Virus record (IMG/VR): IMGVR_UViG_3300027973_000056
Location: 1-64,000 of that record
DNA length: 64,000 bases
Direction: 5' to 3' (one strand)
Origin: a virus
Shown here in pieces: positions 1 to 64,000 of the stretch (position 1 is its first letter; every line of letters begins with the position of its first letter). The translations under genes were made by a program, and so were the position numbers. The notes under the pieces were generated by a model. That model worked only from the letters and a program-made list of their open reading frames with translations. It searched no databases and was not told the origin of the DNA.

Positions 1-1965
1 AAGCAGTCTGATAGCAGTACTCCTGTTTTAGACAACTTTAGTCGAGACTTAAATAAACTTGCAGAAGAAGGTAAGTTAGACCCTGTTATTGGTCGTGACA
101 AAGAAATTTTAAGAATTGCTCAGATTTTATCTCGTAGAAAGAAAAACAATCCAATTATCATTGGTGAACCTGGTTGTGGTAAAACCGCGATTGTTGAAGG
201 TTTAGCTATGAAGATTGTAAGTGGTGAATGTCCCCGTAATTTAGTGGACAAAAGATTAGTTAATCTTGACTTAACTTCAGTTGTTGCAGGTACAAAATAC
301 CGTGGACAGTTTGAGGAAAGAATGAAAGTGATTATTGAAGAACTTACTGCAAACCCACAAATCATTGTGTTTATCGATGAGGTACATACCTTGGTTGGTT
401 CAGGTAACTCTTCAGGTTCAATGGATGGTTCTAATATCTTCAAACCAGCGTTGTCTCGTGGTGAGATTCAAATTATTGGAGCAACAACTCTTGATGAGTT
501 CCGTAAGAACATCGAGAAAGACGGAGCATTGGAACGTAGATTCCAAAAAGTAATTGTGGATGCGTCTACCGTTGACGAGACAATCCAAATCCTTAAAAAT
601 ATACGTGATAAGTATGAGTCTTATCACAAAGTGACTTATAGTGATGAAGTAATCGAAGCTTGTGTTAAATTGGCTGACCGTTACATCACAGACCGTGAGT
701 TCCCTGATAAGGCATTTGATATCTTGGATGAGGTTGGAGCTCGTATGCAAACCGAACTTAAAGTTCCTGAATCTATTGAACTTTTGAAGAAAGCAGCTGC
801 AGACATTAGACAACAAAAGATTGATGTTGTTAAAAAACAAAACTACGAACAAGCTGCTCAGTTGAGAGACAAGGAGAAAAAAGTGTTGGATAAATTAGAA
901 TCTGAAAAACGTAAGTTTGAAGATTCTATGTTGGAAAACAAACAAACTATCTCATTGGATAATGTTTATGAAGTTGTTTCAAACATGGTTAAAATCCCTG
1001 TAAATAAGATGAGTGTTGATGACACTAAGGCTTTATTGAACTTGGATAAAGAGTTAATCGGTAAAGTAATTGGCCAGGACGCAGCAGTTGTTAAGATTGC
1101 AAAGTCTATCAAGAGAAACCGTTTAGGTATCAAAGACCCGAACCGTCCGATTGGTTCATTCGTGTTCTTAGGTTCAACTGGTGTTGGTAAAACTCACTTA
1201 GCTAAGCAATTGGCGAAAGAGATGTTTGGTTCTGAAGATTCTCTTATCCGTGTGGATATGTCTGAGTACCAAGAGAAACACAGTATCTCTAAATTGGTTG
1301 GAGCTCCTCCAGGTTATGTTGGATACGAAGAAGGTGGTTTATTGACTGAAAAAGTTAAGAACAAACCATATTCAGTTATCTTGTTTGACGAGGTGGAGAA
1401 AGCTCACAAAGATGTGTTTACCATCTTACTTCAAATCTTGGATGACGGTCACGTTACAGATAGTTTAGGTAGAAAGATTAATTTCAAGAATACCTTAATC
1501 ATCTTAACTTCAAACTTAGGTGTGAAGAAGTTACAAGACTTTGGTACAGGTATCGGTTTCTCTAACAGCCCTTACGCTAACGAGGAAGCAAAAAAAGAAG
1601 TGTTAATGAAAGAGATGAAGAAATTCTTTTCTCCTGAATTTATCAATCGTATCGATGATACAATTGTGTTCAACTCATTAACCCCTGAGGACATCAAGAA
1701 AATCACTGTGATTGAATTGGCGAAATTAGGTAAACGTCTTAAGGACATGAAGTACACTTTAAACTTTGATGACACTTTAGTTGATTATTTGGCTAAGATT
1801 GGATTTGACGAGATGTACGGAGCGAGACCACTCAAGAGAGCTATCCAAGACAAAGTTGAGGATTTGTTATCTGAAGAAGTTCTAACAGGTAAGATGGTTG
1901 AAGGTAAAACCTACACTATCAAGGTTGAGAACGACGAGGTTAAAGTTCAGAAAAAAGGACGATAA
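1..1965 (+). CDS. ClpA/ClpC-type AAA+ unfoldase, 5' end outside window
   Basis: The frame is open from base 1, so the N-terminal domain lies outside the window. Two AAA+ modules are visible. D1 has Walker A GEPGCGKT (nt 163-186) and Walker B VFIDEVHTL. D2 has Walker A GSTGVGKT (nt 1171-1194) and VILFDEVEKAH. Between them is a short UVR-like middle segment (YEQAAQLRDKEKK) as in ClpC, not the long ClpB coiled coil. An IGF tripeptide (nt 1552-1560, in GTGIGFSNS) matches the loop that ClpA/C/X use to dock on ClpP. It therefore probably feeds unfolded substrates to the ClpP encoded at 26936-27616. ClpB is unlikely because of the IGF loop and short linker. A terminator follows directly. Confidence 0.93.
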   Translation, partial: KQSDSSTPVLDNFSRDLNKLAEEGKLDPVIGRDKEILRIAQILSRRKKNNPIIIGEPGCGKTAIVEGLAMKIVSGECPRNLVDKRLVNLDLTSVVAGTKYRGQFEERMKVIIEELTANPQIIVFIDEVHTLVGSGNSSGSMDGSNIFKPALSRGEIQIIGATTLDEFRKNIEKDGALERRFQKVIVDASTVDETIQILKNIRDKYESYHKVTYSDEVIEACVKLADRYITDREFPDKAFDILDEVGARMQTELKVPESIELLKKAAADIRQQKIDVVKKQNYEQAAQLRDKEKKVLDKLESEKRKFEDSMLENKQTISLDNVYEVVSNMVKIPVNKMSVDDTKALLNLDKELIGKVIGQDAAVVKIAKSIKRNRLGIKDPNRPIGSFVFLGSTGVGKTHLAKQLAKEMFGSEDSLIRVDMSEYQEKHSISKLVGAPPGYVGYEEGGLLTEKVKNKPYSVILFDEVEKAHKDVFTILLQILDDGHVTDSLGRKINFKNTLIILTSNLGVKKLQDFGTGIGFSNSPYANEEAKKEVLMKEMKKFFSPEFINRIDDTIVFNSLTPEDIKKITVIELAKLGKRLKDMKYTLNFDDTLVDYLAKIGFDEMYGARPLKRAIQDKVEDLLSEEVLTGKMVEGKTYTIKVENDEVKVQKKGR

Positions 1966-1967
1966 GA

Positions 1968-1994
1968 AAAGGGAGATTTATTCTCCCTTTTTTT
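1968..1994 (+). terminator. rho-independent terminator after clp gene
   Basis: GGGAGA/TCTCCC stem with a TTTATT-type loop, followed by seven T. It lies 5 nt after the stop codon of the unfoldase gene. Confidence 0.85.
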
Positions 1995-1995
1995 G

Positions 1996-2002
1996 TATTT
2001 AT
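1996..2002 (+). promoter_or_regulatory. TATTTAT late-promoter-like motif
   Basis: TATTTAT ending 5 nt before the ATG at 2008. One of about 25 copies placed just upstream of starts in this window. Confidence 0.6.
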
Positions 2003-2007
2003 AACTA

Positions 2008-2766
2008 ATGAAAGATTTGATTAGAAAAATAATTAAAGAGACAGTAGAGAATGGTGAAGTAATTTGTGATGATTGCGGATGGTCTTGGGATATGTCTGAA
2101 GGTGGAGACGATATGTACATATGTCATAAGTGCGGCCATGATAATACTCCAAAATCTCAATCAAATCTTGATAGATTAATGGACCAATTCAAATATCAAT
2201 TTCCAAAAGAATTAATGGAAAAAGTACAAGTAATTGGTAAATTTGTTTCTGACTACATAAAAAAAAACAACATCAATATTAAATTCCTTAACTCTTGTTT
2301 TGCAGGATTTTCAGGAGTTAGAACTAAAGACCAAGTAATAATTTGTGCTCCAACACAAATGTCAACTATAGGTGATTTCCTTTACACCGTATTTCATGAA
2401 ATTAGACACGAGCATCAAATTCGTGATATGAAAATGCCAAACCCATTAACAGAATTTGACTTGGAAGATTTTGAGACTCTTGCGGACCAATACTGGGAAA
2501 TGGAGTTAGATGCCGACCAATTTGCCAAAAATATGGTTGCCAAAATTGTAATTAAATTAGGGATACCGATTGATGTGGCATCAAGATTATTTTCACTATC
2601 CCATTACATTCAGAATTATCCATCTGCCTCAAGAATGGTTAGAGGACATTTAGCCCAAATTGTTAACGGTATTAAAGAAATAAAAAAATCGGGGGCCGAA
2701 TATGAGGATATTCAAGACCACCCGATGGTTAAACGTCACATTGATAAGTTAGAAAATTTTATATAA
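2008..2766 (+). CDS. tagged zinc-ribbon metallopeptidase-like protein
   Basis: 252 residues. Residues 1-12 (MKDLIRKIIKET) form the short basic leader shared by many proteins here, with a candidate IIKE cleavage site. A zinc ribbon follows, with CxxC pairs at about 20/23 and 39/42. HEIRH at about residue 130 is a HExxH zinc-peptidase motif, with acidic ELDAD downstream as possible third ligand. The fold suggests a small gluzincin, but the substrate is unknown. The leader suggests packaging in the virion (inference). The start is fixed by TATTTAT 5 nt upstream. Its last 8 nt overlap the convergent gene at 2759-3601. Confidence 0.7.
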   Translation: MKDLIRKIIKETVENGEVICDDCGWSWDMSEGGDDMYICHKCGHDNTPKSQSNLDRLMDQFKYQFPKELMEKVQVIGKFVSDYIKKNNINIKFLNSCFAGFSGVRTKDQVIICAPTQMSTIGDFLYTVFHEIRHEHQIRDMKMPNPLTEFDLEDFETLADQYWEMELDADQFAKNMVAKIVIKLGIPIDVASRLFSLSHYIQNYPSASRMVRGHLAQIVNGIKEIKKSGAEYEDIQDHPMVKRHIDKLENFI

Positions 2767-3601
2767 CATACCTTTTCATTGGGTCATATTGTACTAATTC
2801 TTTGTAGTGTAATTTATATCCTAATTCAGAAATCATTTTTCTACCCATTTCAATTCCATTAAAAACATCTTCAATTACAACATATTCATTTTTAGTATGA
2901 TAATCGTAATATCCAATTGAAAAATTAATACATGAGAAACTAAATTTGTTTCTCAAAGCATACACATCGGTATATGGGTGAACCATGTATTGCATGTCTT
3001 CATTAACCATACCTTCAGTTAAAACTTTATCAATCTTTTCAAAGAATTCGCTATCTCTATCAAACAATACTTGCCCAAAACATTTTTCTGTAATCATCCA
3101 GTTTTCTGGTGCGTCAAATTGGATTCCATATCCAACATTCTCAAAGAATGATTCATCTGCCTTTTTTGAACCGTGACATCCTGTTTCTTCAGAAACAAAA
3201 AATGATGCCTTTAAGTACGGTAATTCTTTAAGTAAGGTTAAACAAGCGAAAACACCACATTTGTCATCTCCACCGATACCTGTTGGTAATCCGTGATGAT
3301 TATATGCCTTTAAAGCATCTTTAATATTCCCTTGAGCATTTGGTAATTGTTCTTCACGAATAAGAATGGTATCTAACTCATGGACTGTATCTGTATGGGC
3401 GATTACACATGGAAAATGGAAATCTTCTGGTAATTCAGAATTTTCTTTTTTTGTGGCATAAACATTTTTATGTTTATCTACGTAGTGTTCAATATTATTC
3501 TCAGTCAACCAATTAACCAAGAATTCGACCATAAGGTCTTCTTTGTATGTTTTACTAGGAACGCTAAGAACCTCCTTTAGTAAGTCTATATTTTGTGTCA
3601 T
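2759..3601 (-). CDS. M20-family peptidase (PepT-like)
   Basis: 280 residues matching metal-dependent M20 exopeptidases. AHTDTV carries the first metal-binding His and catalytic Asp, GGDDKCG the bridging Asp, and VSEETGCHGS the Glu general base and metal ligand. It is shorter than bacterial PepT (about 400 residues), so the lid or dimerisation domain appears reduced or missing. It probably hydrolyses short peptides in the cytoplasm, perhaps recycling products of Clp proteolysis (inference). A host-type TATCTTTG box ends 4 nt before the ATG, so the mRNA may be leaderless. It has no virion-type leader. Confidence 0.8.
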   Translation of the reverse strand: MTQNIDLLKEVLSVPSKTYKEDLMVEFLVNWLTENNIEHYVDKHKNVYATKKENSELPEDFHFPCVIAHTDTVHELDTILIREEQLPNAQGNIKDALKAYNHHGLPTGIGGDDKCGVFACLTLLKELPYLKASFFVSEETGCHGSKKADESFFENVGYGIQFDAPENWMITEKCFGQVLFDRDSEFFEKIDKVLTEGMVNEDMQYMVHPYTDVYALRNKFSFSCINFSIGYYDYHTKNEYVVIEDVFNGIEMGRKMISELGYKLHYKELVQYDPMKRYVI

Positions 3602-3605
3602 ACCA

Positions 3606-3613
3606 CAAAGATA
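3606..3613 (-). promoter_or_regulatory. Bacteroidetes-type -7 box TATCTTTG
   Basis: Reverse-strand TATCTTTG with 4 nt (TGGT) before the ATG at 3601. Member of the 4-nt-spacing class also seen at 7540, 30736, 36558, 45150 and 60266. Confidence 0.65.
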
Positions 3614-3621
3614 AGAAAAAA

Positions 3622-4662
3622 TTAGATTTCTTCCAAATTAAATAATGTTGGCTGATAAAGTAGATGGTAAAAATTTTCTTCACTTAACTTTAACTCTCTT
3701 TGTTGAAGTGCTTTAGAAAGTTTAACAATAATCTTATTTGGATTCATTTCAAAATTTTCAATATAAAATCTAACGTCTTTCTTTTTTGGTAAGTTATGCC
3801 ATCTGCCGACCTCAAACTTTTTACTAACTCTATCCACCATATTAACATAATCTTGAATGTTAAAGTCTCCGTCATACCCTTCTTCAATTTTTTCAAGTAT
3901 ATCATCTAATTGACGTTCAACATAATTATTGAATGATACACTATCAAATTTTTCAGAATCTTGATATTCATAACTATTTTCTTGCCATCCACCTATTGAA
4001 CCTGAATTGGTTGAAAAAATTTTAGGCAGTAATTCATCAATTGAAAGTTGTAATGAATTTTCCCTGATGTACCACATTACAAGATTTGCAACTGTTGTTG
4101 TGAATTCGTCATCGGCAACATAAGTAAATCCAAAATCATTAAAATAGTCATTCAACTCTTTTTCAATTCTTTCTTGAGCAACTTGAGTCATTTCCCTATT
4201 TTTTTCGGTGTGGTAGTCATCAAGAATATCTTGGGTTTGGCGTTTAAATGAAGTTAACAATTTTTCTGCAAATTCCGTTTTGAATTCTTCATTTTCTAAA
4301 TTAAATTTTTTAGGAAAAATGTATCTTGATATTTGTTTTAGTTTTTCAATATTATCTTCATTTAATTCATAAAAAATAATATACCCATTTTTAAAATCGT
4401 CAGTAACGCTATACGAATCCATGAATTCATAATCTGAATAATGTGAGTTAATCATTTTTAAAAACCAAACATCATCTTCTCCTAAACCAACAGTCTTCCA
4501 AAATTTATCATCATTAAATCCTAATTTAATCACACTCATCCCACGATTAGACCTATCTTCTCTAACATGATAAATGTTAGAGTCAGAATCTTCTAATTCA
4601 TATCTAGAAATCTTACCTTTAACGTAATCCCTCAAAGCCATAAATGTATCAAATGACGCCAT
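3622..4662 (-). CDS. hypothetical protein, 346 aa
   Basis: Family not recognised. The protein is acidic and probably soluble, with no signal peptide or membrane segment. It begins MASFDTFMALRDYVKGKISRY, which could be a divergent form of the helical leader seen elsewhere but lacks the usual hydrophobic-x-E-Q end. The middle (about 110-180) is helical and charge-rich. A TATTTAT motif 7 nt upstream groups it with the presumed late genes. It is encoded divergently from the tmRNA. Confidence 0.75.
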   Translation of the reverse strand: MASFDTFMALRDYVKGKISRYELEDSDSNIYHVREDRSNRGMSVIKLGFNDDKFWKTVGLGEDDVWFLKMINSHYSDYEFMDSYSVTDDFKNGYIIFYELNEDNIEKLKQISRYIFPKKFNLENEEFKTEFAEKLLTSFKRQTQDILDDYHTEKNREMTQVAQERIEKELNDYFNDFGFTYVADDEFTTTVANLVMWYIRENSLQLSIDELLPKIFSTNSGSIGGWQENSYEYQDSEKFDSVSFNNYVERQLDDILEKIEEGYDGDFNIQDYVNMVDRVSKKFEVGRWHNLPKKKDVRFYIENFEMNPNKIIVKLSKALQQRELKLSEENFYHLLYQPTLFNLEEI

Positions 4663-4669
4663 ATTGATA

Positions 4670-4676
4670 ATAAATA
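4670..4676 (-). promoter_or_regulatory. TATTTAT late-promoter-like motif
   Basis: Reverse-strand TATTTAT 7 nt before the ATG at 4662. Confidence 0.55.
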
Positions 4677-4685
4677 CACTTTCAG

Positions 4686-4716
4686 TTTGGTTTTACGATA
4701 TTTATTCTTATCTTTG
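4686..4716 (+). promoter_or_regulatory. Bacteroidetes sigma promoter for tmRNA
   Basis: TTTG at 4686-4689, exactly 19 nt, then TATCTTTG at 4709-4716. This is the full -33/-7 consensus of Bacteroidetes housekeeping promoters, about 20 nt before the tmRNA 5' end. Confidence 0.85.
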
Positions 4717-4736
4717 TATCAGTTCATTGAAATTAT

Positions 4737-5150
4737 GGGGGTGTCCAGGTATTGATTGCAGTAGTTAGGGTAACCAGGCACGTAGTCAGAATTCATCTAT
4801 GACTTAAATCTATGGTGAAGAAAATCAAACGGCAAAACTTTTGCTAAAATGGCTGCTTTAGGTTTAACTAGAGAAGCTGTTGTTGTTGGTGCTTAATTAG
4901 TACAGAACAACATTCGGGTCGATGTACATATAACCTAGGAACAGAAGTACTCAAGGTGTAATACCACCCAAAGATGTATTAGGAGTCTTGTTCAGGGGTC
5001 TACTCCAACACAAGTGAACCCGACACAGTTATTGGTTACGATGTCAAAATAGGAACCATTTATTTGTCAGTTGAGAACTAACTGAATAAACGTGTAGTCT
5101 GTTTATGTTAATATTGTAAGACGCGGGTTCGATTCCCGCCACCTCCACCA
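4737..5150 (+). ncRNA. ssrA: transfer-messenger RNA (tmRNA)
   Basis: The acceptor stem GGGGGTG (4737-4743) pairs with CACCTCC before an encoded ACCA (ends 5150). A T-arm GCGGG-TTCGATT-CCCGC sits directly before it. An open frame ends TAA TTAG at 4894-4899. If GGC at 4831 is the resume codon, the tag has 21 residues, starting GKTFAKMAAL and ending LTREAVVVGA. Cellular tags are usually shorter and end in ALAA-like residues, so this degron is unusual. Trans-translation needs SmpB, which I do not find here, so host SmpB is presumably used. The RNA has its own sigma promoter and terminator. The resume codon is inferred, not demonstrated. Confidence 0.92.
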
Positions 5151-5152
5151 TA

Positions 5153-5180
5153 GGTTCACAGAGATGTGAACCTTATTTTT
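5153..5180 (+). terminator. terminator of tmRNA
   Basis: GGTTCACA/TGTGAACC stem, loop GAGA, followed by TTATTTTTATTTTT, directly after the tmRNA CCA end. Confidence 0.85.
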
Positions 5181-5189
5181 ATTTTTATT

Positions 5190-5573
5190 ATGGGAACAGA
5201 TTGTAATATATGTAGCAACAAATGCTATGGCGTACCAGGACAACACGGAGGTTGTTGTACTTTAGATGACAGAGATTTCATCATTGGGCCTCATCCTGAT
5301 GCTGAAGAATTTATTGAGTCTTTATCTAAAAAATTAGGTAGGGATGTTAATTATCGAGAAGTTTTTGTGGACTATGAAGAAGGAAAAACTTTATTTCCAA
5401 ATAGGTCTGCATGGCAAAAACCAGATACATATCCAGCGTTCAGGGTAGATTTTTATAATCCAAGACTCCCATGTATTTTCTACAATACAAAAGTAAGAGC
5501 GTGTTCTATATATGACATTAGACCTAAAACTTGTCAAGAATATGAATGCGAATACCTAATTCAAAATACATAA
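5190..5573 (+). CDS. YkgJ-family cysteine-cluster protein
   Basis: 127 residues from MGTDCNICSNK. The ATG at 5190 is chosen because an upstream GTG in frame lies inside the tmRNA terminator. Cysteines are arranged CNICSNKC...GGCC early, and CIFYN...CSIYDIRPKTCQEYEC late. This is the YkgJ/UPF0153 zinc- or iron-chelating pattern, in which RPxxCxxF is typical. The cellular role of the family is poorly known; metal binding is the only safe statement. Confidence 0.8.
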   Translation: MGTDCNICSNKCYGVPGQHGGCCTLDDRDFIIGPHPDAEEFIESLSKKLGRDVNYREVFVDYEEGKTLFPNRSAWQKPDTYPAFRVDFYNPRLPCIFYNTKVRACSIYDIRPKTCQEYECEYLIQNT

Positions 5574-5600
5574 ACTATATTTTTTGTCACAAAGTTTTAC

Positions 5601-5608
5601 TATATTTG
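5601..5608 (+). promoter_or_regulatory. Bacteroidetes-type -7 box TATATTTG
   Basis: TATATTTG ending 5 nt before the ATG at 5614. Confidence 0.55.
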
Positions 5609-5613
5609 TGACA

Positions 5614-5964
5614 ATGAACAAGTTTTATATTGGGTTATTTATTTTTGTAGTATATACCATATCTCAGATTTTTACGTTTTATCAATTACAGGGTCACTTG
5701 TGGAATAAATGGATTAAAGATAATCCACTTTTAATGACCATCCTTGGACTACCCATTGGTTATGTGGTAATACTAGCCAGCAGACAAATGGTTGAACTGT
5801 GGGGTGGCCAAACGTGGCCAAATAGGATTATAGGATTCTGTCTCGGAGTCATAGTTTTTAGTCTTATGTCTTGGTTTCTTTTAAAAGAACCTGTAACCCT
5901 TAAAACATCGGTTTGTCTCTTTTTAAGTTTTGTTATTCTTGGCATCCAATTGTTTTGGAAATAA
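5614..5964 (+). CDS. small integral membrane protein, 116 aa
   Basis: Starts MNKFYIGLFIF at 5614, placed by the TATATTTG box 5 nt upstream. Four hydrophobic stretches (about 4-25, 38-58, 66-88, 93-114) suggest four transmembrane helices. Its length and topology resemble small multidrug-resistance-like or other 4-TM inner-membrane proteins, but no diagnostic motif is visible, so no function is assigned. Confidence 0.75.
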   Translation: MNKFYIGLFIFVVYTISQIFTFYQLQGHLWNKWIKDNPLLMTILGLPIGYVVILASRQMVELWGGQTWPNRIIGFCLGVIVFSLMSWFLLKEPVTLKTSVCLFLSFVILGIQLFWK

Positions 5965-5968
5965 AGGG

Positions 5969-5975
5969 TATTTAT
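5969..5975 (+). promoter_or_regulatory. TATTTAT late-promoter-like motif
   Basis: TATTTAT with 4 nt (GAAT) before the ATG at 5980. It overlaps an earlier in-frame ATG at 5974, which argues for 5980 as the start. Confidence 0.6.
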
Positions 5976-5979
5976 GAAT

Positions 5980-7479
5980 ATGAAATTCATGAGTATTTTA
6001 TTAACTGAAAGTAGAAAAGAAGATTTAAGAAAAAAATACGCCAAAAAGTTTGAAGGCGGTACTGGATTAGATTTTATTTTGAACATTGCCGACTTAGAAG
6101 ATTTCAATCACAAATACACAGATTGGGTGCTTAAAAATGTAGACCCTGAATCCGATAATTTTGATGACGATGTTGAATATATCGTAGAATTGGTTAAAGA
6201 TTTTGATAAATATTCAAGTCAATTTCCTAAAAAAGATATAAATCAATACGTATCCTTAATTGAACTTGAAAGTGTAGTCAATTTTGTAAGAACTAAAAAC
6301 AAGGATAAAGAATTAGAATCACAAGCAAAAAAGATTTACGAAAAGGGTGACTTTGTAGTTATCCAACCAAAAACTGAACAAGCTTCGTGTAAATACGGTT
6401 CAAATACAAAGTGGTGTGTTACATCAAAAAATTCAGGTCATTTTGGTAGATATACCGCAGGTCGTCAAGGATTATATTTTATAATTAACAAAGCCAAGTC
6501 CACAAACAAAAATTACTCAAAAGTCGCAATCCATTTTGATGACCAAGGATTTATGAGATATTGGGACGCCCAAGATTCATCAATGAGTCAAAGGGAAATT
6601 GATGTATTTGAATATGCATTTCCTGAAATGATTGAAGCAATTAAAGATGACTATAAAGAATATGCGGGGTCAATGACGGATAAGTTTTTAACTCAGACAT
6701 TTGACTCTATGGGGGAAAACTCCAAAGAAAGTAAAAATTATTTAAACTCAAATTATAATTTATCAACTTATATAAGAGGATTTCAAAATAATCCTGATTT
6801 GGGATTTGGTCATTCGGAGGCTATTTTATCAATATCATTAAATTCAGATAAAGAAAATAACTTGATTGATGAATATCAAGTTTTTATCACTTACAAATCC
6901 AAAGATAAAAAAACATTTACCGCCAGTATAGGATTTGCAGGCCCCGATAGTATGACCCCTGCAGAAGATTTTGAAGACCTTGGACTTGAGGAATGGGGAA
7001 TTGATGTAACTTATAGTATTGGTAGAAATCCTGCGGAAACTGCCGAAAGTATTAGAAAACACATTGCATCCAGAGTATTGGACCATATTATAAACAATCC
7101 AAAATTAACTCAAAAAATTGCAGGAACGTCAAAAGTATGGAGACCAGATAGATTCAACTACGGTTATACTTTTGGAAAAAACAAAGGGTTTATTAAAAAA
7201 TTGGTTGATTACTTAGACGCTGGTACTATAGGTACAAAATTAGATTTTTTAGAGTCTCTTGGTAAACTTAAAACAAAAAATGTTGATGGTAAAAAACTAT
7301 ACTCTCGTTCAAATGACAATTATGTACCATCTTCTCAATTCAGAGGTCAGTTTTCATCTTTCTTTGCATCCGCAAAAATGGCAGGAATTTTAAATTATAG
7401 AAAAGTCGGTAAAGATTATTTCTTAGTTAAAGGTCCTAATTTTGAAGCGTTCAAATCAGGAGAACTCAAGGCACTTTAG
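5980..7479 (+). CDS. tagged protein with YGSNTKWC domain, 499 aa
   Basis: Starts MKFMSILLTESRKEDLRKKY; LLTE is the candidate leader cleavage site. Residues about 115-215 hold FVVIQPKTEQASCKYGSNTKWCVTS, then a stretch ending in YFIIN and RYWDAQD. The same layout (VVVRPLTFSASAKYGSSTRWCTT, then AYFIN and FWNAED) occurs in the protein at 45959-47005, so the two share a domain. I know such YGSxTKWC domains from other phage proteins but not their activity; the conserved Cys and Trp could be catalytic. The C-terminal 150 residues look like a separate globular region. A virion protein is plausible from the leader and promoter. Confidence 0.75.
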   Translation: MKFMSILLTESRKEDLRKKYAKKFEGGTGLDFILNIADLEDFNHKYTDWVLKNVDPESDNFDDDVEYIVELVKDFDKYSSQFPKKDINQYVSLIELESVVNFVRTKNKDKELESQAKKIYEKGDFVVIQPKTEQASCKYGSNTKWCVTSKNSGHFGRYTAGRQGLYFIINKAKSTNKNYSKVAIHFDDQGFMRYWDAQDSSMSQREIDVFEYAFPEMIEAIKDDYKEYAGSMTDKFLTQTFDSMGENSKESKNYLNSNYNLSTYIRGFQNNPDLGFGHSEAILSISLNSDKENNLIDEYQVFITYKSKDKKTFTASIGFAGPDSMTPAEDFEDLGLEEWGIDVTYSIGRNPAETAESIRKHIASRVLDHIINNPKLTQKIAGTSKVWRPDRFNYGYTFGKNKGFIKKLVDYLDAGTIGTKLDFLESLGKLKTKNVDGKKLYSRSNDNYVPSSQFRGQFSSFFASAKMAGILNYRKVGKDYFLVKGPNFEAFKSGELKAL

Positions 7480-7527
7480 AATATACTTTAATTTCTTCAA
7501 CTTATTTTTTTTTTCAGATAAATTAAC

Positions 7528-7535
7528 TATCTTTA
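7528..7535 (+). promoter_or_regulatory. -7 box TATCTTTA
   Basis: TATCTTTA, one base off TAnnTTTG, with 4 nt (CGAT) before the ATG at 7540. Confidence 0.5.
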
Positions 7536-7539
7536 CGAT

Positions 7540-8154
7540 ATGAAAATAATCTTTTTAGATAATGATGGTGTGATATGCCTTTCCACTAATTGGGGTGGGC
7601 GTTCTAAAAAATGGGCTAAATATCGCTCAGCAAATCCTGAAACAGTTAAATCAATGAGTGTTGCACCAGTTGACGTACGGTTTGATGATTTTGATACAAA
7701 AGCGATTAAGGTCCTGAATGAAATTTTAGAAGAAACAGGAGCTGAAATTGTTGTATCTTCTGATTGGAGATTTCATGCAAACTTAGAAGAATTAGGTGAA
7801 TACTACACATCCCAAGGAATCTCAAAGAAACCTATTGGATTCACAAAAAGATTAGGAGAATGTCATGTACCTGAAAACTTCATATGGTCTCGCCAGTGGG
7901 ACTCAGAACAGACAAGGTCCTTAGAGATACTTCAATACCTTCGAGACCATCCAGAGGTCACAGAATGGGTTGCAGTAGATGATTTGAATATGGGTATCCC
8001 ACAGACTCATGAAACTTGGGGGGAAATGGAGATGGATTGGGGATTAACCAATTTTGTGTTAACACCAAAAAGTAGTGAAGGAATTAAACAATCTGGAATA
8101 AAAGAAAAAATTGTCAAATATTTAATTAATGACACTACTGAATCAAATAGTTAA
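7540..8154 (+). CDS. HAD-like phosphatase of the RNA-repair (Swiss Army Knife) type
   Basis: 204 residues. MKIIFLDNDGVIC is HAD motif I (DxDGV with N replacing the middle residue context), and VVSSDWR is motif II. WVAVDDLN near residue 143 is motif IV. The VSSDWR-(x)n-AVDD arrangement is typical of the HAD domain found in modular RNA-repair proteins (HAD_SAK). It may act as a 5'- or 3'-phosphatase on nucleic acid ends, alongside the ligase and kinase at 37.5-39.5 kb (inference). Soluble, no leader tag. Overlaps the small gene at 8129. Confidence 0.7.
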   Translation: MKIIFLDNDGVICLSTNWGGRSKKWAKYRSANPETVKSMSVAPVDVRFDDFDTKAIKVLNEILEETGAEIVVSSDWRFHANLEELGEYYTSQGISKKPIGFTKRLGECHVPENFIWSRQWDSEQTRSLEILQYLRDHPEVTEWVAVDDLNMGIPQTHETWGEMEMDWGLTNFVLTPKSSEGIKQSGIKEKIVKYLINDTTESNS

Positions 8155-8248
8155 TCTTATTATTGGACTTGGGTTAATAGTACTAATTATTATTGTTATT
8201 TTTAGTTTGGCTCTTTGGATTGCAAAAAAATTAAATGAATATGATTGA
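8129..8248 (+). CDS. 39-aa single-pass membrane microprotein
   Basis: ATG at 8129 to TGA at 8246-8248. The product is MTLLNQIVNLIIGLG followed by a run of Ile/Leu/Val and a basic tail ALWIAKKLNEYD, i.e. one transmembrane helix. It overlaps the end of the upstream gene by 26 nt and the start of the next, typical of translationally coupled phage genes. Function unknown. Confidence 0.5.
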   Translation: MTLLNQIVNLIIGLGLIVLIIIVIFSLALWIAKKLNEYD

Positions 8249-8429
8249 TATATTAAAAATAATCAAAGAAGAAGGACCTATTAGAAAATTTGATGGAGTA
8301 GCACCTGAAGGATTTGTTTTAGTTCATGAAAATACTTTAGAAGAACTGAAAGATTTTGAAGTTTGGAAAGAGTGGAAACACAATCAAATTTCTATCAAAG
8401 AGTTAAACAATAAACACTTTGATAAGTAA
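8241..8429 (+). CDS. small tagged hypothetical protein
   Basis: 62 residues from MIDILKIIKEEGPIRK (an alternative ATG lies 6 nt earlier). The first 12 residues fit the shared helical leader with an IIKE site. The rest (FVLVHENTLEELKDFEVWKEWK) is charged and helical. Family not recognised. Confidence 0.6.
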   Translation: MIDILKIIKEEGPIRKFDGVAPEGFVLVHENTLEELKDFEVWKEWKHNQISIKELNNKHFDK

Positions 8430-8448
8430 TAAAAAATTGTTACATTTG
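8418..8448 (+). promoter_or_regulatory. Bacteroidetes sigma promoter for ncRNA
   Basis: TTTG at 8418-8421, 19 nt, TACATTTG at 8441-8448: perfect spacing. No coding start follows closely; a structured RNA does. Confidence 0.8.
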
Positions 8449-8452
8449 TAAC

Positions 8453-8617
8453 ACAATTAAAGGCGTTAGGTATATGTGAATTTGAATCGAGGTAGAACTT
8501 GACAAGGTAAACCATAAGACCTTAACGTATGGTGGTCAAACTATTGTAGTTGCCTGCAGCGACGAACGGAAGTGCACTCTCAGGGGGTACCCCAATAGTC
8601 CCTGACCACCTTTTTTT
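8453..8617 (+). ncRNA. structured non-coding RNA, about 165 nt, unidentified
   Basis: The stretch between the promoter and a T-run has no credible reading frame but strong pairing potential. GGTGGTC (8531-8537) pairs with GACCACC (8604-8610), followed by seven T. Inside it CTATTG pairs with CAATAG, and GGGGGTACCCC makes a further hairpin. Upstream, GGCGTTAGG can pair with CCTTAACG, and ACCATA with TATGGT. It does not match tmRNA, RNase P, SRP or tRNA patterns I know. A 6S-like regulator or a leader for the following PspC gene are possible alternatives. Confidence 0.65.
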
Positions 8618-8628
8618 ATTTTTAAACC

Positions 8629-8817
8629 ATGAAAAAACAATTATTAAGAAAAAGAGAATCCAGACTTGGAGGAGTTTGTGGAGGATTAGGAGAATATTTC
8701 AATATTGACAAAACTGTATTTCGTGCTCTTTTTTTAGTTGGTATTTTTACCCCTCTTCCCGCAATTTTTACATACCTTTTACTTTGGATTATAATTCCAA
8801 AAGAATCAAAATATTAA
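8629..8817 (+). CDS. PspC-domain membrane protein
   Basis: 62 residues. KKQLLRKRESRLGGVCGGLGEYFNIDKTVFR is not quoted in full elsewhere, but its core RLGGVCGGLGEYF is the PspC hallmark, followed by one hydrophobic helix (LFLVGIFTPLPAIFTYLLLWIIIP). PspC proteins sense envelope stress or stabilise the inner membrane. In a phage it might protect the membrane during late infection (inference). It lies 12 nt after the ncRNA terminator, so expression may depend on read-through. Confidence 0.85.
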   Translation: MKKQLLRKRESRLGGVCGGLGEYFNIDKTVFRALFLVGIFTPLPAIFTYLLLWIIIPKESKY

Positions 8818-8818
8818 T

Positions 8819-9214
8819 ATGAACAAAGTAATTAAGAACCCAACGCTATTTGTGGACATTGATGGTACTTTAGTTAAGTATAGAAAGTTTAGTGAACTTC
8901 AAGAATCAACAATAACACCAATTCAAGATGTTATTGATTACGTGAATAGTCATCACGATGCTGGGTCAGTTGTTGTAATTACAACGGCTCGTCCTGAGAG
9001 TTACAGACTATTTACTAAACAAGAACTTGAAAAACTGGATGTTAGATATAGCCAATTAATTATGGAAATGGGAAGAGGTACAAGAGTAATCTTGAATGAC
9101 GTTGACCCTGAAAATCCAGAACTACCGAGAGCAATTGGTATAAACTTAGAAAGAGATGGAGGATTGAAAGATATTGAAATCCCATCTTACATTAGTCCTT
9201 ATGAATCAAATTAA
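8819..9214 (+). CDS. HAD-superfamily phosphatase-like protein
   Basis: 131 residues. LFVDIDGTLVKY is HAD motif I (DxDGTL), VVVITTARPE is motif II, and VILNDVDPENP is a motif-IV-like acidic segment. It is a cap-less minimal HAD like many phage polynucleotide or nucleotide phosphatases. Substrate unknown. It overlaps the next gene by 14 nt (start at 9201), indicating coupling. Confidence 0.75.
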   Translation: MNKVIKNPTLFVDIDGTLVKYRKFSELQESTITPIQDVIDYVNSHHDAGSVVVITTARPESYRLFTKQELEKLDVRYSQLIMEMGRGTRVILNDVDPENPELPRAIGINLERDGGLKDIEIPSYISPYESN

Positions 9215-9524
9215 AGTATCTGCCAAAAGACACTTGGCAAAAACAGTTAGTTACAGAATAATCAGTACCGCAGTTGGTTTTTTAATTATGTGGTGGGCGA
9301 CAGGAAGTATAAAATTTGGAGCGGCCTTTGGAGTTGCCGAATTGATACTTAAACCAGTGATATATTATCTACACGAAAGATTTTGGTATAGACATATGAA
9401 ATATGGTTTAGTCGGAGTTAAACCTATTAAAAAAGTTAAAGATTTGAAAGAAGAACCTCAAATTGTAGAACAACCTGAAAAACCAAAAATTAAAAGACTT
9501 ACCTATACAAAGAAGGCCAACTAA
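9201..9524 (+). CDS. DUF2061 membrane protein
   Basis: 107 residues from MNQIKVSAKRHLAKTVSYR. The sequence KTVSYRIISTAVGFLIMWWATGS, then AFGVAELILKPVIYYLHERFWYR matches DUF2061 (two transmembrane helices ending in an HERxW motif). The C-terminal tail is Lys/Glu/Pro-rich and cytoplasmic. Function of the family is unknown; it is also found in bacterial sulphate-assimilation neighbourhoods. Confidence 0.8.
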   Translation: MNQIKVSAKRHLAKTVSYRIISTAVGFLIMWWATGSIKFGAAFGVAELILKPVIYYLHERFWYRHMKYGLVGVKPIKKVKDLKEEPQIVEQPEKPKIKRLTYTKKAN

Positions 9525-9541
9525 TAGTTGGTCTTTTTTTA
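9513..9541 (+). terminator. rho-independent terminator
   Basis: GGCCAAC/GTTGGTC stem, loop TAATA, followed by a run of T; it overlaps the stop codon of the DUF2061 gene. Confidence 0.8.
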
Positions 9542-9553
9542 TTTAAGTTATGA

Positions 9554-9560
9554 TATTTAT
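9554..9560 (+). promoter_or_regulatory. TATTTAT late-promoter-like motif
   Basis: TATTTAT ending 6 nt before the ATG at 9567. Confidence 0.6.
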
Positions 9561-9566
9561 TAATAC

Positions 9567-10862
9567 ATGAAAGTAAATAAAGACATATTATCGATATATG
9601 AAGAAATTCTAACTAACAATAAGAATATCTTAAGTGAATTAGAGTTGGTTCAACTCAATGACACAAATTATAGTAATTTAAAATACGATAACGACGGAAC
9701 TCAATCTGATTCAGTTAATAAACCGTTATTAGATGACATTGACGCAGCAGCAAAAGCTGCAGGTCTTACTGCAACAGTAACTACCGCAAGTACAGGACAT
9801 CCTGCAAACACTGTTACAGGAAACCCTAGTAGACATGGTCAACAAACTGCTGTTGATATTGCAATCTTAAATGGTATTGGTGCGGGAGGTGCTACTAATT
9901 CGGCTGACGGTAATTCAGAATTTAGGTCTCTTGGAAACAAACTATCTAAAGCCTTGGTTTCTATGGGTTATACATTAAACACTGAGTCAGGTAATAGTAA
10001 ATCCGTCCTATGGCAAACAAATACAGGTGGTAACCACTTCAACCATTTACACGTATCAAATAACTCAGGAGAGTCAGGAACTGCACCCACAGTGGATTCA
10101 AGCGCAAGTGACAAGGCATATTCAGACGCAACAAAAACTTCAACGACACCAAAAAGTTTAAATCCGTTTAATGCCTCAGGTGTTGAAAAAGATGATTTTT
10201 TAACAAACGTAGCAAAAGGATTAACAGGTCAAAAGGAAAGTATAGAAGAACAAAGAAATTTTGGTAAAGATATAAGTAATAGATATGGTAGAATTATAAT
10301 TCCAAAAGATTCTAATCCAAAAATTAAAAGCCCAATATCAGGGGTTATCTATAATAAAAGATATTCATCCAGTTGTGTAAATCAAATTACAATACTAAAC
10401 ACGGATAATCAAAAAATTTACATTCAATTTTGTGGAATAAGTTCTCCTAAAGTTAGGGACGGACAATCTATTTCGGTTGGAGATACATTAGGTAATACTG
10501 ATTCTGATGTTGAAGTAACAATGTATGATAGCTCATGGGGAAGAATTCCTATCGGTTCTGAAGGAGTTGACAAATACACTGAAAAGAAAAAAGATAATAG
10601 AGAAAAAGTTAATAAAAAAGACGATACAAGCAAATATTATACCGACCCATTAACCGCTATTGCTGCAGGTGTTCCTGGAAAAATTTTAGATAAAATATTT
10701 GGTGACAAATATGATGAAAAAACAGGAGAGAGGACCCAAAAAAGATGGGGAGGAGTTGCAGACAAAAAACCTGTTGACCCATGGTTATTAGACTTAATTA
10801 AAAGTCCATTTAAAAGTAAAAAAGTTAACGAGAATATTGAAAGAATTAAAAAGTTATTATAA
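9567..10862 (+). CDS. tagged peptidoglycan peptidase, M15-like plus degenerate M23-like domain
   Basis: 431 residues. The leader (MKVNKDILSIYEEIL... ILSE near residue 28) fits the shared tag. Residues about 50-165 resemble M15 carboxypeptidases: SRHGQQTAVDIAI matches SxHxxGxAxD and HFNHLHV supplies the last His. Residues about 235-325 (SPISGVIYNKR ... DGQSISVGDTLG) resemble an M23/LytM beta-fold, but the catalytic histidines are not evident, so this part may only bind. The C-terminus is basic. A tagged wall-cutting enzyme would suit local peptidoglycan opening at genome entry (inference). A bidirectional terminator follows. Confidence 0.7.
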   Translation: MKVNKDILSIYEEILTNNKNILSELELVQLNDTNYSNLKYDNDGTQSDSVNKPLLDDIDAAAKAAGLTATVTTASTGHPANTVTGNPSRHGQQTAVDIAILNGIGAGGATNSADGNSEFRSLGNKLSKALVSMGYTLNTESGNSKSVLWQTNTGGNHFNHLHVSNNSGESGTAPTVDSSASDKAYSDATKTSTTPKSLNPFNASGVEKDDFLTNVAKGLTGQKESIEEQRNFGKDISNRYGRIIIPKDSNPKIKSPISGVIYNKRYSSSCVNQITILNTDNQKIYIQFCGISSPKVRDGQSISVGDTLGNTDSDVEVTMYDSSWGRIPIGSEGVDKYTEKKKDNREKVNKKDDTSKYYTDPLTAIAAGVPGKILDKIFGDKYDEKTGERTQKRWGGVADKKPVDPWLLDLIKSPFKSKKVNENIERIKKLL

Positions 10863-10863
10863 T

Positions 10864-10896
10864 AAAAAACCCACCAATAGGTGGGTTTTATTTTTC
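10864..10896. terminator. bidirectional terminator
   Basis: AAACCCACC/GGTGGGTTT stem flanked by A-run and T-run; it separates the convergent genes ending at 10862 and 10910. Confidence 0.85.
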
Positions 10897-10909
10897 CAAT
10901 AGAATGTAA

Positions 10910-11092
10910 TTATTTTTTTTCTTCTACTGATGCAGGTGCTTCAGCCTTTACAGAATCTACAGCTACTGCCGCTGAATCTACTTTTACTGAATCTACCGCT
11001 ACTACAGTTGAGTCAGAGTTAACTTCAGTTGATTTTCCGTTACCACAAGAGGCCAATGCTACGATTGCAAAAATTGCTAATACTTTTTTCAT
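10910..11092 (-). CDS. small secreted lipoprotein
   Basis: 60 residues. MKKVLAIFAIVALASCGNG is a type II signal peptide with lipobox LASC, cleaved before Cys16. The mature part has three VDSVK-type repeats (VAVDSVKVDSAAVAVDSVK) and ends VEEKK. It resembles small Asp/Ser/Val-repeat lipoproteins common in flavobacteria, so it could be host-derived. Its role is unknown; surface exclusion is conceivable. A TATTTAT motif lies 37 nt upstream. Confidence 0.8.
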   Translation of the reverse strand: MKKVLAIFAIVALASCGNGKSTEVNSDSTVVAVDSVKVDSAAVAVDSVKAEAPASVEEKK

Positions 11093-11129
11093 GTTTTTTT
11101 TTCTTTTTTTGTTTATTAATTAATAGACT

Positions 11130-11136
11130 ATAAATA
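11130..11136 (-). promoter_or_regulatory. TATTTAT late-promoter-like motif
   Basis: Reverse-strand TATTTAT 37 nt before the lipoprotein ATG; the wider spacing makes it less certain. Confidence 0.35.
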
Positions 11137-11182
11137 TAAGAAGGTTAATGTATTATGTCAACTTTTCAAATATTTTTTTCTG

Positions 11183-11267
11183 CGGAAAGTGAGAGACTCG
11201 AACTCTCGCATCATTTGATTGATGTACGGTTTAGCAAACCGCTGCATTACCACTCTGCCAACTTTCC
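11183..11267 (-). tRNA. tRNA-Ser(GCT)
   Basis: Acceptor GGAAAGT/ACTTTCC, anticodon loop TTGCTAA, class II variable arm, T-loop TTCGAGT. CCA not encoded. Confidence 0.95.
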
Positions 11268-11273
11268 AATATT

Positions 11274-11609
11274 TTACAATAATTGTAAAAGATAATAAGA
11301 CAATTTATATCCCGCAAATGCCCCTAAGGCTGATGGTATTGGAAACACAATCATTCGTCCCAAATCTGTTACATATTTGGGACGGTTAACTATCTTACCC
11401 ATAAAAAAGTAATATGTTAGATAACCTAATAATACCGCAATATCCGCTCTTGTTGCAATAAACACAACAATAGTCGCACCAATAAACCCAAAAGTAAAAT
11501 TATCCCTAACTCCTTCCCAAATTTCTGAAGTAGTGGCATCTTTATACTCTTTTACAATTTTCTTAAACTTGGCTCTATTGCCAGTTTTCTTTTTAATTTC
11601 AGTTTCCAT
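11274..11609 (-). CDS. small membrane protein
   Basis: 111 residues from METEIKKKTGNR; a longer in-frame start would run into tRNA-Ile and is rejected. A basic N-terminus is followed by hydrophobic segments (FGFIGATIVVFIATR, AVLLGYLTYYFFMG, IPSALGAFAGYKLSYYLL), giving two or three membrane helices. No family recognised. It sits between two tRNA genes. Confidence 0.65.
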   Translation of the reverse strand: METEIKKKTGNRAKFKKIVKEYKDATTSEIWEGVRDNFTFGFIGATIVVFIATRADIAVLLGYLTYYFFMGKIVNRPKYVTDLGRMIVFPIPSALGAFAGYKLSYYLLQLL

Positions 11610-11612
11610 TGT

Positions 11613-11684
11613 TGGAATAGATGGACTCGAACCATCGACATTCACCGTATCAGGATGACGCTCTAACCAACTGAGCTATATTCC
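11613..11684 (-). tRNA. tRNA-Ile(GAT)
   Basis: Anticodon stem TCATC/GGTGA with loop CTGATAC, D-arm and T-loop TTCGAGT; one mismatch at the base of the acceptor stem. Confidence 0.93.
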
Positions 11685-11720
11685 ATTGTTGTTGGTACAA
11701 AGATACTAATTTTATTTTAT

Positions 11721-11755
11721 AAAAAAAATCCCCCTGACTTTTAATCAGAGGGATT
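11721..11755 (-). terminator. terminator of the 11779-12228 gene
   Basis: AATCCC...TGA/TCA...GGGATT stem followed on the minus strand by a T-run. Confidence 0.8.
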
Positions 11756-11778
11756 CAATATTAAATTTAAAAAATATA

Positions 11779-12228
11779 CTACTTTAAAAATCTTAATTTG
11801 TATATTGTTGAATAAATTAATTCTTGAACCGTATCTATTTGGTTTTGAATAAACGATTCTTTAACTCCTTTTCTTACTTTTTCAATCATGTAGTCTAATG
11901 ATTTAAAATAATTAATTACTTGGTCAACACTTTTATAATCCTCAGTTTTTGCTGAGTCATAATTTTTAACAAGGTCGTACTTACCTTGGTAACTTTCGAT
12001 AATACCGTCCACTAATTTGTCTATACCCTCATAATATCCTTGTAATGCTTTATGTTCTGAATATGATTTGGTTTGTAAATGAAAAATATGAACTTGAGTT
12101 TGAGAATGTAATAGTGTTGATACCATATTCTTAAATCCTGAGTTACTTTTAGTTTCAGACTTATTTTCCTGCTCATTCAAATGCATCACTTTGAATAGTT
12201 GTTCTTTTGTTAATGTTAATTTATCCAT
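11779..12228 (-). CDS. tagged helical hypothetical protein
   Basis: 149 residues. The leader MDKLTLTKEQLFKVMHLNEQ ends in the HLNE-Q form of the shared tag. The rest is helical with no signal peptide and no recognisable domain. TATTTAT lies 4 nt before the ATG and a terminator follows, so it is a single-gene transcript. A small virion-internal protein is the best guess (inference). Confidence 0.7.
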   Translation of the reverse strand: MDKLTLTKEQLFKVMHLNEQENKSETKSNSGFKNMVSTLLHSQTQVHIFHLQTKSYSEHKALQGYYEGIDKLVDGIIESYQGKYDLVKNYDSAKTEDYKSVDQVINYFKSLDYMIEKVRKGVKESFIQNQIDTVQELIYSTIYKLRFLK

Positions 12229-12232
12229 ACAG

Positions 12233-12239
12233 ATAAATA
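12233..12239 (-). promoter_or_regulatory. TATTTAT late-promoter-like motif
   Basis: Reverse-strand TATTTAT with 4 nt before the ATG at 12228. Confidence 0.6.
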
Positions 12240-12263
12240 GTCAACATATTCAAAAAATATTTG

Positions 12264-12335
12264 GGTCAACGGACGGTATCGAACCGTCTTCCCGAGCTCC
12301 ACAAACTCGTGCTTCACCTTAAAGCTTCAAAGACC
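12264..12335 (-). tRNA. tRNA-His(GTG)
   Basis: Anticodon loop TTGTGGA on a CGAGT/GCTCG stem; T-loop TTCGATA. The acceptor stem has two T-T mismatches, so it may be edited or degenerating. Confidence 0.82.
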
Positions 12336-12340
12336 ATATG

Positions 12341-12414
12341 TTGCGAGAGGCAGATTTGAACTGCCCACCTCAGGGTTATGAATCCTGCGCTCTCACCAAA
12401 TGAGCTACCTCGCA
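12341..12414 (-). tRNA. tRNA with CAT anticodon (Met or Ile2), copy 1
   Basis: Acceptor TGCGAGG/CTCGCA type, anticodon loop TTCATAA, T-loop TTCAAAT. Elongator Met, initiator or lysidine-modified Ile cannot be told apart here. Confidence 0.92.
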
Positions 12415-12419
12415 GTTTA

Positions 12420-12493
12420 GAGGTTCTATTAGGATTCGAACCTAAACTCCAAAATCCGTAGTTTTGTGTGCTATCCGTTACACCATAAAACCT
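12420..12493 (-). tRNA. tRNA-Arg(ACG)
   Basis: Perfect anticodon stem CAAAA/TTTTG with loop CTACGGA. The A34 requires deamination to inosine by host TadA to read all CGN expected codons. Confidence 0.93.
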
Positions 12494-12570
12494 TAGTCAC
12501 GGTCATTGTCCCATTTTACAACAAGCATCAAAATAACCCATAATAATAATAACCACATATTTTTTTCCAT
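12493..12570 (-). CDS. 25-aa membrane microprotein between tRNAs
   Basis: ATG at 12570, TAA at 12493-12495. The product MEKNMWLLLLWVILMLVVKW plus NDRD is a single hydrophobic helix with charged ends. The stop codon touches the first base of tRNA-Arg. Such a clean helix by chance is possible in AT-rich DNA, so confidence is modest. Confidence 0.4.
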   Translation of the reverse strand: MEKNMWLLLLWVILMLVVKWDNDRD

Positions 12571-12574
12571 TTTG

Positions 12575-12645
12575 TTATCCGACCTGGATTCGAACCAGAA
12601 ATGACAGTACCAAAAACTGTAGTGTTACCGTTACACCATCGGACA
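12575..12645 (-). tRNA. tRNA-Gln(TTG)
   Basis: Acceptor TGTCCGA/TCGGATA, anticodon stem ACAGT/ACTGT with loop TTTTGGT, T-loop TTCGAAT. Confidence 0.94.
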
Positions 12646-12650
12646 ATATG

Positions 12651-12724
12651 TGGACCAGATAGGAATCGAACCTATTACCTTCACATTATGAGTGTGCCGC
12701 TCTAACCGAATGAGCTACAAGTCC
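12651..12724 (-). tRNA. tRNA with CAT anticodon (Met or Ile2), copy 2
   Basis: Acceptor GGACTTG/CTGGTCC, anticodon loop CTCATAA, T-loop TTCGATT; distinct in sequence from the first CAT tRNA. Confidence 0.92.
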
Positions 12725-12817
12725 ATGAAGCTAAACATTGCTTTCAGGGTTGAAATGGCTCACAGATAAATCCGAATCACCACCTACTGATTTTACAGTA
12801 TCTTAGTTTAACTTTTG

Positions 12818-12899
12818 TGGGAGTAGCTGGACTCGAACCAACGAACTCGAAAGAGGGAAGATTTACAGTCTTCTGCCATTGCCACTAGGCGATACTCCC
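12818..12899 (-). tRNA. tRNA-Tyr(GTA)
   Basis: Acceptor GGGAGTA/TACTCCC, anticodon stem GAAGA/TCTTC with loop CTGTAAA, long variable arm. Confidence 0.95.
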
Positions 12900-13038
12900 A
12901 AAAATCAGGAAAGAGGAAGATGGTTCAGTGGACATCCTCTTTTACGATTGGCATTACTAATGGTAGTTTAAACTCCGACGATGTCTTATTCCAACCACTA
13001 CCAGGTATTTACATCATCATTCCCCAATCAACCTTTAG

Positions 13039-13111
13039 CACGCACGAAAGGGGTCGAACCTCTGACACATAGTTTTGGAGACTACTGCTCTACCATCTGA
13101 GCTACGCACGT
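13039..13111 (-). tRNA. tRNA-Trp(CCA)
   Basis: Acceptor ACGTGCG/CGTGCGT with G73, anticodon stem GTAGT/ACTAT with loop CTCCAAA. Confidence 0.93.
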
Positions 13112-13117
13112 GTTTAC

Positions 13118-13363
13118 TTAATTAATAAATTCTTCTGTGTTTATGTTATGTTCGTCTAATATTTCGTATATCTTTCCAAACACTAACTCTAAAGTTTCGT
13201 ACTTATCAACATCTTTACCTTCTAAAGACCACTCTAAAGACTTTTTAGTATTATGGGTAATTTCCCATAATGCCATAGCCATATCAAAAGACTTAACCGC
13301 TCTTTTATGAGCAATTACTTCATCTTGGTCATTTAAATCAAATTCTAATATTCCTTTTGCCAT
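13118..13363 (-). CDS. hypothetical helical protein, 81 aa
   Basis: MAKGILEFDLNDQDEVIAHK start, then AVKSFDMAMALWEITHNTKKSLEWSLEG. A mostly helical, acidic small protein; similar-looking 80-residue proteins occur in T4-like phages, but I cannot name a family. It lies between tRNA-Trp and tRNA-Cys and is probably co-transcribed with them. Confidence 0.7.
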   Translation of the reverse strand: MAKGILEFDLNDQDEVIAHKRAVKSFDMAMALWEITHNTKKSLEWSLEGKDVDKYETLELVFGKIYEILDEHNINTEEFIN

Positions 13364-13377
13364 AATATATATTTTTG

Positions 13378-13449
13378 AGGTCGATACAGGATTCGAACCT
13401 GTGTAAATAGTTTTGCAGACTACCGCCTAATCCACTCGGCCAATCGACC
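13378..13449 (-). tRNA. tRNA-Cys(GCA)
   Basis: Acceptor GGTCGAT/ATCGACC with T73 as in other Cys tRNAs; anticodon loop CTGCAAA. Confidence 0.95.
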
Positions 13450-13635
13450 ATTTAACGTTTCTTTAATTTTATATTTTTTACATCTTTTTTTAGGTATCTC
13501 AACATAATATGAACCAAATACAGAAATAAAAAGTCCAACATAGTTTTCTCCTTGTTCACTAACTTCTTGTAAAACGGTTCCTTCATATAAATGAGGAAAA
13601 ATATCCGCGCTATCTTTTTTTACAACTACTTTCAT
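13420..13635 (-). CDS. small protein whose 3' end lies inside tRNA-Cys
   Basis: 71 residues, MKVVVKKDSADIFPHLYEG..., a beta-rich small domain (YVGLFISVFGSYYVEIPKKRC). The last ten codons (ending LAEWIRR) and the TAG stop read through the 5' half of tRNA-Cys. tRNA processing would cut this mRNA, so either the protein is made from unprocessed transcripts or the overlap is regulatory. Family not recognised. Confidence 0.6.
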   Translation of the reverse strand: MKVVVKKDSADIFPHLYEGTVLQEVSEQGENYVGLFISVFGSYYVEIPKKRCKKYKIKETLNGRLAEWIRR

Positions 13636-13647
13636 TTTAATTTATTT

Positions 13648-13866
13648 TTAATGTGTTCCGTTTGTTAATGAAATCCCATGCCTTACTCCTGTAATGAAAT
13701 CTTCAATTTCTTCTTCGGTCATATTGTTATATCTCTTACCGACAGTATGTCCAATCTCATTACCACAATCACTTAAATCTCCTTCGTATATTGTTACATC
13801 TGATTTTCCTTTCAAAGATACAGAAATCCAAGATAAATCACTACTGTTAAATGTTCTTTTTTCCAT
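13648..13866 (-). CDS. hypothetical protein, 72 aa
   Basis: MEKRTFNSSDLSWISVSLKG ... MTEEEIEDFITGVRHGISL. Compact mixed alpha/beta composition, resembling KTSC-like small domains only loosely. It follows the 13872 gene by 5 nt on the same strand, so it is in an operon with it. Confidence 0.65.
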   Translation of the reverse strand: MEKRTFNSSDLSWISVSLKGKSDVTIYEGDLSDCGNEIGHTVGKRYNNMTEEEIEDFITGVRHGISLTNGTH

Positions 13867-13871
13867 ATTTT

Positions 13872-14495
13872 TTAATTTAATGAATTTGGGTAATACAATA
13901 ATGTCGGGTTCTTTTTTTGGATATCAACCTCGGGATATCTTTCCTTAAATTTCATCACATTAAAAGGTTGAGTTATAATATGGAACCCACTTCTTGTTTT
14001 AATAAAAGTCATTCCTTGTTCTTTTCCCGCCTCTTTCTGTAACTCGTTTATATATTCTCTCATTTTAATTTGACTTGGAGAATGGTTAAATCCATCAATG
14101 GATACATTATCAATATCAATAATCCATCTTTTCTCTTGAGTCTTTATCTGTCCCACAACCGAGTCAAATAACCCCTTTTGGTTCTGAACTCCATTCTTAA
14201 TTCTCTCAGCCAAACTTGCCAACATATCCAAAGACACATCTCTGTGATTTTGTTTCTGAACATGAATGTAAGCTCTTGCCTTGAACATCTCACATAATTG
14301 CATCACCTCATCATATCTCCTTTCCAAATGGTCAACTGATTCAATGCAATATGTTTTAATAGTTCTAACCGACTGATGGTTATCTCTTTCTCCTTCAGGT
14401 TGGTCTTTCTTACGTTTGAAAACATACAGCATATAGAAGTCACCCTTCTCCTCAAAGTTCAATAATGGTTTTATTATGTCTATATTGTTTATCAT
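13872..14495 (-). CDS. possible AEP-type primase-like protein
   Basis: 207 residues from MINNIDIIKPLL; the longer frame starts inside a tRNA-like element. WIIDIDN (about residue 125) looks like the hhhDhD motif, and TRSGFHIITQPFN (about 170) like the sGxH motif of archaeo-eukaryotic primase domains. The spacing fits, but the third acidic motif is not clear. Other nucleotidyltransferases or an unrelated fold remain possible. If correct it could prime phage DNA or act in repair. Confidence 0.6.
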   Translation of the reverse strand: MINNIDIIKPLLNFEEKGDFYMLYVFKRKKDQPEGERDNHQSVRTIKTYCIESVDHLERRYDEVMQLCEMFKARAYIHVQKQNHRDVSLDMLASLAERIKNGVQNQKGLFDSVVGQIKTQEKRWIIDIDNVSIDGFNHSPSQIKMREYINELQKEAGKEQGMTFIKTRSGFHIITQPFNVMKFKERYPEVDIQKKNPTLLYYPNSLN

Positions 14496-14510
14496 ATCAT
14501 TTTTTTTTGT

Positions 14511-14612
14511 TGTTAAGGTGGGATTCGAACCCACAACGTAGTCTCGTAAAGAGAATCATCACCGTTTCGACTTACCGAGCCCTGTGCTCGTTTACATATC
14601 TACTACTTAACT
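14511..14612 (-). ncRNA. tRNA-like element with non-canonical core
   Basis: Minus-strand RNA with 5' AGTTAAG pairing six of seven positions with 3' CTTAACA, and a consensus T-arm GTGGG-TTCGAAT-CCCAC. The 75 nt between do not form standard D and anticodon arms: instead CGAGC/GCTCG and TCTC/GAGA hairpins appear. It may be a decayed tRNA, an intron-bearing tRNA, or a tRNA mimic. Confidence 0.45.
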
Positions 14613-14955
14613 TCCTACCCCACTTCACCAGCTTAACGGACTGGCTGCCATATGGGAGTGGGGGTTTCCCGTTAATTCGGGACTCCGCGATGTTGCGGGA
14701 ATCGAACCCACTCGATGAACTACTTGTGATATGCACCAACCATTTGCTCCAATCCTAGTATTAAGGAGTGTTACCTACAAATCACCATCATTCAACCCTT
14801 TAACACCAAATTTGACTACTGACTGACTCCTTTCGAACTTTGAGGGTTTGTATCATTCAATATCAGTAGTCCAAGGCTGTAGGAGCTCATCTTTACACTT
14901 AGGCTCTTTGTCTTCTCATGTTGCAACATTTACGACCGTAGCGTCACCTTGTTTG
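14613..14955. other. 340-base non-coding gap in tRNA array with an isolated T-arm
   Basis: No credible gene. On the minus strand a T-arm-like GTGGG-TTCGATT-CCCGC (about 14692-14711) stands without an assignable acceptor 5' half nearby. Two short open frames on the plus strand run antisense through tRNA sequence and look spurious. An intron-containing or degraded tRNA is possible. Confidence 0.4.
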
Positions 14956-15028
14956 TGGTACGAGGTGGGTTCGAACCACCGACAACTTGTTCTTCAGACA
15001 AGCACTCTACCAACTGAGTTATCGCACC
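14956..15028 (-). tRNA. tRNA-Phe(GAA)
   Basis: Acceptor GGTGCGA/TCGTACC, anticodon stem CTTGT/ACAAG with loop CTGAAGA. Confidence 0.95.
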
Positions 15029-15100
15029 AAGTTTAAAGTTAAAGTCGCCCACACTTGTTCGGGGCGGGACCTTTCGGTCACCTTCGACATCCCCTCAACT

Positions 15101-15316
15101 TTAATTCACTTCAATATCTTCCAAAGGTACATCTTCTCCCTGAGTATGTTTATAAACTGTATTAAAAAACTCTCCTAACAATCTATAGTCCTCAGGAATC
15201 ATATGACAAAAATCAAATGCAGGAATTGCACCATGAATTTGACCTTGTACTACCTTATCAAACTTATCATCTGGTTTGTACTCAAACACAGTATGTCCTC
15301 TAAAAATATATTTCAT
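15101..15316 (-). CDS. hypothetical protein, 71 aa
   Basis: MKYIFRGHTVFEYKPDDKFD... ending DVPLEDIEVN. Acidic, soluble, no known motif. Its leader carries an unusual 23-nt periodic repeat whose last unit abuts the ATG, so expression may be controlled there. Confidence 0.65.
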   Translation of the reverse strand: MKYIFRGHTVFEYKPDDKFDKVVQGQIHGAIPAFDFCHMIPEDYRLLGEFFNTVYKHTQGEDVPLEDIEVN

Positions 15317-15317
15317 A

Positions 15318-15432
15318 ACTTCCGATTTTGTCTTGTTTTTACTTCCGAATTTGGACGGGTTTTACTTCCGACTTTGTCACTGCTCACATTTGAGGAAGTT
15401 TACTGCTCAAATTTGAGATTTATGTAGTCCCT
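15318..15432 (-). repeat. 23-nt periodic direct repeats upstream of 15101-15316
   Basis: Plus-strand copies of ACTTCCGANNTTG start at 15318, 15341 and 15364, and ACTGCTCANATTTGAG at 15379 and 15402: all offsets are exactly 23 nt. The array lies between tRNA-Val and the start codon of the small gene, so it may be an operator or a leader repeat. Confidence 0.75.
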
Positions 15433-15497
15433 GTAGGAATCGAACCTACGACAACTTGCATGTAAGGCAAGTGCTCTTCCAACTGAGCTAAGAGACT
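15425..15497 (-). tRNA. tRNA-Val(TAC)
   Basis: Acceptor AGTCTCT/AGGGACT, anticodon stem CTTGC/GCAAG with loop CTTACAT. Confidence 0.95.
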
Positions 15498-15502
15498 AAA
15501 TG

Positions 15503-15576
15503 TATCGCGTACGGGGCTCGAACCCGTAATCTTCATCGTGAAAGGATGACGACTTAACCAATTTGTCCAACGCGAC
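15503..15576 (-). tRNA. tRNA-Glu(TTC)
   Basis: Acceptor GTCGCGT/ACGCGAT, anticodon stem TCATC/GATGA with loop CTTTCAC. Confidence 0.95.
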
Positions 15577-15619
15577 ATTTGTTTCACAAAGATACAACCA
15601 ATATTTCAAAGAGCCAAAA

Positions 15620-15656
15620 ACAAAAAACCCTGAACTTCATTTCTGTAGTTCAGGGT
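15620..15656 (-). terminator. terminator for the small gene 15679-15789
   Basis: ACCCTGAACT/AGTTCAGGGT ten-bp stem followed on the minus strand by a T-run. Confidence 0.8.
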
Positions 15657-15678
15657 ATATAAAAAATTTGGTTTATTT

Positions 15679-15789
15679 TTAGTTTAAAAAATTATTCAAA
15701 ATTATATCCGAACTACATGACTGCATACGCTCATACCAACAAGTTTCTTGTTGTTGACTAAAGACTGTATGTTTTATTGTAGTTCTCAT
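15679..15789 (-). CDS. 36-aa small protein with own promoter and terminator
   Basis: MRTTIKHTVFSQQQETCWYE... ending NNFLN. A TATCTTTG box lies 18 nt upstream and a strong terminator 22 nt downstream, so a discrete transcript is expected. Two cysteines and a Trp are present; the family is unknown. The transcript could instead act as a regulatory RNA. Confidence 0.45.
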   Translation of the reverse strand: MRTTIKHTVFSQQQETCWYERMQSCSSDIILNNFLN

Positions 15790-15807
15790 TGTTTCTAATA
15801 TATAGTT

Positions 15808-15815
15808 CAAAGATA
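15808..15815 (-). promoter_or_regulatory. Bacteroidetes-type -7 box TATCTTTG
   Basis: Reverse-strand TATCTTTG 18 nt before the ATG at 15789. Confidence 0.6.
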
Positions 15816-15850
15816 TGAAAAAATCTTTGAGTGTCAAATATTTTTCCAAG

Positions 15851-15857
15851 TATTTAT
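15851..15857 (+). promoter_or_regulatory. TATTTAT late-promoter-like motif
   Basis: TATTTAT ending 6 nt before the ATG at 15864. Confidence 0.6.
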
Positions 15858-15863
15858 AAAAAG

Positions 15864-16283
15864 ATGAAGACATTAAGAGAAATTATTAAAGAAAATTTAT
15901 TAGTTGAGAAAAGAATAACTCAAGTTAACTCATCTTTAGAAGTTTTATTTGTATTTGATGTGAATAGAACCAGTCATGCGTTCGATAGAGATACTAGAGA
16001 TGATATTGAAGGATATAACATAAGAGCGATTGAGAATGATGAAATCAGAGAAATTATCAGTAAGGTAAAAAAAGAAATCTCCGAAAAAATAGTAACAAGA
16101 GAAATTGTACCTGAAGAAGATTTTGTCGTAAAATCTTTAAAGTGGGAATTGGCAATGGCGATAACTCCTGTTCATATGGGAGGAACCTATTGGCAACTAA
16201 TCATCAAAACAGTATTTAGAGAATCCAATCATAACCCTTTTAGAGTTGGTAAAAATCAATTGGTTATTTATTCTGACATCTAA
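15864..16283 (+). CDS. tagged hypothetical protein, 139 aa
   Basis: The leader MKTLREIIKENLLVEKRITQ is the closest here to the T4 internal-protein leader type (MKTYQEFIAEA), with both IIKE and LLVE candidate sites. The rest is a compact alpha/beta protein (VLFVFDVNRTSHAFDRD..., HMGGTYWQLIIKTVFRE). Start chosen over an in-frame upstream codon because TATTTAT lies 6 nt before. A virion-packaged small protein is inferred. Confidence 0.7.
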   Translation: MKTLREIIKENLLVEKRITQVNSSLEVLFVFDVNRTSHAFDRDTRDDIEGYNIRAIENDEIREIISKVKKEISEKIVTREIVPEEDFVVKSLKWELAMAITPVHMGGTYWQLIIKTVFRESNHNPFRVGKNQLVIYSDI

Positions 16284-16284
16284 T

Positions 16285-16372
16285 AAAAAAGGGTAACACT
16301 AGTATCTGAATCGTTCCCGTGTTACCCAGTTTGTAATTGAGCTTGTGTATCTAAATCGTGCTCCTCAATCAC
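16285..16372 (-). ncRNA. small RNA with two hairpins sharing a loop motif
   Basis: A minus-strand transcript is bounded by a sigma promoter (16377-16406) and a terminator. Hairpin 1: TTGTgATTGAG/CTCAATtACAA with loop containing ACGATTTAGATAC. Hairpin 2: GGGTAACAC/GTGTTACCC with loop containing ACGATTCAGATAC, followed by six T. The 13-nt loop motif differs by one base between the hairpins. No reading frame is present. Repeated loops suggest a sponge or antisense regulator, or a protein-binding decoy (inference). Confidence 0.75.
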
Positions 16373-16376
16373 AATA

Positions 16377-16406
16377 CAAAGATACAAAAATATTTTGGTT
16401 TACAAA
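16377..16406 (-). promoter_or_regulatory. Bacteroidetes sigma promoter for sRNA
   Basis: Minus-strand TTTG (16403-16406), 18 nt, TATCTTTG (16377-16384). Confidence 0.8.
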
Positions 16407-16436
16407 ATCTATTGTATTTTTTTTTTATAAATATTG

Positions 16437-16517
16437 TACCCCAAGTCGGACTCGAACCGACACGACTTACGTCACAAGTTCCTAAAACTTGAGTGTCTAC
16501 CATTCCACCATCGGGGT
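16437..16517 (-). tRNA. tRNA-Leu(TAG)
   Basis: Acceptor ACCCCGA/TTGGGGT, anticodon stem CAAGT/ACTTG with loop TTTAGGA, class II variable arm. Confidence 0.95.
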
Positions 16518-16521
16518 ATAC

Positions 16522-16615
16522 ATTATCATCGCTCCAGCCACATCGAGGAACACGCCGCCCCCGCGTTGTTTAAGTGTATGAATTGCGCCGTATCTCACTG
16601 AGTTACGATGATAAT
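16522..16615 (-). ncRNA. tRNA-like element closed by a 10-bp stem
   Basis: On the minus strand ATTATCATCG pairs perfectly with CGATGATAAT 94 nt away. Directly after the 5' arm, GTAACTCAGTGAGATAC forms a D-arm-like hairpin. No consensus T-loop or clear anticodon arm is seen. It occupies a tRNA-sized slot between tRNA-Leu and tRNA-Arg, so it may be a diverged tRNA or a structured spacer. Confidence 0.45.
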
Positions 16616-16617
16616 TG

Positions 16618-16691
16618 TGATTCGGAAAGGATTCGAACCTTTGACCCCAAACTTAGAAGGTTTGTGCTCTATCCAGCTGAGCTACCGAACC
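16618..16691 (-). tRNA. tRNA-Arg(TCT)
   Basis: Acceptor GGTTCGG/CCGAATC, anticodon stem CAAAC/GTTTG with loop CTTCTAA. Confidence 0.95.
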
Positions 16692-16849
16692 AAATTTCCC
16701 CACCTGAAATCCCAGTGAGTAGATATTCGCAGTTTTTCGTATTGAAAAACCCAACGCGTCTTACCGCTTAAAAAGTCAAACATACTCGGTGGCGTTGTTA
16801 CGACCATTCTCCGAGACCCCCTCTTAAGGCCGTGGTAGGAAACAACCAT
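16682..16849 (-). CDS. possible 55-aa basic protein ending inside tRNA-Arg
   Basis: Open frame from ATG 16849 (MVVSYHGLKRGSRRMVVTTP) to a TAG that lies in the first bases of tRNA-Arg. Composition is protein-like (aromatic, basic: RWVFQYEKLR, HWDFRWGN), and GC is higher than its neighbours. It could be a transferred fragment, or chance. The same mRNA-into-tRNA arrangement occurs at 13420. Confidence 0.35.
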   Translation of the reverse strand: MVVSYHGLKRGSRRMVVTTPPSMFDFLSGKTRWVFQYEKLRISTHWDFRWGNLVR

Positions 16850-16899
16850 AACATCTTTAAAGAACGTTACCAAACTTGATGAGTACTTCTAACTCATTG

Positions 16900-16981
16900 T
16901 ATCAGAGGTGGGACTCGAACCCACACGAGCAAAGCTCAACAGATTTTAAGTCTGTCTTGTATACCATTCCAACACTCTGAC
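16900..16981 (-). tRNA. tRNA-Leu(TAA)
   Basis: Acceptor GTCAGAG/CTCTGAT, anticodon stem ACAGA/TCTGT with loop CTTAAAA, class II variable arm. Confidence 0.95.
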
Positions 16982-17021
16982 ATTGTTTTACAAAGATAGT
17001 GAATATCTTTAATAAAGTCAT

Positions 17022-17056
17022 AAAAAAACCCCGAACTTTTTTAGTCGGGGTTTTAA
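17022..17056. terminator. bidirectional terminator
   Basis: AACCCCGA/TCGGGGTT stem with flanking A-run and T-run, between the 17072 gene and tRNA-Leu. Confidence 0.75.
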
Positions 17057-17071
17057 TTATAATAATTATTA

Positions 17072-17791
17072 TTAATCATTAAAACTTTCCTCGTAATAAG
17101 TATCGCTTGCGTTATCTTCTATATTTTCTGTATGAACCAATTCGATTGTCATATCATGAAAATTGAATATAAATTGTCCATCAGAACCTTCATTAATTTC
17201 CCAACCACTATAGTTATCACTAAGCTCTCTGTAACACCAATCTTCAATTGCAGCTGGAACTCCATCACCTGTTTCATTAAAACTACTTTCAAGATATCCC
17301 GAATCACCAGAACCATTATATGTTACTATTAAAATCCCATCGTCAGGAATTGTAAGGTCTTCTAATACTCCACTTTCTTCCCATTCTTCAAATAGCTCCT
17401 TTCCTTGTTCATCCTCCCAAGTAACTGAACTACCTTCTCCTCTAGTATAAAAAGACCACCAACGAGTAAAACTAATTTTTTTAGAATCTACGTCAATGTC
17501 GTATTCAAGTCTTTGATAATTCGTATCATCATTATCAGGTTCTCTAATTAAATTATTATCATCGCAATATTTCATAATTTTTTGAAGTATTGGAATCAAT
17601 CCTGATGGAATATCTGCATTGTAGTTATTAGTGAAATGGGTTACATAATCCCAATCAACATTGTCATAATCAAATTCCTCTTGATTATCCATATCAATTT
17701 CAATGTTGCCGTCTTGCATTCCCATTGAACCTAAGTAATTGGATATTCTTCTTAAATATTGTTTTTCTTCTGGTGTTAAAATTCCTTTCAT
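17072..17791 (-). CDS. acidic hypothetical protein, 239 aa
   Basis: Begins MKGILTPEEKQYLRRISNYLG, a helical start that only partly fits the shared leader (no x-E-Q end). Strongly acidic, rich in Asp, Glu, Tyr and Trp, with many beta-type stretches (DDGILIVTYNGSGDSGYLESSF). TATTTAT lies 4 nt upstream. Family not recognised; the promoter places it with presumed late genes. Confidence 0.7.
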   Translation of the reverse strand: MKGILTPEEKQYLRRISNYLGSMGMQDGNIEIDMDNQEEFDYDNVDWDYVTHFTNNYNADIPSGLIPILQKIMKYCDDNNLIREPDNDDTNYQRLEYDIDVDSKKISFTRWWSFYTRGEGSSVTWEDEQGKELFEEWEESGVLEDLTIPDDGILIVTYNGSGDSGYLESSFNETGDGVPAAIEDWCYRELSDNYSGWEINEGSDGQFIFNFHDMTIELVHTENIEDNASDTYYEESFND

Positions 17792-17795
17792 ACTT

Positions 17796-17802
17796 ATAAA
17801 TA
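17796..17802 (-). promoter_or_regulatory. TATTTAT late-promoter-like motif
   Basis: Reverse-strand TATTTAT with 4 nt before the ATG at 17791. Confidence 0.6.
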
Positions 17803-18156
17803 TCAGTCGTTGAACTCTAGTTTAATTGTTTTTAACATCCATTGAGGACGTTGATTTGTTGATACGTTATTTATCCATTCTTTGGCAGATGGAATGTAGT
17901 TATTACAATCTTCTTTAACATGTTGTTCTCCAACATATCTGGTGTAGACTGTAGTCCCGTCGCTATTCTTAAATTCGGCCCCAAATCTTTTTTCCATTTC
18001 AAAAATACCCTCACTATGATGTCTAAACATTCTATGAAGTGAATCTCCAAACCATCCTTTAGTCTCATCTAACCATTCATGTAGATGAATATAGTCTTCA
18101 GGTTTTCCACCAAATTTTTTGGCGGATGATTTTGCATGTAAGTTAGGGTGTGCCAT
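17803..18156 (-). CDS. DUF6915-like protein
   Basis: 117 residues. The signature HAKSSAKKFGGKPEDYIHLHEWLDETK, here split across the text, with FRHHSEGIFEMEKRFG, TNSDG-like KNSDGTTVYTR and GEQHVKEDC matches what I remember of DUF6915, a small His-rich family frequent in phages and their hosts. The conserved HxxSS, HEW, RHHSEG and GEQH residues could bind metal. Function unknown. It overlaps the upstream gene by 14 nt, so it is co-expressed with the sulfotransferase-like protein. Confidence 0.7.
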   Translation of the reverse strand: MAHPNLHAKSSAKKFGGKPEDYIHLHEWLDETKGWFGDSLHRMFRHHSEGIFEMEKRFGAEFKNSDGTTVYTRYVGEQHVKEDCNNYIPSAKEWINNVSTNQRPQWMLKTIKLEFND

Positions 18157-18721
18157 TTTTCCAAGAGTCTTTATTGTAGTTAAAATATACGAAATCTTCT
18201 TCTAAATAAGAATAAACATAATCAGCCAAATCTTGGTCATAATATTCTTTATAATCATATCCTGATGAATAACCGTTGTTTAAAATGTTATCATACACAA
18301 TATCAAAAAGTTCATGTGAATCATCCATAAAAAATGGAAGTTTTAATATGTCTGAGTATAAATTCTCAACTCTAATTAATAAATCAGGAGTTTTGGTAAT
18401 CCTTTTTTTTAAAAAAAATTCATAATCCAAAGTTTTGCCAGGAAATTTTATTTCTTCATGCAATTTTTGTCTAATCCAACTATTAAAGTCATTAGGAATT
18501 AAATTAGAGTGTATACAAAAAAGATGATATATTGAAATCATTCTGATATATGGATTTCTTGTATTTAAAACAAAAAAATATTCTTCTTTACCTTTTGGAA
18601 TTTGCAAACCATGTAGTCCAATAACGTCAAATTCAAAGTATGTTTGAATAGGCATGCATGACCTTGCTGCCGTTCTAATAGGTGTTGCCCACAATACTTT
18701 ATATTTGTCAGAATAATTCAT
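18143..18721 (-). CDS. sulfotransferase-like protein
   Basis: 192 residues. An N-terminal strand with ATPIRTAARS takes the place of the PAPS 5'-phosphosulfate loop. VLNTRNPYIRMISIYHLF matches the 3'-phosphate-binding RNPxxRxxSxYH motif. The C-terminus (DLADYVYSYLEEDFVYFNY) is the usual sulfotransferase end. The P-loop is divergent, so the activity is uncertain. It might modify a host glycan, a phage surface glycan or a small molecule. Alternative: an inactive homologue. Confidence 0.65.
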   Translation of the reverse strand: MNYSDKYKVLWATPIRTAARSCMPIQTYFEFDVIGLHGLQIPKGKEEYFFVLNTRNPYIRMISIYHLFCIHSNLIPNDFNSWIRQKLHEEIKFPGKTLDYEFFLKKRITKTPDLLIRVENLYSDILKLPFFMDDSHELFDIVYDNILNNGYSSGYDYKEYYDQDLADYVYSYLEEDFVYFNYNKDSWKNGTP

Positions 18722-18948
18722 TATAAAATCTTTTCTTGTCTTCTTCTTGCCATTTCAGCGTCTTTGTACCATCTAATCCAAGTTAAAGACACATCAATTG
18801 GTGCTAACACCCAAGCCATAACCATAACCATAATAGTATCTAATTCAGGAGACCCACCTGTTGGGTCATCACTATACCTTTTACTAAGGTTTTTAAATAA
18901 CTGATAGAAACAATATATTACACATACAAGGTAATATCCAATAAACAT
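18721..18948 (-). CDS. small membrane protein
   Basis: 75 residues from MFIGYYLVCVIYCFYQLF; the start is chosen so that TATTTAT lies 4 nt upstream, as at 5980. Two membrane helices (about 2-18 and 40-58), followed by a basic tail YKDAEMARRRQEKIL. It overlaps the sulfotransferase-like gene by one base. No family recognised. Confidence 0.6.
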   Translation of the reverse strand: MFIGYYLVCVIYCFYQLFKNLSKRYSDDPTGGSPELDTIMVMVMAWVLAPIDVSLTWIRWYKDAEMARRRQEKIL

Positions 18949-18952
18949 ACTC

Positions 18953-18959
18953 ATAAATA
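18953..18959 (-). promoter_or_regulatory. TATTTAT late-promoter-like motif
   Basis: Reverse-strand TATTTAT with 4 nt before the ATG at 18948; it probably drives 18948 to 17803. Confidence 0.55.
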
Positions 18960-18969
18960 AAAATTTTTG

Positions 18970-19042
18970 AGCCTCCTGTCGGACTCGAACCAACGACCAC
19001 TTGTTTACAAAACAAGAGCTCTACCAACTGAGCTAAGGAGGC
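18970..19042 (-). tRNA. tRNA-Thr(TGT)
   Basis: Acceptor GCCTCCT/AGGAGGC, anticodon stem CTTGT/ACAAG with loop TTTGTAA. Confidence 0.95.
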
Positions 19043-19048
19043 TTATGG

Positions 19049-19120
19049 AGCAGATGAGAGGAATCGAACCTCCGTCTCCTACTTGGAAGGAAGGAGTAAT
19101 GACCATTATACGACATCTGC
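19049..19120 (-). tRNA. tRNA-Gly(TCC)
   Basis: Acceptor GCAGATG/CATCTGC, anticodon loop CTTCCAA on a stem with one mismatch, T-loop TTCGATT. Confidence 0.93.
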
Positions 19121-19176
19121 GTGGAGTGCAGTGGGAGGTACCTTCCCTGTGGTTACTACACATTTTATCCACTTTG

Positions 19177-19249
19177 CGGTCCCGACGGGATTCGAACCCG
19201 TATCTCGCACCGTGACAGGGTGGAATTGTAACCATTCAACCACGGAACC
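19177..19249 (-). tRNA. tRNA-Asp(GTC)
   Basis: Acceptor GGTTCCG/CGGGACC with G73, anticodon loop CTGTCAC, T-loop TTCGAAT. Confidence 0.95.
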
Positions 19250-19276
19250 GTGTATGGGGAGTTTCACCCCAAACTT

Positions 19277-19765
19277 TTACTCAACAAAGATATGATTATA
19301 TTCCAATATTCTTCGTTTTAATTTATTAACATATTGTGGGTCCTCGGCATAAACTTTACCGAGTAATGCAAAATATTGTTTTTTTGTCATATCATTACGT
19401 GATTTTAACATGTGGTCTTGCCACAATGAGTAATCATACACGCTATACCCCCAATCTTCGTATTTTGAGTAACCACTTTGGGTTTCCCCAATCTTTGCGG
19501 ATTCTCTTTTACTTGGAACTTTCATTCCAAAAAGATTATTAGCTGATTTGAACAACTTTGATGTAAACTCTCCTGATTCTAATATAGCTTGTGCAAACAC
19601 AATATCAGGAAATTTTATACCATACTTAATTATCTGCTCATACAAACTTTCTTTTGAGATACTCTCTTGAGTATTTGATTCAATCTGTACTTGCTTCTCT
19701 TGTGCTTTGGTTGCCATTGTTCCTAACAATAACATCCCAGTCAATAAGAATGTTTTTAACTTCAT
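19277..19765 (-). CDS. secreted glucosaminidase-like (FlgJ-type) muramidase
   Basis: 162 residues. A Sec signal peptide (MKLKTFLLTGMLLLGTMATKAQ) ends at AQ. The mature domain holds DIVFAQAILESGEFTSKLF, with the catalytic Glu in ILESG, and SANNLFGMK, hallmarks of PF01832 N-acetylglucosaminidases. It ends with LGKVYAEDPQYVNKLKRRI. Secretion through the inner membrane would place it in the periplasm, so it may help in lysis, wall remodelling or release. It lies between tRNA-Asp and tRNA-Asn. A bacterial origin is plausible. Confidence 0.85.
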   Translation of the reverse strand: MKLKTFLLTGMLLLGTMATKAQEKQVQIESNTQESISKESLYEQIIKYGIKFPDIVFAQAILESGEFTSKLFKSANNLFGMKVPSKRESAKIGETQSGYSKYEDWGYSVYDYSLWQDHMLKSRNDMTKKQYFALLGKVYAEDPQYVNKLKRRILEYNHIFVE

Positions 19766-19845
19766 TTCTTTCTTTTTGTCTGTTTATGCTTCAGGATTGC
19801 TCCATCCACGATACTACAACATTGGAATTTTTCCACCTACCGCAG

Positions 19846-19917
19846 AGGCCCCTGTAGGATTTGAACCTACGACCAGTTGATTAACAGTCAACTGCTCTAC
19901 CACTGAGCTAAAGGGCC
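19846..19917 (-). tRNA. tRNA-Asn(GTT)
   Basis: Acceptor GGCCCTT/AGGGGCC, anticodon stem GTTGA/TCAAC with loop CTGTTAA, T-loop TTCAAAT. Confidence 0.95.
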
Positions 19918-19957
19918 TTATAATAATAAATAAAATTTCCAATAAAGGAAACTTTTG

Positions 19958-20031
19958 TCGGGATGGCTGGATTCGAACCAACGGCCTCCACGTCCCAAAC
20001 GTGGCGCGATACCTGACTACGCTACATCCCG
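19958..20031 (-). tRNA. tRNA-Pro(TGG)
   Basis: Acceptor CGGGATG/CATCCCG, anticodon stem CCACG/CGTGG with loop TTTGGGA. Confidence 0.95.
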
Positions 20032-20032
20032 T

Positions 20033-20068
20033 AAATAAAAAAACCCTGAAGGATAAGTTCAGGGTTTA
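20033..20068 (-). terminator. terminator after the 32-aa gene
   Basis: AAACCCTGAA/TTCAGGGTTT ten-bp stem followed on the minus strand by a T-run; it also separates the tRNA array from the next unit. Confidence 0.8.
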
Positions 20069-20088
20069 AATAATTGGCTATAATATTG

Positions 20089-20187
20089 TTACCAACCACT
20101 CGCTTCTGAACTTACGCATATAGTGCCCCCATCTCCATTAGGAGTTGTCGGCGTGTCTAAATTTGTATTTGTGTTCATAGTTTTCAT
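20089..20187 (-). CDS. 32-aa peptide
   Basis: MKTMNTNTNLDTPTTPNGDG followed by GTICVSSEASGW. It has TATTTAT 14 nt upstream and a terminator just downstream. A polar Asn/Thr-rich N-terminal half, GDGG, then a short Cys/Ser tail recalls the leader-core plan of ribosomally made modified peptides, but no modifying enzyme lies nearby. Could be a small virion or regulatory peptide. Confidence 0.45.
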   Translation of the reverse strand: MKTMNTNTNLDTPTTPNGDGGTICVSSEASGW

Positions 20188-20201
20188 AGTACAATATTAC
20201 A

Positions 20202-20208
20202 ATAAATA
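20202..20208 (-). promoter_or_regulatory. TATTTAT late-promoter-like motif
   Basis: Reverse-strand TATTTAT 14 nt before the ATG at 20187. Confidence 0.4.
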
Positions 20209-20242
20209 TATTCAAAATCAAATAAATCCCTATTTTAGTTTT

Positions 20243-20962
20243 TTAAGGTAATGTGTTACTACCTTTCAGGTAAAAGTCACCTACAACTTTTGGTCTTAAT
20301 TCTGTACCTGAGTACGTACTATAAACTCTGTATTCCCCAACAGGAATACGAGTTCCCGTGTAATTTAAAACATAATCAGATAATGTAGAATTAGTATTGA
20401 AAGGAGTTCTATATATCATATTGGTATGCGCACTAGACATTCTTGATTGTCTCCAATTTGGGTTAGGTGTTGCATTCACAGGAATTAATACCATAATCCA
20501 CACAAATTGATTATTAACTAAAGGACCATTAATTTTAACCGTTCCAAAATTATACACACCTGCCGAAGTTTGTGTAATATTTGATTGAATGACTGTAGGT
20601 AATGTTCCATTATACCAATACGGCATATCAATATAATTTAACAAATCAGTATAATTTGTTGATTTGATTGGTGACCCAGTAAAAAAACCATAAAATGGAG
20701 TGTTTGTCGGGGTTTGTGTACTACGAGGTCTTGTCTTTAAATAACTCACAATCATATTGAGTTTTGACTGAGGCTCAACAAAAATATAAACCTTTGGTCC
20801 AACTGATGAAACAGTCGGAGATGTTGACATTGTTCTTAAGTCTTCTCCTTGAGTTGATTCAATTGAAGTTTGTTTAACTGGGTCATACACGTCGTCTTTT
20901 GTACAAGATACAAATAATACCGATGTTGCGAAAATTGCAAGAAATAATTGTTTTAGTTTCAT
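20243..20962 (-). CDS. lipoprotein, 239 aa
   Basis: Type II signal peptide MKLKQLFLAIFATSVLFVSC with a lipobox ending at Cys20. The mature protein is Ser/Thr/Pro-rich and beta-rich, with no known domain. TKDD after the Cys lacks the usual Bacteroidetes surface-export signal (an acidic KDDD-like run), though DD is close, so surface exposure is possible. Host-type TATCTTTG lies 15 nt upstream. It may act in superinfection exclusion (inference). Confidence 0.75.
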   Translation of the reverse strand: MKLKQLFLAIFATSVLFVSCTKDDVYDPVKQTSIESTQGEDLRTMSTSPTVSSVGPKVYIFVEPQSKLNMIVSYLKTRPRSTQTPTNTPFYGFFTGSPIKSTNYTDLLNYIDMPYWYNGTLPTVIQSNITQTSAGVYNFGTVKINGPLVNNQFVWIMVLIPVNATPNPNWRQSRMSSAHTNMIYRTPFNTNSTLSDYVLNYTGTRIPVGEYRVYSTYSGTELRPKVVGDFYLKGSNTLP

Positions 20963-20977
20963 AGTTGTCTTTTTTTA

Positions 20978-20985
20978 CAAAGATA
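20978..20985 (-). promoter_or_regulatory. Bacteroidetes-type -7 box TATCTTTG
   Basis: Reverse-strand TATCTTTG 15 nt before the ATG at 20962. Confidence 0.6.
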
Positions 20986-21019
20986 ATAAAATAATTTGAT
21001 TTTGAAAATTATTTACAGA

Positions 21020-21026
21020 TATTTAT
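21020..21026 (+). promoter_or_regulatory. TATTTAT late-promoter-like motif
   Basis: TATTTAT ending 5 nt before the ATG at 21032. Confidence 0.5.
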
Positions 21027-21031
21027 TCTTG

Positions 21032-21133
21032 ATGATAGACAATAATATTACGTGTCTTTTGGGAATTAACCAAAAATATGAGAACTCGGGAACGTTGAGA
21101 TGTGGAAAACCTCGAACCATAAACTATTGCTAA
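21032..21133 (+). CDS. 33-aa small protein
   Basis: MIDNNITCLLGINQKYENSG followed by TLRCGKPRTINYC. TATTTAT 5 nt upstream and a terminator 17 nt downstream bound a short transcript. The three cysteines and basic C-terminal half could bind nucleic acid or metal. No family recognised. The transcript also has some pairing potential, so a structured RNA is the alternative. Confidence 0.45.
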   Translation: MIDNNITCLLGINQKYENSGTLRCGKPRTINYC

Positions 21134-21150
21134 ATCATTGGGATATTTTA

Positions 21151-21178
21151 AAGGGGTCGAAGTTCGTCCCCTTTTTTG
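21151..21178 (+). terminator. rho-independent terminator
   Basis: AAGGGG...CCCCTT hairpin followed by TTTTTTG. Confidence 0.7.
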
Positions 21179-21206
21179 TTTTTATCATCCAAATAAACTA
21201 TGTTTG
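21175..21206 (+). promoter_or_regulatory. Bacteroidetes sigma promoter
   Basis: TTTG (21175-21178), 20 nt, TATGTTTG (21199-21206); about 75 nt before the large fusion gene. Confidence 0.55.
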
Positions 21207-21280
21207 TAAAAATTGGATAAAATGTTTAGTAGACTAAATCCAAATATATATAAAAACATTACCGTCTAAACAATTACAGA

Positions 21281-24022
21281 ATGAGAGAAATTAAATCTTT
21301 TGATATTTTTGATACTTTAATATCAAGAACTGTTGAAAATCCGATTGATATTTTTGACATTGTTGAAAAACAATTCCCGTATAATAATTTTAAAAATTTA
21401 CGAATTCAGTCACAAAATCAATCAAACCACACAATGGATTCAATTTATAATGAATTTAAAAATATCACAAATGAATCTGATGAAACCATAAATAAGTTAA
21501 GAGAATTTGAACTAATTACGGAAATGGAAAATACCATACCAATTTTTAGTAATATTTCAAAAATAAAAGACGGTGATATATTTGTTTCTGATATGTACCT
21601 GTCTTCAAATGAAATACGTAAATTACTTGATTATCATAATATAAATAAAAATACGGAGTTATTTGTTTCATCTGGAGGTAAATCAGATGGTACAATGTGG
21701 GAGGCTCTTACACAAACATATAAAATTAATTCTCATTATGGTGACAATTATCATTCTGATATAATGATGGCCTCAAGATATGGAATAAAAGGGGTTTACA
21801 CAGAAGCCTATAAATTCACAGTTTTAGAATCATATCTTATTCGAAATAATGAATTTGAGTTATGTCAACAAATAAGAAAATTTAGACTTGCAAATCCATA
21901 TGATGAAAATACTATAGAATACAAAATATACGAACAACAAATTTCTTATAATATACCAATACTATTATTTATTTGTAATAAACTAGATGAAATTTTAATA
22001 AATGAAAATCGTAATACTGTATTATTTCATTCAAGAGATGGGTGCTTATTAATAAAATTATTTTCTTACTTATACCCACAATATAAATCAATATATTTAC
22101 ATTCTAGCAGAATTATTAATAATGATTATACCGATGACTATATTTCATATTTAAAAGAAAATTATGATAAAGATAGTTGTGTTTTATTTGATTTACATGG
22201 TTCATTAAACAGTGGGAAAAAACTTTTTACATCACTTTTTGAACATTTGCCTAGAATATTTATTTTTGACCTTTCTTATATTGAAAATTATATTAGTGAA
22301 ATAACATATATCACAAATTACTCAAGTAAAATAGAGGAGTTTAATCATGATTATAAAGGAACATTAGTTCAATTTATAAAGAATGAAGATATACGTACCC
22401 CAACTGAGCATCCTCTAAAATATATTGATATAATTCATAGTATTTTTGATTCTTTTATAAAATATTTTGATGTAAATTTGAAAAAAAATCCAATATTGAA
22501 CAATAATGATTTTTTTAAAAAATATTATGTAGAAACTGTATGTAAATCTGAAACTATTTTAAAAAACCAATTTGAATTTTTGAATCTTACCAAATTAGCA
22601 AACAAATATAACTCAGACAAAGGAAACCTTTTTTTGTGTGCTCACCATTACTCTATAAAGTACGAACAAATATTCAATGATATATTAAATTTTAAATTAG
22701 GAAGAAAAGATTTTTCTACATTTGATTTATTAGAAATTGGATTAAATATATCAACCACAGAAGAATCAATCCCATCATTAATGATATGGAATGATTATTT
22801 TAATAAAAATATAAATATTACAGGATTTGATATAGATAATCGTTTTTCAAAATTAAATATAGACCAAAATATAGATATTAAAATTGGTGACCAATCAAGT
22901 GAAAAGGACTTATTACAATTAAAAAATAAAAACTATGACATGATAATTGATGATGGTTATCATGCGTCAAAACATCAACAAATTACATTTAAAACATTGT
23001 GGCAAAACGTAAAACCAGGAGGATATTTTATTATTGAGGATTTACATTACCAACCAGAGCCAGAAACGTGCATAAAAACAAAAGAGTTATTTGAAAATTG
23101 GAAGAGCGATAATTGGATAGAAACTGAGTATATTAACTCAGATGAAATACAAATCATCAAAAAGGATATTGAAAGTATTGAATTTTATGACTCAAGCTCA
23201 AAAAATTGGGGGGATTCCGTAAAAAACGCGTTTGTGTATATTAAAAAAAAAGAAAGAATGAATATTATAAATGAAAACACTATGAATGAAATTATACAAT
23301 ATGAATTTCCAGTACCATCACAGGCGGAAGAAAAATATTATTACACAGATAAATCAGCGATTTTGAATATCAGAAACATTTTAAGTAAAAATGGTAAGTA
23401 TAATTATTGTGAAATTGGTTCTTATTTAGGAGGTTCATTAGTCCCCTTTTTAAGAGACCCTCAATGTGAGTATATACTATCAGTTGATGATAGAGGTAAT
23501 ATACAACCAGATGAAAGGGGTATTAGTTATGATTACAGGCATATTTCAACCCAAACTATGTTAGATACATTATCAAAGCATAGTTTAGATTTAACAAAAT
23601 TAGAAACATTTGATGGTTCTGTACATGAATTAAATAAAAACATCAATAAATTTGATTTAGTTTTTATAGATGGTGAACATACCGATTATGCATGTTTTAG
23701 AGACTTTATGTATTCTCAAAAATACCTAAAAGAAAATTCAGTTGTTATGTTTCATGATAGTACTTTAGTATATAAATCATTAAAAATAATACAAGAATAT
23801 CTGACATGTAATAATATAGTTCATAAATTTATTAAAATTCCAAATTCATCAGTAACGTTTATTTTTTTTGGTGATTATATTTCTTTGTGTACTGAATTTG
23901 AATCAGAAGATGTTGAAATTTTTTATAATAAGTCAGAAGAAGAGGTTCTTTACCATGTTATACAAAATAGAGTAGAGGGAAGTTTTATTATTAAAAATAA
24001 AACATACACAATAGGTGGGTAA
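21281..24022 (+). CDS. three-domain HAD / methyltransferase / methyltransferase protein
   Basis: 913 residues. Residues 1-200 form a HAD domain: KSFDIFDTLISR is motif I, FVSDMYLS motif II, GDNYHSDIMMA motif IV. About 440-655 is a class I methyltransferase of the kind in macrolide and glycan O-methylation: LLEIGLN is the SAM motif, then DMIIDDGYHASKHQQ and KPGGYFIIEDLHY. About 690-890 is a second methyltransferase: YCEIGSYLGGS, LVFIDGEHTDYACFRDF, VVMFHDS. HAD plus methyltransferase chains are typical of capsule and O-antigen clusters, so this may decorate a surface or phage glycan. Very low GC compared with the neighbours suggests recent acquisition. Confidence 0.8.
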   Translation: MREIKSFDIFDTLISRTVENPIDIFDIVEKQFPYNNFKNLRIQSQNQSNHTMDSIYNEFKNITNESDETINKLREFELITEMENTIPIFSNISKIKDGDIFVSDMYLSSNEIRKLLDYHNINKNTELFVSSGGKSDGTMWEALTQTYKINSHYGDNYHSDIMMASRYGIKGVYTEAYKFTVLESYLIRNNEFELCQQIRKFRLANPYDENTIEYKIYEQQISYNIPILLFICNKLDEILINENRNTVLFHSRDGCLLIKLFSYLYPQYKSIYLHSSRIINNDYTDDYISYLKENYDKDSCVLFDLHGSLNSGKKLFTSLFEHLPRIFIFDLSYIENYISEITYITNYSSKIEEFNHDYKGTLVQFIKNEDIRTPTEHPLKYIDIIHSIFDSFIKYFDVNLKKNPILNNNDFFKKYYVETVCKSETILKNQFEFLNLTKLANKYNSDKGNLFLCAHHYSIKYEQIFNDILNFKLGRKDFSTFDLLEIGLNISTTEESIPSLMIWNDYFNKNINITGFDIDNRFSKLNIDQNIDIKIGDQSSEKDLLQLKNKNYDMIIDDGYHASKHQQITFKTLWQNVKPGGYFIIEDLHYQPEPETCIKTKELFENWKSDNWIETEYINSDEIQIIKKDIESIEFYDSSSKNWGDSVKNAFVYIKKKERMNIINENTMNEIIQYEFPVPSQAEEKYYYTDKSAILNIRNILSKNGKYNYCEIGSYLGGSLVPFLRDPQCEYILSVDDRGNIQPDERGISYDYRHISTQTMLDTLSKHSLDLTKLETFDGSVHELNKNINKFDLVFIDGEHTDYACFRDFMYSQKYLKENSVVMFHDSTLVYKSLKIIQEYLTCNNIVHKFIKIPNSSVTFIFFGDYISLCTEFESEDVEIFYNKSEEEVLYHVIQNRVEGSFIIKNKTYTIGG

Positions 24023-24062
24023 CATCTAAAAAAGATTCAATAAAATTTATATAAAAATTTCT

Positions 24063-24070
24063 TATCTTTG
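24063..24070 (+). promoter_or_regulatory. Bacteroidetes-type -7 box TATCTTTG
   Basis: TATCTTTG 15 nt before the ATG at 24086. Confidence 0.6.
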
Positions 24071-24085
24071 ATAAAAGCGGATAAA

Positions 24086-24574
24086 ATGAGTACGGTATTG
24101 GTATTAAATTATGATTACACCCCCCTAAATGTTACAACTATAAGGAGAGGGTTTGTATTGGTAGATAAGGGTAAGGCAGAGGTTGTTAAATCAGATGAAT
24201 CACCTATTATGACTAGTTATAAGATATACATACGCCCTGTAATCATCCGACTTTTAAAATACATCAAATATCAAACAAGAGGATTAAGAGCCAATAGAAC
24301 AAGAATATATAAAAGAGATAGTTATGAATGTGTTTATTGTGGTTCAAAAAAAGATTTGACATTAGACCATGTTTTACCTAAATCAAGAGGTGGTGGAAAC
24401 GAATGGACCAATCTTGTAACATCTTGTTTTAAATGTAATCTTAAAAAAGGTAGTAAAACACCTGATGAAGCCAAGATGACGATGAAACATAGACCTTTCG
24501 CTCCAACATTAATTAATGAGAACGTAGGAATGCAAAAGATTTGGAATGATTATCAAAAATCATTTGTTTATTAG
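24086..24574 (+). CDS. HNH endonuclease
   Basis: 162 residues from MSTVLVLNYDYTPLNV; an upstream in-frame TTG overlaps the promoter and is rejected. The HNH core runs YECVYCGSKKDLTLDHVLPK, then GGNEWTNLVTSCFKCNLKKG. It has two CxxC zinc pairs, the catalytic His in DHV and Asn in TNL. This form, with N-terminal NYDYTPLNV, is a common chromosomal and phage stand-alone HNH family. It may cut DNA during packaging or act as a homing-type nuclease. Confidence 0.9.
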   Translation: MSTVLVLNYDYTPLNVTTIRRGFVLVDKGKAEVVKSDESPIMTSYKIYIRPVIIRLLKYIKYQTRGLRANRTRIYKRDSYECVYCGSKKDLTLDHVLPKSRGGGNEWTNLVTSCFKCNLKKGSKTPDEAKMTMKHRPFAPTLINENVGMQKIWNDYQKSFVY

Positions 24575-24603
24575 AATTTTTTACTAAAATTAAAAATACA
24601 GTT

Positions 24604-24876
24604 ATGTCAATAGAAACTAAATTAAGGGGATTTTTGGTGTTATCAATTTTAATACTATTATGGGAAATGGTTATGTGGAATAATAGTATCATAACCGTGA
24701 AAGAACAAAAAAGTAAAATTGATAGTTTAACAAATATATCTGATAGTCTCCGTGATGAATCATTTGTCAATTCTATTGAAGCCAGTAGATATGAAATTGC
24801 CTTAGAAATTTATAAAGAAAAAAATCCTAAAGCAGTTGAAGAAATTGAATTAATAAAAACAACACAAACAGAATAA
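24604..24876 (+). CDS. membrane-anchored coiled-coil protein
   Basis: 90 residues. One N-terminal transmembrane helix (GFLVLSILILLWEMVMW), followed by a Lys/Glu/Ser helical region (VKEQKSKIDSLTNISDSLRDE) predicted as coiled coil. This layout matches i-spanin or lysis accessory proteins but also many others. It starts 30 nt after the HNH gene and 2 nt before the next gene. Confidence 0.6.
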   Translation: MSIETKLRGFLVLSILILLWEMVMWNNSIITVKEQKSKIDSLTNISDSLRDESFVNSIEASRYEIALEIYKEKNPKAVEEIELIKTTQTE

Positions 24877-24877
24877 A

Positions 24878-25183
24878 ATGCAAGAAGTAAATTACACAAA
24901 TCCAGAAAAAGCAGGTGTAGGACAAAATCCTCAAGACCTAATGAACGCATCTTTAATTTTCGCAAGAGCTTTAGGATTAATCTTAAAGGATGGCGAAGGT
25001 ATTGTAGTTGATGTCGTAGGTGATATCAATTTAGGTGAAGAAGTTAAAAAAGTGATTGTATTTGAACACAAAGACCAAGTACACATTTATAAATGTGAAG
25101 AAGATTTGGTTGAGGGGACTGCAGTAAACATGGACACAAATGAAAAAGGTCCTGAAACGACTGAAGTAGCTGAGGAGGCATAA
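24878..25183 (+). CDS. hypothetical acidic protein, 101 aa
   Basis: MQEVNYTNPEKAGVGQNPQD then ASLIFARALGLILKDGEGIV and VVDVVGDINLGEEVKKVIVF. Acidic tail (PETTEVAEEA). A small soluble protein in an operon with its neighbours; family not recognised. Confidence 0.65.
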   Translation: MQEVNYTNPEKAGVGQNPQDLMNASLIFARALGLILKDGEGIVVDVVGDINLGEEVKKVIVFEHKDQVHIYKCEEDLVEGTAVNMDTNEKGPETTEVAEEA

Positions 25184-25204
25184 TCTTTTTTAAAAATATA
25201 TAAA

Positions 25205-26872
25205 ATGAGGGTACTAGGATTTTCGGTAGGCCATGATAAAGGCGCGGTTATTATTGAGAACGGAAAAGTTGTTGTTGGGATAACCCAAGAAAGACTTTCC
25301 AGAATAAAGCATGATGGTGCATATCAAGGTGGCGTAATACCATTTGAATCAATAAATTATTGTCTAAGCTCTATGGGTATTACACATAGAGATATTGACT
25401 ATTATGTTTATAGTACAACAGAAGTTGAAGATACTGTTTTTAGGCAGTTTTTTGCCAAGTATAGCGACCTTAGAAAAGAAATCTTATATTTCATTCCTCA
25501 CCATTTAGCTCACGCATATTCAGCATTTTTTAGTTCAGGTCTTGAAGAATCTGCAGTTGTTGTTGCGGACGCCTCAGGAAGTATTTTAACCTTTAAAAAC
25601 AAATTAAATCTTTGGTATGAAAAAACCAGAGATGGGTTAGATACCAATGAAGATTGGGCTGAAGGTATATCTATTTTTAAATTTAATAAAACGGAGCATA
25701 ATGAAGTTTATAAAAAATGGATAAAATACCCCGTTCCTCTTGAAACCGATGAATCAACCTCTTTAGGTACAATGTATTCAACAGGTTCATTACAGTTAAT
25801 TTATGAACCTAATAGTCAGACTTGGCCAGCAGGTAAATTAATGGGATTAGCATCTTATGCCGATATGGATATTGTTAATGAAGCTCCTCAATTTGTTCAA
25901 GAATTAGAAGATGATATTTTTATTTCAAATCATAAAATTTATCCAAAAGTTTCTTGGAAATCTGATTTCTTCTCAAGAGCTTGTGTTGCAGGAATTTACC
26001 AAAGGGAACAAGAAAGAGCCTCAATGATTTTAGCTAAAATGGCTAAAAAGTTCACTGATTCAAAAAATATTTGTGTTGTTGGTGGTTCTTTTTTAAACTG
26101 TAATTCAAATGAATTAATTTTAAACTCAGGATTATTTGAGAATTGTTACTTCATACCTCCTAGTGATGATAGTGGTATACCATTAGGATGTGCGTGGTAC
26201 GCATATCAAAAAATAACCGATATTGAATCTACAGAACAATTAATCCCATATTTTGGTAAATCTTACGATAAAGAAGATATTTTTACGGCATTAAATCAAT
26301 TTCCAAATTTAAAGTACACTGAGTATCAGAACTTTGAAGATTTAACTGAAGAAATTTCATATTCTTTAACTCAAAATAGAGTAGTTGGATGGTTCCAAGG
26401 AGGGTCTGAAATTGGCCCAAGAGCATTAGGTAATCGTTCAATATTAGCGTCACCAATACAATCTTGGATGACAGGCCATATCAATAGTGATATTAAAAAA
26501 AGAGAGTGGTATCGACCATTTGCACCTGCTGTAATGTTTGAACACCAATCTGAAATTTTTGAGTCTTCAGATTATTCTCCTTATATGTTAGTAACAACAA
26601 CAGTTAAAGAAGAATGGAGAAATAAAATTCCTGCAGTTACTCACATCGATAATTCCGCAAGACACCAATCAGTTACTGAACAAAATAATCTAAAGTTTTA
26701 TTCTTTAATTAATAAATTTTATGATAAGACAGGAGTACCTGTATTACTTAATACAAGTTTTAATGGGCCATCGGAACCTATTGTTGAAACGCCTTTAGAC
26801 GCTATTAATACATTTTTGGAAACAAATTTAGACATCTTAGTTATTAATAATATTGTTATTATCCGTGAGTAA
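25205..26872 (+). CDS. NodU/CmcH-family carbamoyltransferase
   Basis: 555 residues, full length. The N-terminal Kae1-like ASKHA domain starts GFSVGHDKGAVIIENGKVV and ERLSRIKHDG, with the metal-binding HHLAHAYSAFF and VVVADASGS. The C-terminal YrdC-like carbamoyl domain holds GWFQGGSEIGPRALGNRSIL and the W-Y-R-P-F-A-P-A-V block. These enzymes use carbamoyl phosphate and ATP to carbamoylate hydroxyl groups on sugars, antibiotics or, in some phages, hydroxymethylated bases. The target here is unknown; phage DNA or a surface glycan are the leading options. Confidence 0.9.
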   Translation: MRVLGFSVGHDKGAVIIENGKVVVGITQERLSRIKHDGAYQGGVIPFESINYCLSSMGITHRDIDYYVYSTTEVEDTVFRQFFAKYSDLRKEILYFIPHHLAHAYSAFFSSGLEESAVVVADASGSILTFKNKLNLWYEKTRDGLDTNEDWAEGISIFKFNKTEHNEVYKKWIKYPVPLETDESTSLGTMYSTGSLQLIYEPNSQTWPAGKLMGLASYADMDIVNEAPQFVQELEDDIFISNHKIYPKVSWKSDFFSRACVAGIYQREQERASMILAKMAKKFTDSKNICVVGGSFLNCNSNELILNSGLFENCYFIPPSDDSGIPLGCAWYAYQKITDIESTEQLIPYFGKSYDKEDIFTALNQFPNLKYTEYQNFEDLTEEISYSLTQNRVVGWFQGGSEIGPRALGNRSILASPIQSWMTGHINSDIKKREWYRPFAPAVMFEHQSEIFESSDYSPYMLVTTTVKEEWRNKIPAVTHIDNSARHQSVTEQNNLKFYSLINKFYDKTGVPVLLNTSFNGPSEPIVETPLDAINTFLETNLDILVINNIVIIRE

Positions 26873-26912
26873 TATTTTTTTAGTAAATGTTGTGGGTTTA
26901 AATTAAAATTAC

Positions 26913-26920
26913 TACATTTG
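26913..26920 (+). promoter_or_regulatory. Bacteroidetes-type -7 box TACATTTG
   Basis: TACATTTG 15 nt before the clpP ATG. Confidence 0.65.
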
Positions 26921-26935
26921 TAAAAAATAAAATAC

Positions 26936-27616
26936 ATGAATATAGGACAAGATTTTCAAAACTACTACGTAAAACATTTAGGTAAGTCTTCATTAGACAT
27001 ACACAACTTTTCAAACCATATTGAGTCTTCTATGACTCCGTATATTCTTGAAGAAAGAGAATTAAGAGCAACTCAAATTGACATCTTTTCAAGATTAATG
27101 AGAGATAGAATTTTATGGGTTGCAGGTCCTGTTAATGACCACATGTCCACCATTGTTCAAGCTCAATTAATGTTCTTGGATTCAAACGACAAAGCCGATA
27201 TCACAATGCATATCGATTCTCCTGGTGGAAGTGTTAAATCAGGGTTATCTATGGTTGATGTAATGAATTATATCGCTTGTGATATTAAAACAATTAATAC
27301 AGGTATGGCGGCTTCTATGGGTTCTGTATTATTAGGAGCAGGGACTAAAGGTAAAAGAAGTTCATTGAAATTCTCAAGGACTATGTTACACCAATCTTCT
27401 GGTGGAGCTGGAGGTAATATTCAGGACGCAAGAGTTTCATTTAAAGAGTGGGAGAAAATAAACGACACTTTATTTGACTTATTAGGAGAATATTGTGGTA
27501 AGACATCTGAACAAGTTAAACTTGACGCAACTCGTGATTTATGGTTGGATAGTCAAGAGGCTTTAGATTATGGTATTATTGACGAAATCGTTAAAACAAA
27601 AAAGAAGGGTATTTAA
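26936..27616 (+). CDS. clpP: ClpP-family serine protease
   Basis: 226 residues, slightly longer than bacterial ClpP because of the N-terminus. The nucleophile lies in NTGMAASMGSVLLGAG, the catalytic His in RTMLHQSSGG, and the Asp in ATRDLWLDSQEALDYG. IDSPGGSV is the conserved oxyanion strand. It should form the barrel that degrades proteins unfolded by an IGF-loop Clp ATPase, presumably the one at 1-1965, though host ClpX could also dock. A host-type promoter and a terminator make it a single transcription unit. Confidence 0.93.
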   Translation: MNIGQDFQNYYVKHLGKSSLDIHNFSNHIESSMTPYILEERELRATQIDIFSRLMRDRILWVAGPVNDHMSTIVQAQLMFLDSNDKADITMHIDSPGGSVKSGLSMVDVMNYIACDIKTINTGMAASMGSVLLGAGTKGKRSSLKFSRTMLHQSSGGAGGNIQDARVSFKEWEKINDTLFDLLGEYCGKTSEQVKLDATRDLWLDSQEALDYGIIDEIVKTKKKGI

Positions 27617-27629
27617 CCCTTCTTTTTTT
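27602..27629 (+). terminator. terminator of clpP
   Basis: AAGAAGGGT/ACCCTTCTT stem overlapping the stop codon, then a T-run. Confidence 0.85.
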
Positions 27630-27702
27630 AGACTTTAGAACACCCCCTTTTTTCTTTTTGTTCACCAGTTTATGAAAATAACTTTTTAATGTTATTTTGG
27701 CA

Positions 27703-28422
27703 TTAAGATGTAGCGACTGCAGGTGTTAATGCTTTTTTACCAGCATCTAATAATCCACCAAGTCCACCTCCACTAGAAATATCAGTTTTTAACTTACCAT
27801 AAACATCTGAAGCCTTATCGTTAATTTTTCCAAAAAGACTACAAACAGTAGAACTAAGTTGTTTTTCTAAACTTTCAATAAATTTATAATCTTTAACCGC
27901 TCCACCTAAAGCATTTCTAATAAAAGTATAACCTTGACCCGATAATCCTTTTTCTCTTTGAATCATCATGGCAACAGCCTCAGTTAATGATTCAGCAATT
28001 AATTTAGTTAACTCTTCACAACTTTTAAGTGCTTTTGCAAGTCTTAACGGATTTGAAGTTATAAATGAAACTAAGAAATCTTTAAAATATCCACCAAGTC
28101 CTATTGAACTTAAAAGTGAATTAACTAAAGGTTCAACAATTGTTTGAGCAATGCCTCCTAATGAATTTCCAAAGATTTTACCTAAAAAATCCCATACTTG
28201 TTCATTCATTAAACCTTGTTCTTCAAGATAACCAATTTCTTCAAAAAGAGCATAAGCCATTTTTTGTTGCTTTTCTTCAGATAATCTTTTGAATTTTTTG
28301 ATATTATCTTTTGATTCAATAATCATCATGATTCTACTTTCAACTAATTTTTGCTCAATTAAAAGTTTCTCTTTTCTTTCTTTGGTCTCTAAAATAGACT
28401 TCTTTATTTCTTTTTTTAACAT
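27703..28422 (-). CDS. tagged helical protein, 239 aa
   Basis: Start at MLKKEIKKSILETKERKEKL, just after the upstream stop; a longer frame overlaps the previous gene. Residues 1-24 include LLIEQ, the hydrophobic-x-E-Q leader end. Residues about 95-180 hold hydrophobic, Gly-rich helices (IFGNSLGGIAQTIVEPLVN, SSIGLGGYFKDFLVSF) that could insert in a membrane. Last gene of a four-gene minus-strand unit with 28433, 29453 and 30439. An ejected or internal virion protein is inferred. Confidence 0.65.
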   Translation of the reverse strand: MLKKEIKKSILETKERKEKLLIEQKLVESRIMMIIESKDNIKKFKRLSEEKQQKMAYALFEEIGYLEEQGLMNEQVWDFLGKIFGNSLGGIAQTIVEPLVNSLLSSIGLGGYFKDFLVSFITSNPLRLAKALKSCEELTKLIAESLTEAVAMMIQREKGLSGQGYTFIRNALGGAVKDYKFIESLEKQLSSTVCSLFGKINDKASDVYGKLKTDISSGGGLGGLLDAGKKALTPAVATS

Positions 28423-28432
28423 TGTCTTTTTT

Positions 28433-29434
28433 TTACTGTATTCTCCATTTAGAATCATCACCGTATGACGTTGGGCCACCTTCTTTAACTCCTCTAAGAA
28501 TGTCAACGTAATTGTCAATCTTACTTAAAACTCCTCCCCACTTACCATTAAACTCATTCGCACATGCCTGAACTTTTTCTTTCATCGGTTCAAATGCGTT
28601 AGGTTGAATTCTTTTTTTAGTGATGTAAGCTTGGTAATACGCTTCAATAGTATTTTTACAATCTCCTTTACTTGATGGAGTTTGACTTGATACTGCGAGA
28701 TTAAATTGTTGTTCAATACTTGAACCGTTTGCACCCACGACATTTTCAGGTGGGAAATACATTACTAAATCTTGAGAGAAATATCCTTCACTTGCAGGAC
28801 TAACGACTCTTGAACTCCATGTCTTTGCCTCTTCAGGGTCTAATTCTTTTCTTAATTTAGCTCCTTTGCCTTTCCATTTTTCAATTACTTTAGTTTGGTC
28901 AGGAGTTAATCCTCCCGTAATTCCACTGCCAGGAACACTTCTATATAATGTCACACCATTAACAACTTTCTTTTCAAACATTAATGGGTTTTCTAAATTT
29001 TCACGAGTTGTTTTAATGTCTTTAGCTTCTTGCCATCCACCTTCTTGTTGTATTAAAGAAGTATCCGCAGCATTTGCAGCTGCTGTCGCAGCATTTGCTG
29101 CTGCTGCAGTTGCTTGTTGAACTTCTGAACAATCTAATTTACCTGGAAGGAATTGAAATTTGCCACTTCCGTCAAAAATACCTGCTCTTCCGTCTGCAAA
29201 GAAATATCTAACTTTTCCTGGTGTTTTAGTACTCTCTTGTTTAATTGCAAACTGTAATGCAGGATTCTTAGTTTGCATTGTCACAATTTTACCATTCTTT
29301 ACACATCCATCTGATATTATTTTATTTAATTTACTTTTTAAATCAGAGTCAACTTGTTCTGAAATTAAAGATTTTTTCATTTTGGAATGCATTTCCAAAA
29401 TTGATTCTTTATCTATTTGAGTGATATTATACAT
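28433..29434 (-). CDS. tagged hypothetical protein, 333 aa
   Basis: Leader MYNITQIDKESILEMHSKMK followed by KSLISEQ: a clear example of the shared tag (ILxxH, then LISE-Q at about 30). An Ala-rich segment (about 105-120) precedes a globular C-terminal half with three cysteines. No enzyme motif. Its neighbours also carry the tag, supporting a virion-internal cluster. Confidence 0.65.
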   Translation of the reverse strand: MYNITQIDKESILEMHSKMKKSLISEQVDSDLKSKLNKIISDGCVKNGKIVTMQTKNPALQFAIKQESTKTPGKVRYFFADGRAGIFDGSGKFQFLPGKLDCSEVQQATAAAANAATAAANAADTSLIQQEGGWQEAKDIKTTRENLENPLMFEKKVVNGVTLYRSVPGSGITGGLTPDQTKVIEKWKGKGAKLRKELDPEEAKTWSSRVVSPASEGYFSQDLVMYFPPENVVGANGSSIEQQFNLAVSSQTPSSKGDCKNTIEAYYQAYITKKRIQPNAFEPMKEKVQACANEFNGKWGGVLSKIDNYVDILRGVKEGGPTSYGDDSKWRIQ

Positions 29435-29452
29435 TTTTATATTTTTTTTAAT

Positions 29453-30406
29453 TTAGAAATCATTGCCGTTGATACGTTCTTCTTCCCCTGAAATCTCAGG
29501 TTCAACTACAGCCTTTTCACATATTTTAGTTACGTCAGCATCTGTAAATGTTGTAAATCCTTTACCACTTAATGCCGCTTGAGTTTTTGGACCAAATTTA
29601 CCATCAGTAACTAACCCTAAACATCCTTGTACTTTAGCAATTACATCAGACTTACATCCTTTTGAGTAAGTTCCTGAACAAGATTTATATCCACCTCCTG
29701 AGTTACCACCATCAGTTTTTTTCTGTTCTTCAGGAGTTAATACTATTTCAGTATCTTCAATCATTCCCGCTAAAGGTCTTGTAAACATTTTCCATTCATC
29801 AGGACTATCAGTTAAATCATCTAAAAATTTTAAAAGTCCGCCAGTCACTTTTTTATCTAAAGCACATAAGTCAGGAATTGATTCAACTTTTTGTAATGTA
29901 GACACAATAGCATCTTCATCATCATTCCAGTTACCTTTGGCGTCTTCAATTTGAAAAGCTAAAGTTCGTATCTCACTTTTTGACATTTTAGGGACCAATT
30001 TAGATACTCCAGGTGCTTGACAAACACTTATTACTTGAGCAAATCCATCTTTACCCTTATCTCCATTTACCATCCAATCAACAAGTTTATATAATCCATA
30101 AGCAGCGACTGCACCTACAGCCGCGGGACCTAAGATACCTACGCTCAATAAAGCACCTCCACCAGCACTAAGTCCAGCTAAAGTTCCTGCACCTCCAGCG
30201 AGACCAGCTGCATTTGCCGCTGCTGCCGCTCCACCTGCCAAAGCTCCACCTGTCAAAGCTCCTCCTGTTACCGCTCCAACTTCACCTGGTGAAGGTTGTT
30301 CGGAAATTATTTGTCTATTTTCATTCAAAGTTTTTGATGAATCATATTTCATCATTAACTTCATTTTCTCTAAAGCCTCTTCAGGGCTATATTTTGGTTG
30401 TACCAT
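29453..30406 (-). CDS. tagged protein with hydrophobic Gly/Ala segment and PG-binding-like repeat
   Basis: 317 residues. The leader has EEALEKMKLMMKYD and ends in IISEQ at about 41. Residues about 48-115 are an Ala/Gly-rich hydrophobic region able to span or disrupt a membrane. The C-terminus (SDVIAKVQGCLGLVTDGKFG, PKTQAAL) is a peptidoglycan-binding-type repeat. A membrane-active, wall-binding tagged protein would suit a genome-ejection role (inference). TATTTAT is 17 nt upstream. Confidence 0.65.
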   Translation of the reverse strand: MVQPKYSPEEALEKMKLMMKYDSSKTLNENRQIISEQPSPGEVGAVTGGALTGGALAGGAAAAANAAGLAGGAGTLAGLSAGGGALLSVGILGPAAVGAVAAYGLYKLVDWMVNGDKGKDGFAQVISVCQAPGVSKLVPKMSKSEIRTLAFQIEDAKGNWNDDEDAIVSTLQKVESIPDLCALDKKVTGGLLKFLDDLTDSPDEWKMFTRPLAGMIEDTEIVLTPEEQKKTDGGNSGGGYKSCSGTYSKGCKSDVIAKVQGCLGLVTDGKFGPKTQAALSGKGFTTFTDADVTKICEKAVVEPEISGEEERINGNDF

Positions 30407-30423
30407 GTGATGTATTTTATATT

Positions 30424-30430
30424 ATAAATA
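30424..30430 (-). promoter_or_regulatory. TATTTAT late-promoter-like motif
   Basis: Reverse-strand TATTTAT 17 nt before the ATG at 30406. Confidence 0.45.
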
Positions 30431-30438
30431 TGTTAATT

Positions 30439-30687
30439 CTACCAAATTTTATTTGCGGCTCCTCTATTAAGGCCAGTTTCCCATTTTTCACCTGCAAGTC
30501 CTAATTTGTTTGCTTTACCTCTTGTTAGAGTGTAAGTGTCAGCCCACTTTGGAATTGAGCCTCCTCCACCTCCTGTTGAGGGTGCTGGTGAGGACGCCGC
30601 AGCGTCTTGTTCTCCCATTTCTCCTTTACTATCTTCGTTAGTGTGCTTCTTAAAAAAATCAATAAGGAAATCTACGTCTAATATCAT
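30439..30687 (-). CDS. small protein, 82 aa
   Basis: MILDVDFLIDFFKKHTNEDS helix, an Ala/Ser/Pro/Gly-rich linker (about 30-47), then WADTYTLTRGKANKLGLAGE with basic residues. No known family. TATTTAT lies 4 nt upstream. First gene of the tagged cluster that continues to 27703. Confidence 0.6.
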   Translation of the reverse strand: MILDVDFLIDFFKKHTNEDSKGEMGEQDAAASSPAPSTGGGGGSIPKWADTYTLTRGKANKLGLAGEKWETGLNRGAANKIW

Positions 30688-30691
30688 AGTT

Positions 30692-30698
30692 ATAAATA
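30692..30698 (-). promoter_or_regulatory. TATTTAT late-promoter-like motif
   Basis: Reverse-strand TATTTAT with 4 nt before the ATG at 30687; it adjoins a divergent host-type promoter. Confidence 0.55.
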
Positions 30699-30699
30699 T

Positions 30700-30731
30700 T
30701 TTGTAGTTTGTAAAAAAAAATATTATATTTG
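30700..30731 (+). promoter_or_regulatory. Bacteroidetes sigma promoter
   Basis: TTTG (30700-30703), 20 nt, TATATTTG (30724-30731), 4 nt (CGAT) before the ATG at 30736. Confidence 0.7.
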
Positions 30732-30735
30732 CGAT

Positions 30736-31269
30736 ATGAAAAAACTCTTTTTATTATTGCTCGTTTTAGTTCTAACCTCTTGTGAAAGATATGTTACAGA
30801 GATTAGAGATTTATCCTTAAGCGGAAAATATGTTGTCTCAAAATTGGAGATTACAAATGTTGACCAAAACGAAACAAGAGATTCGTTGTACCTTCTTGGT
30901 ACAACCTATAATAATACTTTATTACCAAAACCATTTGATAATATTAGAATTAATAATTTTTATGTTCATATGGATTATTCAACCATTAGAATGAAACTAT
31001 TAGGTGTAACCCAATCAGGACAAGACATTTGGAAATACGGTTCAAATAATGACCCAATTTTTTACAACACATTTGGAGCAACACCATTTAGTTTTGGGTA
31101 TATGCAATTCAACTACATCACTGATGATGGCTCATCAAGAACAGTAACATTTTTAATTGAAGACGACGGTTTTGAGACTCTTCAATTGAAAAGTTCTGGC
31201 GCATGGTTTAATGGAAAATTTGGTCAAAAACAAGTTATGACTTTATCCTTAACAAGAGTGGGTCCTTAA
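30736..31269 (+). CDS. lipoprotein, 177 aa
   Basis: MKKLFLLLLVLVLTSCERYV: short type II signal peptide with Cys16. The mature part is a beta-rich domain like lipocalin-type Bacteroidetes lipoproteins (SLSGKYVVSKLEITNV ... YMQFNYITDDGSSRTVTFLI). The putative promoter leaves no 5' leader. An envelope role is expected, perhaps blocking other phages. Confidence 0.8.
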   Translation: MKKLFLLLLVLVLTSCERYVTEIRDLSLSGKYVVSKLEITNVDQNETRDSLYLLGTTYNNTLLPKPFDNIRINNFYVHMDYSTIRMKLLGVTQSGQDIWKYGSNNDPIFYNTFGATPFSFGYMQFNYITDDGSSRTVTFLIEDDGFETLQLKSSGAWFNGKFGQKQVMTLSLTRVGP

Positions 31270-31571
31270 TAGAACTCACTCTTTGGTAATGCGTCTGGAT
31301 TAATAGTATAATATTCGTTCAAGAATATAATCAACTCTTCCTCATCTAACTCAATTTTATCTTCCCCTTCCAAGATTTCATCATCTGCGAAATCGTCGTC
31401 AAAAAAATCAAAGGATTCTGACACAAGGTCAAAACCATAATCTTCAACATGAGTATAATCAATGTTGTCAGTTCTCAATACTTCTTCACTATCTTCAATC
31501 GTTCTAAACGAAACATCCAAAACATTGGTGCTAGGGTTTAAGAAGTAGGATATAATTTCTTTAATTTCCAT
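31266..31571 (-). CDS. acidic hypothetical protein, 101 aa
   Basis: Extremely acidic (DFFDDDFADDEILEGEDKIE), mostly soluble. It could be a DNA mimic or a partner-binding protein, but no family is recognised. It overlaps the convergent lipoprotein gene by 4 nt. Confidence 0.6.
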   Translation of the reverse strand: MEIKEIISYFLNPSTNVLDVSFRTIEDSEEVLRTDNIDYTHVEDYGFDLVSESFDFFDDDFADDEILEGEDKIELDEEELIIFLNEYYTINPDALPKSEFY

Positions 31572-31668
31572 AATAAGTTAATTTATAAACAAATATGCTT
31601 AAACATAGCGAAAGTCATAAAATTAATCAATAATTATCATTTTTATTTTTCTATTTATGGTTATAATT

Positions 31669-31675
31669 TATTTAT
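31669..31675 (+). promoter_or_regulatory. TATTTAT late-promoter-like motif
   Basis: TATTTAT 12 nt before the ATG at 31688; a second copy lies at 31652-31658. Confidence 0.4.
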
Positions 31676-31687
31676 AAATTAAAATAT

Positions 31688-32269
31688 ATGAGATTTAATT
31701 CATTAACAATCGACAATTTTTACGCTAACCCAATGGAGGTTAGAGAGTTTGCCCTTAAACAAGAATTTAAAGTTAGAGGAAACTACCCAGGTCAAAGAAC
31801 TGAGTCATTTTTAAATGATGGTATTAAAAAAAGATTAAGAGATATTTTATTTCCATTTGCTGGTGAGATTACTTGGTGGGGAGGTGATTATACAGGGTCA
31901 TTCCAATATACTACCGCAGCAGATAGGTCTTGGATTCATGCCGATTCAACAACCGATTGGGCAGCCGTATGTTATTTAACCCCTGACGCTCCTGTTAGTG
32001 CAGGTACTGGAATTTTCAGGCATAAGAAAACAGGTTGGATGAATTACGATTATAAAAGAGAAAGTGAGCCAGGATATAAAGAATCGGCTCCTTCAGGTGA
32101 TGATACACAAGATTATACTAAATGGGAAATGGTTGATAGAGTAGGAAATATTTTTAATAGATTAATTATGTATCGTGCAGACAACTATCATGTGTCATTA
32201 GACTATTTTGGGAAAGATAAAGAAGATGGAAGATTATTTCAGGTCTTCTTCTTCAACACTGAGAGATAA
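31688..32269 (+). CDS. DUF6445-like 2OG-oxygenase-fold protein
   Basis: 193 residues. WIHADSTTDWAAVCYLTPDA supplies an HxD pair, and NYHVSLDYFG a distal His, on a double-stranded beta-helix plan as in DUF6445 phage proteins. GIFRHKKTGW and YRADNYH are typical of that family. Iron and 2-oxoglutarate dependence is likely but the substrate is unknown. It is convergent with, and overlaps by 36 nt, the gene at 32234. Confidence 0.7.
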   Translation: MRFNSLTIDNFYANPMEVREFALKQEFKVRGNYPGQRTESFLNDGIKKRLRDILFPFAGEITWWGGDYTGSFQYTTAADRSWIHADSTTDWAAVCYLTPDAPVSAGTGIFRHKKTGWMNYDYKRESEPGYKESAPSGDDTQDYTKWEMVDRVGNIFNRLIMYRADNYHVSLDYFGKDKEDGRLFQVFFFNTER

Positions 32270-32698
32270 TAAAAACTCAGGATTTAATGATGCAATAACT
32301 TCAAGAACACCTTCTGTACAATAACATGAATCTAAAGTACTGAAAACTTTATTAAATTTTTTAAACCCAACTAATACTGGGTTAAAAAGAAAATTAGAAT
32401 TAGTAACAACTTTAGGTTTTGGGGGATTCCATAATCTACTATAGTGATAACCAAGTCCATGTATAAAATCAATACTGTCTTCGACATAAGATTCATAATA
32501 TGGTATCTCTAATTGGTCTACTATAGTTTTAATATAGTTTATTTCGTTTTCTCTATTTTCAAAATATGAATACATTGTTATAGATGCACCCATTATAGAA
32601 TTTTTATATTGTTCTTTTTGCAAAAAATGCCACAAGAAATATTCATTATTTCTTGCGACATCTCTAAAGTCTTTGATTGTAATAATTTTTCTATCCAT
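32234..32698 (-). CDS. hypothetical protein, 154 aa
   Basis: MDRKIITIKDFRDVARNNEY with alpha/beta character and a Tyr/Phe-rich middle (YFENRENEINYIKTIVDQLE). Its start overlaps the stop of the upstream hydroxylase gene by one base, so the two are coupled. No family recognised; a protein working with the hydroxylase is possible. Confidence 0.65.
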   Translation of the reverse strand: MDRKIITIKDFRDVARNNEYFLWHFLQKEQYKNSIMGASITMYSYFENRENEINYIKTIVDQLEIPYYESYVEDSIDFIHGLGYHYSRLWNPPKPKVVTNSNFLFNPVLVGFKKFNKVFSTLDSCYCTEGVLEVIASLNPEFLLSLSVEEEDLK

Positions 32699-33297
32699 TA
32701 TCTAAAATTAGCACCTGCAATCCAAGTTACTAATGATTTTCTTACACCTGAGGTTAATGGGGTTACTCGATGTAATAAAAATGAAGGAAAGAAACAAAGT
32801 GTCCCTAATCCTTTTGGAACTGAAATTACTCCACCTCCTGGATTCATTTCTAAGTCACCACCTTCATACTCTTCGGGTGTTGATAATTGTAAAACACAAG
32901 ATAGTTTTCTATTTGAAATTCCCGCTCCTAAATCAGCGTGCCAGTCGTAATGACCACCATTTCCGTAATACTTAGTATACTGTAGACTATCGTAATAATC
33001 CCAAAGGTCAAAATTCCACATTTCTTTATTTGCAATTTTTGCGTAATGTGCTAATTTTTCATAAATCCATTGTGCTTCGGGGATATCGTTAATCCACGAA
33101 ATTTCGCTAAGTCTATAGTCACTAACTGTTGACCCCAATTCGTTACTTACGGTAGTTCCTGACTGTTTTACTTGGCTTTCACCAATATCAATGATTTTCA
33201 CAATCTCTTCAGGAGTAAATGCGTTAGTGAAATAATAGTAGTTCAAATGATTTACATTTGTTCTTTGTTCTGCTAAAAAATAGTTTGGTGATGACAT
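32698..33297 (-). CDS. prolyl-4-hydroxylase-like 2OG-Fe(II) oxygenase
   Basis: 199 residues. GGHYDWHADLG carries the HxD iron ligands, LLHRVTPLTSGVRKSLVTW the distal His and the Arg that binds 2-oxoglutarate. YEGGDLEMN and PKGLGTLCFFPSFL are typical of the PKHD-type family widespread in phages. It may hydroxylate a protein side chain, possibly of a virion or host target. Full length. Confidence 0.88.
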   Translation of the reverse strand: MSSPNYFLAEQRTNVNHLNYYYFTNAFTPEEIVKIIDIGESQVKQSGTTVSNELGSTVSDYRLSEISWINDIPEAQWIYEKLAHYAKIANKEMWNFDLWDYYDSLQYTKYYGNGGHYDWHADLGAGISNRKLSCVLQLSTPEEYEGGDLEMNPGGGVISVPKGLGTLCFFPSFLLHRVTPLTSGVRKSLVTWIAGANFR

Positions 33298-33366
33298 TTT
33301 GAATTAATTTTATATCTTTAATTATAGATAAACAAAATCCGATATTCAATAGAAATTTTTAAATTA

Positions 33367-34527
33367 ATGAAAAAACATAAAATAATCGATACCATATTTT
33401 TTTATGATGAAATAGACATGTTATTGTTTAGACTTACCGAATTAAACGAATATGTTGACCATTTTATCATTATGGAGTCAAACATTGATTTTTTAGGAAA
33501 TTTAAAACCTCTTTTCTTTTTGGAAAATCAAAACTTATTTGAAAATTGGAAGGATAAAATTACATATTTACCGACTTCAAATATTACTTCAGATACCATT
33601 TCATCTCTACATGATGAATTGAAAAAGGCCAGATGTGGTAGTAATTTTACATTATCAATAAACAGAGATAATATACAACTTACCCAATTAAATAATTTAA
33701 AAAATTATTTGCTGTCAACTGACTTATCTTTTGAAGATTTAATATTAATATCTGATGTTGATGAAATTCCAAATTTATCTGATTATCATATCATTTTAAA
33801 TAAACTAAAATTTAACCCTGTCATTTTACGACAAAAAAATTTCCAATGGTCCAAAGACTATATTAATACCAAACCTCATTTGGGTACTTGTTGTCTATTA
33901 TTTACAAGTATAATAACAACCCTACCACATTTTTTTAAGCTTTATTTTATTCGAAATGACATACATTCTCAATTGTATGAGATTATTGATTCTGGGTATC
34001 ACTTTTCACATTTTTCATCAATGGATAAAACCAAAGAAAAATTATCATTATTAAATCCTGAAATTTCAGAATCATACATAAAATATTGTTGGGATAATTT
34101 AATTTCTTTAACGACCGACGAAACCAAAAGAAAATATAGTTTGATTGAATATGACGGAGAACTACCAAAAAATATTAAATTAATTCAAAGTCAAAAAATT
34201 AGCCGAAATTTTTCAAAAAAATACACAATAACATTAGACTATAACAAAGTTGAATCGACATTTAGTTTAAACGTGCATTGTGAGGAAAATAATCAATTTG
34301 ATATTCTATTGCCAACATCAAAATATTATGATATTTTAATAGAGGAGAATACTCTTGAGAATTTTCAAAAGATGTACTGCGTTAATGAAATTAAAAAAAT
34401 AATAAATTCTTTTAACCCATTAAGCCGAGACCTATTTAAGTTTGTTAATGATGGCAAATTTATAGAATATTCGTGGGCAGAATTAAAAAATGAATTTATT
34501 TACGATAGAATTAAAGATATCCTATAA
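33367..34527 (+). CDS. glycosyltransferase family 17-like protein
   Basis: 386 residues. IIDTIFFYDEIDMLLFRLTE, VDHFIIMESNIDFLG and ILISDVDEIPN match GT17 (N-acetylglucosaminyltransferase type), with DVDE as the nucleotide-sugar/metal motif. The C-terminal 100 residues are less conserved. AT-rich codon use like the fusion gene at 21281 suggests a shared origin and perhaps a shared glycan pathway. A weak TATCTTTA box lies 46 nt upstream. Confidence 0.82.
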   Translation: MKKHKIIDTIFFYDEIDMLLFRLTELNEYVDHFIIMESNIDFLGNLKPLFFLENQNLFENWKDKITYLPTSNITSDTISSLHDELKKARCGSNFTLSINRDNIQLTQLNNLKNYLLSTDLSFEDLILISDVDEIPNLSDYHIILNKLKFNPVILRQKNFQWSKDYINTKPHLGTCCLLFTSIITTLPHFFKLYFIRNDIHSQLYEIIDSGYHFSHFSSMDKTKEKLSLLNPEISESYIKYCWDNLISLTTDETKRKYSLIEYDGELPKNIKLIQSQKISRNFSKKYTITLDYNKVESTFSLNVHCEENNQFDILLPTSKYYDILIEENTLENFQKMYCVNEIKKIINSFNPLSRDLFKFVNDGKFIEYSWAELKNEFIYDRIKDIL

Positions 34528-34556
34528 AAAAACCCCTCCGTTAAGAGGGGTTTGTT
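34528..34556. terminator. bidirectional terminator
   Basis: AACCCCTC/GAGGGGTT stem with A-run on one side and T-rich DNA on the other, between convergent genes. Confidence 0.82.
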
Positions 34557-34557
34557 A

Positions 34558-36123
34558 TTAATTGTATTTGTTAAATCTGTTAAACATTTCCATGATTTTG
34601 TTTTTCTGAGTTTGAAATGACTCTTGTAAGTCTTCATCAATTTCACTCCAATCAGTATCACCAAAATGAGACTTAATATCTTCCCATGAACTCATCGCAT
34701 CTAAACCTTCGTAATCTGATGGGTCAAATTCATCATCGTCAAAATCTTCTCCCTTATCTTTAGCATCTTGTTGTCTTTTCATCTTTTTCCACGCATGTGC
34801 TGGTAAATATTGTTCGTCAGTTTCACCTTCATATGAAAATTCTTGATAAGGTCCCGCTTTACCTGGCCCTTCACTATCAAAATCAAATGCTGGGTCCATA
34901 TCACTATAAACACCCTGAGAACCTGAAATATCTACTTCATCAATTTCATCTGCCCAAGCTGATTCCATTGGTTCCCAACATTCTTCACATTCTCCATCTT
35001 CATTTACAGGATAAACTGAATCTGGCCCGTTTGATTCAAAATCGTAAGCTGGTTCAACATCATCAACATCCATGTCATAAGAATTTCCACCTTGTTCATC
35101 TAAGTTATCAACAAATCTCTCAATATGTTTTCCTGGCATTAAATGAGACATTGAATCTTTACCTTTAAAATGATACATTTTTTCTCCATGATTTTTATCC
35201 TCATGTTCATCATCAAATTCAATTTCATCCTCAAAACTTGGTGTACTATATCTGTATTTTCTACCTTTTTCTAATTCATGAGTACCTAATTCGTCTATTT
35301 CGCCATTACTTGATTTCTCAAGGTCAACTAACCCAAGGTCAACTAATCTTTTTGTAAAAACTTTTCTTGGTAATTTTCTTAAGTATCTAATAACAATTGG
35401 TGGAATATCATCGCCATATTGACCAAAAAGTTTTGCTAAAATGTCTTTTTCTTTTGGAGTTGGTTCAAAGCTAGCTCTTGCACGAGAAGCTTTCATTCCA
35501 AATTTACCTTTTTCGTACGGTTTGTCGTCTGTTTCATCTTCACCCATTTCTGCACTATTTAAATCTTCAAATCCGTCATCTTCATTATCAGGGTCTTCAA
35601 AATTATCATTATAATTTACAAAATCATCTGATTCGTCTTCTCGATATAAATTTTTGTACATTCCTTCAAATGTATCTACATCATTACCACCACCTTCAAC
35701 ATAGTCAAAATCGCCATGTTTTAAGTTAAGGTCTTTAACTTTATAAATGTCATCTAAATGACCTGTCTCTTCTTCTAATCCATCCATTAAAGTTGCATCC
35801 CAATCAGAATCATCTTCTTCTGACATGCCATCTTTATAACCACATTCCATACATTCACCTTCGTACATTTCTCCACCACACTCACACATAGATTTTTTAG
35901 AAACTTGTTCGTTAATTCCCATGTTTGTATATTTCTTAACCTCACCTTTATTATTAACCACTAATCCTTCTTTGTCTCCAGCAAAATCATATACAGTTAA
36001 TGGTTGAGTATTTGATACTTGCGGTTGCATTGTTTGGTAACCGTTATATACACTTTTATGTTGGTCTAATATATCTGACTTCTCAGTTGCAGATAATTGA
36101 CCTAATCCAAAATAACCTCTCAT
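34558..36123 (-). CDS. large acidic protein with zinc-ribbon-like knuckle
   Basis: 521 residues, exceptionally Asp/Glu-rich. The N-terminus (LSATEKSDILDQHKSVYNGY) has the EKxxIL-xxH part of the shared tag but no clear cleavage site. CECGGEMYEGECMECGYKDG is a four-Cys knuckle. CEECWEP later adds another pair. Repeated short acidic blocks (DMDPAFDFDSEGP, DVEPAYDFESNGP) occur. It may be a scaffold, a DNA-mimic or a charged internal protein. TATTTAT lies 15 nt upstream and a terminator follows. Confidence 0.7.
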   Translation of the reverse strand: MRGYFGLGQLSATEKSDILDQHKSVYNGYQTMQPQVSNTQPLTVYDFAGDKEGLVVNNKGEVKKYTNMGINEQVSKKSMCECGGEMYEGECMECGYKDGMSEEDDSDWDATLMDGLEEETGHLDDIYKVKDLNLKHGDFDYVEGGGNDVDTFEGMYKNLYREDESDDFVNYNDNFEDPDNEDDGFEDLNSAEMGEDETDDKPYEKGKFGMKASRARASFEPTPKEKDILAKLFGQYGDDIPPIVIRYLRKLPRKVFTKRLVDLGLVDLEKSSNGEIDELGTHELEKGRKYRYSTPSFEDEIEFDDEHEDKNHGEKMYHFKGKDSMSHLMPGKHIERFVDNLDEQGGNSYDMDVDDVEPAYDFESNGPDSVYPVNEDGECEECWEPMESAWADEIDEVDISGSQGVYSDMDPAFDFDSEGPGKAGPYQEFSYEGETDEQYLPAHAWKKMKRQQDAKDKGEDFDDDEFDPSDYEGLDAMSSWEDIKSHFGDTDWSEIDEDLQESFQTQKNKIMEMFNRFNKYN

Positions 36124-36136
36124 AATAATATTTTTA

Positions 36137-36262
36137 TTATAAATAGTTTGAAATTCTTCTTTTTTTAGTTTGACTTATTGCAGAAGGAATTCTATTATTT
36201 TGATTAGGGGGAGGTCCAACTTCATTTTGATAGTATCTTGGTAATTTACTTATCGCCTTCAT
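36137..36262 (-). CDS. 41-aa basic peptide
   Basis: MKAISKLPRYYQNEVGPPPN ... ending SQTKKRRISNYL. Basic and Pro/Asn-rich, probably disordered. The TAA overlaps the TATTTAT motif of the next gene. It is divergent from the 36287 gene. The short length limits confidence. Confidence 0.45.
   Translation of the reverse strand: MKAISKLPRYYQNEVGPPPNQNNRIPSAISQTKKRRISNYL
36139..36145 (-). promoter_or_regulatory. TATTTAT late-promoter-like motif
   Basis: Reverse-strand TATTTAT 15 nt before the ATG at 36123; it lies within the last codons of the 41-aa gene. Confidence 0.45.
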
Positions 36263-36286
36263 TTTGGATTTCTCCCTATTTTTTTT

Positions 36287-36541
36287 ATGACAATTTCAAT
36301 CGACGATATTAACGAACAAGCTGAAGGGGCCGTATTATTAGACGGTCTTAATGACGCAATTATTGGAATTGTTGAGGAATTCGGCAACGGACCGAGAATC
36401 CTATACTCCAAAAACAAAGTTCTTCAGATTCTTGAAGACCGAGACGGAATGACTCCACTCGAAGCAGTTGAATTCTACGAATACAATATTTTAGGTTTAT
36501 TCGCTGGAGACCAAAATCCCATTTTTTTAATTACAGAATAA
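36287..36541 (+). CDS. hypothetical protein, 84 aa
   Basis: MTISIDDINEQAEGAVLLDG ... EAVEFYEYNILGLFAGDQNP. The pattern (ILYS..KVLQILEDRDGMT..EAVEFYEYNI) is one I have seen in conserved small phage proteins in plus-strand metabolic clusters. Function unknown. Confidence 0.7.
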   Translation: MTISIDDINEQAEGAVLLDGLNDAIIGIVEEFGNGPRILYSKNKVLQILEDRDGMTPLEAVEFYEYNILGLFAGDQNPIFLITE

Positions 36542-36545
36542 TTCT

Positions 36546-36553
36546 TATCTTTG
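36546..36553 (+). promoter_or_regulatory. Bacteroidetes-type -7 box TATCTTTG
   Basis: TATCTTTG with 4 nt (TCGT) before the ATG at 36558; probably drives the 36.5-41.7 kb operon. Confidence 0.65.
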
Positions 36554-36557
36554 TCGT

Positions 36558-37235
36558 ATGATAAAAGTACCTGTAGATACCAAAAATATCCCAGAAGTTA
36601 ATGTATGGATTACTTCTGACACCCACTATTCTCACAAGAATATATGTAGGGGTGTAACCAGTTGGAGAACACCATCAGGTGAAATTCCTGTGTCTCAAAC
36701 TCGTGACTTTTCCACAATAGAAAAAATGAATGCCTCAATTGTTAATAACATTAATGAAGTTGTTGGTCAAGATGATATGTTAATTCACCTTGGTGACTGG
36801 TCTTTTGGTGGAAACGAACAAATACGTGAATTTTGGGATAGAATCATATGTAAAAATATTCACTTAGTGTTAGGAAACCACGACCACCACATCGAAAACA
36901 ATAGAGATGGATGTCAGGGTTTATTTAAATCTGTTTCTCACTACAATACACTTGAAATGGGACAGTTTAAGTTCCGTTTGATGCACTACCCTATAAGTTC
37001 ATGGGATGGTCTTGGTAAAGGTGTAATGCACTTACACGGTCACTGCCACTTACCAAACAATTTAAAACTTAGTAAAGGTCAAAGAATGGATGTGGGTATG
37101 GATGGTCACCTTGAGTTTAGACCATACAATGTTTATAGGGAAATTGTTCCATTACTTAGAAACAGACCTAAAGTTTCTGAAATAGGTGAATATGACCATC
37201 ATTTAGATAATATTCAAAATAAGGATAATGGATAA
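36558..37235 (+). CDS. calcineurin-like metallophosphoesterase, copy A
   Basis: 225 residues. ITSDTHYSHKNI supplies DxH, L-I-H-L-G-D-W-S the second Asp, LVLGNHDHH the GNHD motif, MHLHGHCH the GHxH end. The family cleaves phosphomonoesters or diesters, including cyclic phosphates at RNA ends. As the first gene of an operon with a P-loop kinase and an RNA ligase, it may remove cyclic phosphates during RNA repair (inference). A second enzyme of this type is at 58070. Confidence 0.88.
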   Translation: MIKVPVDTKNIPEVNVWITSDTHYSHKNICRGVTSWRTPSGEIPVSQTRDFSTIEKMNASIVNNINEVVGQDDMLIHLGDWSFGGNEQIREFWDRIICKNIHLVLGNHDHHIENNRDGCQGLFKSVSHYNTLEMGQFKFRLMHYPISSWDGLGKGVMHLHGHCHLPNNLKLSKGQRMDVGMDGHLEFRPYNVYREIVPLLRNRPKVSEIGEYDHHLDNIQNKDNG

Positions 37236-37548
37236 GTCAGTTAAATTATTTTATACTCCTCCAAAAGATGAATGCTTTGAAGAATTACGAACAATTTGCA
37301 TTCGTTTTTGGAGGACTTTTGATGAGGTTGAATATGTAGATGAGAAAATTAATAGAATAAAAAATTTAAAAAATGAAGGTTGTAATTTTGTGATGATGAT
37401 TCAAATGATTCATGCAGTAAGTAGGGAATTTATTGCAAAAGCATTATCTTTGGAGACTCGAAATGAAATTAGTATGAGGTTACATGGGTGGGAAAAAGAA
37501 AACGAATTTGATTTTTTCAATATATGGAATATAAACAATAATTTATGA
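37228..37548 (+). CDS. hypothetical protein, 106 aa
   Basis: MDKSVKLFYTPPKDECFEEL ... NFVMMIQMIHAVSREFIAKA. Helical, soluble. It overlaps the upstream gene by 8 nt and the downstream by 4, so it is translationally coupled inside the operon. No family recognised. Confidence 0.75.
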   Translation: MDKSVKLFYTPPKDECFEELRTICIRFWRTFDEVEYVDEKINRIKNLKNEGCNFVMMIQMIHAVSREFIAKALSLETRNEISMRLHGWEKENEFDFFNIWNINNNL

Positions 37549-37958
37549 ATGGAGTATTATTTTTAGTAAGAGGTTTACCTGGTTCAGGTAAGACATCATT
37601 TGCATCGGCTATTTGGAATGAATATGCTGTATGTGAAGCAGACAAATTTTTTTACGATAAAGAAGGGAACTACAATTTTGACGTGTCAAAGTTAAAGGAG
37701 GCACATACTTGGTGTAAAAATCAAGTTGAGACCAAAATGATTGACCATCAAAATAACCAACAATATTATCCTGAAATTGCAGTTTCAAATACCTTTACCC
37801 AAGAATGGGAAATGGAAGATTATTTCAAATTAGCAGAAAAATATGGATATAAAGTAGTATCTTTGATTATTGAAAATAGACATGGTGGACAGAACGTTCA
37901 TGGAGTACCAGAAGACAAACTCCAAATAATGAAAGATAGATTTCAAATTAAATTATAA
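37545..37958 (+). CDS. P-loop kinase, polynucleotide kinase-like
   Basis: 137 residues. LFLVRGLPGSGKTSFASAI is the Walker A. EADKFFYDKEG resembles the substrate-binding D in PNK-type and NEDD4BP2-like P-loop proteins, and VSNTFTQEWEME matches the lid region. It is shorter than T4 Pnkp because the phosphatase domain is absent; HAD phosphatases are encoded separately. Next to an RNA ligase, so probable 5'-end phosphorylation in RNA repair. Confidence 0.78.
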   Translation: MNGVLFLVRGLPGSGKTSFASAIWNEYAVCEADKFFYDKEGNYNFDVSKLKEAHTWCKNQVETKMIDHQNNQQYYPEIAVSNTFTQEWEMEDYFKLAEKYGYKVVSLIIENRHGGQNVHGVPEDKLQIMKDRFQIKL

Positions 37959-37962
37959 TATT

Positions 37963-38196
37963 ATGATAAGTCCATTTTGTTATATTGCAATACACAACTG
38001 GGAATACCGTAGAGAGAAACATAAAGTAGAGAATCATCCATTAGGTAGAGACGTAATCAGAGTAGTGGTTAGGGAATGCAAATGGTGCGGACATAGAGAA
38101 CATCATACCTTGCCAAGAGTTGGTAAAAAATTTACTTTTTGGAGAAATTTTGATACTATTGGTAAAGACGACACAATAAAATTTGAACAATTATAA
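37963..38196 (+). CDS. small protein with CxxC
   Basis: 77 residues. YIAIHNWEYRREKHK, then RECKWCGHREHHTLPRVG contains a CxxC-x-HxxHH cluster that could bind zinc. No family recognised. Operon position between kinase and ligase. Confidence 0.7.
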   Translation: MISPFCYIAIHNWEYRREKHKVENHPLGRDVIRVVVRECKWCGHREHHTLPRVGKKFTFWRNFDTIGKDDTIKFEQL

Positions 38197-38207
38197 AAAA
38201 CAATCAC

Positions 38208-38426
38208 ATGCAAACATTAGTATTTAACACATCAACAAAATCAGTAAAACTTTATGAAGGAAATGAGTCATCTCCAATCCTTTATACTTTTGACTCAGTA
38301 CCAACCGTAAAAATTGAAGTCGGTTATTATCAAGTAATGCAAGTAGACGGAGCATCAACAGAAGACAAAAGAGTACCTGTCGCCCGTTTCCCTGTATCAA
38401 ACACAAACATGTTAATTAAGAAATAA
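38208..38426 (+). CDS. hypothetical beta-rich protein, 72 aa
   Basis: MQTLVFNTSTKSVKLYEGNE ... TEDKRVPVARFPVSNTNMLI. Compact beta-strand pattern; perhaps an inhibitor-like or binding domain. Stops 1 nt before the ligase start codon, so it is coupled to it. Confidence 0.7.
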   Translation: MQTLVFNTSTKSVKLYEGNESSPILYTFDSVPTVKIEVGYYQVMQVDGASTEDKRVPVARFPVSNTNMLIKK

Positions 38427-38427
38427 A

Positions 38428-39516
38428 TTGAATTTAGATATAAACATATTGAACGAATACCTTGAGAAGGGTTTGGTGGTTAAAAATGACCATCCAACCC
38501 TTCCATTGTCTATTTGGAATTATTCTCGTACTTGCCAGTATGAGAATAAGTGGGATGATATTACCAAAATGTGCCGAGGTCTTATCTTGGATAGAGAAGG
38601 TAATGTTATTGCTAAAGCGTTCAATAAGTTTTTTAACTACGAAGAATTAACTTTAAACGATATACCTGAAGAATCTTTTGAGGTATTTGAAAAATTGGAT
38701 GGTTCTTTAGGTATTTTATTTTGGTATCAAGGCAAATGGATATTAGCAAGTAAAGGTTCGTTTACTTCAGACCAATCAATTAAGGGTAGAGATATTTTAA
38801 ATAAAAAATACAACGTAGAAGTATTACCAAAAGGATATACTACCGTTGTTGAAATTATTTACCCTGAAAATCGTATTGTTTGCGATTACGGTGTTGATGA
38901 AGAATTGGTTGTACTGTCTATGGTGAGTAACGCAAATGGTAAAGAATTGGACTACGATTCTATGTTGTCAATCAACGAAGTAAGTGGATTTCCAACCATT
39001 AAGAAATATGATGGTATCACAGATTATGATACCCTTAAAGATAAGATTAACGGTAACAGAGAAGGATATGTAATTCGTTTTAAGAATGGATTTAGAATGA
39101 AAATAAAAGGAGAAGAATACGTTCGTCTTCACAGAATCTTAACTGGATTTTCAAATGTGGATATATGGGAATACCTTAAAGACGGAAAAAATATCGATGA
39201 ATTACTTGACAGGGTTCCTGATGAATTTGATAAGTGGGTTAAAACCACAATTCGAGATTTAAAATATGAATGTTTTCAATTGAGGGAGAGAGCAGGAAAA
39301 CTTCACGATGGATTCCGTTATGGAAAATATGGTGATGTAGACCCTGAACCATCTAAAAAAGAATTTGCAGAATTTGTTATGAAACAACAAGAAGTTTTAC
39401 ATGCAATTATGTTTGCGATGTGGGACCATAACAACGAAAAAGTTGACGATATTATTTGGAAATTAGTTAAACCAAAATATTCAAAACCATTTTGGCAAAA
39501 AGAAATTGAACCATGA
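38428..39516 (+). CDS. RNA ligase, T4 Rnl1-like
   Basis: 362 residues, starting at TTG; the upstream stop lies just before it. EVFEKLDGSLGILFWYQG has the nucleotidyl-transfer Lys in motif I (KLDG), preceded by KAFNKFFNYEE as in Rnl1. VVEIIYPENRIV fits motif III/IIIa and GYVIRFKNGFRMKIKGEEY motifs IV and V. Such ligases reseal tRNAs cut by host anticodon nucleases. With the kinase and phosphoesterase of the same operon it forms a repair set. The Rnl1-like assignment is firm, the substrate inferred. Confidence 0.85.
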   Translation: MNLDINILNEYLEKGLVVKNDHPTLPLSIWNYSRTCQYENKWDDITKMCRGLILDREGNVIAKAFNKFFNYEELTLNDIPEESFEVFEKLDGSLGILFWYQGKWILASKGSFTSDQSIKGRDILNKKYNVEVLPKGYTTVVEIIYPENRIVCDYGVDEELVVLSMVSNANGKELDYDSMLSINEVSGFPTIKKYDGITDYDTLKDKINGNREGYVIRFKNGFRMKIKGEEYVRLHRILTGFSNVDIWEYLKDGKNIDELLDRVPDEFDKWVKTTIRDLKYECFQLRERAGKLHDGFRYGKYGDVDPEPSKKEFAEFVMKQQEVLHAIMFAMWDHNNEKVDDIIWKLVKPKYSKPFWQKEIEP

Positions 39517-39758
39517 AAAATAAAATAGACAAAATCTACGAATCAAAAATCGTACATACTTCATTCTTAGATAAAGAATCCATTGTTGATGCAATGATGG
39601 ATTCTTATATCTTAGGATTAAACGAATCAGAAGAAAAATACAATAAACTTAAATTAGCTTTTGAATCTTTATTAGATTATTGGGGTGATTATGGAAACTA
39701 TAACTCGTCAAGAAATCATATGGAAGAAGATTGGAAAAAAGAAGGAGGATTAATATGA
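39513..39758 (+). CDS. hypothetical protein, 81 aa
   Basis: MKNKIDKIYESKIVHTSFLD, helical, acidic, ending with EEDWKKEGGLI. Overlaps both neighbours by 4 nt (ATGA type). No family recognised. Confidence 0.7.
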   Translation: MKNKIDKIYESKIVHTSFLDKESIVDAMMDSYILGLNESEEKYNKLKLAFESLLDYWGDYGNYNSSRNHMEEDWKKEGGLI

Positions 39759-41080
39759 ACAATATAGATAAACAATACACAGAGTTACTTCAAGACATTC
39801 TTGATAATGGAGTGGAGAAAAAAGATAGAACAGGTACTGGCACAATTTCAGTATTTGGTCGTCAAATACGCCATAACATGAATGAAGGGTTTCCTTTACT
39901 TACGACCAAGAAAATGGCGTGGAAGACTATGGTTGTCGAGTTGTTATGGTTCTTAAGAGGTGATACTAACATCAAGTTCCTATTAGATTATGATTGTCAC
40001 ATTTGGGATGGAGATGCATATAAGAATTATTGTAAATTTATTGAGTCAGATGTAAGTCAGAATAATAAACTTGAAATAGTAAAAATACCCGAATCAAAGG
40101 AAATATTTATCAAAACTATCAAATGTGATGATGAGATTGTAAGAAAAATGGGTAAAAGATATTGTGATGAGTTTGCAAAACAATGGGGAGACCTTGGACC
40201 AATATACGGTAAACAATGGAGAAGTTGGACTAAAAAGAAAATGTATCTATCAACAGATGGTTTATATGAAAACATCTATGATGAGACAGACCAAACTGTT
40301 ATTGACCAAATATCTAGTTTAATCAACGAACTAAAAACAAATCCAGACTCAAGACGATTAATGGTTTCAGCTTGGAATGTTGGAGAATTAGACCAAATGG
40401 TTCTTCCACCTTGTCATTATGGATTTCAAGTTTATACAACTGAATTAAGTGATTTAAGAAGATATAATATTTGGTTTAATAACAACTACGAAACAGGTAT
40501 GGAAAGGTTCTTTGACCCTAAAAACTTACCTGATTTTGATAACCCGTATTATACTCCAACCCCAAAGAGAGCAATCTCCTTAATGTGGAATCAACGTTCA
40601 GTGGATACATTTTTAGGTCTTCCATTCAATATTGCATCTTATGCGTTGTTATTGAATATCATTGCAGAAGAAGTTAATATGGTTCCTGATGAATTGATTG
40701 GTAATTTAGGTGACGTTCATTTATATTCAAACCATATTGAACAAGCAAAAGAACAGATTGGTAGAACGTTAACTTTCGATGAAAGATATGCTTTGTATAC
40801 AGGACATGATAAAACATGGGAAGAAGATGGTGGAAATTCGTATGGTAAAATTAATGGGTTGGATATGATGGATGATAGAGGAATACCAACCAGAACAAGA
40901 GAACCATATCCATTACCGTCAGTTAAAATAACTCATAGAGAATGGTATCAACATGAAAAAGTTAAAGAACATTTAGGTGAAAAAACTTTTAATGAAAAAA
41001 TATTATCATTAAGACCTGATTGTTTTGAATTATTAAATTATAAATCTCATCCACCAATTAAAGCGCCCTTATCAAACTAA
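39755..41080 (+). CDS. thyA: thymidylate synthase
   Basis: 441 residues from MNNIDKQYTELL; a longer in-frame start is overlapped by the upstream gene. KDRTGTGTISVFGRQ is the folate/dUMP entrance, MVLPPCHYGFQVY carries the catalytic Cys, GLPFNIASYALLL has the Asn that selects dUMP, GDVHLYSNHIEQ follows, and the end is HPPIKAPLSN. It is longer than cellular ThyA (about 264-316) because of an insert after DAYKNY (about 90-130) and another around the Tyr-rich segment (about 230-260). It makes dTMP for phage replication; a dUMP hydroxymethylase role cannot be excluded. Confidence 0.93.
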   Translation: MNNIDKQYTELLQDILDNGVEKKDRTGTGTISVFGRQIRHNMNEGFPLLTTKKMAWKTMVVELLWFLRGDTNIKFLLDYDCHIWDGDAYKNYCKFIESDVSQNNKLEIVKIPESKEIFIKTIKCDDEIVRKMGKRYCDEFAKQWGDLGPIYGKQWRSWTKKKMYLSTDGLYENIYDETDQTVIDQISSLINELKTNPDSRRLMVSAWNVGELDQMVLPPCHYGFQVYTTELSDLRRYNIWFNNNYETGMERFFDPKNLPDFDNPYYTPTPKRAISLMWNQRSVDTFLGLPFNIASYALLLNIIAEEVNMVPDELIGNLGDVHLYSNHIEQAKEQIGRTLTFDERYALYTGHDKTWEEDGGNSYGKINGLDMMDDRGIPTRTREPYPLPSVKITHREWYQHEKVKEHLGEKTFNEKILSLRPDCFELLNYKSHPPIKAPLSN

Positions 41081-41301
41081 TGGAATACGAAATTATATTA
41101 CCCGAAATAATCGGTGACGAATGGCATAATATTGGAATTGATTTTGCGCCTCAAACAATTACTGGAGTCATCCGAGGTGAAGATAAGGATAAAACAATTA
41201 TTGATTTAAAAAAATATTGTCTTTCATTAGACAATCGTTTTTTAAAAAATTACAAAATAATAAAGAAAGAAGATAAAACGATAATTCAAATTACTGTTTA
41301 A
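41080..41301 (+). CDS. hypothetical protein, 73 aa
   Basis: MEYEIILPEIIGDEWHNIGI, small alpha/beta protein. Overlaps thyA stop and the next start by one base. No family recognised. Confidence 0.65.
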   Translation: MEYEIILPEIIGDEWHNIGIDFAPQTITGVIRGEDKDKTIIDLKKYCLSLDNRFLKNYKIIKKEDKTIIQITV

Positions 41302-41732
41302 TGAAAAAATACGGAATAACATCAATGTACGGAAACCCAATCCATCCAGGACATATAGAATGTCTTATGTTGTCTAAAGAACTTGTGGACGAATTATGGG
41401 TAATTGTGAACAACGATAAACAAGCAGAATTAAAAAGAGGAATACCTTCTTTTCAAGATGAGGAATATCGTAAAGTGGTTATTGAATCAATCAGATATGT
41501 TGACCACGCTGAAATCGCTATCGACCAAGATGGTAGTGTTTGTGAAACAATCAAATTATTTTACGATAAGATTAAATCATTAGACTCTAAGTCTGAAATT
41601 ATTTTCACAAAGGGAGGAGACCGATTTGCGAACGAAATCCCTGAGAAAGTAGTTTGCGATTCATTAGGAATAAAAATAGTTGACGGATTAGGGTTAAAAA
41701 CTCACAACTCAAGTGATATGATTAATCGTTAA
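41301..41732 (+). CDS. cytidylyltransferase-like nucleotidyltransferase
   Basis: 143 residues. SMYGNPIHPGHIECLMLSKE contains the HxGH motif of nucleotidylyltransferases (nicotinamide/pantetheine/glycerol-phosphate types). FTKGGDRF is a late ISSTxxR-position segment. Possible roles: NAD salvage, CDP-sugar or nucleotide-sugar synthesis; the sequence does not decide. End of the plus-strand operon, convergent with 41729. Confidence 0.8.
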   Translation: MKKYGITSMYGNPIHPGHIECLMLSKELVDELWVIVNNDKQAELKRGIPSFQDEEYRKVVIESIRYVDHAEIAIDQDGSVCETIKLFYDKIKSLDSKSEIIFTKGGDRFANEIPEKVVCDSLGIKIVDGLGLKTHNSSDMINR

Positions 41733-42340
41733 GCAAACGTCATATAGAGTTGGACTATTTTGTTGGCAAATTTTTCAGCCAAATGGTTCACTCTACTCAT
41801 ATCATCCATATCTATTTTTTTAGATTCCATGTATTTCATAAGACCTTGTATCAATTTCATTTTAGATTCTTCTGCCATTTCTAAAACTTCCTGAAATGAT
41901 TCATTATCTTCTTGATTTTCTCCATGGTATCTATCAATCCATTCTTTACCTGAATATAAAAATGGATGGGCTTGAAACATATTTACAACACTTGATTCTC
42001 TAAGTTTGTTAAGAAATTCTCTAAAAAATCTCCAATCAAAGTTTTCAAATACTTCAGGATTTTTAGCGAAAAAATCATAGTGACGGTCACCTGTAGTTGC
42101 ACTTTCTTGAACTCTCTCTTTTGGTTTTTTCCACGCATCTGTAGATGAAACCAATGCTAACGTACTTCCATTATCCCAAATAACCTCAATGATTGATTCA
42201 TCACCATTTGACTCAAATGGGTCTCTACTAACTCTTCTAACAGTTCCTTTAGTACCAGGAGGTACTCCTGTTTCACCATCCATGTGGTAACAAATTACCT
42301 TATCTCCTTCTTTTAATTTTGGATTTAATTCACCTTTCAT
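41729..42340 (-). CDS. SH3/KOW-like N-terminal domain protein
   Basis: 203 residues from MKGELNPKLKEGDKVICYHM; a longer frame extends over the promoter region. Residues 8-65 resemble an SH3-type beta-barrel (VPPGTKGTVRRV, EVIWDNGSTLAL). The C-terminal 90 residues are helical. No leader tag. TATTTAT 4 nt upstream is one half of a bidirectional promoter. Confidence 0.68.
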   Translation of the reverse strand: MKGELNPKLKEGDKVICYHMDGETGVPPGTKGTVRRVSRDPFESNGDESIIEVIWDNGSTLALVSSTDAWKKPKERVQESATTGDRHYDFFAKNPEVFENFDWRFFREFLNKLRESSVVNMFQAHPFLYSGKEWIDRYHGENQEDNESFQEVLEMAEESKMKLIQGLMKYMESKKIDMDDMSRVNHLAEKFANKIVQLYMTFA

Positions 42341-42341
42341 A

Positions 42342-42370
42342 ACAATAAATATATGCGGTATATTTATTGT
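42342..42370. promoter_or_regulatory. bidirectional late-type promoter, 12-bp inverted repeat
   Basis: ACAATAAATATA and TATATTTATTGT are perfect reverse complements separated by TGCGG. Each arm holds TATTTAT, 4 nt from the ATG at 42340 (minus) and 6 nt from the ATG at 42374 (plus). Confidence 0.75.
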
Positions 42371-42373
42371 CAT

Positions 42374-42994
42374 ATGGATTTTTTAATTAACGAATCTCAA
42401 TTGAGAATAATTTTACAGGAACAAGATGAATCAAAAATGACTGATTACATGAAAACCATGTATTCATTCACTAAAAATCTTGCAAATAGAGTTAGTAAAG
42501 TTTATGGTCTTAACGTTAAAATGTTAATGACTTGGGCTACATCCGTTGGTGGTTTAGTAATGCCGTTAGATAAATTTATTAGAGACGGTAATTTTGAACT
42601 AACTGATGACCAAAGATATTTGGTTTTAGCAGGTATTGCATTTATAATGTTTTATGAAAACAAAAAAGGATTAGTTAAAATTTTAAGTAAAATTAAAGAG
42701 GAAGGTCTTGAGGATACATTTCGTTTAGTATTAGAAAAAGCTAAGGATTTAAAATCAGCATTTAAAGGATTCCTTTCATCATTAAAAATTACTGTAAGTA
42801 CTTTTATGGATACGGTAGCATATTCATTTTTAATACCAATTATTATGGATATTCAAGATATCGCATATAGAACATCAAATCCTAAAGAAAGTGCCATATT
42901 AATTGCCGAAAGATTGATTGCGTCGGGAGGTGTCCTAATAACAGCTCAAGTTTTATCTCAAGTAATCAAAAAAATCATCGAAAAAATTAAGTAA
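42374..42994 (+). CDS. tagged membrane protein, 206 aa
   Basis: The leader MDFLINESQLRIILQEQDES has the ILQE-Q form of the shared tag. Hydrophobic segments follow (about 45-62, 73-88, 130-150, 172-195), suggesting several membrane passages or a membrane-active toxin-like fold. Start chosen by TATTTAT. A tagged membrane protein could take part in genome delivery through the inner membrane (inference). Confidence 0.65.
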   Translation: MDFLINESQLRIILQEQDESKMTDYMKTMYSFTKNLANRVSKVYGLNVKMLMTWATSVGGLVMPLDKFIRDGNFELTDDQRYLVLAGIAFIMFYENKKGLVKILSKIKEEGLEDTFRLVLEKAKDLKSAFKGFLSSLKITVSTFMDTVAYSFLIPIIMDIQDIAYRTSNPKESAILIAERLIASGGVLITAQVLSQVIKKIIEKIK

Positions 42995-43736
42995 ACATAT
43001 CGGGTTCTAAATCGTAATAATTACCCCACTTTTGAGTAATTTCAAACCCATCCATTTTAATAATAAAGTATCGTGCTTGATAATATAAGTCATCAATACC
43101 GATAATATCAATCTCATTACCCATTACATCATAAAGTACATTATTAATCTCATCTCTTAGGTAATCAGTATCGTACATCACATTCAAAATAGCGCCAGCA
43201 ACATCGTCCGCAATTTTCAAATTAGGTACTACATAATGACTATCAAACATGAAGTTAGATATTTCAATGTTAAAATTAAAATCAATATATACGTCATCTA
43301 AGTAGTAGAATTCTTCCATAGGTCTCCAATATATATCAAAAGTCAATGGACCTATTGCGGTTCTTAAGGTTACTTCTTTAACTTCTTTTCTCATCGTAAA
43401 TAAAACCTCTCTTTGTTTCTCAGAGGAAATAAAAATACCTTTATTAATAGGTTCTTTACCATCAACCAATATTTTCTCTGAATATGAAAAATTACTACCT
43501 ACGTATTTCCAAATATTAGTAAGAATGTCGTGAATATGACCACTGAATACTGGAGTCGCATATGATTGACCTTTTTTAGGTAAAACAACATTTACCACAA
43601 TATTGTAACTCCATCCTTTCGCATCATCTGGTTCTATGGATAAAAAATGATATTCATATCCATCTTTATCAAAGGAGTGTTCCATTAATACCTTACGAAA
43701 TATTTTTAATTCCCTATCCTTTAATTCTGTATTCAT
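42987..43736 (-). CDS. hypothetical protein, 249 aa
   Basis: MNTELKDRELKIFRKVLMEHS, then a beta-rich body (YHFLSIEPDDAKGWSYNIVV; VTLRTAIGPLTFDIYWRPME). No known domain. Starts at the stop of the upstream peptidase gene, so the two are an operon. Convergent overlap of 8 nt with 42374. Confidence 0.65.
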   Translation of the reverse strand: MNTELKDRELKIFRKVLMEHSFDKDGYEYHFLSIEPDDAKGWSYNIVVNVVLPKKGQSYATPVFSGHIHDILTNIWKYVGSNFSYSEKILVDGKEPINKGIFISSEKQREVLFTMRKEVKEVTLRTAIGPLTFDIYWRPMEEFYYLDDVYIDFNFNIEISNFMFDSHYVVPNLKIADDVAGAILNVMYDTDYLRDEINNVLYDVMGNEIDIIGIDDLYYQARYFIIKMDGFEITQKWGNYYDLEPDMFT

Positions 43737-44713
43737 TACTTCTGTAAAATTTGTTGGATTACTTTTTCCTGTTGTTTTGGATTCAAAGTATGCTTATGTG
43801 GATTTTTTTGAAACCAAGTTCTAACTAAAGTTTCAAAATCCGCTTTTTCAGATTTGGCTCTTTTATTAAATCCAGCTCTTTGGGCTTCCAATTCGTGTTG
43901 TTGGGTATAATACTTTTCAGGGGACTTTGGCTCTTTATTTGGAAACTTATATCCTTGTTCGTGTTGTTTAATATGTTCTAATTCATGGCGAATAACCTCG
44001 TTTAGTTCTTTGGTTAATTCATCAAGTATTGTATATCCCGCATTTGGATTAGAGATGATTGTAAGGTACATTAAATCATCGTCATAATATAACTCCCCAT
44101 CTACATCAACAGTCTCTACATCGTCACTTAATTGCAAATCTAAGAAGATACTAAACCCGTTAAATTCAGGATAAGTATAAACCATTTCATCTTTACCCAA
44201 ATCTTCAGGTAATCCAAATTCTCCTTGTCTTTGGTGTTTGAAAAATTGTACAACATCTTGTACCAATTTTCTGGTAAGTTTGTCTAATTGACCTTCAACT
44301 ATTAACGATTCGTTTATTTTTTTTGGTTCTACTTCATTTATAACTTTTGTAACCATTGATGATGGTAATGAAAAATATTTTAATATCTCATCCACTTTTC
44401 CTTGTGTGACCCACACAAGATTTTGATAAGGTCCAGTATCATATGTTTCAATTTTTGTTTCACGACCAAAATGAAACCTCATAATTGAATTATGAGCGTC
44501 AGATAATTCGCTTGAAGGTAAGATATACAATGTAAGAGTAACATAATCTTTCTTATCTCCCATTGAGATATATTCCCTTACTCCTGTGATTTCAACTTTA
44601 ATGTTAGTAGGCGTAGGATATTCACCATCCCCATCTTGAAGATAATATATTTCAAATGTGTGGCCTTCAAAAAATCTATTAACCCTATCTATTATTGCCT
44701 GTTCTTGATTCAT
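43736..44713 (-). CDS. HExxH metallopeptidase-like protein
   Basis: 325 residues. The N-terminal 130 residues are a beta-rich domain with some similarity to the following gene's product. NESLIVEGQLDKLTRKLVQD (about 136-155) has an internal LIVE-G that resembles the leader ends found at other N-termini, so cleavage there could release the catalytic half. RHELEHIKQHEQG (about 240) is the HExxH motif and QHELEAQ supplies a possible third ligand. A zinc peptidase active on an unknown protein. TATTTAT is 5 nt upstream. Confidence 0.7.
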   Translation of the reverse strand: MNQEQAIIDRVNRFFEGHTFEIYYLQDGDGEYPTPTNIKVEITGVREYISMGDKKDYVTLTLYILPSSELSDAHNSIMRFHFGRETKIETYDTGPYQNLVWVTQGKVDEILKYFSLPSSMVTKVINEVEPKKINESLIVEGQLDKLTRKLVQDVVQFFKHQRQGEFGLPEDLGKDEMVYTYPEFNGFSIFLDLQLSDDVETVDVDGELYYDDDLMYLTIISNPNAGYTILDELTKELNEVIRHELEHIKQHEQGYKFPNKEPKSPEKYYTQQHELEAQRAGFNKRAKSEKADFETLVRTWFQKNPHKHTLNPKQQEKVIQQILQK

Positions 44714-44718
44714 TAACT

Positions 44719-44725
44719 ATAAATA
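44719..44725 (-). promoter_or_regulatory. TATTTAT late-promoter-like motif
   Basis: Reverse-strand TATTTAT with 5 nt before the ATG at 44713. Confidence 0.6.
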
Positions 44726-44727
44726 CA

Positions 44728-45150
44728 TCAAAATGGAATTGATAACCCAAAACCGTATCTAATTCCTTTCATGAAATTTATGCCAACAGTAAAATCAGGT
44801 CCACGTTTAGTATTGGTTAATATTCTTAATGGATATACCTTAACCCAAACATCTGGTTTAAAATCAACTCCATCAACATGAGTTTCACCAAAAACACCTC
44901 CCATAATAGAAAATTTATGATTGGTTAAACTAAGTCCAATTCTATTCATTCTTGATTGAGGTGTTGTATAGATATATGGTTGAGGAAACGTTGTTGTAAC
45001 GTATGCTCCGATATAATAACCAAATCCATTATAATTATTGTTGTACGTGACTACCAAACTTTTTTCTTTTGGAATATACATAATGTCAGAAGTCTGACTT
45101 TTGCCAACAAAAGAAATAAATAATAAAAAGAGTGCGAGTGTTGTTTTCAT
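44728..45150 (-). CDS. secreted outer-membrane-like protein
   Basis: 140 residues. MKTTLALFLLFISFVGKSQT is a Sec signal peptide cleaved near SQ. The mature part has alternating beta strands (YIGAYVTTTFPQPYIYTT..., FTVGINFMKGIRYGFGLSIPF) and ends in Phe, as in outer-membrane barrels or their fragments. A small porin-like or exclusion protein is possible. TATATTTG lies 4 nt upstream. Confidence 0.7.
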   Translation of the reverse strand: MKTTLALFLLFISFVGKSQTSDIMYIPKEKSLVVTYNNNYNGFGYYIGAYVTTTFPQPYIYTTPQSRMNRIGLSLTNHKFSIMGGVFGETHVDGVDFKPDVWVKVYPLRILTNTKRGPDFTVGINFMKGIRYGFGLSIPF

Positions 45151-45154
45151 AACA

Positions 45155-45162
45155 CAAATATA
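45155..45162 (-). promoter_or_regulatory. Bacteroidetes-type -7 box TATATTTG
   Basis: Reverse-strand TATATTTG with 4 nt before the ATG at 45150. Confidence 0.6.
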
Positions 45163-45163
45163 C

Positions 45164-45171
45164 TACTTTTG
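45164..45171 (+). promoter_or_regulatory. Bacteroidetes-type -7 box TACTTTTG
   Basis: TACTTTTG 34 nt before the ATG at 45206, back to back with the minus-strand promoter. Confidence 0.5.
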
Positions 45172-45205
45172 TGTCAATATAAAAAGACTATTAAATAAAA
45201 CACAC

Positions 45206-45418
45206 ATGAACGAAAAATTGATTACCATGTTGAGACTATCTGCAGAGTCAGATAAAGCAAAAGCATTATTAACTTTAGACCTATTGGGGAATAAAGGTGT
45301 CGGTATCGGTGACCACTCAACTAAAGACTTCTACAGCAACGCTGAAGAAGCGTTACAAATGTTGGTAGACGCTGAAGATAGGTTAAAGGTTATTGAGAAG
45401 TATTTTGGTGGAAAATAA
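45206..45418 (+). CDS. hypothetical protein, 70 aa
   Basis: MNEKLITMLRLSAESDKAKA ... AEEALQMLVDAEDRLKVIEK. Helical, small, soluble; a likely dimerising helical protein. Followed immediately by tRNA-Ser, which could be in the same transcript. Confidence 0.65.
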   Translation: MNEKLITMLRLSAESDKAKALLTLDLLGNKGVGIGDHSTKDFYSNAEEALQMLVDAEDRLKVIEKYFGGK

Positions 45419-45430
45419 AGTTTTAAAATA

Positions 45431-45515
45431 GGAAGCTTGCCAGAGTGGTTGAATGGAACGGTCTTGAAAACCGTCATACTGAAAGGTATCTGGGGTTCGA
45501 ATCCCTGAGCTTCCG
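45431..45515 (+). tRNA. tRNA-Ser(TGA)
   Basis: Acceptor GGAAGCT/AGCTTCC, anticodon stem ACGGT/ACCGT with loop CTTGAAA, class II variable arm, G73; CCA not encoded. The only plus-strand tRNA. Confidence 0.95.
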
Positions 45516-45611
45516 CAAACTTGGAGTACGAGGAACTAACATAAACGGAGTACTTAACCCATAAGTTTATTAAATTAAATTATAAGGTTTCCAGTGAGTT
45601 AGTTCAAATAT

Positions 45612-45781
45612 TGTAAGGTGGCGAAATTGGGTTGTCTCTGTTATGACCTTGGCATACGCACCCACCTGTCTCGTGGGCGAGGACAAAGAAATAGATTAAT
45701 AATATGGGGTAGACCACCAGCTTGCAAGCGTTCTGTTATTAATTGAATCTCCTCTTGAAGGTTCGACTCCTTCCCTTACAG
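45612..45781 (+). ncRNA. 170-nt tRNA-like RNA with expanded D-loop and variable arm
   Basis: TGTAAGG (45612-45618) pairs perfectly with CCTTACA (45774-45780). T-arm GAAGG-TTCGACT-CCTTC precedes the 3' strand. GCG/CGC can close a D-arm with a 30-nt loop (AAATTGG start). CCCAC-CTGTCTC-GTGGG is a perfect 5-bp anticodon-type stem. A region of about 80 nt with GAGGA/TCCTC and ATTAATAA/TTATTAAT stems takes the place of the variable loop. A giant tRNA, an intron-containing tRNA or a tRNA-mimic RNA are possible; a functional anticodon (GTC by position) is unproven. Confidence 0.6.
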
Positions 45782-45882
45782 CATGTGTTACCCAAAGGGT
45801 AACTCAATGGTATGAGACTTGTTCTCTCAAACTCAATACCTAAAGTTGAGCATCTTCTCTACGGGAGAGGATTTAAGTTATT

Positions 45883-45915
45883 AACATTCAGTAGAAATAC
45901 TGAATGTTTTTTTTT
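45883..45915 (+). terminator. terminator of tRNA / tRNA-like transcript
   Basis: AACATTCAGTA/TACTGAATGTT eleven-bp stem, loop GAAA, followed by a T-run. A GTTACCC/GGGTAAC hairpin lies further upstream (about 45787). Confidence 0.85.
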
Positions 45916-45958
45916 GACTAATATTTTTATTTAACTTATCTTTTAAAAAAACAAAAAT

Positions 45959-47005
45959 ATGTCTCGTATAAATGAATTAAAAAAACAATATCCTGAATTG
46001 AATATTACAATGTTTGATTTAATGGTTAGATTAGATACCACTAAAACTCACAAATACCTTCCTTTAATGTGTAAAATTTTTGGAAAAAGATTTGATGTAA
46101 AAGAAATGTGGCGTAAAGATGAATTATCAATTGGCATATTGGAAATTCAATCAAATTTAATTAATAAAGGAATTTCAACTGATGGACTTACAGATAATCA
46201 AATGTTTTATTTGTCAAACTATATTACTGAAAATTTCACTACTGAAACATATCATACTTTAAACTTATTCATGGAATACATGGATAAAAATATGATTGAA
46301 AAAAATGATGTTACAAGTTATAAAGATATTGATGATATTAGAGGTGCCGTAACATTAGCTACCATGAAAGAGCTTACAAAAGAACTTGAGGGTCAGGTTG
46401 TCAAAGAATATGAAGATGAAAAGTGGGTTGTTGTTAGACCTTTAACATTTTCAGCATCGGCAAAATATGGTTCATCAACAAGATGGTGTACAACATATCA
46501 AAAAGAAAAAAACTATTTTGAAAAATATTGGAGACGAGGTATTTTGGCATATTTTATCAATAAAGAAACAGGATATAAGTTTGCGGGTTACAAAGGATTA
46601 GATGGTGATTCAGAATTTAGTTTTTGGAATGCTGAAGATAGTAGAGTTGATTACCTTGATGTTGATGCTGATGATTATCTATTCCCTATTGTTAGAAAAA
46701 TATTCAAATCCGAATTTACAAACAAAAATTTATGTTCAGATGAAATTCAACAACAAGTTTATACAGAATGTATAAGTGTTCACGAAAAAATGAGAATTGA
46801 ATTTAGTGATGAGACAATTCCACTCAATGAACAACCGACGGAGGTATCAATGGAACAACCAGAATTACCCGTTCATAATTATCAAAGAGAAATGGACACA
46901 ATACGCGAATTACTTAGTGAAACAGAAAATGACATTGTTCCAGGAGAAAGACAAGTTCGAGAATTATTATCTGAATTCACAGATGTTCCAACAATGAGGG
47001 CCTAA
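45959..47005 (+). CDS. protein with YGSSTRWC domain, 348 aa
   Basis: Residues about 150-225 (VVVRPLTFSASAKYGSSTRW, CTT, ... AYFINKETGYKFAGYKGL, FSFWNAEDSR) align with the domain in 5980-7479. The N-terminus (MSRINELKKQYPELNITMFD) is not a typical tag. The C-terminus is acidic with two LLSE segments (IRELLSETEN, VRELLSEFTD), which look like the leader cleavage motif placed at the other end. Function unknown. Confidence 0.72.
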   Translation: MSRINELKKQYPELNITMFDLMVRLDTTKTHKYLPLMCKIFGKRFDVKEMWRKDELSIGILEIQSNLINKGISTDGLTDNQMFYLSNYITENFTTETYHTLNLFMEYMDKNMIEKNDVTSYKDIDDIRGAVTLATMKELTKELEGQVVKEYEDEKWVVVRPLTFSASAKYGSSTRWCTTYQKEKNYFEKYWRRGILAYFINKETGYKFAGYKGLDGDSEFSFWNAEDSRVDYLDVDADDYLFPIVRKIFKSEFTNKNLCSDEIQQQVYTECISVHEKMRIEFSDETIPLNEQPTEVSMEQPELPVHNYQREMDTIRELLSETENDIVPGERQVRELLSEFTDVPTMRA

Positions 47006-47030
47006 GATTTCCTTCTCTCCTAATAACTTG

Positions 47031-47086
47031 ATGCCAAACAAATTTTAAAATTGAAATTTGTTTGGCATTTCACAATTTGTTTGGCA
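47031..47086. repeat. 15-bp inverted repeat with a third partial copy
   Basis: ATGCCAAACAAATTT (47031-47045) and AAATTTGTTTGGCAT (47054-47068) form a perfect hairpin; AATTTGTTTGGCA repeats directly at 47074-47086. Lies between convergent genes. It may be a bidirectional terminator without T-run, or a protein-binding site. Confidence 0.6.
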
Positions 47087-47099
47087 CGGATAAATTATA

Positions 47100-47393
47100 T
47101 TAAAATAACGGTCTTTTATTCCAATAGATATGTAGATTTTTATCGACTCCTAACATTCTAAAAAATCCTGAAATATCAGAATTAATTTTATTAGTAAAAC
47201 TACCTTTGGACCAATCTGGGTCCATATCTAAGAAAAAATTTATTCTATTTGGATTTGATTCTCCAAAATTAATCTTATATATGGTGATTCTTATTGGTTC
47301 ATCGTCATCACCAACCAATTCGTTATTAATTTCTGGTATTATAACGTCATCAATATATACTTGTAAGTATTTTTCAATTTTATCAATATTCAT
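47100..47393 (-). CDS. hypothetical protein, 97 aa
   Basis: MNIDKIEKYLQVYIDDVIIP, alpha/beta, soluble. It follows the tagged 47396 gene by 2 nt and is co-transcribed with it. No family recognised. Confidence 0.65.
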   Translation of the reverse strand: MNIDKIEKYLQVYIDDVIIPEINNELVGDDDEPIRITIYKINFGESNPNRINFFLDMDPDWSKGSFTNKINSDISGFFRMLGVDKNLHIYWNKRPLF

Positions 47394-47395
47394 TA

Positions 47396-47938
47396 CTAAT
47401 AATTTGAAGAGGAAAGTCCAAGTTGTTTAGAATATCTACCAAGATTACAAGACCAATATCCTGCGGTTGTTCTATCTGTTTTTTGAGAACACTTGCGGTT
47501 CTCTTTAACTATTAATATAGAATTACCAAAAGTTATTTTTTTAACTCCTTCAGTTTTACTCTTAGTATAAACTGCGAATTTCTTAGGATTTCTTGGAGTT
47601 TTACCTTCCGTTAAAATATCATCTTCTGTTTCGTAGATGTAAGGAGCATCTAAATAAACATATTCCTTACCAATTTTAACTTTAATACCTAAATCAGATT
47701 CAACCATCAATCTATCCTTTTTATTAAGGTCAATTTTTCCCTGATTAAATAACTCTCTAACTTCATTAACCAAATTAAAATAACCTTCAGAATAAAACAT
47801 AAATGCATTTTCAGCTAAGGTCATTTCATTATCAATATGATATTGTAACGCGTTTGAAATTTTAACATTCTCTTTCAATATTAAAGATTTGTCTAACTGT
47901 TTCTCTAATGTTTCTTTAATTAATTCACGCAAATCCAT
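47396..47938 (-). CDS. tagged hypothetical protein, 180 aa
   Basis: MDLRELIKETLEKQLDKSLI is the shared basic leader with LIKE and a later ILKE. The middle is helical, while about 100-160 is strongly basic (TPRNPKKFAVYTKSKTEGVK) with C...C near the end. DNA binding in the virion is conceivable. TATTTAT lies 15 nt upstream. Confidence 0.65.
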   Translation of the reverse strand: MDLRELIKETLEKQLDKSLILKENVKISNALQYHIDNEMTLAENAFMFYSEGYFNLVNEVRELFNQGKIDLNKKDRLMVESDLGIKVKIGKEYVYLDAPYIYETEDDILTEGKTPRNPKKFAVYTKSKTEGVKKITFGNSILIVKENRKCSQKTDRTTAGYWSCNLGRYSKQLGLSSSNY

Positions 47939-47953
47939 GAGATTATTTTTTAT

Positions 47954-47960
47954 ATAAATA
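47954..47960 (-). promoter_or_regulatory. TATTTAT late-promoter-like motif
   Basis: Reverse-strand TATTTAT 15 nt before the ATG at 47938. Confidence 0.45.
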
Positions 47961-47962
47961 GT

Positions 47963-48583
47963 CTAATCTTTTTTAACTTTAATTTTCCAATAAATCCCGC
48001 CATTAATATACGGTGTGAATTCTCCTGATATTCCGTCTGTAGTTCTATTTGCAACTCCAACACCTACTTGATATAAATGGTCTTTTTTAGTTTTTAATAT
48101 TAATCCCATCCCTAAAGAGTTAACCCAATCTTTTTGACTCCAAGAACCATCAACACCAATAAACATTTGATTTTTAATTGGTGGCAAAGGAGGAGCTGAT
48201 TCTCTAACAATTTTTGGTTTAATCGATGCCGACCATTCTCTGGATATTATTTTATTTTGAGAGATACTATCAGACAAGTATAGAAATCCTTGATTATTAT
48301 TCAACTTAATAGTGTCCATATTAATCATTTTAGCATAAAAATTTTTAAGAATTTCTGCGGTATCTACATGTACTAATGTTGGCACATAGATTGTAGTATC
48401 ATGATAAATGTCACTACCTTGAATATATTCAGGGTATGAAATTGTAATGGTATCATGAACCGATTCTCCAGGGATTTCTTTAACCACTTCTTTAATCACT
48501 GTACGATTGTCTCCGTCTAAAAAAAGCACCGCAACAATTAAAGCAAGAATTATAAAATGTCTAATGTCTAATATTTTTTTCAT
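47963..48583 (-). CDS. membrane-anchored protein with barrel-like C-terminus
   Basis: 206 residues. One N-terminal transmembrane segment (FIILALIVAVLFLDG), then VIKEVVKEIPGESVHDTITI, a periplasmic linker with a Pro-rich SAPPLPPIK, and a beta-rich C-terminal part (IGVDGSWSQKDWVNSLGMGL). Inner-membrane anchor plus envelope-spanning length could fit a spanin, but a connector in a secretion apparatus is equally possible. Last gene of the 54.4-48 kb unit, 4 nt after the previous one. Confidence 0.6.
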   Translation of the reverse strand: MKKILDIRHFIILALIVAVLFLDGDNRTVIKEVVKEIPGESVHDTITISYPEYIQGSDIYHDTTIYVPTLVHVDTAEILKNFYAKMINMDTIKLNNNQGFLYLSDSISQNKIISREWSASIKPKIVRESAPPLPPIKNQMFIGVDGSWSQKDWVNSLGMGLILKTKKDHLYQVGVGVANRTTDGISGEFTPYINGGIYWKIKVKKD

Positions 48584-48587
48584 AGTT

Positions 48588-49877
48588 TTACAGCATTAAT
48601 CTTGAACCAATCAAGAAGTTATTAAGAATCGGTGTCTCTTTTTGAGTAGACGCCGAAACTTTATAGTTTAGGCTTAAACCAAATCGTTTACTGATTTTAT
48701 AATCAAACGACGAACCAACTAAAAATCCAAATTGTCTATTAACTGTCGTTTCACCAGTTTTTGAATTCCAACTTAGTGGTGAATTCATAACAAATACTTG
48801 TGGAGATAAAACTATTTTTGGACTAACAGGGAATGGTTTAGTCCAAAACCCAACCACAGATGTTGAAAATGAAACATTAAAAATATCTCTCATCTCTCCT
48901 GTCTTTACATTAACCAACTCTTTATCTTGTAATAATAAAGTAATTGCACCTATATTATATCCATATGTTCCGTATTTTGGATTTGGTATAATGTGGGTAT
49001 ATCCAACAAGATTCATATAATTTCCGTCCAAATAAGCGGCAGTCATAGAATATGAATTAATAGATTCTAACTTACCATTTTTAAAATCCATTTTAGTATA
49101 TCCACCACTTAACGCAAATTGTTTTAATGTACTCCAAATCATACCATTTGCACTCCAACTTTCATTACCCGCCATTGAAGCTTTACTAACACCAAATGAC
49201 GCAATTACACTATACTTTAAATCAGGCCCTTGTGTTGTAGTTAAGTCCGATGCAAATAACATTGGGTTTGCACTAATCGCTTTCTTTTTTTCTTCTTTCT
49301 TTTTCTCGTCAGATTTTTTTTCTTCTTTCTTTTCTTCACTTTTACTCTCAGACTTACTTTCTGATTTGCTTTCTGAAGTTTCTCCTTTTGAATCTCCAGA
49401 CCCACCCTCCGATGAGGATGATTCCCCAGAAGATGATGACGATTGGGAGGATGACGATGAAGATGAAGAGGAGGGTTGAGGTTGTGAGGATGCCGATGAG
49501 CTTGCGGCCGAACCAGCTGCGGAACTTGCTGCCGATGATGCGGCTGAAGAAGCTGCCGCACTTGCCGCTGCAGATACTGCCTGAGTCACTGTTGTTGCTA
49601 CTGTTTGAGTTACTACTGTTGTTGATGGACATGGTGTTGCAAATATTGAATTAACCCATCTGTCTACTTCCCCACTTGCAAATTGAGAATATGTAAAAAT
49701 TTTAGAGGTTCCTCTAATAATAACTAATACTCCTGTTGTAGATTGAATCGGTATTGATACGACATAGGTCTTTAAATCACAAGGGTCCAGGTAGGTTTGA
49801 GTTACTACCTGTCCTTGCGACCTGTGGGTGAGGAAAACCACAAATAAGATACTTAATAATATTTTTAGACCTTTCAA
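48588..49877 (-). CDS. secreted Ser-rich protein with beta-barrel-like C-terminal half
   Basis: 429 residues. A Sec signal peptide (MKGLKILLSILFVVFLTHRSQ) ends at GQ. An N-terminal domain (about 25-90) is followed by an Ala/Ser tract, a Ser run, then Ser/Glu/Lys repeats (about 100-200; SESKSESKSEEKKEEKK). Residues about 205-429 are amphipathic beta strands (YSVIASFGVSKASMAG, ...) ending FLIGSRLML, compatible with an outer-membrane barrel. The low-complexity region may cross the periplasm or wall. Function unknown. Confidence 0.65.
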   Translation of the reverse strand: MKGLKILLSILFVVFLTHRSQGQVVTQTYLDPCDLKTYVVSIPIQSTTGVLVIIRGTSKIFTYSQFASGEVDRWVNSIFATPCPSTTVVTQTVATTVTQAVSAAASAAASSAASSAASSAAGSAASSSASSQPQPSSSSSSSSSQSSSSSGESSSSEGGSGDSKGETSESKSESKSESKSEEKKEEKKSDEKKKEEKKKAISANPMLFASDLTTTQGPDLKYSVIASFGVSKASMAGNESWSANGMIWSTLKQFALSGGYTKMDFKNGKLESINSYSMTAAYLDGNYMNLVGYTHIIPNPKYGTYGYNIGAITLLLQDKELVNVKTGEMRDIFNVSFSTSVVGFWTKPFPVSPKIVLSPQVFVMNSPLSWNSKTGETTVNRQFGFLVGSSFDYKISKRFGLSLNYKVSASTQKETPILNNFLIGSRLML

Positions 49878-49889
49878 TTATATTGTATC

Positions 49890-50606
49890 TTATTTGGTGT
49901 AAATTCCTTTTTTAATCATCCTATCTAAGATTCTAGCACAAGCAATATCAAGAGCTTTTTTAGTTGCAATTGATATTGTTGATTGATTGAATTTAACTGG
50001 GTCTACGGTTGCGTCTGATAATAAAGTTAGTTCTCTTGTTGTCTTTGCTTCACCTAATCCTGATGCTCCAAATACAACTCCTGTTTCTGCATTTGTGAAT
50101 CTTACTTGTAAACCAATACGGGTAACCATTAAATTTTTAACCCCATTTTGTAAATTAACGGTTTCATCTTCGGACACAGAATAATCGTAACACTCAATTG
50201 TTACAAAGTATTGTGCCAAGTTAATTTTACCTCTACCGTCTAATTTATTCTCAGAAATTCCTGCTTGTGATGCTTGGAATTGCTTAACCATTCTATTCTT
50301 AATTTCTGTTTTATCTTCTGTGAATTTAAAACGATTAAGATTTTCAAGGTATTCCATTGAAATATTTGCAACCCCTAACCCAACTCTTTTTTCTTTAAGT
50401 TCAGGATACATCTCATACATTTCGTCTGAGATTCCCGCCTTTAATATTTGTATTGGTATTTGTGGTCCATCGTAATCCAAAAACCGACTAATATCTATTG
50501 CGGTCTCAAAAGATGCTTTATATTGTTCTGTCTGAGTTTTACCTATAGTTTGGCCATAGGAAGCCATTGAGACTAAAAGTCCCGCCATTAATAATATCTT
50601 TTTCAT
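49890..50606 (-). CDS. CsgG-like secreted protein
   Basis: 238 residues. Signal peptide MKKILLMAGLLVSMASYGQT without a lipobox. The body has LGVANISMEYLENLNRFKF, SENKLDGRGKINLAQYFVTI and a C-terminal AARILDRMI-like helix (ARILDRMIKKG), a plan like CsgG/HfaB-type outer-membrane secretion proteins, in which short strands and helices surround a small alpha/beta core. The missing lipid anchor is atypical. If correct it could form an outer-membrane pore for the secreted proteins of this unit. Moderate confidence only. Confidence 0.55.
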   Translation of the reverse strand: MKKILLMAGLLVSMASYGQTIGKTQTEQYKASFETAIDISRFLDYDGPQIPIQILKAGISDEMYEMYPELKEKRVGLGVANISMEYLENLNRFKFTEDKTEIKNRMVKQFQASQAGISENKLDGRGKINLAQYFVTIECYDYSVSEDETVNLQNGVKNLMVTRIGLQVRFTNAETGVVFGASGLGEAKTTRELTLLSDATVDPVKFNQSTISIATKKALDIACARILDRMIKKGIYTK

Positions 50607-50613
50607 ATGTTGA

Positions 50614-50823
50614 TTAATATCTTTTAGGCCATCTCCAGTCTTTTTTTCTACTGTACAGACCTAATAATGTTCCTAACGTAAAGAACTGTATAATCCAAAG
50701 AGGTCCCATCCAATCTGTAGTTCTCATTTCGTTATCAAAATAGAACATAAATCCGATTAGATAGATGATTGATGAGCAAAACAAGATTACTTGTTCAAAC
50801 TCTTGATAGAATTTTTTAATCAT
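50614..50823 (-). CDS. two-helix membrane protein
   Basis: 69 residues. Two hydrophobic helices (VILFCSSIIYLIGFMFYF, PLWIIQFFTLGTLLGLY) and a basic C-terminus KKDWRWPKRY. Holin-like size and charge, but the secretion-operon context leaves the role open. Overlaps the upstream gene by one base. Confidence 0.6.
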   Translation of the reverse strand: MIKKFYQEFEQVILFCSSIIYLIGFMFYFDNEMRTTDWMGPLWIIQFFTLGTLLGLYSRKKDWRWPKRY

Positions 50824-51053
50824 TATTTCTTACCCCCTTCATACCAAATATTATCAGGATTGTCCTTGAACGTTCCGTCTATTTTCCATTCTATCTCATT
50901 TACAATGTTTCTTATTCTTTCGTCTTGACTTGTGAATTGTAAATAAAGAAAAAATACTTGTGTTGATAATGCGAACGCAAGCCATACTCCGACAAATCCC
51001 AAGTATGATTTGAACATTACATCACCGATTTTTTGAAAGTTAATTTTTTTCAT
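50823..51053 (-). CDS. single-pass membrane protein
   Basis: 76 residues. One helix (YLGFVGVWLAFALSTQVFFL), then an acidic, soluble tail (DERIRNIVNEIEWKIDG). No family recognised. Confidence 0.6.
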   Translation of the reverse strand: MKKINFQKIGDVMFKSYLGFVGVWLAFALSTQVFFLYLQFTSQDERIRNIVNEIEWKIDGTFKDNPDNIWYEGGKK

Positions 51054-51077
51054 TTTTCCTCAATTTTTATTTTTATT

Positions 51078-51395
51078 TTACCATTTTGGAGCTTCTTCCT
51101 TGAATTCGTCTCCTTCTTTTTTCTTAGGTTTAGGTGCCACTGTTGCAGGTGCACTAGATTTTTCTTTAATGATTATTGTTTTTCCGCCACCCGCAGCTTG
51201 TTGTTGAGTTTGAGTGTTATTGATGTTAATCACAGGTGCCGCTTGTTGTGTTGCAGGTTTTTCTTCCTCTCCACCAATTAGTTTAGTTGTAACCACACCA
51301 CCAGCACCTAATACGATAGTTGTGACCAATCCAATGATTGTTTTTTTAAGACCTGACCATGTACCGTCATTATGGTCTTGTGTTTCCTCTGACAT
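51078..51395 (-). CDS. membrane protein with disordered Ala/Gln/Pro/Lys tail
   Basis: 105 residues. A cytoplasmic acidic start (MSEETQDHNDGTW), one helix (TIIGLVTTIVLGAGGVVTT), then a low-complexity tail (PATQQAAPVININNTQTQQQ, PKPKKKEGDEFKEE). TonB-like or linker-type architecture; function unknown. Confidence 0.58.
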   Translation of the reverse strand: MSEETQDHNDGTWSGLKKTIIGLVTTIVLGAGGVVTTKLIGGEEEKPATQQAAPVININNTQTQQQAAGGGKTIIIKEKSSAPATVAPKPKKKEGDEFKEEAPKW

Positions 51396-51418
51396 AAAAT
51401 TTGTTTTTTATTTTTAGT

Positions 51419-51775
51419 TTATTTTATTATAATTGGGTACTTCACCTCTTTACCATTAATGTCGATAAAGATAAAATCGTAGTCCTTTTTAGGTAATCCT
51501 GACAAGTCATAAGTTTTTTGAGTTGTCAATTCATTAGCAGTGAACCCGTCTTTTTTAACTGGTTCTTCACTTCCAAAAGGAACGATTTGTACCGAATATT
51601 TTGAACCAACAGTTGTTTCAAAAACTGCCGTTACAATGTTATTAGTTTGATTTATTGATTTAATTGCCGTTGACGTTGACTTAACTCCTAAGTCAATTGT
51701 TACAGGTTCAGGTAATTCTATTTTTGTACAACCCGCCAATACGATTAAGACTAATGCGATAATTGTTTTTTTCAT
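51419..51775 (-). CDS. lipoprotein, 118 aa
   Basis: MKKTIIALVLIVLAGCTKIE: type II signal peptide with Cys16. A single beta-sandwich-like domain follows (VTIDLGVKSTSTAIKS, FIFIDINGKEVKYPIII). Follows the cohesin/dockerin-like gene by 1 nt, so it is co-expressed and may anchor the large protein. Confidence 0.7.
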   Translation of the reverse strand: MKKTIIALVLIVLAGCTKIELPEPVTIDLGVKSTSTAIKSINQTNNIVTAVFETTVGSKYSVQIVPFGSEEPVKKDGFTANELTTQKTYDLSGLPKKDYDFIFIDINGKEVKYPIIIK

Positions 51776-51776
51776 T

Positions 51777-53888
51777 TTAAAAATTTTTATATCCTGTTAA
51801 TTTTATTTGTGTGGTATTCAAGTTAATGCCTAATTGAGTTCCATTGGAACTACTAGCGTCCATTGTTGGAGAAACTTTAACAGATGTTAAAATATCAACA
51901 CCACTTCCTATTGTTGAAAACTTTAATTTGAATGGTGTTAAATTTCCCTTAATTGAAATTTTATTATTTTGGTCAATTGCTCCGAATTTAACTTTACCTT
52001 CTTTTGAATTAACAAAAATGTACCAAGAATTTGGAACCTCTGATTTTAGTTCTTCAAATTTGATTTTTGAATTGTCATAATTAAATTCAAATTGTAATCC
52101 TCCCACACTATTTCCATTTGTATTAAGTGTTATAGGTATTTCAACGTTATTTGACGTTACAGTTACATTAGATAGATTAATATCGATAGATGAAATTTCA
52201 TTTGGTGTATTAATAAATGATGTTGATTGTGTTGCCATAGTTCTAAATGCGGTATTAGTCATTAAACTATTTACAGCATTTGTTTGAATAGTACTTGTAC
52301 CATTTATACTAGTTACAACTTGTGAAGAATGTGAACGATTTACATCTCCCCATAAAAGGTATTTTAAATCAACAATTTCATTTGTTCCTAATACACCTGT
52401 TTTAACATATGTTCTAGGATATGTAATATCTTTCCAATTTGCGGATGTTACTGAACCCCATGAATTAGAAGGATTTGTATTAAATGTAAATTCAGCTTTA
52501 ATACCATAATCGTTATTACCTGAACTTCTTATGTAAGGGGTAAATGTTGAAGTTGACACTGTTGTAAAGCTTGATGGTACTTTGTAGAAAGCCCAGTTAG
52601 CATCTTTACTAACAAATTCAACAGGTCCTGAATACAAGTCAAATAATTGTAAACTTTTAATATCTTCAGGTAATATATTTAACCCGTTAAATTCTCTCAA
52701 ATCAATATATACTCTTGACTGACCTGAACCATATCCGTCAACATTAACAACACACCATTCAACTTGACCTGCGACACTTGTTGCGTCTGTTGTTCTCCAA
52801 GTAGGTAAACTCATATAACCATTACTGCCCATAACATATCCTGTTGGTACAGTTACAAGTGTGTCTAATCCAACAACCTGAGCCAATAATCTTGGTAGGT
52901 CTCCTCCATCTATGATTTTATTTCTGTTTATGTCGGCCGCGTATAAAGATTGACCCGTTTTTAAAATTTGACCGTTACTACCATCTAATCCCATTGATGT
53001 AAATTCACCTTGTGCTGTAGTAAAATCTGATATTGTGATTGCTCCGTTATATATCGCATTTGTTTTATCTATGTTGTGCATTACAGTCACTTCATAAATT
53101 TTATTTTCAGATAATAATGATTGATTAATATCTACATTACCATTAGATAAAACATTGAATAATTGTCCAGTATTACTAACAGTATCTCTAAAAGAAACTT
53201 TAACATCTGATATTGCAAGTAAATTAGAACTAATATCAACTTTAGCGGTTAAAAGTTTGCCTGTATTTTGGTTCATTATAACCTCAGTTGATAATGGGGT
53301 GTCCATAAATGTTGCAACTCCGATACCTTGAGCGTTCCATCCAGCAACAAAGTTTAATTTAACAGGATTAAACGAATTTGATGTTGACGCAGCCTTTAAT
53401 CTAAACCTTACAATTAACATTCTATCATAAGATGTGTATGGCATTGATGAAGTTGTTGCCCAAGTTATTGTAGCCCTAAGAATTGCATTAGACCCAGTAG
53501 GGTTATATACGTAAGTTGCGTTAGCCGTATATCTTTGAGTGCCGTTTGTGTAAGTACTATTTCCCCCATAAGAATAATTCGGGTAATTCTGCCATGATAG
53601 TTGTATATTAGAACCTGATGGAAGTATTCCTCCGTTTCCACCTGTACCTGTATGGTTAATTGAAACTACCTCAAAGTTTGTTTGGTCATATTGGAAATCA
53701 AACATTAACTGCCTTGTAACCGCATCACTATTACCATTTGCATGGACTATAACATCAAATTGGTCTCCTCTATCAATAACTCCACCGTTAATATCGGTAA
53801 GAACTCTTGTGTCAGGGAACTTAAATTTAATTTGACTAAATGATGTTAAGGACAATAGTAAAAGTCCTATTGTTAAAAGTTTTTTCAT
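51777..53888 (-). CDS. large secreted cohesin/dockerin-like protein
   Basis: 703 residues. Signal peptide MKKLLTIGLLLLSLTSFSQ. Residues about 20-185 and 575-690 look like cohesin-type beta sandwiches (DQFDVIVHANGNSDAV, LMFDFQYDQTNFEVV; NVEIPITLNTNGNSVG, LQFEFNYDNSKIKFEEL). About 315-335 has a dockerin-like Ca-binding helix (YAADINRNKIIDGGDLPRLL), and about 520 WGDVNRSH a second partial one. Cohesin and dockerin pairs assemble extracellular complexes. In a phage this may form a surface or adhesive structure made in infected cells. A self-association role is inferred. Confidence 0.68.
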   Translation of the reverse strand: MKKLLTIGLLLLSLTSFSQIKFKFPDTRVLTDINGGVIDRGDQFDVIVHANGNSDAVTRQLMFDFQYDQTNFEVVSINHTGTGGNGGILPSGSNIQLSWQNYPNYSYGGNSTYTNGTQRYTANATYVYNPTGSNAILRATITWATTSSMPYTSYDRMLIVRFRLKAASTSNSFNPVKLNFVAGWNAQGIGVATFMDTPLSTEVIMNQNTGKLLTAKVDISSNLLAISDVKVSFRDTVSNTGQLFNVLSNGNVDINQSLLSENKIYEVTVMHNIDKTNAIYNGAITISDFTTAQGEFTSMGLDGSNGQILKTGQSLYAADINRNKIIDGGDLPRLLAQVVGLDTLVTVPTGYVMGSNGYMSLPTWRTTDATSVAGQVEWCVVNVDGYGSGQSRVYIDLREFNGLNILPEDIKSLQLFDLYSGPVEFVSKDANWAFYKVPSSFTTVSTSTFTPYIRSSGNNDYGIKAEFTFNTNPSNSWGSVTSANWKDITYPRTYVKTGVLGTNEIVDLKYLLWGDVNRSHSSQVVTSINGTSTIQTNAVNSLMTNTAFRTMATQSTSFINTPNEISSIDINLSNVTVTSNNVEIPITLNTNGNSVGGLQFEFNYDNSKIKFEELKSEVPNSWYIFVNSKEGKVKFGAIDQNNKISIKGNLTPFKLKFSTIGSGVDILTSVKVSPTMDASSSNGTQLGINLNTTQIKLTGYKNF

Positions 53889-53889
53889 T

Positions 53890-54381
53890 TTATTTTATTT
53901 CAAATAATTTATTTACCAATTTGTTACTAGATTTTTTTAACGCATTACTTAATGATTGCTGGTTAAAATTACCACCATTATCAATCGCCAATGTTGACAT
54001 TGATATTTCTGAAGATTCCTCTTCAACAATAACTTCTTTGATTTTTTTACCGTCGTGTTTTAAAATTCCTTTAAGTCGGATTACAACGGATTCTGCGTCC
54101 TTGTGAAAAACAGAAAGATTTGATTTGGTTTTTAATACATCTAAATAAATGATGTCAATTGTAACTTTATCCTTTGATTCTGGATTAAGTTCAAAATCTT
54201 TCTCTTGTAAAAATTCTTCTACTACGTTTTTTACACCAAACTCAAGGTTACGGTTACCCGCAAGGTTTCCTATTTGAATCTTGTTAGAAACAGATTCAAC
54301 CCATATTTCTTTTGTTTGGTCTAAATTGTTTGATGATAGAGTGAGCATTCCGCACACTACTAGTAGTAGAAGTTTGTTCAT
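53890..54381 (-). CDS. secreted protein, LptE/CsgG-partner-like
   Basis: 163 residues. Signal peptide MNKLLLLVVCGMLTLSSNN (the Cys11 is inside the hydrophobic core, so lipidation is unlikely). The mature alpha/beta domain (VKNVVEEFLQEKDFELNP, VTIDIIYLDVLKTKSN, SLSNALKKSSNKLVNKLFEI) resembles periplasmic outer-membrane assembly factors. First gene of the secreted run; TATTTAT lies 22 nt upstream. Confidence 0.58.
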   Translation of the reverse strand: MNKLLLLVVCGMLTLSSNNLDQTKEIWVESVSNKIQIGNLAGNRNLEFGVKNVVEEFLQEKDFELNPESKDKVTIDIIYLDVLKTKSNLSVFHKDAESVVIRLKGILKHDGKKIKEVIVEEESSEISMSTLAIDNGGNFNQQSLSNALKKSSNKLVNKLFEIK

Positions 54382-54403
54382 TTTAATTAGTATCTTGGTA
54401 TCT

Positions 54404-54430
54404 ATAAATACTAACTAACTGCCTATTTAT
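54404..54430. promoter_or_regulatory. divergent TATTTAT late-promoter-like pair
   Basis: ATAAATA (54404-54410, minus direction) and TATTTAT (54424-54430, plus direction) separated by 13 nt; they face the secreted-protein run and the PPK2 gene. Confidence 0.5.
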
Positions 54431-54448
54431 TACTAAAGATTTAAAATT

Positions 54449-55552
54449 ATGTCGGTCCTTAATGAAGAATTAGATAAAATATTGTCGGTAATGAAAATAG
54501 TTTCAGAGCAGGAAGATTCAAATGAACAAATGAATGTTAATTTGAAAAAAACTGTGGAAGTATTAAAATATCTTAGATTATATTCTAAAAATATTGAAAA
54601 AATGTTGGTGGAAATCAGCGTCATGGGTACATCTCAAATTATAGATTTTCATTTATTAGAAAGAGGTCTTAAAACAGTATTACTTAAAAAAGGAGATAAA
54701 AAGAAAAACGTTGAAGAATATTTTAATAAAATTATTTCATCATTAAAATTAAGAGATAAATCAGGATATGGTCCTGATTCAGATGATGATTATGGATTTG
54801 AAGTTGAGGAACCTTCTATTGTACCTAAAAAGGTATATAGAAAAGAAATATTTGAATTACAAGTAGAGCTATTAAAAATGCAAGAATGGTTGAAAGAATC
54901 AAATAGAACCGTAATTATCGTGTTTGAAGGTAGAGATTCTGCGGGTAAAGGAAGTACAATTAAAAAATTTACAGAAAATCTTAATCCAAGATATTATAAT
55001 ATTATCGCATTAGGAGTCCCAACTCCTGAAGATAGACAAGATTGGTGGAACAGATATAAAAAAGAAATTAAACCAGGAATGATTAATCTATTTGACAGAA
55101 GTTGGTATAATAGAGGTTTAGTTGAGCCAGTAATGGGGTATGGTAGTCCTGAAGAATATGAAGATTTTATGAAGAATGTAGAAGGATTTGAAATGGATTT
55201 GGTTAAAGAAGGAGATTACCTTTTTAAATTATGGTTTTCAATTGACAAAGGAACACAAAAAAGAAGATTTGATATTAGACAACAATCTCCATTAAAATAT
55301 TGGAAATATTCGCCAAACGATTCTAAAATGCAAGATTTATGGGATAGATTTACAGAATTTAAAGAAAAACTATTCGATAAAACTTCTACAATTAATCACC
55401 CATGGGTTATTGTTGACGCTGAAGACAAAAGAGTTTCAGGTTTAAACGCAATTAGATATATTCTACAAAATTTACCTTATAAAGGTAAAGACGAGAAGGT
55501 TTTAGACAAATCTTACCCTGAAGCATTAGCAGTTTTAAGACCAAAATCATAA
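54449..55552 (+). CDS. tagged polyphosphate kinase 2 (PPK2)
   Basis: 367 residues. The catalytic domain (about 145-345) has VFEGRDSAGKGSTIKKFTEN (Walker A near 161), FDRSWYNRGLVEPVMG (Walker B and lid Arg), and WKYSPNDSKMQDLWDRF. It transfers phosphate between polyphosphate and nucleotides. The N-terminus (MSVLNEELDKILSVMKIVSE then Q) is the shared leader, followed by about 100 helical residues absent from typical bacterial PPK2. A leader on a metabolic enzyme suggests injection with DNA to make nucleotides from host polyphosphate at once (inference). Confidence 0.88.
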   Translation: MSVLNEELDKILSVMKIVSEQEDSNEQMNVNLKKTVEVLKYLRLYSKNIEKMLVEISVMGTSQIIDFHLLERGLKTVLLKKGDKKKNVEEYFNKIISSLKLRDKSGYGPDSDDDYGFEVEEPSIVPKKVYRKEIFELQVELLKMQEWLKESNRTVIIVFEGRDSAGKGSTIKKFTENLNPRYYNIIALGVPTPEDRQDWWNRYKKEIKPGMINLFDRSWYNRGLVEPVMGYGSPEEYEDFMKNVEGFEMDLVKEGDYLFKLWFSIDKGTQKRRFDIRQQSPLKYWKYSPNDSKMQDLWDRFTEFKEKLFDKTSTINHPWVIVDAEDKRVSGLNAIRYILQNLPYKGKDEKVLDKSYPEALAVLRPKS

Positions 55553-55580
55553 TAAATTAAGCAATCTTTTAATTAAAAAG

Positions 55581-55587
55581 TATTTAT
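55581..55587 (+). promoter_or_regulatory. TATTTAT late-promoter-like motif
   Basis: TATTTAT 20 nt before the endolysin ATG. Confidence 0.45.
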
Positions 55588-55607
55588 AGTAATAAACTTA
55601 AATTACT

Positions 55608-56444
55608 ATGATACTAAAAATTGGCTCTTCAGGAGAAGACGTAAAAAAACTCCAATCAAAATTAGGTTTGAACGCTGATGGCGTATTTGGACCAGGAACT
55701 GAAACTGCCGTTAAAAAATGGCAAATAGATAATGATTTAGCCGCTGACGGAATTGTTGGTGAAGGAACTTGGGGTAAAATGTTCCCACAACAATTAATTA
55801 CCGAACCAGCTCCTGTTAAATCATCAACTCCATCAGGTAGTGGATTTAAATTAGAGAATCTAAAAGGTCACATACCTGATTCAGTAATTGCTCAAATTCC
55901 TGATACCGCTAAAAAGTTTAACATAACAACACCATTAAGATTAGCACACTTTTTAGCTCAGTGTGGACACGAATCAGGTGGTTTTAAAGCAGTACAGGAA
56001 AATTTAAACTATTCTGCAACTGGTCTTAAAGGTACTTTTTCAAAATACTTTAAAGAGGCTGGTTTGGCGGAATCATATCAAAGAAATCCACAAAAAATTG
56101 CAAGTCGAGTTTATGGTGGAAGAATGGGTAATGGTCCTGAGTCTACTGGAGATGGATATAAATTCCGTGGAAGAGGTTACATTCAATTAACAGGAAAAGA
56201 CAATTATACAAACTTTGCCAAATTTATCGGTGAAGACACAATTGCTAATCCTGATTTAGTTGCAACAAAATATCCATTAGCATCAGCAGCGTTTTTTTTC
56301 GATTCAAATAAACTTTGGTCTATTTGTGATAAAGGGGCTGATGTCGCAACAGTAACTGCTGTAACTAAAAGAGTTAATGGTGGAACTATAGGCTTACCTG
56401 ATAGAATTAAGCACTTCCAAGAATATTATCATTTACTATCATAA
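55608..56444 (+). CDS. GH19 endolysin with peptidoglycan-binding domain
   Basis: 278 residues. Residues 1-60 are a PG_binding_1 domain (SGEDVKKLQSKLGLNADGVF, GTWGKMFP). Residues about 90-278 are a GH19-like lysozyme: LAQCGHESGGFKAVQENLNY contains the catalytic Glu, GDGYKFRGRGYIQLTGKDNY the substrate cleft, and NGGTIGLPDRIKHFQEYY the end. No signal peptide, so a holin or another route is required. Hydrolyses the glycan strands for lysis. It has no virion tag. Confidence 0.9.
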   Translation: MILKIGSSGEDVKKLQSKLGLNADGVFGPGTETAVKKWQIDNDLAADGIVGEGTWGKMFPQQLITEPAPVKSSTPSGSGFKLENLKGHIPDSVIAQIPDTAKKFNITTPLRLAHFLAQCGHESGGFKAVQENLNYSATGLKGTFSKYFKEAGLAESYQRNPQKIASRVYGGRMGNGPESTGDGYKFRGRGYIQLTGKDNYTNFAKFIGEDTIANPDLVATKYPLASAAFFFDSNKLWSICDKGADVATVTAVTKRVNGGTIGLPDRIKHFQEYYHLLS

Positions 56445-56487
56445 TTTTGTAATTAATAGAATTAATACTATTTTTGAAAAAGAAATT

Positions 56488-56718
56488 ATGTTAATAAAAG
56501 CGAGTATTGCAAAAGCAATTTATGATTTTGAGTGGGTTTTAAGAGTATTAGAATCTTCAAGAGACGAAAGTCATATGGACTGTACATTGAAGTGCTTTTA
56601 TTTGTGGGAAAAAAAATATTCTAGTTCAAAAGAAAAAAAATTAATCATAAAATTAAAAAGTAATTTTTGGGTTTTATTTAAAAATAAAAACATACATGTC
56701 AGACCATATATCATATAA
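56488..56718 (+). CDS. hypothetical basic protein, 76 aa
   Basis: MLIKASIAKAIYDFEWVLRV, then a Lys/Ser-rich helical region and hydrophobic end. Overlaps the start of the next gene by 23 nt. Low complexity makes it uncertain. Confidence 0.45.
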   Translation: MLIKASIAKAIYDFEWVLRVLESSRDESHMDCTLKCFYLWEKKYSSSKEKKLIIKLKSNFWVLFKNKNIHVRPYII

Positions 56719-57115
56719 TAGTGAATTTTTACCAAGTATAACCATCTTTGTTGTTTTTTCAGACGACCCACAGTACGAACAACTTAAACCATTATTTGAA
56801 GAATATGGGTATGGGTTTATGGTTCCAAATAAAAATATAATTTTAATTGATGGGGAAATTCTTTTGGAAAATGGGAATACTGAGGATTTGTTAAAATTCA
56901 TAGAAGCTCATGAAATTGCACATGTTATTTTAAATCATGATGGCCCAAGAGATGAAGATGAAGAATTAGATGCTGATTTAGGTGCGTATTTATTACTATC
57001 CCGAAATAATAACATAAGAGCAATAAAACCTTTATTAAAACATTTTAAAGAACGTCATGGTATTAAATTTGATGAAAAATTATTAGATAGAGTAAAAAAA
57101 CACTTTCCAGACTAG
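56696..57115 (+). CDS. small HExxH metallopeptidase-like protein
   Basis: 139 residues. FIEAHEIAHVILNHDG holds the HExxH motif; DEELDADLGAYLLL provides a downstream acidic ligand, as in ImmA/IrrE-type gluzincins. It is short and without the regulatory domain. ImmA-type peptidases cleave repressors; here an unknown phage or host protein is the target. Confidence 0.75.
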   Translation: MSDHISYNSEFLPSITIFVVFSDDPQYEQLKPLFEEYGYGFMVPNKNIILIDGEILLENGNTEDLLKFIEAHEIAHVILNHDGPRDEDEELDADLGAYLLLSRNNNIRAIKPLLKHFKERHGIKFDEKLLDRVKKHFPD

Positions 57116-57157
57116 CTCAAACTTGACTTTTTTAAACTAATATCATATTTATTTGTA

Positions 57158-57239
57158 CACATCGCTCCACAAGGAGTGTTCTCATATATCCCTTTTCCAA
57201 AAGACCCGCGAAATTTATTTTGTCGGGTCTTATTTTTTT
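57158..57239 (+). ncRNA. possible short RNA between late motif and terminator
   Basis: TATTTAT at 57146-57152 is followed by a GCTCC-ACAA-GGAGT hairpin and then the terminator AAGACCCG/CGGGTCTT with T-run (57201-57239). The stretch is open in frame with the next gene, but the terminator argues against a long mRNA. Predicted size about 80 nt. Confidence 0.4.
57201..57239 (+). terminator. rho-independent terminator
   Basis: AAGACCCG/CGGGTCTT stem followed by ATTTTTTTATT. Confidence 0.75.
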
Positions 57240-57241
57240 AT

Positions 57242-57249
57242 TATATTTG
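57242..57249 (+). promoter_or_regulatory. Bacteroidetes-type -7 box TATATTTG
   Basis: TATATTTG 17 nt before the ATG at 57267. Confidence 0.6.
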
Positions 57250-57266
57250 TAGAAATATTTAGAAAA

Positions 57267-57902
57267 ATGGAACCAGAGAAAGACATATTTGACGAGTGGG
57301 ATGAGGACAGACTTAAATCCCCATGGATTGTAAGAAAATTAGAATTTATTCCATTATGGTGGAATCATGAAGGTAGGTATCTACATAGAAACGTTTGGAC
57401 AGGGATAAAGAATATTTGGTATTGGTTACCAATTATTTGGAAAGACAGAAATTGGGACTCTCACTACATCTTTGAGATTATGATGCATAAACTCAAAGCT
57501 CAATCAAAATATATTGGAGGTAGAGGTATTCATTTACGTGCTGAAAGAGATGCTGAAGTTATGATGACATGTGTCAAATTGATGAAATTTATTCAAGATG
57601 ACTTTTATAGCTCAGAGTACTCAGATTATCATAAAACAAAACATTGGTTTGAAGATGTACCAGGAAAAGAAGGTTATAGCTCTTGGGAGTCTAGACTTTT
57701 AGAAGAAAACTTTGACGATTATTTTAAGAAATACCCTCTAATTTACAAGAAAGTCCTAAATGGAGAAGGTATGTTTAAAAGAAAAGGTCGTGAAGATGAT
57801 AAACAGGTTATTGCGATGAATATTGCTCATATTAATCATGACAGAGCAAGAAAGTTACTATTCAAGTTAATGGAAGAAAATATTGAACGTTGGTGGGATT
57901 AA
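57267..57902 (+). CDS. conserved-looking hypothetical protein, 211 aa
   Basis: Start at MEPEKDIFDEWDEDR; a longer in-frame extension crosses the terminator and is rejected. Rich in Trp, Tyr and His (WYWLPIIWKDRNWDSHYIFE, GRGIHLRAERDAEVM). Soluble, helical. I recognise the style from other phage genomes but know no function. Confidence 0.72.
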   Translation: MEPEKDIFDEWDEDRLKSPWIVRKLEFIPLWWNHEGRYLHRNVWTGIKNIWYWLPIIWKDRNWDSHYIFEIMMHKLKAQSKYIGGRGIHLRAERDAEVMMTCVKLMKFIQDDFYSSEYSDYHKTKHWFEDVPGKEGYSSWESRLLEENFDDYFKKYPLIYKKVLNGEGMFKRKGREDDKQVIAMNIAHINHDRARKLLFKLMEENIERWWD

Positions 57903-57917
57903 TAAAATTTAAAAATT

Positions 57918-58073
57918 ATGTGGAAAGTTTATCTATTAATGGTTATTGTAGTCGGAATTATTTCGTATCTTTGGGTTCGAGGAATTGACTACATGAAAGA
58001 AAATCATCCTGACTATAAGGGGGATGACTTATTTGGAAAATTTGAAGAAGACGATAAAGACAATATATTATGA
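57918..58073 (+). CDS. 51-aa single-pass membrane protein
   Basis: MWKVYLLMVIVVGIISYLWV, then a soluble acidic tail (FGKFEEDDKDNIL). It ends 4 nt inside the start of the phosphoesterase gene (ATGA overlap), indicating a real, coupled gene too short for routine calling. Confidence 0.6.
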   Translation: MWKVYLLMVIVVGIISYLWVRGIDYMKENHPDYKGDDLFGKFEEDDKDNIL

Positions 58074-58744
58074 AAATAACATTCATCAGCGACACGCACA
58101 ACAAACACAACCACCTTACAAGTAAGGGGATGGGAAATATATTGGGTAGTGGAGACGTTTTAGTTCACGCTGGTGATTGTACCAGTATGGGTAAGAGTCA
58201 TGAAATTACAAAATTCTTGAATTGGTTTGGTATGACCGATTTTAAACATAAAATCTTTATTGCTGGTAACCACGATTTTGGTTTTGAGATGCATACTGAC
58301 ATTGCTGAAGAATTCAAAGAAAAAGGTATCATCTATCTTTTTGATAGTGAAGTTGTAATTGATGGTGTGAAGTTCTACGGTAGTCCTTGGCAACCTGAAT
58401 TCTACGATTGGGCATTCAACCTACCAAGAGGAGAAAAACTTGCTGAGAAGTGGGCTAAAATCCCTGGTAATACCGATATCTTAATCACTCACGGTCCTGC
58501 TCACGGAATGTTAGATTGGACTATGTCAGGACAAAGAGTTGGTTGTGAAGATTTGTTTCACAGAATTATGGAAGTTCAACCAAAAATTCATGTTTGTGGA
58601 CATATCCATTGTGCTTACGGTCAAAAAACCTTTAATGGTGTTGAATTCTTAAATGCATCTGTTCTTGATGAAAGATATGATTATGCAAACAAACCAATTG
58701 TTATAGATTTTGATATTGAAACAAAAGAAATTAATTATCCATGA
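58070..58744 (+). CDS. calcineurin-like metallophosphoesterase, copy B
   Basis: 224 residues. ITFISDTHNKHN (DxH), VLVHAGDCTS (GD), IFIAGNHDFGFE (GNHD), HVCGHIHCAYG (GHxH). Clearly related in plan to copy A at 36558 but not closely similar in sequence. Acts on phosphodiesters or nucleotides; may process RNA ends with the cyclic-phosphate-type receiver protein at 58946. Confidence 0.88.
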   Translation: MKITFISDTHNKHNHLTSKGMGNILGSGDVLVHAGDCTSMGKSHEITKFLNWFGMTDFKHKIFIAGNHDFGFEMHTDIAEEFKEKGIIYLFDSEVVIDGVKFYGSPWQPEFYDWAFNLPRGEKLAEKWAKIPGNTDILITHGPAHGMLDWTMSGQRVGCEDLFHRIMEVQPKIHVCGHIHCAYGQKTFNGVEFLNASVLDERYDYANKPIVIDFDIETKEINYP

Positions 58745-58953
58745 AAAATAAGATAAACGATGGCCATTATTTAGAATTAATGGATAGATTACATGTACAA
58801 ACATGTATGATAGATGACCACTTAGTAAGTCATCCATTAACAAAAAAAATAAAAAAGGCTAAAAAACTTATTGATAGTGCGGTAATGTCTTTAGCTGAAG
58901 CATATCAAATTGTAGGTAATGAATCTTATAAAAAAATAAAGAAAAATGATTAA
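58741..58953 (+). CDS. hypothetical helical protein, 70 aa
   Basis: MKNKINDGHYLELMDRLHVQ, then TKKIKKAKKLIDSAVMSLAE. Basic helices; overlaps both neighbours by 4-8 nt. No family recognised. Confidence 0.65.
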   Translation: MKNKINDGHYLELMDRLHVQTCMIDDHLVSHPLTKKIKKAKKLIDSAVMSLAEAYQIVGNESYKKIKKND

Positions 58954-59350
58954 AATTTATTTAGATGATGTAAGAACTCCTGTGGATAAAGATTGGATTA
59001 TCGTAAGAGATTACGAACAATTTGTATCTAAAATTCAAGACATTGGATTGGAAAACATTGAGTTAATTTCTTTGGACCATGACTTGGGGGACACTGCAAT
59101 GTCTGAATGGCATAAAAATGTTTATCACAACTATACTTTAAATTACGATAACATTTTAGAAAAAACAGGAATGGATTGCACCAAGTGGTTAGTAGAACAA
59201 TGGTTAGATGGAAAACCTGTGGTAGATGTGGTAGTTCATTCTGCAAATGCAATTGGAAGTGCTAACATGATGGGATATATTAACAATTATCGACACATAA
59301 ATAGATTACCTCAAAATTGTGTTAGAGTGAGAATAGAACATACCGTATAA
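58946..59350 (+). CDS. cyclic-phosphate-processing receiver-domain-like protein
   Basis: 134 residues. IKIYLDDVRTPVDKDWIIVR and LISLDHDLGD match the receiver-like domain (LDDxR and DHDLG motifs) that occurs in phages and RNA-repair proteins and is predicted to act on cyclic phosphates. PVVDVVVHSANAIGSANM follows as in that family. In the operon with a phosphoesterase, so RNA end repair is the favoured role (inference). Confidence 0.75.
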   Translation: MIKIYLDDVRTPVDKDWIIVRDYEQFVSKIQDIGLENIELISLDHDLGDTAMSEWHKNVYHNYTLNYDNILEKTGMDCTKWLVEQWLDGKPVVDVVVHSANAIGSANMMGYINNYRHINRLPQNCVRVRIEHTV

Positions 59351-59352
59351 TA

Positions 59353-59378
59353 AAAGGTGGAGAAATCCACCTTTTTTG
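59353..59378 (+). terminator. rho-independent terminator
   Basis: AAGGTGGA/TCCACCTT stem, loop GAAA, then six T. Confidence 0.85.
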
Positions 59379-59379
59379 G

Positions 59380-59386
59380 TATTTAT
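59380..59386 (+). promoter_or_regulatory. TATTTAT late-promoter-like motif
   Basis: TATTTAT with 4 nt (TAAT) before the ATG at 59391, directly after the preceding terminator. Confidence 0.6.
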
Positions 59387-59390
59387 TAAT

Positions 59391-60044
59391 ATGGGTGCAG
59401 AACAAAGTCAATTTTCAAGATTACCAAAAAAACAATTAGTATTTATTTCTGAAAAGTTAGTCGACCAAGAATTTCCTATCGGGAACCCTTATGATGGTTT
59501 TGAAAGTGCTTATATTACTTTACAAGAAGTTTCAAGATATTTTAGTATTGAAGCCGTTCAAGAAGATGTTGAATTTTTTGCAAAATTTTTAGAATTAAAT
59601 GAAAACATCATTGCAGACCTTTTCGCAAACAACAGGAAACAAATGAATAACAGGCAACTGATTGAACAATTAGAAATACCTGTTGCAAAGAGTTACGATT
59701 TACATTTTGAAACAAATGGCACCTGTACTTATACTGAATATAAATCTCAAGAATTTGATTGCTACGATAAAGATTGGGTAAGAGATTCCGCATCACAACA
59801 AAGAGATGACGGTAATTGGAATATGTGGGATAGTAATGATATTCATCCAACAGAATATGAAAATTACGAAGAAAGCGATTATGAGTTTGGTGATGTATCT
59901 GAAATTGATGAAACTGAAATTAAAACTGAATCTATTTTAGATAGACTTGTAATTGAAAATACATCGGATGTTATTAAATGTTTAGACAAAAAAACTTTAA
60001 TTAAATTAAAGTCTATTATTGAATCAAGACTTAGAATTATTTAA
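59391..60044 (+). CDS. hypothetical acidic protein, 217 aa
   Basis: MGAEQSQFSRLPKKQLVFIS; start placed by TATTTAT. A helical N-terminal half and acidic C-terminal half (EYENYEESDYEFGDVSEIDE). No leader tag, no known family. Convergent with the next gene (21-nt overlap). Confidence 0.65.
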   Translation: MGAEQSQFSRLPKKQLVFISEKLVDQEFPIGNPYDGFESAYITLQEVSRYFSIEAVQEDVEFFAKFLELNENIIADLFANNRKQMNNRQLIEQLEIPVAKSYDLHFETNGTCTYTEYKSQEFDCYDKDWVRDSASQQRDDGNWNMWDSNDIHPTEYENYEESDYEFGDVSEIDETEIKTESILDRLVIENTSDVIKCLDKKTLIKLKSIIESRLRII

Positions 60045-60266
60045 TTTAGATTCTTTTCGAGCCTGTTTCGCCAATTCACCCAAAGTGTTCTTTTTCTTAT
60101 CTAACGGATGAACGTAACCTCTCTTATATTTCTGTTCAACTTCTACAGGTCCTGCGGTAGTTATTTTTGAATTATATCTCCAAATGGATATACATTCATC
60201 ATCTTCGTATACAACCTCCCATTTGGTAGGTTTTACTGGTATTTTTGAATTAACGGGTATTGCCAT
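60024..60266 (-). CDS. hypothetical protein, 80 aa
   Basis: MAIPVNSKIPVKPTKWEVVY beta-rich N-terminus and basic helical C-terminus (KKKNTLGELAKQARKESKLN). TACCTTTG lies 4 nt upstream. No family recognised; basic tail could contact nucleic acid. Confidence 0.65.
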   Translation of the reverse strand: MAIPVNSKIPVKPTKWEVVYEDDECISIWRYNSKITTAGPVEVEQKYKRGYVHPLDKKKNTLGELAKQARKESKLNNSKS

Positions 60267-60270
60267 AAAA

Positions 60271-60278
60271 CAAAGGTA
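60271..60278 (-). promoter_or_regulatory. Bacteroidetes-type -7 box TACCTTTG
   Basis: Reverse-strand TACCTTTG with 4 nt before the ATG at 60266. Confidence 0.6.
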
Positions 60279-60287
60279 CGTCTATTT

Positions 60288-61325
60288 TTAATCTTCTCCA
60301 AATTCTTCTTGCTCGCCAGAAGAGTAACAGAACTCATGTTGATTATATTGATTAGGATTACCATGAACATTTAAGAATGTGGTTTGGTCCAATTCTATTG
60401 TCTTACATTGTTTTTTGGATTTAACCATTTTTTCCCCATCATAAACTCTAATGTTAAAATATTTGGATTCGTTTGAAACACACCAGTTTTCACACATATG
60501 TTGTCTCGCATATTTGATAGTCGTATCATCGCAACCTCCAACATATTTTTTAACTTGTACTGGAACCCAAATACCTTCAGGATTTTTCACTAACATATCA
60601 ATACCAATCATATCCATAAATGAATAATCTCCAGCATATACTACAACATTTTCAGAACCAATCTGCTCTGAAATATATTCATAAAATTTTTCTTCTATTA
60701 TTGAACCTTCTTTTGTTTTTTGGGCAATTGTTTGATTAATTTTTTCTCTAATTTCTTTCTTATTATCGAGTTCAATTCTACCCATAAATTCTTCAAATGG
60801 TGTTACACCTGTGTTATTTTTATGGTTAAAAAAATATTCTAAAGCATTTTCAAATGATACACTATTTTTATAATGTTCAGGTAATTCTGAAGTCATCATA
60901 TATGCCGCCGCAGTATAATTTGTGTTTAATTTATTTAATAAATCGTATTGTTTTTCTTCATTCCAAATAACATATTGTTCAGTGAACTTAATCATTCTAT
61001 CAATAATATATTTTCTAAGTTTTGGACAAGAAGTAACAAACTTATTTAAAGCACTCACGACCATTTCTCTTCTTTCCGAAAAGAACTCATGTTCTTTGTC
61101 ATATTTAACCGCTCTAATTCCTGTAGTATAGGTAGACAAATATTCTATAACATAATTGTCCATGGCTTGTTTTACCTTTCTCGTATTCCTCATTAACTTG
61201 TTTTCGGCAAATTTACACCATCTATAGTCATTGGTATCTTGTGAGAAAAAGTCACACCCAACCATAACTTTTTTAGAATTTTTTTGTTCTATTAAAACTT
61301 GTTTTATTTTTGTACGAATATCCAT
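60288..61325 (-). CDS. tagged PD-(D/E)XK-like nuclease
   Basis: 345 residues. The leader MDIRTKIKQVLIEQKNSKK shows the VLIE-Q form of the tag. A helical middle is followed by GSIIEEKFYEYISEQ (about 205-220) and SFMDMIGIDMLVKNPEGIWV with PVQVKKYVGG (about 235-265): D-x(n)-QxK with a conserved upstream Glu, as in restriction-type nuclease folds. The C-terminal 60 residues hold paired cysteines. Virion delivery could let it cut host DNA at entry (inference). TATTTAT 5 nt upstream. Confidence 0.7.
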   Translation of the reverse strand: MDIRTKIKQVLIEQKNSKKVMVGCDFFSQDTNDYRWCKFAENKLMRNTRKVKQAMDNYVIEYLSTYTTGIRAVKYDKEHEFFSERREMVVSALNKFVTSCPKLRKYIIDRMIKFTEQYVIWNEEKQYDLLNKLNTNYTAAAYMMTSELPEHYKNSVSFENALEYFFNHKNNTGVTPFEEFMGRIELDNKKEIREKINQTIAQKTKEGSIIEEKFYEYISEQIGSENVVVYAGDYSFMDMIGIDMLVKNPEGIWVPVQVKKYVGGCDDTTIKYARQHMCENWCVSNESKYFNIRVYDGEKMVKSKKQCKTIELDQTTFLNVHGNPNQYNQHEFCYSSGEQEEFGED

Positions 61326-61330
61326 TGTGT

Positions 61331-61337
61331 ATAAATA
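61331..61337 (-). promoter_or_regulatory. TATTTAT late-promoter-like motif
   Basis: Reverse-strand TATTTAT with 5 nt before the ATG at 61325. Confidence 0.6.
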
Positions 61338-61347
61338 TCTGTAATAA

Positions 61348-61376
61348 ATAAAAACCCCCTCTTTTGGAGGGGGTTA
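61348..61376 (-). terminator. terminator of the holin-like gene
   Basis: AACCCCCTC/GAGGGGGTT stem followed on the minus strand by TTTTATTTATT. Confidence 0.82.
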
Positions 61377-61382
61377 GTTAAT

Positions 61383-61634
61383 TTACTCTTCTGTTGAGTC
61401 AGACTTTCCTTTATTAATCCATTTGTCGATGGAACCGATTCCAAAAGACCCTAAAACTAACCATAAGAATGCATTAAAAATGAATTCGTTGATTACTAGG
61501 TCTTTCCCTAATGAACCTGTAACAATGTCTGCAATTGCAAACGCTGTCATCATAATAAAAGCTAAAAAGCCTACAACAGATTTCTCGTTGATTGTGTTGT
61601 TGTCGTTAAACAACTGTGCAAAGAATTTTTTCAT
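61383..61634 (-). CDS. holin-like membrane protein
   Basis: 83 residues from MKKFFAQLFNDNNTINEKSV; an upstream TTG extension is less likely. Two hydrophobic helices (VVGFLAFIMMTAFAIADIV, FIFNAFLWLVLGSFGIGSI) with a charged C-terminus (DKWINKGKSDSTEE). Size, topology and position near the endolysin and fibre genes fit a class II holin, but other small membrane proteins look alike. Confidence 0.6.
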   Translation of the reverse strand: MKKFFAQLFNDNNTINEKSVVGFLAFIMMTAFAIADIVTGSLGKDLVINEFIFNAFLWLVLGSFGIGSIDKWINKGKSDSTEE

Positions 61635-61657
61635 AATATTTGGTAATTTACTTACCA

Positions 61658-61664
61658 ATAAATA
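61658..61664 (-). promoter_or_regulatory. TATTTAT late-promoter-like motif
   Basis: Reverse-strand TATTTAT 23 nt before the ATG at 61634. Confidence 0.4.
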
Positions 61665-61676
61665 TCTAAAACTTTA

Positions 61677-63776
61677 CTAAGATACTACAACATTGATTGA
61701 TGTTCCTGAAACAAATTGTGTTGATGCTGCTTGAATCATTTGTGCCGACCTAGTCACCACAAGACGAATTAAACTAGCAGTTCCAACATAATCTGCGGAA
61801 GTTCCTGAGTAAATCGCTGTACTACTTCCTTGACTTATTGTTATTGTTCCGCCCGAATTATCTAATGTTGAGAATTGTGACGCGTAACTTGTTCCAACTG
61901 TATTAATATTATTAAAGCTTAAGTTTAATGTTCCACCAGTATAGTTTGGATTGTACACTGATTTACCCAAACCATTATAAAATGCTGTTTCACCATTGTT
62001 ATTTGGCGCTCTTGTTATAGTTGCACCATTAGCAAAAAAGAAGAACCAACCTCCTCCTGGTGTCGGAGTTGGAGTAGGAGTTCCTGTTGTTGTCACTGTC
62101 GGTGTTACCGATGCAGTTCTTGTTGGTGTTTGAGTATTAGTAGGAGTTAGTGTTGGTGTTGGTGTTGGTAATGAAGCTTCACAATCATCACAATTCGAAT
62201 AGAAAGTTAGTGGTGAGCCTGTATCTGTTGGGGTAGCAACAATCTTATTGACGATTCTATAACATCCACTTGGCGTTGCTCCTGTAAATGTCATGTTGAA
62301 TACATCACCTGGTGCAAATGCTCCTGGTCCTAAATCAGCGACTAATACATTCAAAGTAGTACATCCTGAAATTGTGTAAGTTGTGGTTGTTCCGTCAATA
62401 CAATCGGCACAATTAGGATAGGAAGATATTGGGTTACCACCATCTGTAGGTGTTGCGTTGATTTTATTGATAATTGTGTAACATTCAGTTGCAGTCGCTC
62501 CTGTAAAGTCCAAATAGAATGTATCACCAGGGAAAAATGCTCCTGGTCCTAAATCAGCGACAATAACATTTGAACTACTACATCCTGAGATGGTGTAAGT
62601 GGTAATCGTACTTAAATCAGTTGAAGTTGGTGTTTGTGTTAATGTTGGTGTAACTGATGGTGTTTGAGTATTTGTTACACTTGGCGTAGGTGTAATTGTA
62701 TTAGTTGGTGTTTGAGTATTAGTAGGTGTCGGTGTTGGCGTTACCGCTACTGATGTTTCTGTTGGAGTTGGAGTTGGTGATGGTCCATAACCGTATCTTG
62801 ATTTAGTTGTGTTATAGATTCCTAAAATTTCTGCTGATGTTAATCCTCTGTCATAAATTGATACTTCCCCTACATTACCGTTCAAAAACTCATTACCACC
62901 AGTTTTTGCAATCTGCAATGCACTTGTAACAACATTATGTCCGACAGGAGTATCCGAACCAACTGAAGTACCATTAACATATATACTTCTTGTTGTACCA
63001 TCATAAGTTGCAACAACATTAAACCAATCTGTCGCTGAAACAGAAGTAACCCCCACTAAATCATTAGCCCACCAATAATTTAACAACACACCAGTTGCCG
63101 CTGTTCTAAGTGCGTTTGATTGATTTGTAGTACCAAATGACCCAATACTCATAAGTCCACTACCACCCCAATTAGAACCAAGTTGAACCCATATTATAAA
63201 AGTATAATTTTCATTTCCTATAGGTAGATTGGAACCTGATGGATTATTAAACCAACCGTTTGCTCCTGTTGAAAAATAAACAGGTGATGAATTATTCCAA
63301 GCAATACTACCTGAATTTACCATTGTGACATCGTTTCCATTACCACTTATATCATACCAAGTGGTTCCTGTACCAGGATAGCTTGATAAATTATTGGCAT
63401 CCAAATATAAAACAGGTCCACCATACGAATTCCAATAACCATTATTTGTTAACCATGTACTAGCCTCTGTTGCAGACGTAAAATTTTGATTAAACTCATT
63501 ATTTGTTAACTGAAGAAAAGAAATATCAGTCAAATCTGTTGACTTAAAAAATCCAACTGATGCGGTTACTCCTGAGATTGGTGTTGGTTGAGTATTTCCT
63601 GAAACAGGAACGGCAATAACATACCCATCTGATTCTTCGGGTCCCATCCACCAAGTAACTCCTCCTGGTTCTATACTATAATCTTGGTCAGCTATTCCAA
63701 CCGCCAAACTTCCTACTTGTGTTGTTCCCGCAATTGGTGACGCACTTGGGTTATACGATAAAGGTGTTGTTGCCAT
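61677..63776 (-). CDS. LamG-domain, Thr/Pro-repeat fibre-like protein
   Basis: 699 residues. Residues about 125-315 form a LamG/concanavalin-like domain (LYLDANNLSSYPGTGTTWYD, ISGNG). Thr-Pro linkers follow (about 335-385), then two tandem repeats of about 70 residues (TTYTISGC...VADLGPGAFFPGDTF..., CADC) and a second Thr-Pro linker (about 545-575). The C-terminal domain is beta-rich. This layout fits a tail-fibre or virion decoration protein that binds glycans. The Thr-Pro DNA is near-repetitive, so length variation is expected. Confidence 0.75.
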   Translation of the reverse strand: MATTPLSYNPSASPIAGTTQVGSLAVGIADQDYSIEPGGVTWWMGPEESDGYVIAVPVSGNTQPTPISGVTASVGFFKSTDLTDISFLQLTNNEFNQNFTSATEASTWLTNNGYWNSYGGPVLYLDANNLSSYPGTGTTWYDISGNGNDVTMVNSGSIAWNNSSPVYFSTGANGWFNNPSGSNLPIGNENYTFIIWVQLGSNWGGSGLMSIGSFGTTNQSNALRTAATGVLLNYWWANDLVGVTSVSATDWFNVVATYDGTTRSIYVNGTSVGSDTPVGHNVVTSALQIAKTGGNEFLNGNVGEVSIYDRGLTSAEILGIYNTTKSRYGYGPSPTPTPTETSVAVTPTPTPTNTQTPTNTITPTPSVTNTQTPSVTPTLTQTPTSTDLSTITTYTISGCSSSNVIVADLGPGAFFPGDTFYLDFTGATATECYTIINKINATPTDGGNPISSYPNCADCIDGTTTTYTISGCTTLNVLVADLGPGAFAPGDVFNMTFTGATPSGCYRIVNKIVATPTDTGSPLTFYSNCDDCEASLPTPTPTLTPTNTQTPTRTASVTPTVTTTGTPTPTPTPGGGWFFFFANGATITRAPNNNGETAFYNGLGKSVYNPNYTGGTLNLSFNNINTVGTSYASQFSTLDNSGGTITISQGSSTAIYSGTSADYVGTASLIRLVVTRSAQMIQAASTQFVSGTSINVVVS

Positions 63777-63790
63777 TTTTCTTTTTTCTT

Positions 63791-63797
63791 ATAAATA
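63791..63797 (-). promoter_or_regulatory. TATTTAT late-promoter-like motif
   Basis: Reverse-strand TATTTAT 14 nt before the ATG at 63776. Confidence 0.45.
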
Positions 63798-63807
63798 GTT
63801 AAATGGC

Positions 63808-63838
63808 ACAAAAAAAGGAGACACCGTCGCGTCTCCTT
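63808..63838 (-). terminator. terminator for an upstream minus-strand gene
   Basis: AAGGAGAC/GTCTCCTT stem followed on the minus strand by a T-run. The rest of the window (63839-64000) shows no gene I can support. Confidence 0.75.
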
Positions 63839-64000
63839 CAAAGTCCCCGTCAGGACTATATGTGTGGTGTTCTTGATTAGGTAGGGAGTACACACCGAGA
63901 CCCCGTAAAATTGGACATTTTTTATTTTTCTGAATTGTGAAAAATACCTAAAAAAGACAAGGTGAGTTTAGATTTATCCTGGAAAATCTGAGAGAACCAC

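Follow-up and report, generated by a model that had tools for sequence, protein, structure and literature searches.

A conserved run of genes encoding exported proteins is found in many large viruses that infect aquatic Bacteroidota, and we put at roughly 0.6 the probability that this operon builds an envelope-spanning apparatus which changes the surface of the infected cell, with the blocking of superinfection as its likeliest purpose. The operon was analysed in a stretch of 64,000 nucleotides (referred to below as the window) taken from a 66.6 kb IMG/VR virus record.

The initial annotation had described nine consecutive minus-strand genes for signal-peptide, lipoprotein or membrane proteins; all nine open reading frames (ORFs) were located and each bears such a feature. 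Sec signals were found on g1 (53890-54381, 163 aa), COH (51777-53888, 703 aa), g7 (49890-50606, 238 aa) and BAR (48588-49877, 429 aa), and the 118 aa lipoprotein g3 (51419-51775) has the lipobox VLAGC. Single transmembrane (TM) segments are present in g4 (51078-51395, 105 aa, with a Gln/Pro/Lys-rich C-terminal tail), g5 (50823-51053, 76 aa), the small membrane protein g6 (50614-50823, 69 aa) and g9 (47963-48583, 206 aa), which consists of an N-terminal membrane anchor, a periplasmic part and C-terminal beta strands and is confined to the subclade of the window. The intergenic gaps are -1 to 24 nt, so that the genes likely form one transcription unit. With no larger gap, the run extends on the same strand into two further genes without signal peptides (47396-47938, 180 aa, and 47100-47393, 97 aa), the second of which is by spacing the final gene; the whole unit thus comprises about 11 genes and ends at 47100. 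A promoter and terminator scan gave a signal no better than that of shuffled sequences. Two overlapping out-of-frame ORFs at 49241-49632 lie within the low-complexity linker of BAR and are probably by-products of its repeats.

Several features around the module were recorded. A 367 aa protein encoded directly upstream on the opposite strand (54449-55552) reads as a polyphosphate kinase 2 and occurs only in the closest relatives. The window holds an unusually full tRNA set for a phage, with 21 tRNA genes clustered on the minus strand at 11182-20031 and one tRNA-Ser at 45431. In a 449 aa thymidylate synthase (39731-41080) the Pfam match takes 333 residues to cover 225 profile positions, which makes an insertion likely.

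The distribution of the module was followed through g7, for which at least 485 relatives were confirmed in IMG/VR viral contigs (the best 80 of 485 were kept). Among 50,697 phage records, matches were limited to isolates of Flavobacterium phage immuto, whose CsgG-like sequence used as a query gave 113 relatives among viral contigs. A close bacterial origin of the gene was considered and rejected: a single-sequence scan of the GTDB genomes gave no match, and a profile scan gave two contigs of metagenome-assembled genomes, one (254 kb) with phage tail-collar-like genes and clearly phage, the other (12.6 kb) with the same module beside an endolysin gene.

In all 80 loci flanked by enough sequence on each side (full-flank loci) the CsgG-like gene is accompanied by COH-family, BAR and g1/g5-family genes, the last being a merged class owing to fused forms in relatives, and in none of them is a core gene on the opposite strand; g4 was found in 72. 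Two gene orders, g1-COH-(lipoproteins)-g4-(small TM proteins)-CsgG-BAR and COH-g4-CsgG-BAR-g1-COH, together account for most loci. By a simple rule made for this analysis, Sec or lipoprotein signals were called on 91% of COH, 98% of BAR and 97% of CsgG-like proteins in 162 related loci, against 7% of the other ORFs of at least 100 aa in the same loci, which is not chance. The operon is a recurrent, conserved phage module. The self-contained envelope or surface apparatus proposed in the initial annotation has good support from this co-conservation on one strand, together with the signal peptides and the folds described below.

A model of g7 was calculated with AlphaFold2 (mean pLDDT 76) and searched with Foldseek. 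The top 15 PDB matches were all CsgG (4uv2, 6l7c, 4uv3; best E 1.5e-7, TM-score about 0.5), followed by FlgT, GNA1162, PelC and LptE, and the single BFVD match at E <= 0.001 was the CsgG of an uncultured phage. At the level of fold, then, the earlier description of g7 as CsgG-like holds, but Pfam CsgG (PF03783) gave no match to the window protein and was reached by two of 54 relatives (best E 1.9e-4). An hhalign comparison with Escherichia coli CsgG was not significant, and the CsgG-like alignment, used by itself as a profile against the PDB, returned nothing useful. For the nonamer that had been envisaged the outcome was mixed: the CsgG fold was recovered, whereas the signature of the two amphipathic membrane-barrel hairpins is not evident and the hairpins have no lipid-facing pattern. 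The first hairpin region of the family contains invariant acidic residues at 146-148, the second falls about nine residues short of its E. coli CsgG counterpart by visual count, and the monomer model has only one long hairpin. A lipobox is present on 38 of the 162 CsgG-like relatives and absent from g7 of the window. Because membrane hairpins are not evident, g7 is assigned on its predicted fold to the CsgG superfamily and no CsgG pore is claimed; it may not be a channel.

The earlier description of the Ser-rich protein as barrel-like is correct. In the structure model of BAR, a low-confidence N-terminal helix and a Ser/Lys/Glu-rich linker accompany a barrel of 12 strands with pLDDT mostly 80-92; the N-terminal domain has two Cys residues that are invariant in the family. 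In fold searches the porin NanC (the top PDB match) and the amyloid exporter FapF (Foldseek E 4.9e-7) matched about equally, and BAR is accordingly modelled as a 12-strand outer-membrane barrel resembling both. A CsgG fold next to a barrel of this kind could also indicate a pore in the outer membrane, used for uptake or secretion in the service of phage metabolism and having no part in adhesion. Such a pore leaves unexplained the cohesin/lectin-family proteins that accompany it in every full-flank locus, and we regard it as improbable.

Of the two cohesin-like regions proposed for COH, the C-terminal one (PF00963, residues 580-672) was detected by Pfam above the cut-off (E 1.2e-6), and the family cohesin profile gave 19 PDB matches, by name cohesin-bearing or scaffoldin-related chains apart from one or two otherwise named. 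The N-terminal one was rejected (profile comparison probability 2.5%; PDB search negative). The dockerin-like calcium motif noted earlier is present near residue 318 as one good loop, but no more than one, since a second GDxN at least about 80 aa away is degenerate; the best PDB matches of the family profile are dockerins, at a modest E of 0.004. The suggested cohesin-dockerin pairing is thus borne out only in part, by one cohesin and one dockerin-like loop.

COH denotes here the proteins of one operon position, grouped by single linkage through chains of similarity and not forming one domain family; among 59 of them, Pfam found a cohesin in 26, a C-type lectin in 23, a dockerin (PF00404, best E 6e-4) in 16 and a type IX sorting tail (PF18962) in 14, and LamG, GEVED and Ig domains also occur. 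Pfam detects the type IX tail in the immuto-like clade (for example at E 1.9e-11) but not in COH of the window. Tail positions were matched to the module loci in four records, namely immuto, whose genome is complete, and three contigs with lengths of 159-309 kb; each record has a single type IX tail, and this falls on the module's COH gene. In immuto this is gp15, a cohesin protein annotated as 'cohesin domain-containing', beside gp13, a lectin with a dockerin-like C-terminus, and gp14, an Ig-like protein. Judged from these domain assignments, the cargo appears to vary between loci on a fixed base. A diversity-generating retroelement acting on the lectins was considered and rejected, no reverse transcriptase being found in 20 records. 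Among locus pairs in which the CsgG-like proteins are 80-95% identical, BAR is 56-64% and COH 60-72% identical, with only part of the pairs scored, among the BLAST matches listed, and with the relative conservation of the CsgG-like protein inflated by the gathering of loci through similarity to g7. The diverging COH and BAR are putatively the exposed components.

Phage fibres often contain lectin and LamG domains, and the module proteins might on this ground be fibres or decoration of the virion. Sec signals in more than 90% of members, plus type IX tails, make such a structural role very unlikely. The LamG virion-type protein of the window itself (61677-63776) also argues against it, having no signal peptide, unlike the core proteins of the module. 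The gene for that protein adjoins a copy of the small membrane-protein family F7 (61383-61658), which lies inside the module in relatives.

The smaller proteins gave weaker matches. That of g1 to the YajG-type domain Lipoprotein_16 is below the cut-off (best E 6.8e-5), and a PDB search with its alignment gave nothing; g1 and g7 share a C-terminal FNQ-x-S/T...KK motif (hhalign E 7e-5, probability 63%), and many relatives have a fused form of g1, preceded by an inner-membrane anchor that is homologous to g5 of the window. Known superinfection-exclusion and defence families were sought in PHROGs and PADLOC and none was convincing: PADLOC found no system, and the one match, of g3 to Cor (E 2.4e-4), is weak because it covers residues 1-65 including the lipoprotein signal. 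Family F5 (L021:3679-4395), whose members have two TM segments, DxDGDG loops and a pair of Cys residues at the C-terminus, was found in 51 of 80 loci and is absent from the window; in most of these loci it lies between g4 and the gene for the CsgG-like protein. Family F13 (L001:8202-8780), a Sec-exported EndoG-type nuclease, was found near the module in 23 of the 80 full-flank loci; in the periplasm it could cut incoming phage DNA. Family F9 (L111:5174-5620) is a signal-bearing 148 aa protein with an HExxH-like HESRH motif, often encoded divergently from the module.

The proteins g5, g6, F5 and F7 resemble holins in their small size and one or two TM segments. In 62 of 76 cases the module and an endolysin gene are no more than 1.5 kb apart, in two the endolysin gene is inside the module, and in 18 it adjoins F7. 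The module could accordingly act with the endolysin encoded nearby, either breaching the outer membrane or setting the time of lysis; a lysis role was proposed for the CsgG of the OM43 phage Melnitz (PMC9004378). We consider this unlikely. Known holin-endolysin-spanin cassettes have no place for large lectin/cohesin proteins with type IX tails, and in immuto the neighbours of the module are genes for replication and nucleotide functions, the gene annotated as a glucosaminidase being about 8 kb away.

On the preferred reading, the module probably gives the infected Bacteroidota cell a remodelled outer surface. The proteins would be exported by Sec and BAR would be placed in the outer membrane. 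The CsgG-fold protein g7 and g1 would form a periplasmic collar, joined through g5 and g4 to the inner membrane, and the lipoproteins would belong to the same envelope-spanning assembly, which would place or anchor the cohesin/lectin proteins on the surface. For the immuto-like clade, transport of the cohesin protein over the outer membrane would fall to the host type IX system. There BAR and g7 cannot act simply as the exporter of this protein, and may instead serve to export the partners with dockerin tails or to anchor the layer. In the clade of the window the cohesin proteins would reach the surface by the module itself or by another route. Once there, they would hold dockerin-tailed lectin or LamG proteins, and the resulting coat would mask receptors and keep other phages from superinfecting.

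Receptor masking is, tentatively, the likeliest purpose, and fits the variable exposed parts (COH and BAR) and the occasional exported nuclease. A more doubtful, second purpose is the gluing together of cells, in which a cohesin/lectin coat would make infected cells or debris stick to fresh hosts, bringing new cells within reach of the released virions. The lectins fit it, as do the LamG, cohesin and dockerin-like domains on exported proteins, and such a role was proposed for curli-bearing pelagiphages (PMC7029224, PMC9599517). Cultures of Melnitz, on the other hand, showed no clumping (PMC9004378), and since the anatomy would be the same as for receptor masking, sequence cannot separate the two. 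Against a surface apparatus as a whole count the lack of a type IX tail on COH of the window, the one convincing calcium loop of the dockerin-like unit, the hairpins of g7 and the proximity of the endolysin, which also fits a role in lysis.

Phage control of the infected-cell surface has been described for single proteins and for the pelagiphage curli. Here a conserved module of about ten genes is found in hundreds of phage contigs from environmental metagenomes and in a cultured representative, immuto, with which the question of why phages build a surface apparatus becomes directly testable. A CsgG-fold protein with a separate barrel is possibly a new route of outer-membrane assembly. More speculatively, large Bacteroidota phages may carry their own cohesin-dockerin surface scaffold and a dedicated CsgG-fold/12-strand-barrel assembly machine, a type of secretion and display system not observed in cells, and re-coat the infected cell with lectins by it.

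The initial annotation knew of no described phage system of this make-up. For this composition the statement stands in the literature searched, and no report that links a phage surface system to cohesin or dockerin was found in the open literature (most subscription papers lay outside the search); it does not stand for CsgG itself, as phage CsgG and curlin fibres have been published (PMC7029224, PMC9599517, PMC9004378). Cellulosome display resembles the module in having a cohesin on a surface-targeted protein (gp15 of immuto) and dockerin-like tails on neighbouring lectin or Ig proteins; it differs in that the module has no catalytic cargo that we could see and a dockerin-like unit with one good calcium loop, its cohesin-dockerin pairing being putative. 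Genes with type IX tails are known from Bacteroidota phages, namely a cryoconite phage and the BACON proteins of crAss-like phages (PMC7468147, PMC6949934). Their products are likewise addressed to the host type IX system, but these genes were reported singly and not within a conserved envelope operon. The periplasmic CsgG/ABD-fold proteins PelC, GNA1162 and FlgT share with g7 a CsgG fold without an evident membrane hairpin, and the likeness to the PelC type includes a CsgG-fold protein adjoining a barrel protein, although the module has no polysaccharide synthase. FapF of the Pseudomonas Fap system resembles BAR in its 12-strand barrel after a periplasmic N-terminal region, but other 12-strand barrels (NanC) score equally and no Fap fibre proteins or genes were found in the module.

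Pelagiphage curli operons were reported with CsgG and CsgF (PMC7029224, PMC9599517) and with curlin-repeat fibres (PMC9599517), and Melnitz with CsgG and CsgF (PMC9004378); these papers offer much the same list of possible roles. In Pelagibacter phage HTVC008M (L167:6818-9910) two proteins with visible curlin-type repeats follow CsgG, in agreement with PMC9599517. A tblastn search with E. coli CsgG found only the pelagiphages and OM43 phages reported to have curli and a 1.5 kb Salmonella record. No Pfam match to CsgF or curlin-repeat partners was obtained among the nine module proteins at E <= 1. The phage type VIII (curli) operon (CsgF-CsgG-curlin repeats-FecR) and the module have in common a CsgG-superfamily protein, small membrane proteins and exported adhesive proteins, and that of HTVC008M lies near replication genes, as does the immuto module. 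They differ in that sequence comparison with E. coli CsgG fails to pick up g7, that g7 shows no membrane-hairpin signature, that the cargo is cohesin/dockerin/lectin and that a separate 12-strand barrel is present. The nearest precedent is thus the curli of SAR11 and OM43 phages, to which the module is analogous in kind, with proteins that differ beyond the shared fold.
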